Of a stretch of 36,784 nucleotides of DNA, positions 1-36,784 are shown in pieces. The DNA is taken from positions 1 through 36,784 of IMG/VR virus record IMGVR_UViG_3300037246_000748. One strand, given 5' to 3'. This DNA is from a virus. The notes below the pieces were generated by a model, which saw only the letters and a program-made list of their open reading frames with translations, was not told where the DNA came from and searched no databases. The translations under genes and the position numbers were made by a program. Position 1 is the first letter of the stretch, and each line of letters starts with the position of its first letter.

Positions 1-648
1 GTGGTCCGCTACCCTGGGCCGAAGAGCGGAGCCTACGACACGCTCGAAGGGAACTGCATCTCGAACGGGACGCTGCCCTCGCTGGCCTTCGGCTTCAAGA
101 GCTGCTCGCTGAAGTGGAAGGTCGAGCCCCAGAAGAAGTGGGAGCGGGCCTGGCAGCCCGCCCAGGACGCCTGGGCCAAGGGCCTGCCCATCATCAAGGC
201 CATCGGCTTCGACGCCTCTCCCAAGGACTCGAAGCGGTGCAGCTACGCGGCCGACAAAGTCGAGGACGATCCGAAATACCACTACTGGTATCCGCTCCGC
301 GACTGGGGCTGGACACGCGAGGAGTGCATGGCCCAGATCGAAGCGGCCGGGCTCCCGGTCCCGATGAAGAGCGCCTGCTTCTTCTGCCCCGCGAACCAGG
401 TCGAGGAGATCGTCTGGCTGACCGACAAACACCCGGAGCTGGCCGACCGGATCATCGCGATGGAGAACAACGCCAGGCCCAGGCTGAAGAAGATCGACGG
501 GCTCTGGCGCAACGGGGTGAAGGGCACACGGGGCGGGATCCCGAAGCCTGGCCGGATGGCTGACTTCATCCACCGCTACCGGGGCACGGCCGAGAAGACC
601 TGGCCGATCCAGCTCCCCGTGATTCAACCGACCAAGGAGGCCGCATGA
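1..648 (+). CDS. PAPS-reductase/adenine-nucleotide hydrolase family protein (5' end cut off by window)
   Basis: The visible 215 codons match the C-terminal half of phage phosphoadenosine-phosphosulfate-reductase-like proteins. A segment with the core SCSLKWK lies near residue 34, and a late cysteine pair, CFFC, lies near residue 126. Family members bind ATP or PAPS in an N-terminal PP-loop domain, which is not in the window. In phages the exact reaction is mostly unknown; some relatives (DndC type) take part in DNA sulfur modification. The GTG at base 1 is probably an internal codon, because no Shine-Dalgarno site or N-terminal nucleotide loop can be seen. The stop overlaps the start of the methyltransferase gene (ATGA), so the two are translationally coupled. 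That context suggests nucleic-acid modification, but this is inference. Confidence 0.72.
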   Translation: MVRYPGPKSGAYDTLEGNCISNGTLPSLAFGFKSCSLKWKVEPQKKWERAWQPAQDAWAKGLPIIKAIGFDASPKDSKRCSYAADKVEDDPKYHYWYPLRDWGWTREECMAQIEAAGLPVPMKSACFFCPANQVEEIVWLTDKHPELADRIIAMENNARPRLKKIDGLWRNGVKGTRGGIPKPGRMADFIHRYRGTAEKTWPIQLPVIQPTKEAA

Positions 649-1544
649 CCAGAGCCGTTGACCTCTTCGCTGGCTGGGGTGGGTTCACCCTGGGAGCGGA
701 GCAGGCCGGAGTCGATGTCGTCTGGGCCGCGAACCACTGGCCCATGGCGGTGGAGGCCCACGCGCTGAACCACCCCGACACGATCCACGCCTGCCAGGAT
801 CTGACCCAGGCCGACTGGACCAAGCTCCCCGAGTACGAGCTGCTCCTCGCGAGCCCGGCCTGCCCTGGCCACTCGACGGCGAGCCAGCCCAGGCGACGGG
901 CCTACCACGACGAGTCCCGCGCCACCGCCTGGGCGGTCGTGGACTGCGCCGAGGTGACCTGGCCGGAGACCCTGATCGTGGAGAACGTGCCCGCCTTCCG
1001 ACGCTGGCAGCTCTACCCGATCTGGAAGAGCGCACTGCGCCAGCTAGGCTACGAACTCGAAGAGCACGTCCTCCGGGCCAGCCACTACGGGGTGCCCCAG
1101 CGCCGGGACCGGCTCTTCATCCTGGGCTCGCGGGTGGGGGCCCACATCACCCCCCGGAAGCCCTCGCAGGAGCCCGCCTTCGGGCCCTGCATCGACTGGG
1201 ACGCCGGGGAGTGGCGACCCATCACGGTCGCAGGCAAGGGCGCTCAGAAGCGCATGGCTGCGGGCCACGCCCGGCACGGGGATCGGTTCCTCAGTCAACA
1301 CACGACGGGCCACCGAGGCATCAGCCTGGACGAGCCCATCAGGACCATCACGGCCCAGGACCACTGGCTCGCGGTGGACGGAGATCTCTACCGCCCGCTC
1401 ACGATCCGAGAGACGGCTCGCGGGATGGGCTTCCCGGAGGACTACGCCTGGCCAGAGAACGCCACGCGGACGGACTCCATCATCGGCCTGGGCAACGCAG
1501 TCTGCCCGCCCGTGGTCGCGGACATCATCAAGGAGGCAGCATGA
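645..1544 (+). CDS. DNA cytosine-5 methyltransferase
   Basis: A 299-aa C5 DNA methyltransferase that would transfer a methyl group from S-adenosylmethionine to cytosine. Motif I VDLFAGWGG is at residues 5-13. Motif IV carries the catalytic Cys73 in the form SPACPGHS, a phage-type variant of the usual PPCQ loop. The motif VI ENV is at 113-115, and the motif VIII QRRDR at 152-156. The target-recognition region follows at about 170-225. Motif IX (RTITAQ) and a C-terminal motif X (GLGNAVCPP) close the fold, so the enzyme looks complete. Its start overlaps the stop of the PAPS-reductase-like gene, and its own stop overlaps the next ATG. No partner restriction enzyme is seen nearby, so it may protect phage DNA from host restriction. 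The target sequence cannot be predicted. Confidence 0.92.
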   Translation: MTRAVDLFAGWGGFTLGAEQAGVDVVWAANHWPMAVEAHALNHPDTIHACQDLTQADWTKLPEYELLLASPACPGHSTASQPRRRAYHDESRATAWAVVDCAEVTWPETLIVENVPAFRRWQLYPIWKSALRQLGYELEEHVLRASHYGVPQRRDRLFILGSRVGAHITPRKPSQEPAFGPCIDWDAGEWRPITVAGKGAQKRMAAGHARHGDRFLSQHTTGHRGISLDEPIRTITAQDHWLAVDGDLYRPLTIRETARGMGFPEDYAWPENATRTDSIIGLGNAVCPPVVADIIKEAA

Positions 1545-1882
1545 ACAAGACGAGAGCAGTGGTCACCTGGAGGCACCTCGGCGCTCACCCCCACCAGGGC
1601 CGCCAGCTCCACACCTGGATGGGCGAGTTCCCAACGGTGACCGAGACGGTCTGGGACCAGGAGCTGGACGACCAGCTCCAGCCCAGCAACTTCATCTGCC
1701 GGATCGAATCCTGGCAGCCGACCGGCAGCCCGGCGACCGTGGGGTTCTGGTTCCGGCTGGTCAAGCAGGGCCGCCACGCGGGAGGGCGCAGGTACTCGAC
1801 CCACAAGACGCTGGCCCTCGCCCAGGCCTACGCCGACCGCTGGGCCAGGGGCCGCTTCTACTACCAGCGCGACGTCAAGTAA
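1541..1882 (+). CDS. Small hypothetical protein downstream of the methyltransferase
   Basis: A 113-aa protein of unknown function. The ATG at 1541 overlaps the methyltransferase stop (ATGA) and is preceded by AAGGAGG, so this start is preferred over earlier in-frame codons that would run through the methyltransferase gene. The product is rich in Trp, His and Arg, lacks membrane segments and signal peptide, and has no motif I recognise. It is the last gene of the first transcription block: a 94-nt gap with a promoter-like region follows. Its coupling suggests co-expression with DNA modification genes. Confidence 0.7.
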   Translation: MNKTRAVVTWRHLGAHPHQGRQLHTWMGEFPTVTETVWDQELDDQLQPSNFICRIESWQPTGSPATVGFWFRLVKQGRHAGGRRYSTHKTLALAQAYADRWARGRFYYQRDVK

Positions 1883-1885
1883 CAC

Positions 1886-1903
1886 GATGCAACATGATGC
1901 AAC
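1886..1903 (+). repeat. Tandem direct repeat, possible operator
   Basis: GATGCAAC occurs at 1886-1893 and again at 1896-1903, a period of 10 bp, about one DNA helix turn. The pair lies directly upstream of the -35-like hexamer of the promoter at 1911-1939. This spacing fits an activator or repressor site, but the binding protein is unknown and the pair could be chance. Confidence 0.4.
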
Positions 1904-1910
1904 GTCAGCG

Positions 1911-1939
1911 TTGACACGACGGGATGACGGGTGTATTAG
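1911..1939 (+). promoter_or_regulatory. Sigma70-like promoter for the early operon
   Basis: A perfect -35 hexamer TTGACA (1911-1916), a 17-nt spacer and TATTAG (1934-1939) as the -10, with a TG just before the -10. It lies in one of the few gaps in the + strand module, in a locally AT-rich patch, about 38 nt before the ATG at 1977. It probably drives the DUF932 operon. Activity is not shown. Confidence 0.6.
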
Positions 1940-1976
1940 TTCAGTAGGATCTCTCTCTCATCGAAAGGAGGCCACC

Positions 1977-2273
1977 ATGGCCGCACCGCTCTACGACGAC
2001 CTCGGTCAGCGCCTGACGGACTGCTGCGCTGCCTACTCCACCTACGCGGAGTGCGGGACCTTCGACAGGCCCGGCGAGACGACTGAGATCCTCTGCTGCA
2101 AGAGCTGCTACCACCCGGTCGCGATAGGCCAGGGTGACGGCACAGAGTTCCGGCCCGGAGTCACCTCCGAGGCCTACTTCCGGGAGACGTTCCGCCGCCA
2201 GATGTGGCGGGACATGATCTCCCAGACCCGGCCAGAGAACTGGCCAACATTCTCTCGAAAGGAGACAGCATGA
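1977..2273 (+). CDS. Small Cys-rich protein, possible metal binding
   Basis: A 98-aa protein. The ATG at 1977 is chosen because the leader TCGAAAGGAG ends 6 nt before it; an ATG 90 nt upstream would lie inside the promoter. The N-terminal half holds several cysteines (DCC, ECG, then LCCKSCYH near residue 41), which could coordinate a metal, but no standard zinc-ribbon spacing is complete. Its stop overlaps the start of the DUF932 gene (ATGA). First gene after the promoter at 1911-1939. Function unknown. Confidence 0.72.
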   Translation: MAAPLYDDLGQRLTDCCAAYSTYAECGTFDRPGETTEILCCKSCYHPVAIGQGDGTEFRPGVTSEAYFRETFRRQMWRDMISQTRPENWPTFSRKETA

Positions 2274-3133
2274 AAGGCATGATGCTTCACTGCGGAGCCG
2301 CGCTCGCGACCCGCACCGAGGTCTTCGAGGCGGCAACGCCCGACGAGACCGACACTCACTTCCCGGTGCCCCACGGGGCCCTGATCGAAGTGATCGAACG
2401 CCACGTCCAGGCCAGCGGATTCCACATCGCCAGCGAGGAGTACGGGCTCTGGAAGGATGGCAACCGGATGTTCGGAGTCTGGGGTCTGCAGAACGGGGCC
2501 CAGGTCGAACACGAGGACTTCCAGTTGGTGATGGGGGTCCGCAACTCTCACGACAAAGCGTTCAGCGCCGGGATGGCGGTGGGCAGCCGAGTCTTCGTCT
2601 GCGACAACTTGGCCTTCAGCGCCGAGATCGTGATCGCACGGAAGCACACCAGGTTCATCATGCGTGACCTGGACAAGATGGTGGCCGAGGCCAGCGGCAA
2701 GATCGCCCAGGCCCGAGTCAGCCAGGCCCAGAGGATCGAAGCCTACAAGGCGACGGACCTGGATGACGCCCAGGCCCACGACCTGATCATCAGGAGCGTG
2801 GACGCCCAGGTGATGGCCAACAGCTACATCTCGAAGGTCCTCCACGAGTGGAGAGACAGCGAGCACGAGGCGTTCGCACCGCGCACCGCGTGGTCGCTCT
2901 TCAACGCCTACACCCAGGTCTTCAAACAGACCAACCCGCTGGACCTCACCCAGCGGAGCGTCCGACTCCACGGCCTGATGGACATGGCCACGGACGCCTT
3001 CGGAGTGGAGGCCGGGACACCGGACTTCGGAGAGGGCCTGCGGAAGCTGGCCGGGATCGAAGAGGTGGAGGCGGTCGAGGTCGAGGCCGCACCGCTGCCG
3101 GAGCCCCAGGCCCGGATGGGATTCACCTTCTAA
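2270..3133 (+). CDS. DUF932 family phage/plasmid protein
   Basis: A 287-aa protein resembling the DUF932 (phage/plasmid-like) family. Supporting stretches are YGLWKDGNRMFGVWGL near residue 61, VRNSHDKAFSAG near 90 and a VCDNLAFS segment near 110, the usual central core. The function of the family is unknown; it is common in phages and plasmids near recombination and replication genes. The ATG at 2270 follows TCGAAAGGAG by 5 nt and overlaps the previous stop, so a longer version is unlikely. The C terminus is Glu/Val-rich. The last codons overlap the 5' strand of the tRNA-like element at 3109-3174. Confidence 0.82.
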   Translation: MKGMMLHCGAALATRTEVFEAATPDETDTHFPVPHGALIEVIERHVQASGFHIASEEYGLWKDGNRMFGVWGLQNGAQVEHEDFQLVMGVRNSHDKAFSAGMAVGSRVFVCDNLAFSAEIVIARKHTRFIMRDLDKMVAEASGKIAQARVSQAQRIEAYKATDLDDAQAHDLIIRSVDAQVMANSYISKVLHEWRDSEHEAFAPRTAWSLFNAYTQVFKQTNPLDLTQRSVRLHGLMDMATDAFGVEAGTPDFGEGLRKLAGIEEVEAVEVEAAPLPEPQARMGFTF

Positions 3134-3174
3134 CACGGTACGCCTGGCCGGGGTTCGACTCCCCGGCCGGGCCA
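3109..3174 (+). other. tRNA-like T-arm element between genes
   Basis: The segment 3148-3166 has a textbook T-arm with the 7-nt loop TTCGACT at 3154-3160. A 7-bp acceptor-like pairing joins GGCCCGG (3109-3115) to CCGGGCC (3167-3173), followed by A. The part between is only about 32 nt, too short for normal D and anticodon arms, and no anticodon stem is convincing. The same bases also make an 8-bp hairpin (3146-3153 with 3161-3168). There is no U run, so it is not a standard terminator. It may be a tRNA remnant, an RNA mimic or a processing signal. Confidence 0.35.
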
Positions 3175-3201
3175 TGCAGGACCCCTCGAAAGGAGAACGA
3201 G

Positions 3202-3381
3202 ATGAGGAAGGCACAACGGAAGGCTGCGGAGGATCTGATCGGCGCAGCGCAGCAGATGATCAAGGCCGTCGTGGATCCCAGCGGGACGGGCACCAGGCCC
3301 CCGCTGGGCTGGGACGTGAGCAAGCTCCAGTTCGCCGTGCAGGCAGCAGAGGGCGAGTTCGCCCAAACGGAGGGAGCCTGA
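3202..3381 (+). CDS. Small hypothetical protein
   Basis: A 59-aa protein with a basic, Ala/Gln-rich helical N terminus (RKAQRKAAEDL) and no recognised domain. The ATG at 3202 sits 6 nt after the strong leader TCGAAAGGAG (3186-3195), the same leader seen before 1977 and 2270. The gene directly follows the tRNA-like hairpin, so its transcript may start or be processed there. Function unknown. Confidence 0.65.
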   Translation: MRKAQRKAAEDLIGAAQQMIKAVVDPSGTGTRPPLGWDVSKLQFAVQAAEGEFAQTEGA

Positions 3382-3397
3382 GACGGCCCTCCGCGAC

Positions 3398-3655
3398 ATG
3401 AACCGGGCCCAGCTCGAAGAGACCCTGGAGGCCAACACCTCGGACGGCCCGTTCGGATCGGCCCTGGCCGAGGAGATCCAGGAGGCCCTGAAGTGGGTCT
3501 GCAGGACCTGTGGCAAGCCTGGAGCGGACATCGTGACCGACCGCTACGGGATCTACTACGGGACGCTCTGCGAGCCTTGTGAGAAGGCCAGCGGGATCGG
3601 GGACTTCGTCTTCGATGAAGCCTACGCGGGCGAACGACTCGAAGAGGACTACTAG
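3398..3655 (+). CDS. Small zinc-ribbon-like protein
   Basis: An 85-aa acidic protein with two cysteine knuckles: CRTC near residue 35 and CEPC near residue 59. Two CxxC pairs about 24 residues apart fit a structural zinc ribbon. The N terminus is predicted helical and the C terminus is acidic. No clear Shine-Dalgarno site precedes the ATG at 3398; translation may depend on the upstream gene, which ends 16 nt earlier. Function unknown; a DNA-binding or protein-binding role is plausible but unproven. Confidence 0.65.
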   Translation: MNRAQLEETLEANTSDGPFGSALAEEIQEALKWVCRTCGKPGADIVTDRYGIYYGTLCEPCEKASGIGDFVFDEAYAGERLEEDY

Positions 3656-3657
3656 CC

Positions 3658-3891
3658 ATGGACAACATCGGAAGACCCTCGAAGGACCACCTCCTCGCGA
3701 CCGGGAGGCTCGACAAGGTCCACGACGGGCTGGAGTGCGGAGGCATCACCGAGACCACCATGACCTCGGTCGAGGTCTGGCAGTGTGGCCGACCGACCAA
3801 CCAGTGGCGGCTCTACCGCGATCAGCATGGCGTGGATCGGGTGATCCCGGAGCCGAACCCCACCATCAAGGAGTGGCCCCAGGATGACTGA
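3658..3891 (+). CDS. Small hypothetical protein
   Basis: A 77-aa protein starting 2 nt after the previous stop. It has two cysteines (ECGG and QCGR) and a Trp-rich C-terminal half; no domain is recognised. Its end overlaps the next gene by 8 nt, so it is clearly part of the same translationally coupled string. Function unknown. Confidence 0.62.
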   Translation: MDNIGRPSKDHLLATGRLDKVHDGLECGGITETTMTSVEVWQCGRPTNQWRLYRDQHGVDRVIPEPNPTIKEWPQDD

Positions 3892-4258
3892 CATACAGCG
3901 AGCTGGACCCGTGATCGGGATCGTGCGCCTGGAGAAGTCACGCCACCCAGACCTGGACCCGGTCAGCTTCGCGACCATCGACGGCGACCGATACCACCAG
4001 GTGCAGGAAGGCGTGGTCCTGGGGGACGACCTGGTGCTGTGGGAGGAGGGCGACAACTCGCGGCCGATGGCCTGCGATCTGCGCTGGGTGCTCCAGCAGG
4101 CGGCCGGGTACATGACCGGCAGCCAGGAGGGCGTGACCCGAGAGGGGGCGGCCGAGCCGACCCGCCAGGAGGAGAACGAACGCTACGGCGAGGGGGGAGT
4201 CCTCGACGCCGAAGAGGACCAGGCCCACCTCGACCGCCAGGCCGAGGAGGAGGAGTGA
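3884..4258 (+). CDS. Small hypothetical acidic protein
   Basis: A 124-aa protein. Residues 1-85 have mixed beta-like composition, and the C-terminal 40 residues are strongly acidic and Glu-rich, ending EAEEEE-like. No motif is recognised. The ATG at 3884 lies inside the end of the previous gene, and its stop overlaps the GTG start of the next gene. An acidic tail can mimic nucleic acid or bind basic proteins, but nothing shows this here. Confidence 0.62.
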   Translation: MTDIQRAGPVIGIVRLEKSRHPDLDPVSFATIDGDRYHQVQEGVVLGDDLVLWEEGDNSRPMACDLRWVLQQAAGYMTGSQEGVTREGAAEPTRQEENERYGEGGVLDAEEDQAHLDRQAEEEE

Positions 4259-4629
4259 AGTACGACCTGAAGAAGCCGTGCCACTCCTGCCCGTTCGTGA
4301 TCGCCCACAAGTTCCCGCTGCGGCCTGAACGGATCGAAGAGATCCGGGACTGCCGGGCCGAGTTCTCGTGCCACAACACCGTGGATTACGACGGCGACGA
4401 GGAGGTCTACGACGAGGAGGGGGTGGCCAACCCCTACCGCAGCACCAAGGGGGAGAAGCACTGCATGGGCCACCTGATCGTCTGCTGGGCAGACTGGGGT
4501 GGGTTCGACCAGCTCCAGGCGATGTCGGCTCGCGCTGGGCTGTTCAAGCCGGAGGAGCTGCCGACACCAGAAGAGGCCGGGGTCTTCGAGACCTGGGACG
4601 ACATGATCGACGCTAACGAGGAGAGCTGA
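4255..4629 (+). CDS. CxxCPF-type phage protein (DUF6283-like)
   Basis: A 124-aa protein starting with GTG at 4255, which overlaps the previous stop (GTGA). The N terminus carries PCHSCPF (near residues 8-14), then FSCHN near 36 and HCMGH near 65. The CxxCPF plus Cys-His pattern resembles phage proteins of the DUF6283 type, but the assignment is from memory of the pattern and is tentative. The arrangement of four or more Cys and His suggests a bound metal. Role unknown. A longer reading from upstream would lie within the preceding gene and is not favoured. Confidence 0.68.
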   Translation: MKYDLKKPCHSCPFVIAHKFPLRPERIEEIRDCRAEFSCHNTVDYDGDEEVYDEEGVANPYRSTKGEKHCMGHLIVCWADWGGFDQLQAMSARAGLFKPEELPTPEEAGVFETWDDMIDANEES

Positions 4630-4630
4630 G

Positions 4631-4864
4631 ATGGCGAACACGAAAGACGGTGCCAGATTCATCCACGAGGAGAGCGGGCTGCGCGAGTTCATCAGGAAGG
4701 GGCTCGTGGACCAGCAGGGCCTGGAGGACGACCTGGTGCAGATCGCGATGAACCGCTGGAACGACGACTTGGATCCGGTGGGCCCCTTCGAGCACGGTGT
4801 CTTCGCCGTGATCGTGAGCATCTTCGAGAAGATGGAGGAGCAGCAGGCCAATGACGACGACTGA
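4631..4864 (+). CDS. Small hypothetical protein
   Basis: A 77-aa acidic, mostly helical protein starting 1 nt after the previous stop. No domain, cysteine or membrane segment is seen. It overlaps the next helix-turn-helix gene by 14 nt, and the two may act together, for example as a regulator and its partner, but this is only inferred from coupling. Confidence 0.6.
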   Translation: MANTKDGARFIHEESGLREFIRKGLVDQQGLEDDLVQIAMNRWNDDLDPVGPFEHGVFAVIVSIFEKMEEQQANDDD

Positions 4865-5180
4865 GCGAGTACGACCTCACAGAGACATGACGGGCGAGGA
4901 GCTGACCACCTGGAGGCAGCAGCAGGCCGGGGACTACGCCTACGCCAGGAACCAGCGCCGACCCGGCTGGAACCAGCGACGGGCGGCCCACTGGTACGGG
5001 GTGAGCGAGCGCCAGTGGCAGCGATACGAGAACAGCGAGAGCCCGGTCCCGCTGTCCCTGGTGAAGAGGCTGATCGCATACGAGACGAGCTTCGACCAGA
5101 CCGTGGACCGGCTCTTCGACACCACGCCCACGCAGCTCGAAGACCAGGACGGGATCTTCCCCGAGCTGAAGGGCCGATGA
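4851..5180 (+). CDS. Helix-turn-helix DNA-binding protein (Cro/CI-like)
   Basis: A 109-aa protein. Residues about 19-70 fit a Cro/CI-type helix-turn-helix: a start like MTGEELTTWR, then RRAAHWYGVSERQWQRYE, the usual recognition-helix region ending in a YEN-type motif. The C terminus is short and acidic, without a dimerisation or cleavage domain like CI repressors. It likely binds an operator in this early region; the repeat at 1886-1903 and the palindrome at 5477-5488 are candidates. Its stop overlaps the start of the next gene (ATGA). Confidence 0.7.
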   Translation: MTTTERVRPHRDMTGEELTTWRQQQAGDYAYARNQRRPGWNQRRAAHWYGVSERQWQRYENSESPVPLSLVKRLIAYETSFDQTVDRLFDTTPTQLEDQDGIFPELKGR

Positions 5181-5449
5181 GCCGCCTCTTCGAGTGGGCC
5201 TGGAAGGTGGTGGGCCGCGCTGGCGGGATCGCCCGGTGGATCTTGGTCCTGGGCTTCCTGGCCGCAGCCGCCACCCCGGCCGAGGCACAGACCCACGCCC
5301 GCCTGACCTCGAAGACGGTCTCGGGGGACACCAAGACGTGCTACTACAAGGCCAACGGGAACGTCCACACGAGGCTGGTCGGGAGGTCCAGGCCCTGCCC
5401 GTTGAGCATCCCGATCCGGGAGCCCCTACCACGGCCCAGGCCAGACTGA
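5177..5449 (+). CDS. Small exported protein with a cysteine pair
   Basis: A 90-aa protein with an obvious signal peptide: basic N terminus, hydrophobic core WILVLGFLAAAA at residues 21-32, and a cleavage site after AEA at about residue 37. The mature part is about 53 aa and has two cysteines (TCYYK and RPCPLSI), which could form a disulfide outside the cytoplasm. The pattern KxC-YY ... CPLSI resembles small exported proteins I remember from other phages, none with known function. Superinfection exclusion or envelope modification are reasonable guesses. It is odd to find it between two regulator-type genes. Confidence 0.72.
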   Translation: MSRLFEWAWKVVGRAGGIARWILVLGFLAAAATPAEAQTHARLTSKTVSGDTKTCYYKANGNVHTRLVGRSRPCPLSIPIREPLPRPRPD

Positions 5450-5470
5450 CGCGACATCCCAGCCCCCCGG

Positions 5471-5499
5471 TTGCGGGAAAAAGTTTTCGGACATATTGT
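5471..5499 (+). promoter_or_regulatory. Possible promoter with internal palindrome
   Basis: TTGCGG (5471-5476), 17 nt, then TATTGT (5494-5499). The spacer holds the 12-nt palindrome GAAAA-AG-TTTTC (5477-5488), a possible repressor site. It is the most AT-rich stretch of the gap at 5450-5523 and lies just before the gene at 5524, which is followed by two helix-turn-helix genes. The -35 match is weak, so confidence is moderate. Confidence 0.4.
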
Positions 5500-5523
5500 G
5501 GTGGCTCGAAAGGGAGCGAAAGG

Positions 5524-5733
5524 ATGAAGTACAGGATCCACCTGGGCCGTCACGTCGGCCGGGGCAAGACGATCATCGACGCTATCGGCAAGCTCATGCT
5601 CGAAATCCAGAAGCATGGCACCAAGAGCGAGACCGAGTCGATGGCCCGCTCCATGATGGGGATTGTCGAACTGGGCACCCGCCTGGATAAGGCCTGGGAC
5701 GTGAGCACCGGGCTACCTGAGGAGAGAAACTGA
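5524..5733 (+). CDS. Small hypothetical protein
   Basis: A 69-aa basic helical protein with repeated Met and Lys residues and no recognised domain. The ATG at 5524 follows TCGAAAGGGAG (5506-5516) by 7 nt, a variant of the leader used at 1977, 2270 and 3202. It is the first gene after the possible promoter at 5471-5499. Its stop overlaps the start of the winged-helix gene, so the two are coupled. Confidence 0.65.
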   Translation: MKYRIHLGRHVGRGKTIIDAIGKLMLEIQKHGTKSETESMARSMMGIVELGTRLDKAWDVSTGLPEERN

Positions 5734-5945
5734 TGGACCGAGTCAGATCATTCACAGAGCGCCAGATCCTGGAGTGCCTGAAGGCCCCCGAGCCCCAGAC
5801 CGTCCGTGACTTCGCGGCCGTTGGGCTCACGCGCAGCCACACCCTGAAACACGCGCTGATGGACCTGGAGCGGGACGGCCTGATCGTCTCCCGCCTGGAG
5901 GGAGCGAGCAGCCCCCTCCGCACCTACGAGCTAGTCGCCCAGTGA
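5733..5945 (+). CDS. Winged-helix DNA-binding protein
   Basis: A 70-aa protein with the size and pattern of a single winged helix: an initial helix (FTERQILECL), then VRDFAAVGLTRSHTLKHAL as turn and recognition helix, then LERDGLIVSR and a wing that ends in YELV. This resembles MarR/ArsR-like or phage regulator domains. There is no effector domain. It likely controls this early region. Coupled to the gene before it by a 1-nt overlap. Confidence 0.72.
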   Translation: MDRVRSFTERQILECLKAPEPQTVRDFAAVGLTRSHTLKHALMDLERDGLIVSRLEGASSPLRTYELVAQ

Positions 5946-6011
5946 ACAACGAGAGTGCCTGTGGGGGGCCACCGTGTCAGAGTTCTTGCGATTCGCTGGA
6001 CGGTGGAACTA

Positions 6012-6067
6012 CGGGAGGCGGCCACATCCAAAGCGATGGCCTCCGGGTTCGAGTCCCGGCCTCTCTA
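6012..6067 (+). other. tRNA-like element lacking a D-arm
   Basis: T-arm CCGGG-TTCGAGT-CCCGG (6043-6059) with a perfect consensus loop. CCTCTCT (6060-6066) pairs with CGGGAGG (6012-6018) over six positions, one a G-T wobble. Between them a single hairpin GGCCA/TGGCC (6020-6024 with 6037-6041) has a 12-nt loop containing ATCCAAA. The whole is about 56 nt, too short for a normal tRNA, as if the D-arm were missing. Upstream in the same gap, CCACCG (5969-5974) can pair with CGGTGG (6001-6006). It may be a degraded tRNA, a T-arm mimic or a structured leader of the gene at 6082. Confidence 0.35.
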
Positions 6068-6081
6068 TCGGGAGCAGAACG

Positions 6082-6318
6082 ATGAAGTGGATCACGCTGA
6101 ACGAGGCCGCTGAGTGTACCGGCTTCACGCGCCAGTGGGTCCAGAAGAGGATCGCGGACGGCACCTTCAAGGCCGAGAGGAAGGGCACCCGAGTCCACAT
6201 CGACGGCAACTCCGTGCAGGACTGGATGGTGGCCGAGATGGACCTGATCCAGGAGCGATGGAAGTTCTACTATCACCACCTTCCCAACGGATACCATGGC
6301 AAACCGAAGACCGATTAA
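6082..6318 (+). CDS. Excisionase/MerR-like helix-turn-helix protein
   Basis: A 78-aa protein. Residues 4-45 match the excisionase-type helix-turn-helix (HTH_17-like): ITLNEAAECTGFTRQWVQKRI, then a GTFKAERKG wing and a VHIDG strand. Such proteins bind DNA as small regulators or as Xis; no integrase is visible here, so a regulatory role is more likely. The ATG at 6082 lies 7 nt after GGGAG and directly after the tRNA-like element; a longer reading from 5974 would translate that element and is rejected. The end overlaps the exonuclease gene by 23 nt. Confidence 0.72.
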   Translation: MKWITLNEAAECTGFTRQWVQKRIADGTFKAERKGTRVHIDGNSVQDWMVAEMDLIQERWKFYYHHLPNGYHGKPKTD

Positions 6319-7375
6319 GAAGTCCCCGGAGCAGATCCGGGAAGAGTTCCTGGCCCGACGTCGCACCGGCATCGGGGGCTCCGACGTGGGGGCCATCATG
6401 GGCGTCAGCCAGTACGCGGACGGCCTGGACGTCTACCTCGACAAGGTCGATCCCCCACCCGACTTCGATAACCCTGCGATGGAGCGCGGCCGTTACCTGG
6501 AGCCCGTCGTCTCGAAGATGTACGAGGTGACGTCGGGCCGCCGCCTGACGCACGGCAAGTTCCGGCGCGACCAGAAGAACAAGTTCCTGATCGGCAGCCC
6601 GGATCGGATCATCAAGCCGACCGGCCGGAAGCCCTACGCGGCCGACGTCAGCAGCCCCGGAGTCCTGGAGATCAAGACGGCCAACCGCTACGTCCTGAAG
6701 CAGATGAAGGAGGGGGGTCTGCCGAAGAGCTACATCCTCCAGCTCCAGCATTACATGGGCCTGAGTGGCACCACCTGGGGGGCCTTCGCGGTCCTCTGCG
6801 CTGACCCCTGGGAGTTCCTCACCTTCACCGTCGAGTTCGATCAGGAGCTGTACGACAGGGTGCGCGAGGTGCTCCAGCGATTCTGGGTGGACCACGTCCA
6901 GGCCAAGGTGCCACCGATCCCGAAGCCCATCGACTACGGGGACACCGACGAGGTCAAGGCCGACACGGCCGTCACCATCTTCGACCCCGGCAGCACCGGC
7001 CTGGTGCAGTGGGAGAAGAGCGTCGATCTCTTCCGCGAGGCCAACGCGATGCTGAAGCTGGGAGCCGAGGCGAAGGAGTTCGCGAGGGCCCAGATGATCG
7101 AACAGATGACGATGGGCAAGGGGATCTACGAGGGAGGTGGGGCGAGGGTCCACTACCTCCAGAGCAAGGGGCGCAGGTCGTTCCAGCAGCGCGAGCTGCG
7201 AGCGATGCAGCCGCTGGATCCCATCAAGATGGGGTCGCTGCTCACCGAGGCAGGCCTCGACCTCGACACCATAGAGACCCTCTTCGAGAACGCGACACTC
7301 AACCTGGACGACTTCGTGAAGGTCGGGAAGCCGTTCGACACCGTGAGAATGTACGACAGCAAGGAGCTGATCTGA
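6296..7375 (+). CDS. YqaJ-type viral recombination exonuclease
   Basis: A 359-aa nuclease of the YqaJ/lambda-exonuclease fold. It would digest the 5' strand of duplex DNA to give 3' single-stranded tails for annealing. Visible motifs are GIGGSD at 25-30, GRYLEP with Glu69, GSPDR with Asp103, LEIKT with Glu125 and Lys127, and LQLQHYM at 148-154. These supply the metal-binding and catalytic residues of the PD-(D/E)XK site, and all are present. The C-terminal 150 residues are a helical extension beyond the core. The gene is directly coupled to recT, the usual partner. The pair would serve repair, concatemer formation and gene exchange. Confidence 0.9.
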   Translation: MANRRPIKKSPEQIREEFLARRRTGIGGSDVGAIMGVSQYADGLDVYLDKVDPPPDFDNPAMERGRYLEPVVSKMYEVTSGRRLTHGKFRRDQKNKFLIGSPDRIIKPTGRKPYAADVSSPGVLEIKTANRYVLKQMKEGGLPKSYILQLQHYMGLSGTTWGAFAVLCADPWEFLTFTVEFDQELYDRVREVLQRFWVDHVQAKVPPIPKPIDYGDTDEVKADTAVTIFDPGSTGLVQWEKSVDLFREANAMLKLGAEAKEFARAQMIEQMTMGKGIYEGGGARVHYLQSKGRRSFQQRELRAMQPLDPIKMGSLLTEAGLDLDTIETLFENATLNLDDFVKVGKPFDTVRMYDSKELI

Positions 7376-8199
7376 TGGCTGCAAAGAAAGAGACCAAGAG
7401 CCTGGTCCAGGTGATCGACACCCAGGCCCACAAGATCCGAGAGATCCTGCCCGAGGGACAGAACAGCGAGAAGGACGCGGCCCGAGTGATCCGGCTGGCC
7501 CGGCTCGCCATCGTCCGCAACCCGAAGCTCATGGACTGCACCCCGATCAGCGTGGTCGAGTCGATCATGGTGGCCAGCCAGCTAGGCCTGGAGATCAACA
7601 GCCCCATCGGTGGCGCACATCTCGTCCCTTTCGGGAAGAAGTGCCAGATGATCCCCGACTACCGGGGCCTGATCCGGCTGGCGCTGAAGAACGGGGACTG
7701 CGGAAAGCTCGTGGCTCGCGAGGTCTACGAGGGCGATATGTTCCACGTCATCCAGGGGACCACCGAGATGATCGAACACGTCCCGCTCCTGGGTGACGAG
7801 CCCCGAGGTGACGACAACATCAGCGGCTTCTACGCCGTGGCCACCCTGGCCAACGGGCTGACCGTCCACGAGTACGCTCCCCGAGGAGACGTGGACAAGA
7901 TCCGGGCCCGCTCGAAGGCGGGCAGCTCCGGCCCCTGGAAGACGGACTACGCAGCCATGGGCAAGAAGACCATGATCAAAAGGGTCCTGAAGTGGCTGGA
8001 CCTCTCCCCTGACCTCGCCATGGCCATTGAGTACGACAACCGGGGGGAGACAGGCTACTCGACCTCCACGAGCGACAGGGACACCGAGGAGACCGTCGAG
8101 GAGGACATGAAGGAGCAGGCCCAGCAGGCCCAGAAGGAGCTGTCGGAGAACCTGGACGAGGCCCGTCGTAAGGAGCTGATCGGAGAGCCCCATGATTGA
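7375..8199 (+). CDS. recT: RecT-family single-strand annealing protein
   Basis: A 274-aa protein typical of RecT in length. The core signature runs through MVASQLGLEINSPIG near 64-78, HLVPFG near 82, the IPDYRGLIRLAL segment near 93-105, and a late KKTMIKRVLKWL near 200. RecT coats single-stranded DNA and anneals it to a complementary strand, here using tails made by the upstream YqaJ nuclease. The C-terminal 50 residues are acidic and Gln/Glu-rich, a likely site for partner contacts. The ATG at 7375 overlaps the nuclease stop (TGATG). Confidence 0.92.
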   Translation: MAAKKETKSLVQVIDTQAHKIREILPEGQNSEKDAARVIRLARLAIVRNPKLMDCTPISVVESIMVASQLGLEINSPIGGAHLVPFGKKCQMIPDYRGLIRLALKNGDCGKLVAREVYEGDMFHVIQGTTEMIEHVPLLGDEPRGDDNISGFYAVATLANGLTVHEYAPRGDVDKIRARSKAGSSGPWKTDYAAMGKKTMIKRVLKWLDLSPDLAMAIEYDNRGETGYSTSTSDRDTEETVEEDMKEQAQQAQKELSENLDEARRKELIGEPHD

Positions 8200-8314
8200 G
8201 ACCATAGGCATGACCCTGGTCGGGCTGGCGGGGGTCGCGGTGATCGGGCTGCTGATGACCCTGGCCGGGGGGCTCCTCGGATACATCTGGTCCGTCCTGG
8301 TGGATAGACCATGA
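8192..8314 (+). CDS. Tiny single-span membrane protein
   Basis: A 40-aa frame starting with ATG at 8192, inside the end of recT, with a GGAGAG site just upstream. After six polar residues, nearly the whole protein is hydrophobic (about residues 7-37, with LVGLAGVAVIGLLM and LLGYIWSVLV), so it should span the membrane once and end DRP. Its stop overlaps the next ATG (ATGA). Being so short, it would be missed by length cut-offs. Function unknown: possible replisome anchor, small holin-like or exclusion protein. Confidence 0.6.
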   Translation: MIETIGMTLVGLAGVAVIGLLMTLAGGLLGYIWSVLVDRP

Positions 8315-8409
8315 AGCTCTGGCAGGTGCTGCTGCTGATCGCCATCGTCCTCCTGGCCGGGGCCTTTCTCGTGTCGCTGTTCTTCATCGCGACCGGGCCC
8401 CGGATGTGA
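8311..8409 (+). CDS. Second tiny single-span membrane protein
   Basis: A 32-aa frame coupled by ATGA to the 40-aa one. After the polar start MKLWQ it holds about 21 hydrophobic residues (VLLLIAIVLLAGAFLVSLFF) and ends in a short basic tail. A single membrane span is clear. The next gene starts by overlapping its stop. Two tandem membrane miniproteins in a recombination and replication operon are unusual. Function unknown. Confidence 0.58.
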   Translation: MKLWQVLLLIAIVLLAGAFLVSLFFIATGPRM

Positions 8410-9047
8410 TGGAGCCAGACGCGGCATGGATGGACCTCTCAACCCTGGCTGACCTGGGCGGGGTGCTGCCTATCATCTCCTACACGGAGCGGTGGGGCTG
8501 GCAGAACGCGGAGGTGGCCGACTTCTTCGCCGCCCTGGAGAGGCACGGCCACCTCCGGGCCTACGACAGGACGACCTGGTGCATCACCTACCTGATCCAG
8601 GATCCAGGGCTCACGGAGGACTTCGAGGTGGTCTGGAAGATCTACCCGAAGAGGGTGGCCAAGCAGAAGGGATACCACGCCTACTCAGCCACGAGGAAGG
8701 GGCGCAACGGGAAGCCTGGGGTCACGGCCCGGCTCCTCTTCGAGGCCACCGAACGGTACGCCTTCGCCCGCGCTGGCGAGGAGGGTGAGTTCACGCTGAA
8801 CCCGGCCACGTTCTTCGGGCCCGACGAGCGGTGGAAGGAGAAGCACAAGCCGAAGACCAACAGCAAAACGAAGGGGACGCAGGGATGGAGCAGACCGACG
8901 AGCAGGGACCTGACGAAGGCCCCCCAGGCTGGCACGGCGAAGAGCCCTGGCCGGAAGAAGAAGACGCCAAGTCCGAAGCCGCCTCCCAGGCCGAGGAACC
9001 CCCGGAAGAAGAGCCCGCCGAAGGACGACCCACTGGGCGATCTGTAA
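8409..9047 (+). CDS. Replication initiator/helicase-loader-like protein
   Basis: A 212-aa protein. Residues about 1-65 look like a winged-helix region. The stretch VWKIYPKRVAKQKGYHAY near 75-92 and LNPATFF near 128 match a region common in phage replication proteins of the lambda O/DnaD-like or helicase-loader type (a W..YPK core and a ..PATW/F motif). From about residue 138 the tail is basic, Lys/Pro-rich and probably disordered. It would recognise origin DNA or load the helicase encoded next. The last 163 nt overlap the start of the helicase gene. The start at 8409 shares a base with the previous stop; GTG at 8406 is a minor alternative. Confidence 0.72.
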   Translation: MEPDAAWMDLSTLADLGGVLPIISYTERWGWQNAEVADFFAALERHGHLRAYDRTTWCITYLIQDPGLTEDFEVVWKIYPKRVAKQKGYHAYSATRKGRNGKPGVTARLLFEATERYAFARAGEEGEFTLNPATFFGPDERWKEKHKPKTNSKTKGTQGWSRPTSRDLTKAPQAGTAKSPGRKKKTPSPKPPPRPRNPRKKSPPKDDPLGDL

Positions 9048-10015
9048 GCGTCCAGCTCTCCGAGGAGCAGGAGCTGTCGCTCACCAAGTACCGGGAGGAG
9101 CGCCACCTCGCGGAGCAGGACACCCCGCCCTACGTCGATGCCCTCGGGTACGAGCTGGAGCTTCTCAACCGGGCGAAGCTGGAGTGGACGTCAGACATGG
9201 TGCTGACCACCCCCTACGAGGCGTGGAACCGGGTGTGCGGGGACGAGGGTGGGCTCACCGGGCTGGCTAGGGGCTGGCACGTCATGGTGGCCGGGAACAC
9301 CGGGATGGGGAAGAGCCTGGTGGCCATCAACCTCGCAGCTCACGCGGTGAAGAGCGGGGAGAAGGTGGGCATCATCAGCCTGGAGATGAGCAAGCCCCAG
9401 TTGATGACCCGCTACCTGGCCATCCACACCGGCAAGGAGATCAGGAAGCTGGAGTGGGGGCCACGGTACGACGAGGCCGTGGCCCTCGAAGCGAACGCGC
9501 TGGTCGAGGAGAACCACGAGGAGAAGGGTGGGATCCTGATCACGAACGACCGGCGCGTCTCCAACCTCGAAGACATCATCGCGTCGATGCAGTACCTCCA
9601 CGAGTACCGGGGCGTGACCGCCTTCGTGACGGACTACCTCCAGCTCGCCTGGACCGGCAACGCTGAGAAGATGAGCGACCGGATCACCGAGGTCTCCCAC
9701 GCCATCCAGGGCACGGCCGCCGACCTCTCCGTGGTGTCCATCGGGGTGAGCCAGTTCAACCGGCAGACGTCGGGTGCAGCGGAGAAGCCCAAGGTCCAGG
9801 GGATGATGGGCGGCAGCGCCCTGGAGAACGACAGCGACCAGGTGCTGCTGCTCGACCACACGACGTACAAGGAGACCGGCATGAGCCAGGCCATGATCAA
9901 GCTCCTGGTCGCGAAGAACCGACACGGGAGCTGCGGGGAGATCCCGCTGATGTGGGACTACACCACCCTCCAGGCCAGGCAGACCGACGCCCGCGAGTTC
10001 GAGCGTGATGACTGA
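8885..10015 (+). CDS. DnaB-type replicative helicase (RecA-fold domain)
   Basis: A 376-aa hexameric-helicase-type ATPase. Walker A GNTGMGKS is at 137-144, H1a-like ISLEMSKPQ follows near 165-173, Walker B-like VTDYLQL near 260, and an SQFNRQT motif near 290 with ENDSDQVLLLD later. The usual DnaB N-terminal primase-binding domain is missing; instead there is an acidic, disordered start of about 50 residues. It would unwind the replication fork. The ATG at 8885 is forced: codons from 9050 onward are clearly coding in this frame, and no other start codon lies between 8885 and 9199. So the gene really overlaps the loader-like gene by 163 nt. Confidence 0.88.
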   Translation: MEQTDEQGPDEGPPGWHGEEPWPEEEDAKSEAASQAEEPPEEEPAEGRPTGRSVSVQLSEEQELSLTKYREERHLAEQDTPPYVDALGYELELLNRAKLEWTSDMVLTTPYEAWNRVCGDEGGLTGLARGWHVMVAGNTGMGKSLVAINLAAHAVKSGEKVGIISLEMSKPQLMTRYLAIHTGKEIRKLEWGPRYDEAVALEANALVEENHEEKGGILITNDRRVSNLEDIIASMQYLHEYRGVTAFVTDYLQLAWTGNAEKMSDRITEVSHAIQGTAADLSVVSIGVSQFNRQTSGAAEKPKVQGMMGGSALENDSDQVLLLDHTTYKETGMSQAMIKLLVAKNRHGSCGEIPLMWDYTTLQARQTDAREFERDD

Positions 10016-10245
10016 TGCACACTGACTGCGACTACCCGAATCTGTGGAGGGTGACCTACGACGGCGGGGCGACGTTCATCCCGGTCTGTGAGGTCTGCCA
10101 TCGGTTCGTGAAGCCCGACAAAAAAGTGTTCTGTGGCGATGGGGGACTGAGCCCTTTGCCCAACGCGACGTGCAAGAAGTGTGGTCGCACGAGGATGCAC
10201 TTCGAGGGATTCATGCCGTCGATCCACAACCAGGCCGATGACTGA
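10015..10245 (+). CDS. Small zinc-ribbon-like protein
   Basis: A 76-aa protein with CEVC near residue 25 and CKKC near residue 53, spaced like a zinc ribbon. No other motif. It sits between the helicase and the nuclease, overlapping both (start on the helicase stop, end 8 nt into the nuclease), so it is probably a nucleic-acid-binding accessory of replication, which is inference. Confidence 0.68.
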   Translation: MHTDCDYPNLWRVTYDGGATFIPVCEVCHRFVKPDKKVFCGDGGLSPLPNATCKKCGRTRMHFEGFMPSIHNQADD

Positions 10246-10615
10246 CCGACGCCTGGGGCACGGGGATCAGATCCCGCTGATGAAGATCCCGCCGCCGCTG
10301 GAGAAGGCAGAGCAGCGCCTGATCATCGACCTATACGAACAGGTGGGGCTCGTCGTCATCCAGTTCAGCCAGCCCTTCAGGGCCACCCAGACCGAGGGCA
10401 TCGCGGACACGCTCATACTTGACCCCAAGCGCCAGGCCTCGTGGTGGCACGAGGTAAAACGTCGCCAGGGCCCCGAGTACAAGAAGGTGAAGAGCGTTCA
10501 GTCGCCGCATCAGAAGCAGTTTCAGGCGTGGGTCGAGTCGGTGGGGATGCGCTACATCATAGGGCCGCTCTCAACGGCCAGCGAGGAACTCTACGAAAGG
10601 GGAATCATCAGATGA
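10238..10615 (+). CDS. VRR-NUC-like nuclease
   Basis: A 125-aa protein of the small PD-(D/E)XK VRR-NUC type. GIADTLIL near residues 54-61 and the catalytic-type HEVKRRQG near 71-78 supply the Asp and Glu-x-Lys; a QSPHQKQFQAWVE helix and a Gly-containing strand follow. Single-domain members can act as structure-specific or Holliday-junction nucleases. It likely resolves branched replication or recombination intermediates made by the RecT and YqaJ pathway. The ATG at 10238 overlaps the previous gene; earlier in-frame codons lie inside that gene. Confidence 0.82.
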   Translation: MTDRRLGHGDQIPLMKIPPPLEKAEQRLIIDLYEQVGLVVIQFSQPFRATQTEGIADTLILDPKRQASWWHEVKRRQGPEYKKVKSVQSPHQKQFQAWVESVGMRYIIGPLSTASEELYERGIIR

Positions 10616-11001
10616 TGCCGATTCAAGAGATGCGGCTGCCGCCGCAGGTTGCAGACACCCTGGCCCACGGGACCAAGGCCTACCGGATGGGGGAGTGCGG
10701 GATCTTCGTCTCCCAGGAGCCTCTGGACCTGGTCTTCCCGAGACGCTGGCACCTGTCGATCAGTTGCCAACGCCGCTACCCGACGTGGGATGAGATCGGC
10801 AGGGCCCGAGACTCACTGCTGCCCGACGACGTCTTCATGTGTGTGCCCTTCCCGCCGCGAGCCCACTGGATGTCGATCCACCCGAACTGCTTCCACCTCT
10901 GGCAGTTCCGGGACGACAACCTGGAGGCGCAGATGAAGCTCGAAGGGGAGCAGGCGGCCGAGGACGGGAAGAACCAGCCGGAGCCGGAGTTCCGAGGATG
11001 A
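10612..11001 (+). CDS. Conserved phage hypothetical protein
   Basis: A 129-aa protein. The block RRWHLSISC, then WDEIGRARDSLLP and a late HPNCFHLWQ motif resemble a family of phage proteins of unknown function (possibly the DUF7694 type; from memory only). No catalytic residues can be assigned. The C terminus is charged and probably disordered. Its start overlaps the nuclease stop (ATGATG), and its stop overlaps the next gene. Confidence 0.65.
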   Translation: MMPIQEMRLPPQVADTLAHGTKAYRMGECGIFVSQEPLDLVFPRRWHLSISCQRRYPTWDEIGRARDSLLPDDVFMCVPFPPRAHWMSIHPNCFHLWQFRDDNLEAQMKLEGEQAAEDGKNQPEPEFRG

Positions 11002-11531
11002 CCACCAACGGACAGGGGGACTTCTTCGATGGCCAGCCCCCCGAGGACGGGTTCACCTTCGAGCAGCTCCTGGCGCTGGAGCGAGTGCCGGTAGCGAAGT
11101 GCCCCTACTGCACCAGGACACTCAAGGTCTACAAGTGGAAGCTGGGATCCTTTGCCACCTTCCTGATCTGGCTCTACCGAGCCCGCACGAGCCCGGAGGA
11201 GTGGCTCCACATCAGGAACTGCCCGAAGGAGATGAGGATCGACGGTGTGGACGTGACGATCTGGAATGGTGGGGGCGACTACGCCAAGCTGGAGTGGTGG
11301 GAGCTGATCGAAAACAGGCCCCTGGATCCTAAGTCCGAGCAATCATCCAGCGGTCAATGGCGGATCACACCGAAGGGAGTGCGGTACGTCCGCAACGAGC
11401 TTGCTGTCCCCAAGTACGCCTTCTACAGGCCACCGCTGGAAGTCCTCGGGTGGCACGAGGACGTGATTATGATGGCCGAGTCCATACCAGCCTACTTCAA
11501 CTATCGGGCCCTGATGAGAGGAGAGTGGTGA
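10998..11531 (+). CDS. Hypothetical protein with N-terminal cysteine knuckle
   Basis: A 177-aa protein. A CPYC knuckle lies near residue 35, followed by basic and aromatic residues and a second Cys near 75 (RNCPK). The central block WWELI and then SGQWRITPKGVRYVR, with VPKY and YRPPLEVLG, resembles a phage family of unknown function with a winged-helix-like end. The function may be DNA-related. Coupled at both ends. Confidence 0.62.
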   Translation: MTTNGQGDFFDGQPPEDGFTFEQLLALERVPVAKCPYCTRTLKVYKWKLGSFATFLIWLYRARTSPEEWLHIRNCPKEMRIDGVDVTIWNGGGDYAKLEWWELIENRPLDPKSEQSSSGQWRITPKGVRYVRNELAVPKYAFYRPPLEVLGWHEDVIMMAESIPAYFNYRALMRGEW

Positions 11532-11533
11532 CC

Positions 11534-11857
11534 ATGTTTGAGAACCAGATCAGAATCCTGCACGAGCCGGAGCTGCGTCACGTCCTGGCCCACCTGTCCC
11601 AGGCCATCGAAGCCGTGGCCATGGGGCAGCCGCTCCTGGCCCAGGCCGAACTCGCCAGCATTGAGGGCCTTGTGTTCTACGAGGATGAGTCCCAGGCTGA
11701 AGCCATACTACTCGCACGTCAGGAGGGGCAAGATGGAGACCAGGGCCAAATGCACGAAACGGAAGGGACCGAAGCGGAGACCACCCCGGAAGGGGAAGTA
11801 GGCGAAAAACGAGGCCCTCAGTTGCCGCCTGACGGGCCTGGGGGGTCACCCAGGTAG
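11534..11857 (+). CDS. Hypothetical protein at end of early operon
   Basis: A 107-aa protein. Residues 1-60 form a likely helical region (RHVLAHLSQAIEAVAMG); the rest is acidic and low-complexity, with weaker GC-rich codon preference. GTG at 11528 (overlapping the previous stop) is an alternative start; ATG at 11534 follows GAGAGG-like bases. Its 3' end runs into the terminator stem, and another frame inside it (11733-11801) could be a separate small gene. Confidence 0.55.
   Translation: MFENQIRILHEPELRHVLAHLSQAIEAVAMGQPLLAQAELASIEGLVFYEDESQAEAILLARQEGQDGDQGQMHETEGTEAETTPEGEVGEKRGPQLPPDGPGGSPR
11733..11801 (+). CDS. Possible 22-aa basic miniprotein
   Basis: ATG at 11733 lies 6 nt after the strong site AGGAGG (11721-11726). 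The 22 residues are rich in Lys and Arg (TKRKGPKRRPPRKGK) with one Cys. Third-codon positions are more GC-rich in this frame than in the overlapping 107-aa frame, which supports translation. It could be a nucleic-acid-binding peptide or an artefact of overlap. Confidence 0.35.
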   Translation: METRAKCTKRKGPKRRPPRKGK

Positions 11858-11876
11858 TCTAGTGACCCCTCTTTTT
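11842..11876 (+). terminator. Rho-independent terminator of the early operon
   Basis: Perfect 8-bp stem GGGGTCAC (11842-11849) with GTGACCCC (11862-11869), a 12-nt loop, then TCTTTTT (11870-11876). It lies directly at the end of the + strand genes and also covers the last codons of the convergent gene at 11859. In the other direction there is no U run, so the late operon is not clearly ended here. Confidence 0.85.
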
Positions 11877-12308
11877 GTGCTCGTGGGGCTCCACGTTCAC
11901 ATCCACATCCACGTCCCCATCGTTGTGGATGTCGGCCGGTCGATCCGCGATCCGCTTCACCTGCCAGGCCATGAACGCAGCGATGATGACGAGCGCACCC
12001 TGGCCGACTCGCACCAGGTTGGAGCCCCCGCAGGTGTTGCACTCCCGCTCCGCGATCTCCTGACGTAGGCCCACCAGGTTCGCGTTGAGGTTGGCGATCA
12101 TCGCACTGTCGGACATCACCGTGATCTCGTTGGTGATCTCCAGCGGTGGGAGGTTGATCGTGTTCTCCACGACAGGTGGCACCTGAGGGATCACGATTGG
12201 ATCCTGGCCAGCCAGTTGCCCGACCCAGAGGACTCCCGTGACAAGCAACAGGCTAAAGCTCCTGGCGCTCCGTAAAGTCTGTGGGCTATACCTCTGAATC
12301 GGGCGCAT
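11859..12308 (-). CDS. Membrane-anchored protein of the lysis region
   Basis: A 149-aa protein. An N-terminal hydrophobic segment or signal peptide (SFSLLLVTGVLWVGQLAG, about residues 17-34) is followed by a polar region, a helix with NANLVGLRQEIAERE, a CNTC pair, a second hydrophobic segment (GALVIIAAFMAWQV) near 105-118, and an Asp/His-rich tail. This could be a spanin-like or holin-associated protein, but no family is certain. ATG at 12308 is preferred because GGAG lies 7 nt before it; ATG at 12314 overlaps the previous stop. The stop lies in the loop of the terminator. Confidence 0.6.
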   Translation of the reverse strand: MRPIQRYSPQTLRSARSFSLLLVTGVLWVGQLAGQDPIVIPQVPPVVENTINLPPLEITNEITVMSDSAMIANLNANLVGLRQEIAERECNTCGGSNLVRVGQGALVIIAAFMAWQVKRIADRPADIHNDGDVDVDVNVEPHEHKKRGH

Positions 12309-12310
12309 GA

Positions 12311-12475
12311 TCATTCTCCGGTGTTGAGTGCGTCGAGGACCCAGGCGCTCGACTCTCGGACGAGCTGCCAGACCCGCTCGCCCACGTCGGGCAGGAAGAC
12401 CAGCAAGGCGACGATCACCAGGAACATGATCAGCATCAGCTTCTGGGTGCCGCTGACGTTGTCGAAGAACTTCAT
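12311..12475 (-). CDS. Small one-span membrane protein, possible holin
   Basis: A 54-aa protein with one clear membrane span (KLMLIMFLVIVALLVFLP, about residues 12-29), a short N terminus and a soluble helical C terminus with charged residues. Its place between the endolysin and another membrane protein suggests a holin-type or pinholin-type role, which would let the endolysin act. One-span holins are known but varied, so this is inference. Coupled to the next gene by ATGA. Confidence 0.58.
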   Translation of the reverse strand: MKFFDNVSGTQKLMLIMFLVIVALLVFLPDVGERVWQLVRESSAWVLDALNTGE

Positions 12476-12478
12476 GGC

Positions 12479-12985
12479 TCACACCCTCACCTCGAAGTGC
12501 GGCAGATCGTGGAACGTCTGGTCCTCCAGCTTCCGGTCGCCGTCCCAGTCACCACCCCACCGGATGTCGATCTCCATCTCCTCGGCCGTCCCGAGGACGA
12601 AGCCGCCGAAGTAGTACCACCTCGCCACCTCCCTGACGTAGCCCTCGACCAGGGCCATGACCTCGGCCTCCTGCTCGCCTGTGAGCTGCCCGGCCACGCT
12701 CTCTATACGGGAGAGCAGCTTCTGGGCCTGGGGCCAGGAGAGGGGATCTGGTGCAGCGTCAACGGCTTCCGCGAGGTCACGTACACCCTCCCCCGTGATG
12801 TGCTTCGAGTTCATCGTCTTGCTGACGCCCTTGGCGACGTTCTTCTCCTGCTGCTCGACGGTGCGCTCGGCCTCCAGGATGGTGTTGGGGAAGTTCTCGC
12901 CCACCCTCTTCATCAGGCGCTGCAGCTCGTCGTGCGCCGTGGCCAGGCGGGCCAGGCTCGTGGCCCCGTAGTTGTTGCCAGCCAT
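12479..12985 (-). CDS. M15-family endolysin (L-alanyl-D-glutamate peptidase-like)
   Basis: A 168-aa peptidoglycan peptidase of the VanY/T5-endolysin type. The N terminus LARLATAHDELQRLM matches the usual opening helix, SKHITGEG at 60-67 carries the zinc ligand His62, and the C terminus has WGGDWDG and FHDLPHFEV with Asp160 and His163, spaced like the catalytic Asp130 and zinc ligand His133 of T5 endolysin. The region between His62 and the second ligand is odd: Asp70 is one residue too far, and a 7-residue insertion (68-74) would make Asp76 the ligand. Activity is still likely. No cell-wall-binding domain or signal peptide. Confidence 0.85.
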   Translation of the reverse strand: MAGNNYGATSLARLATAHDELQRLMKRVGENFPNTILEAERTVEQQEKNVAKGVSKTMNSKHITGEGVRDLAEAVDAAPDPLSWPQAQKLLSRIESVAGQLTGEQEAEVMALVEGYVREVARWYYFGGFVLGTAEEMEIDIRWGGDWDGDRKLEDQTFHDLPHFEVRV

Positions 12986-15900
12986 CAGCGTCTCTGGTTG
13001 GTGAGCTGTCGGATCAGGGCCGCCCGGTTGACGTCGTCAATCCTGGGGCTGCGCCTGGGTGGGATCCCGGTGTTGACCACGGCCGCCGCGTTGGCCCGGC
13101 TCATGCCGCCATCACGGAACTGCCGGATCACTTCCTGCGAGGTGAGCCCGTGGCTGTTGATCGCCTTCAGTGCGAGCTGGTGGGCGTCCGCGAAGACCCT
13201 GGCCCGAGACCGCTCCGACCGATGGAAGGCCTCCGTCAGCTCCTCGTCCGTGACGGTGCCCCCACGGTTGGACACGCGGTTGAGGATCCGGTTCGCATCG
13301 TTCAGCCTGCGGTCCATCTCCGTGGTGCGGAAGCGCATGGCCTGACGGACGTCGGTCTTCTGCAGCCGGTGCCCTGTGACGACGGCCAGGAACTCCGTCG
13401 TCGCGTCGAACTCCTGGCCGAAGTTGTTGGTCTCCTGGTTGATGCCCTTCGCGATCCGCCTGGCGCTGGCGAAGGTGCCGGGCTCTATGGCACCCCACAG
13501 GTGTTCGAGGATGGCGAAGGCCTGGTCCACCTTGTGGTCCTCCGGGTTGAAGACCTGGCCGCCGGAACGCTTCAGGTTGCTGTTGATCTCCCCGAGCTTC
13601 CCGAACAGGATCTCCTCCCCGATGAACGGAGCAGCGGCCTGGAGGGTCGCCTCCAGGAGGGCCTCCTCCCAGTCGCCCTCGCCCGAGAACAGCCGCCGGA
13701 GGGGGTCACGCAGGTAGCTGTACGGATCCGTGTACGAGAGGTCGATGATCGAATAGACCCCGTCCACTGGCGGGCTGGTGTAGATCAGCGAGCTGTTCTC
13801 CTGCCACGGGGCCAGGAAGGGACGCAGATCCTTGTCCTGCTGGGCGTCCACGCCGTTCTTGAAGCGGGACGCTGCCGACGCCGCGTAGACGCCACCGGCC
13901 GCGACGGTGAGCCCGGCCATCCGGGTGGCCCCGATCTTACGGATCTCTGGGTTGGGAGAGCGGACCTCCTTGATGGCCAGGCTGATCGTGTGCCAGCCGG
14001 TGCGGAACACCTCGGCCGGGAACGAGACGAACGAGCCCATCAGGATGTTCTTCCGCAGCGCCTGGACCCCGGAGGAGATCATGCCGTAGTTCGGGTAGGT
14101 GTTCCTCACGATCCAGGCTGCGGTCTCTTCGACCTCGGCCTCGGTGGCGTTGGGCAGCGCCTTCCTGTACCGGGCGAACTCGTTCTCGAACGCGACGATC
14201 TTCCAGAGGTCGTCCTCGGCCCGGTAGATCGCGGTGGCTCCCTTGATGAACCCCCTCATCCCCTTGGAGAGCAGCCCCTCGTCGGGGCTGATGTTGTCCA
14301 GCCCCTTCCTGGAGGCGTCCCTCATCACGGCCGCCAGCTCTCCGGCGTGGGCGCTGCTGTCCACGACACCGAGCATCTGGATCCGCTTGTAGTACGACTC
14401 CCACGGGCTCTCGCCCGGCAGCAGGCCATCGCGGAGCCGGAGCCTGCGCTCGTTCTTCAGCCTCTGCGCGGTGCTCTGGGCCCCGGCGCGGGCCTGGACT
14501 TCGATGCCGACCTTCCCGGCGAGGAACCGCTTGGTCAGCCGCCCTCCCCTGCTGATGCCCGTGCTGGCGTTCACGGCCTGGATCGCCCGGCCGAAGTGCT
14601 GCAGCCGCCAGTGTCCGTTGGCCGTCGCGAAGCCAGCGTTGCCGATCAGGTTCCTGACGTGGGTCATCACGGACATGACCGTCTTGTCGAGCTTCACGAC
14701 GGCGTTCGCTTTCAGGTAGGCGCTGTAGAGCCAGTTCTTCTGGCCAGGCACATCGAACTCACGCTTGAAGGCGTCCGCGATCTCTCGGGTAGTGAAGAGA
14801 CCACTGAGCGGCTCCATCACCTTCGAGCCCTTGGCCGCGATGGGCACGATGAAGGAGCCGTTGGCGTTGGTCGTCTGGACTGTGTGGAAGAGGCCGTTCG
14901 GGTTGTCGGCTGTCGCCTTCAGGCTGTTCTTGACCTCGGTGAGGAAGCCGTGGCTGGAGAGGTCGCGAGCCATCTGCGACACGCTCCTGGCGTAGCGCAG
15001 CCTGACGTCGGTGTGCTCCCCCATCAGGGCCCGGATGGCGGGGTGGATGTCCTTCCGCTTGATCAGCATCGACAGGTTCTTGGACCCGAGGGTGCCGCCG
15101 GTCAGGAACTGGAGCGGGCTGTCCACCTGCTTGTCCAGGATGCCTTCGATGAGCCCCTGGAGCTGATTCTCGTCCAGGTCTGGGCGCTCCTTTCGCAGCC
15201 AGCTCCTGGCCCTGTTGACGATGGGCTTCGGGATGTTCTCAAGCTGCCAGGAGGGGGTGTCGAACACCTTGTAGGATCGGCTGAGATAGACGCCCAGGTT
15301 GTCTGCGATCACGGCGGCCAGGTCACCCTCGACCATGCCCGACTGGATCATCTGCTGGGAGAAGCCGTCCACCCTCTCGCGCATCTGCCTGACGATGGGC
15401 CGGAGCGGTTCCGGGATCCTGGACAGCGGGATCTGGCCACTCAGCGCAGCGTTGAGCCGACGCTTCTGGGAGGTGTTCATGTTGGGTGTGCCGTAGGCGT
15501 CCCGCAGGGCGTCATCGAACCGGCGCAGCGTGAACGTCATGTCCGTGATCTGAGCGCCGAACCACCCCTGGGACTTCAGCAGCAGCCGCCAGGCGCGGTG
15601 GGGGAGATCGCCAGGAGCTGTGAAGTTTCTCTGGAGGAAGGCACCCACTCGTCGCCCGGCTGCAGCGACGTCAACCTTCAGGGCTCCGGCCTTGGCACCG
15701 AGACGTCCTCTGGCCAGCTCCTTGCCCATGTTGAAGAAGCCTCCACGTCCGTTGGCCTGGGTGCCCTCGGGAGCCTTCGGTGGGATGGGATCCGTGACTC
15801 GCCTGGGGACTACCTCAGGGGCACGGGATGGGCCCTCGGCCGGTGGGGTGTGCTTGACCTCTACCTCAGGGTTATGAAGATCCCCCTGGGCGGCCCTCGC

Positions 15901-18648
15901 TGGTGCTAGTCGTCCAGCTTGCCCATCTCCCGCAGAGCGCCCTGGATCCCGTTGTGTATGTTCTGGGCTTCGATCTCGTCCCAGTCCACCCTCCCCAGTG
16001 CCGGATCGACGTTGCCTGGCGGCCCCTGCCTCTGGCTCGCCGGGAAAGAGGAGTCGTCCGTCGGGGATCTCTCCCCCGCTCGCGATGAGCCGGGGGTCCT
16101 GTCCTTTCGGAACGTCATTGGAGTACCTCTGGTGGGATGTGAAGAGGCCTGACTCGACCGCTTCATGGTACATCGCAGTAGGAGCGTCACCTACCTCATC
16201 TAAAATATACGCTTCCGGTATGTACTTGTCACTGTTTTTGAACCTCAGATAGGCCCGACGCGCTGCCTCCAGGGGCGGGATCTCGTTCAGCACGATGTGG
16301 ACTTCGTAGCCAGCCTTCCGCAGGTTGGCCGCCTCGTCTATGACGTGTCTCCGGCTCTTGCCGATCATCGGCATGACGATGTTGTCCCCGCGCAGCAACG
16401 CCGCTTTCAGCATCCTGTTGTGGGCGAGGAGGGACGACTCCCTGTGGACCGTGCCCGCTGCCCGGCCGCCGTCGTGCTCTGGCAGGCCCTTCTTCCACTC
16501 GTCGCTGTCGATCAGCAGCCCACGGATCGCCCTCACAATCGGGTTCGAGATCGTGGACTTCCCGGCCGCTGGCGGGCCGGTCACCATGTAGATGATCCGC
16601 TGCCGCCTCACAGCTCCCTCGAAGTAGGCACCGGCCTTCTTCCGAGCCTCAATGCCGCCCCAGAAGCCCGCGTTGTCTTCGGCCGTCAGCCTCGTGTCGA
16701 TGGGGTCGTGGACCTCCGCGACCCGCTGCGGATCCCAGACCGGCCCGGCCTCTGCCCTGGTATCGCCATCGGAGTGCAGGTTCGTGGTGTCGTTGGGGTC
16801 GCCTGGCTGCGGACGCCGACGTGCTGCGATCCAATCTGGATCGTTGTTCATCACCCGCTGCAGGGCGGGCCGATCCGGTGCCGCCAGGGCCGCGTCGTGC
16901 ATCGCCTGGTTCTCGGGGGTGAGCACCTTCGGCCGTCTGGTCAGGCCTGCGTCTGCTGGGTCGAGCTGGGAACCGGCACCAGGAGGAGTCACGTCTGCCG
17001 CCTCCGCTGCCGCCGCCCGCTCTTCTGCGTCCAGGCGCACCCCCTCCGAGTCAAGGGCCTCCGCGAGCGTCTGCTCGCTCAACGGTCTGTTCTCCCCTGC
17101 CGTGGACCTCCGTATCGGGAACGCCTCGGGGCCCGTCCTGGTGCCTCCCTGGGCCGTCGTGGGATCTCTGAAGCGGGGGTCCAGGTCCCCAGGTTTCTTG
17201 ATCTTGCCAGCGAACGGTGTCGCGCCGATCAGTGCGCTGGCCACGATCCCGAAGACGAGGTTGTTCGCTCGCTGCTGGGGGTTCTCGGCCTGGTACGCGA
17301 GATCGAACGGGATCCCCTCGACGGCCGCCTGCAGCATCCTGGTCCCACGAGTGACCGGGACGTTGGGGTTGAACGACTGCAGGAAGGCCCGCGTCCTCGT
17401 GCCCCTGGCAGCCATCGTCGCCGTCGCGGAGACGCCCACGTTGGTCAACCTGATCATGGCCCCGGCCGCTCCGAGGAAGCCCACGGCACCACCGACCTTC
17501 TCCCAGCCGGTGCGGTCCAGGGTGTCGAAGAGGTCCGTGATGGTCAGGGCCGTGGGCTCCAGACCGAACACGCCCCTGACTGCGGTGGTGGCCTTGTCGA
17601 TCAGGTCGTTCACATGGCTGTCGAAGCGCCCGCCGGTCTCCGCGTCGAGGAACGCACGACCGGCCGAGAGGGTCATCCTGACAGGCAGCGGGATCTTCTC
17701 GAACCTGGTCTGCAGCTCCTCCCTGGACTTCTCTATCGCAAGCCTGAGACGGTCGTGGTCCGTGACGGGTGTCCTGGCCGCGTCCTCAAGCGGTGGCGGG
17801 GGAGGGGTGACCCCCGTGCCGGTGGCCTCACGGGTGACGTCGGGCTGGGCGCGGACGACCGTCCTGGCTATGTCTTCCGGGTCGCGCTCCTTGATCCCCA
17901 TCTCTGCCAACGCTGCTTCACCGGCAGCGTTCAGGGACTCCCCGAGTGACATCGGCTCCTGAACGTGGGGGATCCTGGCGGGCTCTAGTCCGAGCGTCCT
18001 CTCGAAGAACCCAGGCTCCTGCCTCTGCCGCTCCAGCACCGCCTCCTGGGCGGTGGGGATCTGCGGAGCTGGCCCAGCATCGGGACGCTCCACGAACCCC
18101 CGCTCGAACGGATCGAAGACCTGGGTCTCGGGGTCGGGTCCACCGATCTCCCCGAGGGGCTGCATCTCCGTGGGCGCTCTCGTCTCAATGGGCGGCAGGC
18201 CAGCAGCTCGCCGCTCCATCCTGGTGCCACCGAGACCCAGCTCCTCCTCCGGCTCTTCCACGGCCGGTGCCGGGCGTGGCGGCATCCCGATCCGCCCCTC
18301 GTCCTGCCGGGGCCCGGTCTCCAGGAAGCCGTGCTGGAACACGCCCTCGCGACCACGAGGCTCTGCCTCTCTGATCACCTCCTCCGGCTCTTGCCCTCGA
18401 CGTTCAGCGAGGACCCGCGAGCGGTCGGCCGCCCTGGTCTGGTCTTCGGTGGCCGCTACTTCGGGGTCGATGGTGACGAGCATCCGTTCTTGGAGTTGCG
18501 CCTCGTCCCGCGCCCTACGCGATGCCCTCAGGGATTCGAGCGGATCGTCTGACGTGGCAGCAGAGTCACGGTCACGCTGCTGCCGGGCACGTCTCAGCTC
18601 CGCGAGTGGATCGTCCTGGAGCTGCTGGTTGGTCTGGCCGGTGGCCAT
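12985..18648 (-). CDS. Giant virion/polyvalent protein with zeta-toxin-like kinase domain
   Basis: An open frame of 1,887 codons, likely an ejected virion protein. Residues 1-330 are disordered and Pro/Glu/Arg-rich; 350-480 include a hydrophobic stretch (GGAVGFLGAAGA). A zeta-toxin-like P-loop kinase follows, about 683-850: Walker A GPPAAGKST (691-699), IDSDEW (713-718), and VHRESSLLAHN-type substrate region. Zeta kinases phosphorylate UDP-N-acetylglucosamine. The C-terminal half (about 975-1887) resembles large polyvalent phage proteins (LPD38-like). Codons for residues about 870-914 look non-coding in this frame, while the +1 frame is coding and stops at 15906 (see separate entry). If the frame really breaks, the products would be about 913 aa with kinase and 914 aa from ATG 15729, which has GGAGG upstream. 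No epsilon antitoxin seen. Confidence 0.75.
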   Translation of the reverse strand: MATGQTNQQLQDDPLAELRRARQQRDRDSAATSDDPLESLRASRRARDEAQLQERMLVTIDPEVAATEDQTRAADRSRVLAERRGQEPEEVIREAEPRGREGVFQHGFLETGPRQDEGRIGMPPRPAPAVEEPEEELGLGGTRMERRAAGLPPIETRAPTEMQPLGEIGGPDPETQVFDPFERGFVERPDAGPAPQIPTAQEAVLERQRQEPGFFERTLGLEPARIPHVQEPMSLGESLNAAGEAALAEMGIKERDPEDIARTVVRAQPDVTREATGTGVTPPPPPLEDAARTPVTDHDRLRLAIEKSREELQTRFEKIPLPVRMTLSAGRAFLDAETGGRFDSHVNDLIDKATTAVRGVFGLEPTALTITDLFDTLDRTGWEKVGGAVGFLGAAGAMIRLTNVGVSATATMAARGTRTRAFLQSFNPNVPVTRGTRMLQAAVEGIPFDLAYQAENPQQRANNLVFGIVASALIGATPFAGKIKKPGDLDPRFRDPTTAQGGTRTGPEAFPIRRSTAGENRPLSEQTLAEALDSEGVRLDAEERAAAAEAADVTPPGAGSQLDPADAGLTRRPKVLTPENQAMHDAALAAPDRPALQRVMNNDPDWIAARRRPQPGDPNDTTNLHSDGDTRAEAGPVWDPQRVAEVHDPIDTRLTAEDNAGFWGGIEARKKAGAYFEGAVRRQRIIYMVTGPPAAGKSTISNPIVRAIRGLLIDSDEWKKGLPEHDGGRAAGTVHRESSLLAHNRMLKAALLRGDNIVMPMIGKSRRHVIDEAANLRKAGYEVHIVLNEIPPLEAARRAYLRFKNSDKYIPEAYILDEVGDAPTAMYHEAVESGLFTSHQRYSNDVPKGQDPRLIASGGEIPDGRLLFPGEPEAGAARQRRSGTGEGGLGRDRSPEHTQRDPGRSAGDGQAGRLAPARAAQGDLHNPEVEVKHTPPAEGPSRAPEVVPRRVTDPIPPKAPEGTQANGRGGFFNMGKELARGRLGAKAGALKVDVAAAGRRVGAFLQRNFTAPGDLPHRAWRLLLKSQGWFGAQITDMTFTLRRFDDALRDAYGTPNMNTSQKRRLNAALSGQIPLSRIPEPLRPIVRQMRERVDGFSQQMIQSGMVEGDLAAVIADNLGVYLSRSYKVFDTPSWQLENIPKPIVNRARSWLRKERPDLDENQLQGLIEGILDKQVDSPLQFLTGGTLGSKNLSMLIKRKDIHPAIRALMGEHTDVRLRYARSVSQMARDLSSHGFLTEVKNSLKATADNPNGLFHTVQTTNANGSFIVPIAAKGSKVMEPLSGLFTTREIADAFKREFDVPGQKNWLYSAYLKANAVVKLDKTVMSVMTHVRNLIGNAGFATANGHWRLQHFGRAIQAVNASTGISRGGRLTKRFLAGKVGIEVQARAGAQSTAQRLKNERRLRLRDGLLPGESPWESYYKRIQMLGVVDSSAHAGELAAVMRDASRKGLDNISPDEGLLSKGMRGFIKGATAIYRAEDDLWKIVAFENEFARYRKALPNATEAEVEETAAWIVRNTYPNYGMISSGVQALRKNILMGSFVSFPAEVFRTGWHTISLAIKEVRSPNPEIRKIGATRMAGLTVAAGGVYAASAASRFKNGVDAQQDKDLRPFLAPWQENSSLIYTSPPVDGVYSIIDLSYTDPYSYLRDPLRRLFSGEGDWEEALLEATLQAAAPFIGEEILFGKLGEINSNLKRSGGQVFNPEDHKVDQAFAILEHLWGAIEPGTFASARRIAKGINQETNNFGQEFDATTEFLAVVTGHRLQKTDVRQAMRFRTTEMDRRLNDANRILNRVSNRGGTVTDEELTEAFHRSERSRARVFADAHQLALKAINSHGLTSQEVIRQFRDGGMSRANAAAVVNTGIPPRRSPRIDDVNRAALIRQLTNQRR
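15906..16118 (-). other. Overlapping +1-frame coding segment (frameshift or nested gene)
   Basis: In the frame +1 to the giant gene, bases about 16043-15909 read as a normal protein end (core GRVDWDEIEAQNIHNG, then REMGKLDD) and stop with TAG at 15906. About 85% of third codon positions are G or C here, against about 36% in the main frame over the same bases (hand count). The switch can be joined at TTT CCC G (16047-16041), where a +1 slip would give a product of about 913 aa. Alternatively a nested gene of 70 aa could start at ATG 16118, which has AGAGG 7 nt before it. A base error in the assembly would look the same. Confidence 0.6.
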
Positions 18649-18650
18649 GC

Positions 18651-19931
18651 CTACCTCTCCGGCTCGTCACCCACCTGGGATCCGGGCTGTCCCGAGATCA
18701 CCGGAGCGGGGCCAGCGGCTCGCATGATCGCAGCTCTGTCGGCTGCCGTGATACCAGGGAAGACCCTGTCGAGTTCGGCGGTCCTGTCCGCGAAGTTGAG
18801 GTCTTCGATCTCAGCAGCAAAGCCTGGAATCTCTGCCGAGGTGATGGACTGACGCGGCTCGTTCCCACCCAGGCCTGATGCCTCTGCGGGCCCAGCTCCT
18901 GGCTGTGCCGTCCGCGACACCGGCTGCAGGAACGTGCCAGCCATCTCGCGAGCCTCACGCCGTGCGTCCTGGAACCGGGCCAGCCCGACCGAGAACGCCT
19001 CTGCGGGGCCCATGTACCCGCCGTCGATCAGCGCCCTCTTCTTCGCCGTCAGCTTCTCCTCGCTGGACAGCTCGTCCGCTTCGATGTCGTCAATCCGATC
19101 CTGCATCCGGTCGAGGTCGTCCTGGATGGCTTCCTGCCGGGCCTGCGGGACCGGCCTCAGGAAGTCCTCGAACTGATCCGGGTTGTCCTCGAAGATCCCC
19201 GCCTGGGCCTCCGAGATCGGCTTGTTCACGTCCTCGGCCTGCTGCATGATGTCCGCGATCCTGGCCGCTCTCGTGCGCTCGCCACCCGTGGTCGTGGGCG
19301 TCTCCCTCCCGGTCTCTGCTGCCGTGTCCCTACCCGACTGGGCAGAGATCGACTGCAGCCGCTGCCTGGCGTCCTCAGGGTTGCGCTGCAGGACGAGGAT
19401 CTCCTCCTCGGACACACCGGCCTGCCGGAGGGCGTTCGCTATCTCAGTGCGCTCCTCGGCCGTCGCGGCTGCCGCCTGCTCCCTCTCGGGCCTGCCGAGG
19501 TCGCGCTCCAGTGCAGCGTCGGATCTGACCCGCTGCTCCCTGCCCCTGGGGTTGAAGAAGACCTCATCGTCCGTGCCGGGGATCTCACCCATCGACCGCC
19601 GTGACTGATCTGAGATCTCACTGACTGCCGAGAACGCCCCGCTGATCTGCGACCCCGCTGGCGCGACGGCCCCCACCTGCTGGCGGATAGCCCTCGTGGT
19701 GGGGTCGGCCAGGGTGGAGAGTTCTGGGCTGCGAGCGATCTCCAGGCGGGTGTTGAACTCAGCCTCTGCCTTCCTCGCCTCACGGTCCTCCTGGCGGGCG
19801 TTGAACTCAGCCCCAGCTCGTGCATCTGCCTGGTCAGCCCTTCGGAGCTGCCGGGCCCGCTCGAAGCTCCTGATGAACGTCGAGAGGATGTCGTTGTCTC
19901 TGTCCGGTAGGACGCTGGGTCGGAAGGTCAC
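18651..19931 (-). CDS. Internal virion/ejection-type protein
   Basis: A 426-aa protein, mostly charged helix and coiled-coil-like (long runs of Ala, Glu, Arg and Gln), with no membrane segment or catalytic motif. This composition and the place just before the giant virion protein fit internal core or DNA-ejection proteins of podoviruses. The start is GTG at 19931, overlapping the previous stop (GTGA). The low-complexity middle makes it hard to match to a named family. Confidence 0.62.
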   Translation of the reverse strand: MTFRPSVLPDRDNDILSTFIRSFERARQLRRADQADARAGAEFNARQEDREARKAEAEFNTRLEIARSPELSTLADPTTRAIRQQVGAVAPAGSQISGAFSAVSEISDQSRRSMGEIPGTDDEVFFNPRGREQRVRSDAALERDLGRPEREQAAAATAEERTEIANALRQAGVSEEEILVLQRNPEDARQRLQSISAQSGRDTAAETGRETPTTTGGERTRAARIADIMQQAEDVNKPISEAQAGIFEDNPDQFEDFLRPVPQARQEAIQDDLDRMQDRIDDIEADELSSEEKLTAKKRALIDGGYMGPAEAFSVGLARFQDARREAREMAGTFLQPVSRTAQPGAGPAEASGLGGNEPRQSITSAEIPGFAAEIEDLNFADRTAELDRVFPGITAADRAAIMRAAGPAPVISGQPGSQVGDEPER

Positions 19932-20491
19932 GAGCCGATCCTATCCCCGATGGCCTCACCGATCCCCTGGCCAATGCCGGGCAGCACCAAGCCACCAGCA
20001 AAGCCCAAGGCCTTGCTGAAGAACCCGCCACCCTCCGCGTTCTCCTCGGCCGTGGCCCGGTCGAACGCGCCACCCAGGAGATCCACCTGCTGCCCGAGGA
20101 GATCGGAGCCCGTGCGCTGCAGGCCCTGGATGTTCTGGAGGTTCTGCCTCGAAGCCTCCAGCGACTGCTGGGCGATGGCGTTCGAGACGCGCCGGTTGAA
20201 GTCCTGGAAGAGGCGGCCAGCGTCCTGCTGGAAGAAGCCGGTGCGGAGACGGCCACGACCGACCGACTGTCCGACGAGGCTCTGGAAGTCCTCGCCCAGG
20301 CCCTCGCGAGCTTCGTCCAGGAACCCGGATCCGAAGTCGCTGACCGCCTGGCTGGGGTCGAACGCGAGGGAACGCTCCAGGCCAGCACGGCGAGTTGCAG
20401 CTCCTGATCTGTCGGTCTCCTCTGAGAGCCGGTTGAACCGCTGCTGTGATCTGCGCTGCTGACCTTCCGAACTGAAGAACTTCTCGGCCAT
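19928..20491 (-). CDS. DNA-ejection-like internal virion protein
   Basis: A 187-aa protein. Residues 1-130 are helical and Gln/Arg-rich, with GRGRLRTGFFQQDAGR near 78-93, a pattern seen in phage ejection-type proteins. The C-terminal 35 residues are Gly/Ala-rich and hydrophobic (KALGFAGGLVLPGIGQGIG), a glycine-zipper-like segment that could enter membranes, as in P22-type transfer proteins. It would be packed in the head or tail and cross the envelope at infection. Confidence 0.65.
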   Translation of the reverse strand: MAEKFFSSEGQQRRSQQRFNRLSEETDRSGAATRRAGLERSLAFDPSQAVSDFGSGFLDEAREGLGEDFQSLVGQSVGRGRLRTGFFQQDAGRLFQDFNRRVSNAIAQQSLEASRQNLQNIQGLQRTGSDLLGQQVDLLGGAFDRATAEENAEGGGFFSKALGFAGGLVLPGIGQGIGEAIGDRIGS

Positions 20492-20997
20492 TATGGGGCC
20501 TCCGCTACGAGCGATTCGCGCACCACTTCATATTCTAGTTCCACCTGATCGAATATCAAATCTCCTGCCGCCAGCCCGTTGATGGCCTCGGCCAGGAGCT
20601 GGAACCACGCGCCCCTCAGGCCAGTCCTGAATCGTGCCGGGCCGGTAAGCGGGAAGGGCAGACTGAGCCCCATCTCGAACCGCTCCGTCAGCCGGTCTGG
20701 TGTGAGGTCTGGCAGGCTGAAGATCAGCCGCTCATCTGGCTGTCCGTTCGTCCCGTCGAGGGGCACGAAGTCCACGATGGGCGTGAGCCGGATGTCCACG
20801 GCCATGTCGTGGGTGATCGTGATGTAGACGTTCTTGAAGACTGCCTCGCCGCTGGCCCCGGCAGGAGCGACCGCGTTGCTGAGAGCTGACGGCACGTAGG
20901 CGACCGTGTTGTCCTCGAAGCCCACGCCAACCTCAAGGACGCTGGCCTCGACGTCTCTGCCCCCGTAGAAGAGGGTCGGAATCGGGGTGCCAGTCAT
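20491..20997 (-). CDS. Structural protein between nozzle and ejection genes
   Basis: A 168-aa, beta-rich protein without recognised domain. ATG at 20997 overlaps the nozzle-like gene stop (ATGA); an earlier start would read back into that gene. It has few cysteines and no signal peptide. Its position suggests a tail or virion component. Function unknown. Confidence 0.6.
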   Translation of the reverse strand: MTGTPIPTLFYGGRDVEASVLEVGVGFEDNTVAYVPSALSNAVAPAGASGEAVFKNVYITITHDMAVDIRLTPIVDFVPLDGTNGQPDERLIFSLPDLTPDRLTERFEMGLSLPFPLTGPARFRTGLRGAWFQLLAEAINGLAAGDLIFDQVELEYEVVRESLVAEAP

Positions 20998-23735
20998 ACG
21001 ACCACCAGATCCACGAACCGGACCCCGCCAGTCAGAGCCCACTCACTGTCGTAGCGGTTCGAGAAGGGGATGACCGACCCGAAGCAACGCACCTTGTGGG
21101 TGATCGCGACCCGAACTGCGTCCCCAACGAGGAAGCCCATGCTCGTGATGTTGTGGGAGCTGAAGCCCGACACGTTGGGTAATGCGACCGTCTCGAAGGT
21201 CCAGGGGACGGCTGCGGTGAGGTTCCTGAGGTAGATCTTGGTGCTGTGGTCTCCTGGGGGAACGCCCGCAGCGGTGGGCCTTGGGCAGGTTCGCAGGCCA
21301 CCACTCCCAGCAGTTCCGTCCGGTGTGTTCGTATTCTGCCAGAACAAGTTCAGGAAGAAGAAGCCGCCAGCGATAATGATACCGGCCTGGCTGATGGCGT
21401 CCTGATTTTGCGCGTCAGGACCAGCGTAGCACTGCAAGAGGTTGCTGGCGGGGATCTGGACGTTCGCGCCCTTCGTGAACTGCATTTGGTAGGAGTTGAG
21501 CTTCTCAATCTGGGGCGCGGGCAGAGCCTCGCCGTCCGTGAAGTTGTCTTGGAATCGGAGCGGGTATCCGGGCGATGCAGCGTTGTAGGTCGCACGGAAA
21601 AACGGGCCCGTAACCCCCGGAACGAAGTCACCCCTGAGTGGAGGCGTTGGGTCCGAGTCGCTCGCGGTGCCATCCGGGGACGTCTCAGGACCAGCCTCCT
21701 GAACCGTCAAGAAGACGTTGATGTCGAGCAGCTCGTGGCCAGGAGGTAGGATGGTATCGACGTTCATCCGGGAGTCGTTGCTGTTGAGCATCTCCCAGAG
21801 CCCATCGTTGTCACCTACGCGCTCCCTGAGGACGATGGGGTCTGCTATCGTGGTGGTGGATCCCTGACTGGCAACGGGCCAGTCGTCTGGGTCGCTGGAC
21901 GTGTAGCCAGGCGAGAACTGCCCGCCCAGGATGTAGCGCATACTGAACTTGTAGTCCGTGAGCGGTTGGATCGCCTTGCCCGAGGACTGGCTCTCTAAGG
22001 TGACCGTGACGATCTGAAAATCCTGGGCATTGGCCGGGACACGCCCGGTGAGTGTGTAGTTCGCCCCACCGTCTTCCGAGACGTGGATCTCAATGTCTTC
22101 AGCGCCGATCTGGCCGACGTTCTCGAAGAGGATCTCCACCTGGATGGCCATCGCCGGGCCGACCCCGAACGCCAGGGTAGTCGTGGGCTGGAACTGACGG
22201 TTGTCTGTGAAGTTGATAGTAGCGGAGGTCGTGCTGAGAGCGATGAGGTTACCGACTGAACCTGACGTTCTCGCTCTAAGGAGGATGCCATTCGGACCCC
22301 CGGATGGGGACGATACCGTGGGGTGTGGTGTCACGGTCGAGGCCGCGTAGTCCACACCAGGAGTGCCCGTCGCGTTCAGGACGTGGAACAGGTTGGTGTT
22401 TGAAGCCTGCCGATCTATCCCGATCTGCAAGTTGCCATCGACGTCCGTCAGCACGGTCTGGTAGGTGTAGACCTTCCCGTCAATCGTGACCGTATCGCCG
22501 TCCAAAACCTGGATGGGAAAATTGGCGTTCGCTTCGGCCTCATCATCGAACACCAGGTCCTCGGGGGCTCCAGCGGGTGGCCCGCCGCCGCCAGCCTGGG
22601 ACTGAGTGGAGAAGAACAGGCCAGAGGACTGCGCCACCTCACCCAGCTCGTAGTAGCTCCACCGGGGACGGTTCGGATCGCGGATAGAGAGAGCGTAGAC
22701 GCGCTGCCCCCAGACGAACTGCACGACCCTGGTACGCGGGTCATAGGCGGCGAAGGCGTCCTGGGGATCAGACTCAGCCACCAGTGAGGCCGGGTCAGGC
22801 CCGCCGATGTCGAGCGGTACGGCGATGTCCTTCGACGGCCCGCCCGTCGTGACCCTGGGGCCCTGGGTGGACCAGAAGAACACGTTGCCCGCGATGCTCA
22901 CGGCCAGCCTGCTGCCCACAGCTCCGAAGAGCGAGTCGGCCAGGCGTATGCCGAAGGTGTCGGGGGAGTACCCGAAGATCTCGTAGGTCTCCGTCTCCTT
23001 GAACACCATCAGGGTGGGGCCCGCACTGCGGCAGACCATCACGGTCTCGCCCTGCTGGCCAGCCTCGAAGAAAGCGAAGTCCTCGAAGACCCTGCTGTTC
23101 CCGGAGTTGCTGACCCTGACCACGTCTCCGCGCACCGGGTCATCGAAGTTGCCGTAGCCCCAGCCGAAGATGTACGACAGGTGGCGCACGACCCCACGGA
23201 AGAAGACGTCCCGCTGGCCGTTGATGCCGTCCAGGTCAGCCTGGAGGTTGGAGAGCTGTGGGTGATCCTCCGGGTCGTAGACCTGGGTGACGATCCGAGA
23301 GGTCGGGTTCGGCTCATCGTGGGCGATGAAGAACTTGTTGTCGGAGTCGGCCCCGATGATGATCGGCGGCTCGAATGTGACGCCTCCGTCGAGCGTCCCG
23401 AGGAGGCCGACTGCGACTGGTGCCGTCCCGTCGATCAGCATCCGATTGAGCCACACCTCCCGGTTGCTGCCGCCCGTCGTGTTGTAGCCGACGCCCATGG
23501 CTGCGGCCTCGGAGCGCAGCGGTTCGAGCATGACCGTCACATCAAGATCGGTGGGCCCATCATCCTGGAGGACGCTGGCTACGGCCAGCCCCTGTCGGAC
23601 CTGTGCCTTGCCGTCGAAGAGGGAGACGTTCCTCAGGTCCTTGAAGCTGGTGGGCCTCACCACCATGACGCCCTTGGATCGTTCGAGGCCCTCCCCGTAG
23701 GGCAGCGTGAGGATCTTCCGGTCTCTGTCGGCCAT
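20994..23735 (-). CDS. Nozzle-like tail protein
   Basis: A 913-aa structural protein. The first 450 residues resemble tail nozzle or packaged-DNA stabilisation proteins of podoviruses (T7 gp12, P22 gp10 type): beta-propeller-like repeats, with MVFKETETYEIFG, a GAVGSRLAVSIAGNVFFWS segment and YELGEV blocks. The C-terminal half is beta-rich with lectin- or sheet-like composition and may be surface exposed. It would form the lower tail through which DNA passes. ATG at 23735 shares a base with the previous stop; a longer reading would run into the upstream gene. Confidence 0.72.
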   Translation of the reverse strand: MADRDRKILTLPYGEGLERSKGVMVVRPTSFKDLRNVSLFDGKAQVRQGLAVASVLQDDGPTDLDVTVMLEPLRSEAAAMGVGYNTTGGSNREVWLNRMLIDGTAPVAVGLLGTLDGGVTFEPPIIIGADSDNKFFIAHDEPNPTSRIVTQVYDPEDHPQLSNLQADLDGINGQRDVFFRGVVRHLSYIFGWGYGNFDDPVRGDVVRVSNSGNSRVFEDFAFFEAGQQGETVMVCRSAGPTLMVFKETETYEIFGYSPDTFGIRLADSLFGAVGSRLAVSIAGNVFFWSTQGPRVTTGGPSKDIAVPLDIGGPDPASLVAESDPQDAFAAYDPRTRVVQFVWGQRVYALSIRDPNRPRWSYYELGEVAQSSGLFFSTQSQAGGGGPPAGAPEDLVFDDEAEANANFPIQVLDGDTVTIDGKVYTYQTVLTDVDGNLQIGIDRQASNTNLFHVLNATGTPGVDYAASTVTPHPTVSSPSGGPNGILLRARTSGSVGNLIALSTTSATINFTDNRQFQPTTTLAFGVGPAMAIQVEILFENVGQIGAEDIEIHVSEDGGANYTLTGRVPANAQDFQIVTVTLESQSSGKAIQPLTDYKFSMRYILGGQFSPGYTSSDPDDWPVASQGSTTTIADPIVLRERVGDNDGLWEMLNSNDSRMNVDTILPPGHELLDINVFLTVQEAGPETSPDGTASDSDPTPPLRGDFVPGVTGPFFRATYNAASPGYPLRFQDNFTDGEALPAPQIEKLNSYQMQFTKGANVQIPASNLLQCYAGPDAQNQDAISQAGIIIAGGFFFLNLFWQNTNTPDGTAGSGGLRTCPRPTAAGVPPGDHSTKIYLRNLTAAVPWTFETVALPNVSGFSSHNITSMGFLVGDAVRVAITHKVRCFGSVIPFSNRYDSEWALTGGVRFVDLVVV

Positions 23736-26296
23736 CAGCTCCAGCCAGTGGGGGGAGCGGGGGGTGCCTGGAAGAACGCGCCCTGGAGGAAGGCTTCCAT
23801 CTCCAGGATCTGGGTGTCTGACACTTCGATGTTGTGGCCAGAGTACCACGCGAGCTTCATCGGGGAGCCCTCAAAGAAGCGGTAGTTGCCGATCATCATC
23901 GTAGGATAGGTGATGAGGGTTCCGGTGCCAATCGAACTCCCCACCTCCACCCCGTTCACCCTGATGATCCGACCCCCATCTCCGGCCCTGCAAGTGATCT
24001 GCAGCCTGTCCCCTTCAGCCACGAGGCCGGGAGCGGTCCTGGTGTTGTCATCGCCGCCGCTGTCGTTGTAGTCGAACGCCACCGTGCCGTCCTGGAGGAT
24101 GGCGACCAGGAGGTTCCTGCGGACCCGATTATCGTTCCCACCGAGGAGGACGATGTGGCCTTGCGTGAGGTCGGTCGCTTCGCATACGAGGAAGACTGTC
24201 ACGCGCCGTCCTTGGGGGTCTCCCTGTGGCCCGGCGTTGTAGCCGAGCCCAAGGCCACCGTCGAATACGTCCATGCGACACGAGAGGGTGGAGAAGTCCA
24301 CCACACCCAGCGCCCGGCCATTCGGATCCCAGCCTTTCTCCTCCCAGGTGGGGCGCGGGGAACCGTTGCCGGTTACCGTTACTGCCCCCGGCACGGTGCT
24401 GCCCGAGTCGTCGGGCCAGGTCCCGAAGAAGCCCGACCCCACCGGATTTTCGACAAGCGGGAGGGGCTCAGGCCCCCTGGAGTCCAGTTCAATCCTCTGC
24501 TCCGCGATCACCGGCTGCACGGGAGGATCGACAGCGGCGGTCCAGGGCGTGTCACCAGGGACGATGATGGGAGGGGGCTCGAACTCCCACTCCGTGCCGA
24601 TGGAGATCTGGAAGGTAAACGCCAGGAACCTCTCGTACTCTGCGATCTGCTGCGTGGTGAGGAGTCCCCCGAACGCCGCGAAGTAGACGATCAGCCGGTC
24701 TAGGCCACCGACCACACCGACGCCCGGCCCAGCCTGCTGTGGCTGAGACTCGCCCAGGGAGGGTCTGTTCATTTCCTCCAAGAGGCGGGTCGCGCTTGTG
24801 TTCCTAGCTATCTCTTTGCCGTTGAGCCGCATGGTCGCCCCTGTCCGTGGCCCGGTGAGTGCGGAGTGCGTCACTGTGATGATGACGCTGTCGCCAGCCT
24901 TCACGAGCCCCGGTGCGCTCTCCAGGGAGTAGGAGCTTCCAGGCTGTACCGAACTGCCGAACGACTCCTCATCCATGTGGTGCATGGCCACCGAGCCATC
25001 GGATTGGACCCACACGCTCGTCTTGAACGGGTTCCCAATCACCGGGATGATCCCCGACGTGCCACCGAAGAGGCAGGCGTGTTCCGAGATGTCCGTGCAG
25101 CGCATGACGCCGATGTAGCTGTACTCGTTCCCCGGCCAGTGGGTGTTCTGGGGGTCATTCCCGCCACCGTTCCAGGCGACACTGGTCTGCTGGAGGACGG
25201 GAGCGCCGGGGGGCTCGCCCACGAACCTGACGGCGTCGATCTGGCGCTTGAGGTTCCACCCGTTCTTCACGAAGAGGACGTTGCCCGCGCCGAAGCCAGG
25301 CAGGATACCAGCGTCGGTGCGGCCCTGGGGGTCGGTTATCTCCAAGTCCTGCCAGCCCACCCCGCCCTCGTCCCCACGGATGTTCTCCTCGTTCGCGTAA
25401 TCCATGCCGTCGCTGCGAATTTTACGGACATCGAACTCCACGATGGGCCGGAAGAGGTCGGTCGGCTTGGGAGCCGGGCCCTCGACGGTTCCGGGGAGCA
25501 GAGGCAGCGGTTCGGGGATCCAGATCGTTGTACCGGGCGGGAGGATGTCAGAGGGCACCGGAGGGGGCTCAGTCAGCGGATCGGCGGTGAACGCGATGTA
25601 CGCGACCCGCTGTTCCTCGGTGGCCGCAGCCAAGCCCACACCCCAGCCCATGGCACCGAGGATGCGCCTGGCAGCGGCGAGACTGTTCACCGTAGCGTCA
25701 ACGCTCACGGGCTCGTCATCTAAGTCCCCGAACCACGACGTTATCTGCCAGTCGTCCAGTGAGGGTGAGGTGAGGTTCGCCGTCCTCCGAACCCGGATCC
25801 AGGCCCACTCCGGGACCTGCACGGCCTCCTGCATGAGTCCGCTCAGTGGGACGCCCGTAGAGCCGTTGATGTAGGAGAGCGTCTGGCTTCTGTACGGCCC
25901 GCTGTCCTGATGCTGAAGCGCCCCGCCGATGAAGTTCATGTCAGAGGCAGGGAAGCCGACGAGGCCCGCGAGGTTCCACACTGGCCCGTTGCTCGACCAG
26001 TTGAAGATCGTGCCCACGTTATACATCCGGCAGAGCATCTCACCGAAGATGATCTGGTTGTCGAAGCTGTCGAGCCCGAACCCGTAACCTTGTTGGCCGC
26101 CAGCGTGGCCGGTCATCTCGAAGTAGTTGCCTTCGACGGGGTCGTTCGCGATGGCGACTGCGGTAGGAGAACTCGTGCCGATCCCGAACTCCGTGATGCC
26201 CGAGGGGAGGCCAGCGGCGACCTCGAACTCGCTGAAGTCAGAGGCTCCTACGAGGATCCCGTTGACGGTCGTGGGGACACCTGACGGGACGCCCAT
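23735..26296 (-). CDS. Tail appendage protein with tandem lectin-like domains
   Basis: An 853-aa protein with three beta-sandwich, concanavalin/laminin-G-like regions: about 1-240, 280-555 and 600-853. The last two share a repeat, APGLV followed by GD, then IT and an R-x-NG motif, and each ends with a conserved strand and helix (YFAAFGGLLTTQQI and WYSGHNIEVSDTQI), typical of LamG-like domains. Pro-rich linkers separate them. It sits between connector and nozzle genes and likely forms a spike or appendage that binds sugars on the host surface. Receptor unknown; no depolymerase motif seen. Confidence 0.7.
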   Translation of the reverse strand: MGVPSGVPTTVNGILVGASDFSEFEVAAGLPSGITEFGIGTSSPTAVAIANDPVEGNYFEMTGHAGGQQGYGFGLDSFDNQIIFGEMLCRMYNVGTIFNWSSNGPVWNLAGLVGFPASDMNFIGGALQHQDSGPYRSQTLSYINGSTGVPLSGLMQEAVQVPEWAWIRVRRTANLTSPSLDDWQITSWFGDLDDEPVSVDATVNSLAAARRILGAMGWGVGLAAATEEQRVAYIAFTADPLTEPPPVPSDILPPGTTIWIPEPLPLLPGTVEGPAPKPTDLFRPIVEFDVRKIRSDGMDYANEENIRGDEGGVGWQDLEITDPQGRTDAGILPGFGAGNVLFVKNGWNLKRQIDAVRFVGEPPGAPVLQQTSVAWNGGGNDPQNTHWPGNEYSYIGVMRCTDISEHACLFGGTSGIIPVIGNPFKTSVWVQSDGSVAMHHMDEESFGSSVQPGSSYSLESAPGLVKAGDSVIITVTHSALTGPRTGATMRLNGKEIARNTSATRLLEEMNRPSLGESQPQQAGPGVGVVGGLDRLIVYFAAFGGLLTTQQIAEYERFLAFTFQISIGTEWEFEPPPIIVPGDTPWTAAVDPPVQPVIAEQRIELDSRGPEPLPLVENPVGSGFFGTWPDDSGSTVPGAVTVTGNGSPRPTWEEKGWDPNGRALGVVDFSTLSCRMDVFDGGLGLGYNAGPQGDPQGRRVTVFLVCEATDLTQGHIVLLGGNDNRVRRNLLVAILQDGTVAFDYNDSGGDDNTRTAPGLVAEGDRLQITCRAGDGGRIIRVNGVEVGSSIGTGTLITYPTMMIGNYRFFEGSPMKLAWYSGHNIEVSDTQILEMEAFLQGAFFQAPPAPPTGWS

Positions 26297-26298
26297 CT

Positions 26299-26994
26299 CT
26301 ACAACCTCTGAGCGCCGCGCACATCTCCGAAGCGGGAGACCTGGACACCAGCGTAATCGGCCACCTCGGCCAGGAACGCCTCCAGCATCTGCCCTGCATC
26401 CACGGCCAGGTTTTCGAGCGCGGCCACCTTCTTGGAAGCGTCCATCTCCAGGGTCTGGGAGATCAGCCAGCGCGTCAGGTCGTACACCAGAAGCTCCTGG
26501 TACGCGAGCGGCAGCTCCACTTCCTCGAACCCCGTGAGGGGCACGGCCTTGGTCTCCGGGAAGTACCCGTAGTGGATGACGATGGTGGCCACCCCAGCCA
26601 GGTCCTGGCCGACCCCCTGGAGGATGAAGTTCCTCAGGGTCATGCGGGGAGCGAGTTCAACCTCGGGGTCGCTGATGGAGACGATGTTCACCTGGTCTCC
26701 GTTCTGCAGGGTCGGATGCGTCCCCGGATCTCCGATCTCCACCCGCGTCACGTTGGCGGCCGGATCCACGTCAGCCGCTACGTCCAGGTCCTTGAGGTTG
26801 GCACGGAACTCAGTGTCTATCGGCCCCTCCGAGTTCACCCCGAAGTAGTCGGGGTTGAGCCGACACGCCGCGCTGAACAGCTCCTGCTGCCGGATCTCAA
26901 CCCGCCGAAAGAGGACACGCTCAGTCGAGGGGTACGTGACGCTGAAGTCGAGCCCTCGGGACTTCGCGTTGTCCACGATCTCCTGGAAGGTCAT
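26299..26994 (-). CDS. Head-tail connector/adaptor-like protein B
   Basis: A 231-aa protein. The N-terminal 60 residues (TFQEIVDNA, then RRVEIRQQELF, then RLNPDYFG) resemble those of the next upstream gene product. A helix-rich C terminus with LAYQELLVYDLTRWL follows. This suggests a duplicated connector or adaptor of the portal ring, as between portal and nozzle of podoviruses. No named family is certain. Overlaps the next gene by none; 2-nt gap. Confidence 0.6.
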   Translation of the reverse strand: MTFQEIVDNAKSRGLDFSVTYPSTERVLFRRVEIRQQELFSAACRLNPDYFGVNSEGPIDTEFRANLKDLDVAADVDPAANVTRVEIGDPGTHPTLQNGDQVNIVSISDPEVELAPRMTLRNFILQGVGQDLAGVATIVIHYGYFPETKAVPLTGFEEVELPLAYQELLVYDLTRWLISQTLEMDASKKVAALENLAVDAGQMLEAFLAEVADYAGVQVSRFGDVRGAQRL

Positions 26995-27677
26995 CAGGCT
27001 CCCCCGGTGAGCATCGGCAGCAGCGTCTCGACGTCAACGTGCTTCATGTGGCCGAACCGCCTCTGCAGGTTGGCGGTCGAGTGCTGCAGGTAGCTCGCGA
27101 AGACCTGGGCCCACTGGTTCCGCTCTGACTTCAGCAGCTCCAGCTCGCTCTCACGGCCGTCCTTCAGTGAGAGGTAGATCGCCAACTCGTAGATCATCAG
27201 ATCGGTGTAGGCGTCATCCCAGTCGGGATCCAGGACGCCAGTCAGGTCGTCTGGGTTCGGATCGTCGGGCCTCTTCGAGAACCAGAACGTCAAGATGTCG
27301 GTGTCCCCCGGAGGGTTCGACTGAGCAGCGTCGGCCGTGAACAGCCCACCGAACTCGTAGAGCGAGATCTTGGGCTCCGCTGCCAGGCGGTCATCGTAGG
27401 GGACCACGACCACCTCCGCGAAAGCAGCGTCCTCAATCCTGAAGATCGCGTTGGCCGCCTCCGGCCGCTCCCACTGCCCGGCCACGCCGGTCACGGGCAG
27501 GCTGGCCGAGAAGTGGATCGGGTTGATCCGGGCCGCGAAGGCGTAGACCCCCGCCAGCTTCCGCTTGACGACCGCCAGCAGCTCGACCGCCTCGTTGGCG
27601 ATGGTTTCGGGCTGGTTCTTCGTGCTCGTCCCGTAGGCTCCGTCCAGGATGTCCTGGACCGTGGTGATCGCCGCCAT
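26994..27677 (-). CDS. Head-tail connector/adaptor-like protein A
   Basis: A 227-aa protein with the same opening plan as its downstream neighbour: TVQDILDGAYG, then LLAVVKRKLAGVYAFAARINPIHFS. A central beta-like part and a C-terminal helix (YTDLMIYELAIYLSL) follow. The two genes are next to each other and overlap the usual connector position in podovirus operons. They may be paralogs forming two layers of the neck. ATG at 27677 overlaps the previous stop (TGATG). Confidence 0.62.
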   Translation of the reverse strand: MAAITTVQDILDGAYGTSTKNQPETIANEAVELLAVVKRKLAGVYAFAARINPIHFSASLPVTGVAGQWERPEAANAIFRIEDAAFAEVVVVPYDDRLAAEPKISLYEFGGLFTADAAQSNPPGDTDILTFWFSKRPDDPNPDDLTGVLDPDWDDAYTDLMIYELAIYLSLKDGRESELELLKSERNQWAQVFASYLQHSTANLQRRFGHMKHVDVETLLPMLTGGA

Positions 27678-28864
27678 CAGCCAGGCCAGACGTCGAGAGT
27701 ACCAGAGGCCTGGGCCGCCTTCTGCTGTGCCACCGTGGCCAGGAAGTCCTTCTCCATCTTGTCCGCGTCGAGCAGCACGTTGCCTCCCAGCTCCTGCCTG
27801 ATGGCCATCTTGTTCACGAGGGCCCCGATGTAGGTGTCCTCGCCCCAGTCGGGCAGGACCAGGACGTCTGAGAGCCTCTCCAGGCGTCTCGGCACGAGCA
27901 CCAGCTCCAGGATGATCTGGTCGAAGTTCCTGTAGTTCGAGGCCCGCCGTCCGAGGAAGAGGTTGTTGCCCTTCAGGTAGGCGAACTTGTGGTTCATGTC
28001 CAGCTCGCCCCGGAGCGTAGCGTCCACCAGGTCCATGGGCTCCTTCAGATCGACGTTCACGTTATTCCGCAGCAGGACGCCTGGCAGGACGTAGGTGTTG
28101 GCCGGGAGCTTCACGCCAGCGTTGAAGTCGTCCAGCGGCAGCGCGATGATGAGCTGAGAAGCGCAGAGCGGGGCGTTCACCCGTGCGATCTTCGAGGTGA
28201 TGTTGCGCTGGTAGCTGGAGAGGAGCCGGAGCAGCGTCCCGTTGGGGTGCTGCCGGGGGTTGAAGGCGGGGTGGGCATCCCGCGCCTCGTTGATCACCGT
28301 CGCAGCCGTGAGGCTACCGAGGTTGCAGACGTTCGTGATCACGGCTGGGATGCAGGACAGCACCTCGACCCATGAGACCTGACCCTGCTGGGTCACGTCG
28401 GCCGGGTCCGGTGTCATCTCCACGTAGACCCCGAAGGCGGCAGCGTCTCCGGCGAAGTCGCCGTAGTCGAAGATGACCTCGAACTCCATGAACTCAAGCT
28501 GGGTTTCGGTGCTGAAGCCGAAGATCTCGGAGCCCGACAGCGACTGCTCGAACAGCAGCGTCGGGTCGTCCACCCCGAGGTCGGCCACGTCGGCCAGCCC
28601 GATCCGCACTGCGATGGGGGCCACCGTGAGGATCTCGCTCCAGCGCAGCCTGACGCGGACCTCTATCCTGCCCTGGGATCCGTAGGGGATCTCCAGATCA
28701 GGGAGGCCCAGCGCGACCTGGGGGTCCTCGCTGTTGAGGACCGGGGCCGTGATGAAGACCGAGTCATCGGGCTCCACGTCGTTCACCTTCGAGAACAGCG
28801 GAGCTACCTGCCACTCAGCCGCCGGGAAGCTGGCGATGTCAGAGGTGGGTCTCACCAACCCCAT
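27677..28864 (-). CDS. Large structural protein of the head-neck region
   Basis: A 395-aa protein. The first 180 residues are beta-rich, with SQGRIEVRVRLRW and an acidic strand set, like a jelly-roll. The second half begins at ATVINEARDAHPAFNP and includes a long conserved-looking block ending LVLPDWGEDTYIGAL, then helices. It may be a neck, collar or decoration protein. No known family is recognised with certainty. Confidence 0.6.
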   Translation of the reverse strand: MGLVRPTSDIASFPAAEWQVAPLFSKVNDVEPDDSVFITAPVLNSEDPQVALGLPDLEIPYGSQGRIEVRVRLRWSEILTVAPIAVRIGLADVADLGVDDPTLLFEQSLSGSEIFGFSTETQLEFMEFEVIFDYGDFAGDAAAFGVYVEMTPDPADVTQQGQVSWVEVLSCIPAVITNVCNLGSLTAATVINEARDAHPAFNPRQHPNGTLLRLLSSYQRNITSKIARVNAPLCASQLIIALPLDDFNAGVKLPANTYVLPGVLLRNNVNVDLKEPMDLVDATLRGELDMNHKFAYLKGNNLFLGRRASNYRNFDQIILELVLVPRRLERLSDVLVLPDWGEDTYIGALVNKMAIRQELGGNVLLDADKMEKDFLATVAQQKAAQASGTLDVWPG

Positions 28865-28876
28865 GATCTACTCCGG

Positions 28877-29305
28877 TTACAGTGCGGCTTCGATCTCGGC
28901 CTTGCGGTCGTCTCGGTCCTCGTGCTCCATCTCGAACTTCAGGAAGAGCCTGAGAGCGCCCTTCCTCGCGCCTGCCGGGCGCAGCATCTCCTGGGTGTAG
29001 AGACCTTCGTAGAACGCCGCGTTGCCCTCCAGCGCAGCCTCCAGCTCCTCCAGGCTCGCTGTCACGGGAGCCTCTATGATCTCGGCCTTGGATGCAGCCT
29101 CCTGGGACGCCTTCTTCTTCGCCTTCTTCACGGACGGATCCGAGCGGCTGTCCTTCGCGCCGTCGTCCTTCCGGGCCAGCAGCCTCCGCTTGGCCAGCAC
29201 ATCCCCGATCACGCGAGACCCGAAGTGGGAGGACTTGGTGGCGACCGCCTCGGCTTCCTCGGCCGCCTTCTGGTGGCCTATGACTCTGTTTCCGAAATGG
29301 CTCAT
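28877..29305 (-). CDS. Small virion protein with SHFGxRVIG repeat
   Basis: A 142-aa protein. The motif SHFGNRVIG at residues 2-10 is repeated as SHFGSRVIG at about 26-34, followed by a Lys-rich basic segment and a C-terminal helix block (LEELEAALEGNAAFYEGLY, then GARKGALRLFL). That C-terminal block looks like small head-associated proteins I recall from other phages. The repeat may be a docking peptide. Its ATG overlaps the 180-aa gene by 4 nt. Confidence 0.62.
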   Translation of the reverse strand: MSHFGNRVIGHQKAAEEAEAVATKSSHFGSRVIGDVLAKRRLLARKDDGAKDSRSDPSVKKAKKKASQEAASKAEIIEAPVTASLEELEAALEGNAAFYEGLYTQEMLRPAGARKGALRLFLKFEMEHEDRDDRKAEIEAAL

Positions 29306-29844
29306 GTCAGGTTTGCTCCCACTGTGACAGGTCGCGGATTCTGGCGTACCAGGCGACTGAACAGATACCGCTCGTCTCCAGCCAGCCGGTGAACAGTAGC
29401 CGCCCGAGCCCGGAGACGCACATCGTCATCCACGACACCCGAGTCAGCGATCTGCATCCTGATCTTCTCGTTCTCCGCTCCCCAGTTCCGGTAGACGAAG
29501 TCAGCGAAGGTGAAGTCCTTCAGGATGGCATCGAAGTCGGCCCCCTCGTCTCCGAAGCGGTACTTGCCGCAGAGGGCGAACCCCTGCTCTTGGAGACGCC
29601 AGCGACGGACGATGGCCTTGGCATACTTCCGCTCTTCGATCACGCCCGTCTTCGAGTCCCTCATCCTCTCCAGGGTGTCCCTGGCGATCTCTCGGGCCGG
29701 GGCTTCTGGCTTGACGATGCCCACCCACCACCAGCCGTGATCCACGTACAGGAGTTCGGCCATCGGATGGACTTCCCGGAGGAGAAGGAGCACCGAGTCG
29801 GGCGTCTCCTTCTCCACCGGAATGTCGATGAAGCGTTCAACCAT
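29302..29844 (-). CDS. Hypothetical late protein
   Basis: A 180-aa protein with mixed alpha/beta character, rich in Arg, Glu and Trp (HGWWWVG near residue 36; RRWRLQEQ near 86). No recognised family or signal. It lies among head genes and is coupled by ATGA to the SHFG-repeat gene. It could be a head-completion protein. Confidence 0.58.
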   Translation of the reverse strand: MVERFIDIPVEKETPDSVLLLLREVHPMAELLYVDHGWWWVGIVKPEAPAREIARDTLERMRDSKTGVIEERKYAKAIVRRWRLQEQGFALCGKYRFGDEGADFDAILKDFTFADFVYRNWGAENEKIRMQIADSGVVDDDVRLRARAATVHRLAGDERYLFSRLVRQNPRPVTVGANLT

Positions 29845-29845
29845 C

Positions 29846-30727
29846 CTACGGAACGAACTGCGGGCTGGTCTGGCTCACGGAAGTGTCGCCGCGACCCTCG
29901 GTCCCTGCCGGTGACGGCCTGATGTCACAGACCCCGATCCCGTTGGTGAGAACTGCCGCGCCATCGCTCCGGGCGCTGACCACCAGTAGGTCGCCGCCTG
30001 GCCCACCCGCGCCGTCCAGGATGCGCGTACCGGAGGCATCCTTGGTCTTCTGGCCCAGCGTAGCGTTCACCCACTGCGGATCGGCTGCTATCGCCAACGT
30101 GGCGACGTGGCCGTCTTGGGGGGCGGTGTTGAAGTCAGCCACCAGGGCCGCATCCAGGTTGGTCGTTCCGCCGATGAAGTCCCCGCCCACTGCATGGAGC
30201 GTGGCGATGGCGATACGTCCTTCGTTGCCGGTGGAGGTCGCGCTGGGCCTGACCGCTGGGGCGTTCGCCAGGGCAAGCTCTTCTGTCGCATACGCCTGGA
30301 TCGCGCCGTTCACGAGAACGTGGAGGGATTCGCCGTTGTCGATGATCACGGTGAACACACCCCAGAAGCCATCCAGGACCGTGAAGGGCACCCCTGAGAA
30401 CCCCTGAGACTGGGAGCCTTGGTTGTTCAGGATCCCCTCGTCGTTGAACCAGAACTCTTCGACGGTGAACGTGATCGCCGTTTGCTGGCCGAGCTGTGGG
30501 CTCCCAACCACCGCTCCAGGCGGGACCACCTGGGCCTTTAGAATGAGAGCCGCAGTCGCCACCACGTCGGCATACGCCTGCAGATCGGAGATCCGGTAGT
30601 TGTACCGGGGCTGGGTCGCGTAGATCGGTTCGTCCTGATCGACGCCTGCAGCGGGGACACGAAGGGGGATGCTCAGAGCCCTGCGGAGGGCGATGGCGTC
30701 ACGATGGATATTGCGATCCTGCAGCAT
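29846..30727 (-). CDS. Probable virion surface or decoration protein
   Basis: A 293-aa protein directly downstream of the major capsid gene. The N-terminal 65 residues are helical; the rest is Ala/Gly/Val-rich beta sheet with Thr, typical of exposed capsid or fibre proteins. ATG at 30727 is chosen because GGAG lies 7 nt upstream; the ATG at 30754 has no such site. A strong hairpin separates it from the capsid gene, so its level may be lower. No catalytic motif. Confidence 0.6.
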   Translation of the reverse strand: MLQDRNIHRDAIALRRALSIPLRVPAAGVDQDEPIYATQPRYNYRISDLQAYADVVATAALILKAQVVPPGAVVGSPQLGQQTAITFTVEEFWFNDEGILNNQGSQSQGFSGVPFTVLDGFWGVFTVIIDNGESLHVLVNGAIQAYATEELALANAPAVRPSATSTGNEGRIAIATLHAVGGDFIGGTTNLDAALVADFNTAPQDGHVATLAIAADPQWVNATLGQKTKDASGTRILDGAGGPGGDLLVVSARSDGAAVLTNGIGVCDIRPSPAGTEGRGDTSVSQTSPQFVP

Positions 30728-30762
30728 GATGATTCTCCGTTTTTTCAAAGCCAATGATGTGG

Positions 30763-30788
30763 CCCTGGGGGGCTCTCACCCCCCAGGG
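30763..30788 (-). terminator. Strong hairpin after the major capsid gene
   Basis: A perfect 10-bp GC-rich stem, CCCTGGGGGG (30763-30772) with CCCCCCAGGG (30779-30788), and a 6-nt loop, in the 87-nt gap after the capsid gene. No U run follows on the - strand. It may weaken readthrough or protect the 3' end of the capsid message rather than fully terminate. Confidence 0.55.
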
Positions 30789-30814
30789 TTCTCCACCTGC
30801 TGACTACTCGACGC

Positions 30815-32164
30815 TTAGAACGAGGCGTCGAGGTTGTCGATGCGGACGTTCTTCCGGGGAGCGATGCAGAAGAGCTGCTCGTACATATTCCCGGTCGCGT
30901 AGAAGGCGTCCTTCCGCCCTACGCTGTCCGTGACGCGGTTCCAGATCGAACCCGTCCGGTCGTCCCAGTCCCACGTCCCGAGCGTCAGACGACGCCAGGT
31001 GTCGGCCTGGAGCCCGAAGGCCACCTCGGGCGGTAGTTTCCGGGCCACCTTCAGCATCACTTCCCGGTCGCCCAGGATGATGCTCAGACCGTTCTTCCCG
31101 CCTGCGAACGAACGCGGATCGTTGAAGACCCGGTCGCCCTTCAGGGACTGCCAGTACCCGCGAGCTGCGGAGCGGGACGAGATCACGGTGTCGATCCTAC
31201 CGGCACCCTTCACGCCGACCTCGTCGTCCGCGAACGACAACAGCTCCTCTGTGAGCTGGCCACCCCAGGCTGCGTCGGATCCATCAATGATGATGGCCTT
31301 CCACAGCCGGGACAGGGGGCCCGAACGCGAGATGTTGTTGTACGTCGCGATGATCCCACCATCGTCCGCTCCGGCCATCAGGCCAGCGATCTCTCGGTCC
31401 TCTCCACCAGCGGTCAAGGTCGATGCTCCGGCCTCGTCGCCAGGGAACAGATAGATGTCTGCTCCGGCCGCTACGACGGCGTCGATGAGGGCTTCCAATC
31501 CGGTGAACTGGATCGTGTTCGTGTCCTCATCAATGTCCGTCACCTGCAGCGCCTGGTCGCCACCACCCGTGATGAGCGTCTGCCCATCGGCGGCCGTGTC
31601 GAACACGATCCGCTCGCCTTCGAGGAACTGAAGGAAGGCATCCGTGAAGCCGTCCACTCCGAGGGAGCGGTTGACCTGGATGTCCATGGTGGTCACTGAG
31701 AGCTTGACCGGGGTCAGCTCCGCTCGTGCCTTGATACCGGCTCCGAAGCCGATATACATTCGGTCGATCTCGTTCACCAAACGAGTCACCAGATCTGGGA
31801 GCGCCCGCTCCATGTAGTTGATGAAAGCGCCTTCGTCCCCAACCACTCGCCGCATCGTGTCGCCGGTCATCTCCACGGTCCCCTGGATCTTCCGAAGGAA
31901 GAGCCTGGAGTTCTTGAAGACGGGGTCGTCGGCTTCCGGGATGTACTCGTTCTCTGCCCGAGCACCCACACCTGCTGGGAGCTGGAAGTAGTGAGCCATC
32001 TCAATGAACCGACCGCCGGTCGTCTCGTCCACGCTGACGTTCATGTCAGTCTGGAAGATGGACAGCAGCTCGCTGTCCTCTACGATGTTGGTGATCAGGG
32101 GATCCGAGAAGATGATCTTCATCGCCTCGGTAATGGCATCAGTGGTGGTCGTCGCACTGGACAT
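30815..32164 (-). CDS. Major capsid protein
   Basis: A 449-aa protein in the canonical position after the scaffold. Early residues are helical (DAITEAMKIIF), then an E-loop-like region with RFIEMAHYFQLP, then a core with helices and a long insertion at about 195-290 (acidic, with IYLFPGDEAGAS), then a C-terminal block (RIDTVISSRSAARGYWQS, then AFYATGNMYEQLF). This order suits an HK97-fold capsid protein with an inserted domain. ATG at 32164 follows AAAGG; the TTG at 32173 is less likely. It would be the most abundant virion protein. Confidence 0.82.
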   Translation of the reverse strand: MSSATTTTDAITEAMKIIFSDPLITNIVEDSELLSIFQTDMNVSVDETTGGRFIEMAHYFQLPAGVGARAENEYIPEADDPVFKNSRLFLRKIQGTVEMTGDTMRRVVGDEGAFINYMERALPDLVTRLVNEIDRMYIGFGAGIKARAELTPVKLSVTTMDIQVNRSLGVDGFTDAFLQFLEGERIVFDTAADGQTLITGGGDQALQVTDIDEDTNTIQFTGLEALIDAVVAAGADIYLFPGDEAGASTLTAGGEDREIAGLMAGADDGGIIATYNNISRSGPLSRLWKAIIIDGSDAAWGGQLTEELLSFADDEVGVKGAGRIDTVISSRSAARGYWQSLKGDRVFNDPRSFAGGKNGLSIILGDREVMLKVARKLPPEVAFGLQADTWRRLTLGTWDWDDRTGSIWNRVTDSVGRKDAFYATGNMYEQLFCIAPRKNVRIDNLDASF

Positions 32165-32189
32165 AGTCCCCAACCTTTATTTCAGAGGG

Positions 32190-33425
32190 TCACTTGTCAG
32201 GGAGGAACGCCGCCAGGCCCTTCTTCCTGGCCAGAGCGATGCTCTCCTTGATCGTCATGCCCGCTGGCAGCTTCGTTGGTTGGGTGGGTGCAGCCTTCTT
32301 GCCTGCTCCAGGCGCTGCCGCCACGCTCTTCCGTTTAGCACTGGCCCTAGCGAGTTCTTTCCCGCTCTTCGGCTTTTTCTCAGGACGCTTTTTCGTCGTG
32401 ATTTTGCCACGGCTTCGGGAGCCGTCTTGGACCGCTTTCCTCGCGTCGAGGGGGTCGATCCCGTTCGTTTCGAGTCGTGCAGCCAGGATCGGCACGAGGT
32501 CTTTGACGTCGAGCTTCTCCAGCTTGTTCCTAGTGATATGGTCGGTCGTGTCGCGAGTCAAGTCTGTGATGAGCTGCTCGCGCCTGGTCCCGTCGATGCT
32601 GTCTGGGACCATCAGGTCGATGGCATCGGCCATCTTCCGGCCGCTCTCAGCGTTCTCTTTTCGGATTGCCGACCTCTTCGTGAGCTTGTCCTTCGCCTCC
32701 AGGCGGCCCGCTTTGATCTCGGCCCGGAGGGTGCGAAGCTCGCCCGTGTCGCTGAAGAGCTTGTCCACCTGGCCGCTCACCGAATCCCAGACCTCAGGGA
32801 GGGTCAGCAGCGCGAGAGCCACCTGACTCAGCTCCTCTTTGTTCTCCGTGTACTGCATGACGAACCCGGCCGGATCGACCGCGAACTCCTCACTCAGCGC
32901 GGCCATCGCGTCCTCGGAGGCACCCATGGCCACCTCGCGCTCGCGAACCTCCTCGCCGCGCATGAAGCCGCTCTTCAGGTGGGCGATCCGCTCCGCGATC
33001 TCCTTGTCCTCGACCACCAGTTCGATGTCTTCGGAGTTCGGGTGGCGGCCGGGCACGGAGACCGTGATCGGCTCGTCCTTGGCCTCCTCGTCCTCGGCCT
33101 CCTCCTCCCCCTCTACCTCATCGTCGGCATCTCCGGCATCGCCTTCTGCATCCGTCTCTCCCTCCTCGCCCTCTGCGTCCTGATCCCCTTCCTCTTCAGC
33201 TTCCTCCTCCCCGCCCTCTTCTTCTTCTGCCTCTGACTCACCCTCAGACCCGGCATCGTCCTCCTCCTCCTTGTCATCGACCATGGCCATCATGGTCCCC
33301 TTGTCGGCCAGGACCTCACGGGCCTTGGCCAGGGCCTCTTCGATGGTCGGTGGACCCGTCTTCTCCTCTGACTGAGACTCGTCGGTTCCCTCGGCCTCGC
33401 CGGTTCCCTCTTCCTCTCCTGCCAC
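32190..33425 (-). CDS. Scaffolding protein
   Basis: A 411-aa protein located between portal and capsid genes. Residues about 45-115 form an extreme acidic block of Glu and Asp; the rest is helical and coiled-coil-like; the C-terminal 80 residues are Lys-rich (GKITTKKRPEKKPK). Acidic-to-basic polarity with a helical core is typical of scaffold proteins that bind capsid protein through their C terminus. GTG at 33425 is chosen because AGGAGG lies 6 nt upstream. No protease motif seen. Confidence 0.78.
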   Translation of the reverse strand: MAGEEEGTGEAEGTDESQSEEKTGPPTIEEALAKAREVLADKGTMMAMVDDKEEEDDAGSEGESEAEEEEGGEEEAEEEGDQDAEGEEGETDAEGDAGDADDEVEGEEEAEDEEAKDEPITVSVPGRHPNSEDIELVVEDKEIAERIAHLKSGFMRGEEVREREVAMGASEDAMAALSEEFAVDPAGFVMQYTENKEELSQVALALLTLPEVWDSVSGQVDKLFSDTGELRTLRAEIKAGRLEAKDKLTKRSAIRKENAESGRKMADAIDLMVPDSIDGTRREQLITDLTRDTTDHITRNKLEKLDVKDLVPILAARLETNGIDPLDARKAVQDGSRSRGKITTKKRPEKKPKSGKELARASAKRKSVAAAPGAGKKAAPTQPTKLPAGMTIKESIALARKKGLAAFLPDK

Positions 33426-33452
33426 AACGACCTCCTGGTTGGTGCGGGTGGC

Positions 33453-35819
33453 CTATTGGCCCGCCGCTGCTGGTGCCTCGGCAACGCTCTCGGGGTTCCT
33501 CGTCGCGGAACCAGCCGGGACTGCCGATTGTGATGTGGATGGCCCTTCGGGCGATCCTGCTGCGCCTTCACCTGACGGACTGCCGCTGCCGTCGAACTGG
33601 TTGTCACCGGCCTCCCCACCTTCGGGATCGGCCTCGGCTGACTGCAGCGTCTTGATCATAATGTTCGTGATGTGCATCTGACGGTGTGCCTCGAACCCAG
33701 CCTGGATCTGTGGGTCCAGCTCCAGGAACTCCGGCGAGGACATGATCTCCTCGTGGGAGAGCAGGTGGACCAGGTCGTTGTACCACTCGAAGACCGGGAT
33801 CTCCTGGAAGGGCACACCCTGCAGCAGCTTCCCGTTCTCCTGGTCGGCCGTGATCCGGTGGATGCCACCGAACTTCCCAGCTCGCCCGAGGTGAGGGAAC
33901 TGACTCAGCTCGAAGAACGTGGACACGGCCTCGGGGGTTCCCGGAGGTCCGAAGAGCCCGTTGGCGTAGAGCGCGGTGATGTTCTTCTGCTTCTCGCCCC
34001 GGCCCTCGGGGAGCATCGACTCCACGTCGGCCACGACGTTCACGGAGCCTTCCTCGAACATCTCCGGCTGCACGAGGATCGTCCTGGCCACGTTGTCGTC
34101 GCCCGCGTAGGAGAGGATCTCCTCCTCGTCGTAGATCACCGGGAAGAGCTGTTCCCAGTCCTCGGCCATGCGAGCGAACTCCTCTGCAGCTCGACGCATC
34201 GTCGGGCCCAGGAAGCGGTCGGAGTTGAAGCGCAGCTCCTTGACCAGCTCGCCGCTGGCGTCATCTGTCGGAGCGTCTCCCTCGGTCCCGGCCAGGTTCC
34301 CCATCTCGTCAATCTGCTGGGCCATGAACTCCAGGACTTTGTAGGCGTCGTTCGAGAGCGGGGGCGGGGCGACCCACTCGAACGGGGGCACCCGCTCCCG
34401 CCGGTTGACGCTGATGGCCAGGCCTGGGCGGTTGGTGATCTGGGTCTCTTCGATGCCGCTCTGGGAGTCGATGATCTTGAGCGGGTTGGCGCACAGGTTC
34501 GCGTGTTCGATGATCAGAGCCGCGACCTTGTTGAAGACCCTCTGCGGGAAATTCATCGCCTCCTGGGGAGACGAGCCGCCAGCCGGTCGGCCTGGCAGGC
34601 TGATGAACTCGAAGCGCCGGATCGGGCTCGTGTTGCCGTACCTCACGGGCCTGGTCGCGTCATGGAGAACCTGCTTCCGGGTGCAGATCAGGAGACGGCC
34701 GCCAGGCTCCTTTTTGGACTCCTGCATCCGGGCGAACTTCGCTGGCTTGTGCCAGAGCGTGAACACCTCGTGGGTCACCTCGGGGATGGCGACATCCTGG
34801 CTGAAGTCGGATCCGAAGACGGACGGATCCGCTGCTCCGAAGTAGCCGCTGCCGTAGGTCAGCCGTTCCTGGATCCCGGTGGTGCTGCCGCCCTTCTCGT
34901 CTCCCGTGATCTTGATGCCGTAGGCCTCGAAGATCTCGGCCGACGTCAGGAAGCTCCGCACCATGTGCCAGGACTTCTCGTGCCACGGAGCTGGGCCCCA
35001 CTCGCCTCTCACCTGGACGGGGTTGAGGACCTCGACTGCCAGGTCTCCCTTCCTCTCGGAGTGGGCATCCTCTGGCCCCAGGGGCTGGCCCGTCTCATCG
35101 AACTGGAGCTGGCCCTGCTCGTTGAAGCCGACGTTGCCACCGTTCTCCTGGGCCCGTAGGACGGCCTCCTGCTGCTCCGGCTCGAAGCCCTCCATGTCGG
35201 CCTCGTCGGCCTGCCCCTCGAAGTCGATGAAGTCGCCCTTGGAGAGGTCGATGGTGCTCTGCAGGTAGACGGTCCCGGCCGGGATGATCCAGGCGCTCGC
35301 CCGGTCCCAGATCTCCTGCATCTTCACCTCCCGCCACTTCGTCTTGAAGATCACGTCCTGGGTGGCCGCCAGCATCGCGTCGATGCGGTCGGGGCCTGGG
35401 ACGAAGGTGATGATCGGGGGGTTCTCGTTCATCCGGGCGTGGGTGATGATGAACCAGGAGAGGAGCTTGTTGAAGACCGGCCGCTGCCGCCACTTCTTCT
35501 CCTCGGCCGTCATCCACTGGGTCACGTCCACGAACCGCCCGATCCTCGGATTGAAGACGGCCCACTGCTGGCCCGCCAGCATCCTGATGTTCTCTTCGAT
35601 CTGCCGGTCTCGCCTGCGGAGGACGTCGTCCTGGGTGTCCCAGTTGTAGACGGCCCAGGCGATGCGGTCGCTGTCTCGCTCGTCCTCTTCGCCGTGCCCG
35701 TCGTTCCCGTCTGCCCTGATGTCGGGGATCTCATCGAAGTCGAACGGCTTCCCGCCGGGCCCGATGGAGGTCGAGGAGGATCCGGTCTTCCCTCCGAAAC
35801 GCGATGAGGCGAGGGCCAT
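33453..35819 (-). CDS. Portal protein
   Basis: A 788-aa protein. Residues about 90-175 hold RQRPVFNKLLSWFIITHARMN and NENPPIITFVPG, the start of the P22/T7-like portal core, followed by an extended wing region, a helical crown and stem region (INRPGLAISVN-type block near 410), and a disordered Gly/Ser/Pro/Glu-rich C terminus of about 60 residues. It would form the 12-mer ring for DNA entry and exit. It lies upstream of the scaffold and capsid genes, as expected. A terminase gene would be expected past 36784. Confidence 0.85.
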   Translation of the reverse strand: MALASSRFGGKTGSSSTSIGPGGKPFDFDEIPDIRADGNDGHGEEDERDSDRIAWAVYNWDTQDDVLRRRDRQIEENIRMLAGQQWAVFNPRIGRFVDVTQWMTAEEKKWRQRPVFNKLLSWFIITHARMNENPPIITFVPGPDRIDAMLAATQDVIFKTKWREVKMQEIWDRASAWIIPAGTVYLQSTIDLSKGDFIDFEGQADEADMEGFEPEQQEAVLRAQENGGNVGFNEQGQLQFDETGQPLGPEDAHSERKGDLAVEVLNPVQVRGEWGPAPWHEKSWHMVRSFLTSAEIFEAYGIKITGDEKGGSTTGIQERLTYGSGYFGAADPSVFGSDFSQDVAIPEVTHEVFTLWHKPAKFARMQESKKEPGGRLLICTRKQVLHDATRPVRYGNTSPIRRFEFISLPGRPAGGSSPQEAMNFPQRVFNKVAALIIEHANLCANPLKIIDSQSGIEETQITNRPGLAISVNRRERVPPFEWVAPPPLSNDAYKVLEFMAQQIDEMGNLAGTEGDAPTDDASGELVKELRFNSDRFLGPTMRRAAEEFARMAEDWEQLFPVIYDEEEILSYAGDDNVARTILVQPEMFEEGSVNVVADVESMLPEGRGEKQKNITALYANGLFGPPGTPEAVSTFFELSQFPHLGRAGKFGGIHRITADQENGKLLQGVPFQEIPVFEWYNDLVHLLSHEEIMSSPEFLELDPQIQAGFEAHRQMHITNIMIKTLQSAEADPEGGEAGDNQFDGSGSPSGEGAAGSPEGPSTSQSAVPAGSATRNPESVAEAPAAAGQ

Positions 35820-35820
35820 G

Positions 35821-36012
35821 CTACTCCTCCGTGAGGTTCATGGGAGAGCCGTTGCGGATCGCAGGGATGAGCTGCTCGACCTGGCTGTAGGGGAGAGTCC
35901 CGAGGACGTCGAGGGCCGCCTTCCACACCGCGATGTCGATGGCGATGTGGGTGGGGTTGCCCGCTCCGGGGTCGCCGTTCGGGGCTTCTGGTTCGGGTTT
36001 GGAGTCACTCAT
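35821..36012 (-). CDS. Small hypothetical late protein
   Basis: A 63-aa acidic protein with a Pro/Asn-rich start and a helical centre (IDIAVWKAALDVLGTL). It begins in the end of the previous gene (4-nt overlap) and stops 1 nt before the portal gene. No domain; maybe a packaging or assembly helper. Confidence 0.6.
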   Translation of the reverse strand: MSDSKPEPEAPNGDPGAGNPTHIAIDIAVWKAALDVLGTLPYSQVEQLIPAIRNGSPMNLTEE

Positions 36013-36302
36013 CTGGTGGCCGCTTCGAGCCGGGTGATCTCCGCGTCCATGTCCCCTCGGGTGGCGTCTTGTTCGGTTCTGGCGGTCTTCAGCCTGGTGA
36101 GCTGGTCTCCGTCACTGTACCGCTTCGCTGCCGGTAAGTCTATCAGCAAACCCCACCATCGCTGGAGGGTGCGGTTGATGTCCGCGTTGTCGTTCGGGTT
36201 CCCTCCGTCCTCTGCGACCTTGGCCACGAGGGCGGCCGAGAAGTCATTGAACTCGTCGTCGGTCATCTCGAAGCCGGTCGGCGGTAGCACTCGTCTGGGC
36301 AT
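36009..36302 (-). CDS. Small hypothetical late protein
   Basis: A 97-aa protein with helical composition (FEMTDDEFNDFSAALVAKV, then LKTARTEQDATR). The ATG at 36302 is preceded by AGAGG; a longer reading would enter the upstream gene. No recognised domain. Coupled by 4 nt to the next gene. Confidence 0.6.
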   Translation of the reverse strand: MPRRVLPPTGFEMTDDEFNDFSAALVAKVAEDGGNPNDNADINRTLQRWWGLLIDLPAAKRYSDGDQLTRLKTARTEQDATRGDMDAEITRLEAATR

Positions 36303-36309
36303 GATTCCT

Positions 36310-36603
36310 CTAGGGGTCGATGTCGGGGTTGCCCTGCCCACAGACGAACTCGAAGTCGATGGAGTCTGGGTTGATGGCCCCGCCGGTAGGGTTGAAGAGC
36401 ACGGTGCGGACCAGGTCCACAGCCACCGTCATAAACGTAATCACGAGATCGTCTATCGAAGTCGCATCGCTCACGGGAGCCCACGAGATGATGTGGGTGC
36501 CGAGCGGTGTCCCTGGGGCCGCCGTGTCCACGGTCACGGTCCCGTTGCTTGGGACGTTGGGGAAGTCGATAGTCGCCCGCGTGATGAACAGGCCCGTATA
36601 CAT
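36310..36603 (-). CDS. Small beta-rich late protein
   Basis: A 97-aa protein, beta-rich with alternating polar and hydrophobic residues (GTVTVDTAAPGTPLGTH) and no membrane segment. It could be a virion or fibre accessory. ATG at 36603 lies 10 nt after the stop of the upstream gene. A longer start would overlap that gene in a different frame. Not assigned to a family. Confidence 0.58.
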   Translation of the reverse strand: MYTGLFITRATIDFPNVPSNGTVTVDTAAPGTPLGTHIISWAPVSDATSIDDLVITFMTVAVDLVRTVLFNPTGGAINPDSIDFEFVCGQGNPDIDP

Positions 36604-36613
36604 CGTGTCGAAT

Positions 36614-36784
36614 CTACGCACCTGTCGTCTCCAGGATCCGCCACCGTTCTGTCGTGCCGTCATACCAGAGCAGCGCGGAATCACCAGGCCCCAGGATCAG
36701 GTCCACGCCGGTCGGGGAGATGATCCGGTTCGTGTCCACACTGCCAACGTCTTGATGCCCAAGCACCAGGTCGAACGAGCCGAT
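36614..36784 (-). CDS. C-terminal end of a tail-fibre-type protein (cut by window)
   Basis: The last 56 codons of a gene that starts beyond the right edge. The readable end contains GHQDVGSVDTNRI, then LILGPGDSALLWYDGTTERW and stops TAG at 36614. The pattern LxLGPGDSAxLxYDGTTxRW is seen at the ends of phage fibre and receptor-type proteins. Being the first part of the late operon in view, it probably lies after the terminase, which is not shown. Confidence 0.65.
   Translation of the reverse strand: MGSFDLVLGHQDVGSVDTNRIISPTGVDLILGPGDSALLWYDGTTERWRILETTGA

What the first reader, a model, noticed from the sequence alone, without database searches (positions are those of the whole stretch)
15906..16118. 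Coding frame switch after the kinase domain: programmed frameshift, nested gene or split gene
For about 140 nt the +1 frame has GC-rich third positions (about 85% by hand count, against about 36% for the main frame) and ends at a stop, though the main frame stays open. The slip-capable TTT CCC G is at 16047-16041. Outcomes: a 913-aa kinase-ended form plus a 914-aa protein from 15729, a 1,887-aa fusion, or a nested 70-aa product from 16118 that could even be an antitoxin.
Basis: seen in the sequence. Interest (0 to 1): 0.85.

Follow-up and report, generated by a model that had tools for sequence, protein, structure and literature searches.

The report
Hidden small gene inside phage gene
Inside a giant phage gene that fuses a toxin-like kinase to a virion-type protein, a second reading frame most likely encodes a separate 70-residue protein with its own start signal, and related phages carry similar hidden small genes in the same family of giant genes.

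Summary
From about 16044 to 15906 (minus strand) the +1 frame looks coding (codon LLR 27 nats, above every control stretch of true frame-0 sequence), while the 1,887-aa main frame stays open. An 86%-identical relative (L002) shows the same pattern, the same TAG and conserved +1 residues, so this is not an assembly error.

Relatives point to the mechanism. The main ORF is a polyvalent protein. Scanning relatives with the same codon test found more +1 stretches. Where two genomes could be compared, selection switches from frame 0 to +1 around an ATG, usually with a Shine-Dalgarno (L019/L020: 11 of 12 substitutions at nested third positions; L027/L152: 66% nested versus 38% main-frame identity).

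The window fits this: ATG 16118, preceded by AGAGGT-6 nt (the parent gene's own SD core), and a promoter-like element at 16232-16204, all conserved. I therefore favour an out-of-frame nested gene for a 70-aa protein (about 0.68). A programmed +1 frameshift is second (about 0.15): slip heptamer not conserved, next codon common, no stimulator found. A split gene is unlikely: no shared downstream start. Function is unknown; an antitoxin role is speculation. No expression data exist.

The parts
12985..18648 (-). parent gene: 1887-aa polyvalent-type protein (N-terminal part, zeta-toxin-like kinase, conserved ~900-aa C-terminal module)
   Evidence: open frame; Pfam Zeta_toxin 7e-9 and AAA_33 at aa 682-816; PHROG 22602 virion structural protein at aa 1472-1749; C-terminal module shared with many phage giant ORFs, some carrying ART-PolyVal/LPD domains
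16201..16605 (-). zeta-toxin-like P-loop kinase domain (aa 682-816; homology to other phage proteins runs on to about aa 862)
   Evidence: Pfam and PHROG matches; tblastn to Cyanophage PSS2, Bacteroides phages and haloviruses
15906..16118 (-). nested +1-frame gene, ATG..TAG, 70 aa: MTFRKDRTPGSSRAGERSPTDDSSFPASQRQGPPGNVDPALGRVDWDEIEAQNIHNGIQGALREMGKLDD
   Evidence: codon LLR, conservation in L002, ATG and SD conserved, parallels in relatives
16125..16130 (-). Shine-Dalgarno AGAGGT, 6 nt before ATG 16118; same core as at the parent gene start (18648) and at 26296
   Evidence: sequence; conserved in L002 inside a 49-nt identical run; strong SD before only 37 of 802 ATGs in the window
16204..16232 (-). 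sigma70-like promoter candidate GTGACA-N17-TATATT (10/12), ends 85 nt before the nested ATG
   Evidence: only promoter hit in 12000-20000 (0.5 expected); L002 has CTGACA-N17-TATATT at the same place
16041..16047 (-). TTTCCCG, the proposed slip heptamer
   Evidence: present, but TTCCCCG in L002
15969..16044 (-). 76-nt stretch identical in L002; strongest synonymous constraint of the ORF (0 observed, 3.7 expected in 20 codons)
   Evidence: consistent with dual coding, but longer identical runs exist in the C-terminal half
12985..15888 (-). C-terminal module; homology with L012 starts at about aa 923, just after the nested stop

Best explanation
A nested, out-of-frame gene. The giant 1,887-aa polyvalent protein is read straight through in frame 0. 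Within its mRNA, ribosomes also start at ATG 16118, which has its own Shine-Dalgarno (AGAGGT, 6 nt spacing) and perhaps its own promoter (16232-16204). They read the +1 frame to TAG 15906 and make a separate 70-aa protein: a disordered N-terminal 45 residues and a C-terminal helix. In frame 0 most of the same DNA serves as the end of the kinase and the linker to the C-terminal module. Shown by sequence: the second coding frame, its conservation, the conserved start and SD, and the same arrangement in relatives. Inferred: actual initiation at 16118, promoter use, and function. My guess at function is a small partner that acts on or beside the neighbouring module.
For: Codon usage favours +1 over frame 0 by 27.3 and 23.6 nats in two genomes, above every control window. 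+1 residues and TAG are conserved while frame 0 drifts. ATG 16118 has AGAGGT-N6, the SD core of the parent gene, in both genomes. A promoter-like element is conserved upstream. Relatives: the same scan of polyvalent ORFs gives 13 candidates in 516 kb plus L002, all +1, mostly with an SD; no candidate outside polyvalent ORFs appeared in about 178 kb of other long ORFs. L019/L020: last frame-0-synonymous change at -44 and 11 of 12 changes after the ATG at nested third positions. L027/L152: nested [14,13,39], 66% against 38% identity. Family n150: five genomes, Met and stop conserved, nested identity 51-79% against frame 0 34-64%, host frame open in all. L040 has a +1 stop (TGA) two codons before its ATG, leaving a frameshift almost no room there.
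Against: In the window/L002 pair the first 26 nested codons (16118-16045) change like frame 0: five nonsynonymous changes in the nested frame, so +1 constraint is visible only after 16044. That fits a frameshift too. The codon signal in that part is weak (3.6% of controls as high). Only two lineages carry this nested protein and no homologue was found elsewhere. P=0.02 for +1 conservation is modest. The relatives' nested proteins are unrelated in sequence, so they support the arrangement, not this gene directly. No expression data.
Confidence: 0.68

Rival explanations
1. Programmed +1 ribosomal frameshift near CCC-GGC (16044) or later in the 76-nt identical stretch. Most ribosomes make the 1,887-aa fusion; some shift and end at TAG 15906, giving a 913-aa kinase-ended protein with a 44-aa +1 tail (dnaX-like logic).
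For: +1 constraint becomes visible right after CCC; 76 nt without a substitution and strongest synonymous constraint there; CCC-G can re-pair in +1; both forms would be usable, since the C-terminal module is a separate gene in phage Y3.
Against: Heptamer not conserved (TTC CCC G in L002); GGC is the commonest Gly codon, so no slow A site; no clear stimulatory fold, z from -1.8 to +1.05; the only upstream SD-like run is about 24 nt away; the ATG+SD would be coincidental; relatives point to nested starts.
Confidence: 0.15
2. Relic: two once separate genes (kinase with its own tail; C-terminal module) were fused by an old indel, and the +1 tail is no longer translated.
For: Module boundary lies right after the +1 stop; position counts in the overlap alone are not significant.
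Against: Codon bias, TAG and residues are kept in two genomes that differ at 22% of kinase residues; the family is normally fused in frame.
Confidence: 0.1
3. Split gene: the kinase part ends in +1 and the C-terminal module starts separately at ATG 15729.
For: The ATG exists in the window; phage Y3 has a separate C-terminal gene.
Against: L002 has no start there and the two genomes share no ATG/GTG/TTG in the stretch; frame 0 is constrained soon after the TAG ([4,1,12]); relatives are fused.
Confidence: 0.04
4. Sequencing or assembly indel, or chance codon bias in a low-complexity linker.
For: The frame-0 linker is low in complexity.
Against: The relative L002 has the same structure; controls never reach the score; the +1 residues are conserved.
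Confidence: 0.03

Closest known systems
Polyvalent proteins of phages and conjugative elements (Iyer et al. 2017, PMC5512222)
   Same: Giant multidomain phage protein with swappable enzyme modules; that paper lists zeta-toxin-like kinases and GGDEF domains among them. Here zeta-like kinase; GGDEF at the same place in L012; ART-PolyVal/LPD domains in relatives.
   Different: That paper's text has no mention of frameshift or overlapping (term search); nested +1 genes were not described there.
Nested phage genes of the Rz/Rz1 type (from general knowledge)
   Same: A small gene wholly inside another, in the +1 frame, with its own start.
   Different: No lipobox or membrane helix apparent here; the host gene is a virion-type enzyme fusion, not a lysis gene.
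Intragenic antitoxins of Rpn nucleases (PMC10327210)
   Same: Gene-within-a-gene; a small variable product made separately from a toxic parent.
   Different: RpnS is the C-terminal domain of its parent, so in frame; this product is out of frame and no antitoxin activity is known.
Programmed +1 frameshifts in bacteria and phages (prfB; Listeria phage PSA; from general knowledge)
   Same: A CCC-N P-site codon that could slip +1.
   Different: No stop or rare codon in the A site, no conserved heptamer, no stimulator found.

Membership tests
Nested (out-of-frame overlapping) gene | alternative frame shows coding signature within an intact host frame | tested here: met
Nested (out-of-frame overlapping) gene | purifying selection in the nested frame between genomes | tested here: met
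   Window/L002 modest, P=0.02 and absent in the first 26 codons; strong in relatives L019/L020 and L027/L152
Nested (out-of-frame overlapping) gene | own conserved start codon and ribosome-binding site | tested here: met
   ATG 16118 with AGAGGT-N6 in both genomes
Nested (out-of-frame overlapping) gene | separate product is translated | not testable with these tools
   needs ribosome profiling, reporter or peptides
Programmed +1 ribosomal frameshift | conserved slip site | tested here: not met
   TTTCCCG against TTCCCCG; only CCC-GGC is shared
Programmed +1 ribosomal frameshift | slow A-site codon (stop or rare) | tested here: not met
   GGC 43.5 per 1000, commonest Gly codon
Programmed +1 ribosomal frameshift | stimulatory structure or nearby SD | tested here: inconclusive
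   z -0.07, -1.78, -0.23 and +1.05 for four segments; SD-like run too far away
Programmed +1 ribosomal frameshift | fusion peptide across the frames | not testable with these tools
   needs mass spectrometry or a reporter
Polyvalent protein | giant multidomain phage protein with a known effector domain and variable modules | tested here: met
   zeta-like kinase; GGDEF in L012; ART-PolyVal and LPD1/3/5 in relatives
Polyvalent protein | packaged in the virion and injected | not testable with these tools
   PHROG virion structural match only
Zeta toxin family kinase | Walker A P-loop and family profile match | tested here: met
   PF06414 7e-9 above cut-off; GPPAAGKST in the translation
Zeta toxin family kinase | phosphorylates UDP-N-acetylglucosamine or is toxic | not testable with these tools
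   no assay; the structure model was too poor (pLDDT 36)
Toxin-antitoxin pair with the nested protein as antitoxin | nested protein binds and neutralises the kinase | not testable with these tools
   no homologue of known function

The most novel reading that the evidence does not exclude
Polyvalent genes of phages recurrently house small out-of-frame genes in their inter-module linkers, and these encode cognate control proteins (antitoxin, chaperone or release factors) that keep the neighbouring toxic module silent while virions are built; the window's 70-aa protein would be the partner of its zeta-like kinase.
Probability: 0.15. Interest if true: 0.85.

Novelty: new variant of a known kind. 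Interest (0 to 1): 0.62.

Why it matters
If right, gene callers would tend to miss a class of small phage proteins, because each lies inside a giant ORF in another frame. The arrangement recurs in several lineages and always in +1, so it can be predicted and tested. It bears on how phages manage the toxic enzymes they package, and it warns against reading such frame switches as programmed frameshifts.

Tried and rejected
Frameshift was my first reading because the +1 constraint begins at CCC. I moved away from it after the relatives showed ATG+SD starts. Homologues of the 70-aa protein: none in Pfam, NCBIfam or PHROGs, none beyond L002 among 17 viral contigs with a VDWDEIE-type motif. Kinase plus +1 tail against phages and plasmids: alignments stop at the kinase end, so no support for a tail belonging to the kinase. 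AF2 of the kinase region failed (pLDDT 36); the nested protein gave only a C-terminal helix, residues 46-64. L117/L019/L020 at 9219/6219: rejected as nested because frame 0 is the better conserved. L012 after its GGDEF domain: no codon support for another frame. L162 and L163 hold homologues of the L027 nested protein outside a long host ORF, but both look like possible prophage remnants, so I do not count them as standalone genes. Nested small proteins of L019, L027 and L040 have no tblastn match in the phage records. Metagenome contigs could not be searched.

Full report
WHAT IS THERE. The window is a phage record with a P22-like portal gene at 33453-35819. On the minus strand, 12985-18648 is one open frame of 1,887 codons. 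It carries a zeta-toxin-like P-loop kinase at aa 682-816 and a C-terminal half that matches a virion structural family (PHROG 22602).

Over 16038-15900 the third positions of the +1 frame are 85-88% GC, while those of the main frame fall to 38-57%. A codon model trained on this phage's other genes prefers the +1 frame by 27.3 nats over 16044-15909, and by 23.6 nats in the relative L002. Among frame-0 stretches of the same length the largest value is 16.7. A second IMG/VR contig (L001) is identical. L002 is 86% identical, keeps both frames open and has the same TAG. Upstream of 16044 substitutions fall at main-frame third positions [1,2,16]; in the overlap [10,9,5]; after the TAG [4,1,12]. In the 54 most divergent bases the +1 residues are conserved beyond chance (P=0.02) and the frame-0 residues are not (P=0.76). 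So the +1 frame very likely codes for protein here, and frame 0 is translated on both sides.

WHAT THE PARENT GENE IS. A scan with the C-terminal module found 506 relatives in viral contigs, 80 of them kept. Most are giant ORFs of about 1,200-3,200 aa; some carry ART-PolyVal, LPD1, LPD3 or LPD5 domains. L012 has a GGDEF domain where the window has the kinase. These are the marks of polyvalent proteins (Iyer et al. 2017, PMC5512222), for which that paper lists zeta-like kinases and GGDEF domains. Homology of the C-terminal module begins just after the +1 stop, so the frame switch sits at a module boundary.

FRAMESHIFT OR NESTED GENE. I first took this for a programmed +1 frameshift, because +1 constraint appears just after TTT-CCC-G. 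Three things speak against it. The heptamer is TTCCCCG in L002. GGC after CCC is the commonest glycine codon (43.5 per 1000). Folding of the segment is ordinary. In contrast, the in-phase ATG at 16118 has AGAGGT six bases upstream. The parent gene (18648) and the gene at 26296 use the same AGAGGT core. A strong SD stands before only 4.6% of all ATGs in the window. SD and ATG lie in a 49-nt stretch identical in L002. A promoter-like element GTGACA-N17-TATATT ends 85 nt upstream and is kept in L002 although its spacer varies.

RELATIVES TIP THE BALANCE. The same codon test over polyvalent ORFs (516 kb) gave 13 candidates plus L002. All are in +1 and most have an SD. In about 178 kb of other long ORFs no candidate appeared; the single 'other' hit listed was L002 itself, mis-sorted. 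Where homologous pairs exist the result is clear. L019/L020 (Halopseudomonas prophage type, L146): within the 52-aa nested ORF, 11 of 12 substitutions are at nested third positions; the last frame-0-synonymous change is 44 nt before the ATG. L027/L152 (L152 is Azomonas agilis): nested [14,13,39], 66% identity against 38% in frame 0; this gene sits between KAWFGDWE and GEPAVFHHGT of an ART-type domain, a linker that is 17 residues in other members. Family n150: five genomes, start and stop conserved, nested identity 51-79% against 34-64% in frame 0, host frame open across it in all. In L040 a +1 stop lies two codons before the nested ATG, which leaves a frameshift almost no room. Nested starts, not frameshifts, best explain these; by parsimony the same holds for the window.

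LIMITS. The nested proteins of different lineages are mostly unrelated, so relatives support the arrangement and not this particular gene. In the window/L002 pair the first 26 nested codons show no +1 constraint; they overlap the end of the kinase, which dominates. Only two lineages have this gene. The scan method favours GC-rich genomes, and its thresholds were chosen by me after seeing the window. Nothing here shows translation.

FUNCTION. The 70-aa protein is predicted as a disordered N-terminal part and a helix at 46-64; its last 20 residues vary most. No family matches. A partner or antitoxin of the neighbouring kinase is possible, by analogy with intragenic antitoxins (PMC10327210), but untested.

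NOVELTY. Nested genes are known and polyvalent proteins are known. I found no description of recurrent out-of-frame genes inside polyvalent genes in the library searched; most subscription papers are not covered. I rate it a new variant of a known kind.

Noticed in passing
L027 6192-6416, L152 9177-9404, L019 3774-3932, L020 3495-3653, L150 7404-7616, L157-L161: Out-of-frame (+1) small genes inside polyvalent ORFs, supported by comparison of genomes.
   Followed up: yes
L040 2295-2480, L041 2172-2297, L114 6636-6836, L039/L148 (3336/6336), L018 4566-4757, L034 1098-1190, L059 1134-1292: Further +1 candidates with codon support but no sufficiently divergent homologue to test; several lie just before a 'LxxQTExELAxQA'-like segment, as if that linker were a hot spot.
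   Followed up: partly
L012 6638-6650: After the GGDEF domain the run GCG AAA AAA GTG could slip; the -1 frame reads AKKSGDN, like the end of a GGDEF domain (AKxxGRN). Codon test gives no support.
   Followed up: partly
L012 4244-9676 against window 12985-18648: Same N-terminal and C-terminal parts with a GGDEF domain in place of the zeta-like kinase: a cargo module swap within one protein family.
   Followed up: partly
window 16232-16204: Conserved promoter-like element with unusual AT-rich codons (TAT ATT TTA) in a GC-rich gene; none of the relatives' nested genes tested has one.
   Followed up: partly
window 23735-23849: ORFs 20994-23849 (GTG) and 23735-26296 overlap by 115 nt; the start of the former is probably called too early.
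   Followed up: no
window 23735-26296: Weak Laminin_G_3/concanavalin-like match near the C terminus (just below cut-off), as in tail or receptor-binding proteins.
   Followed up: no
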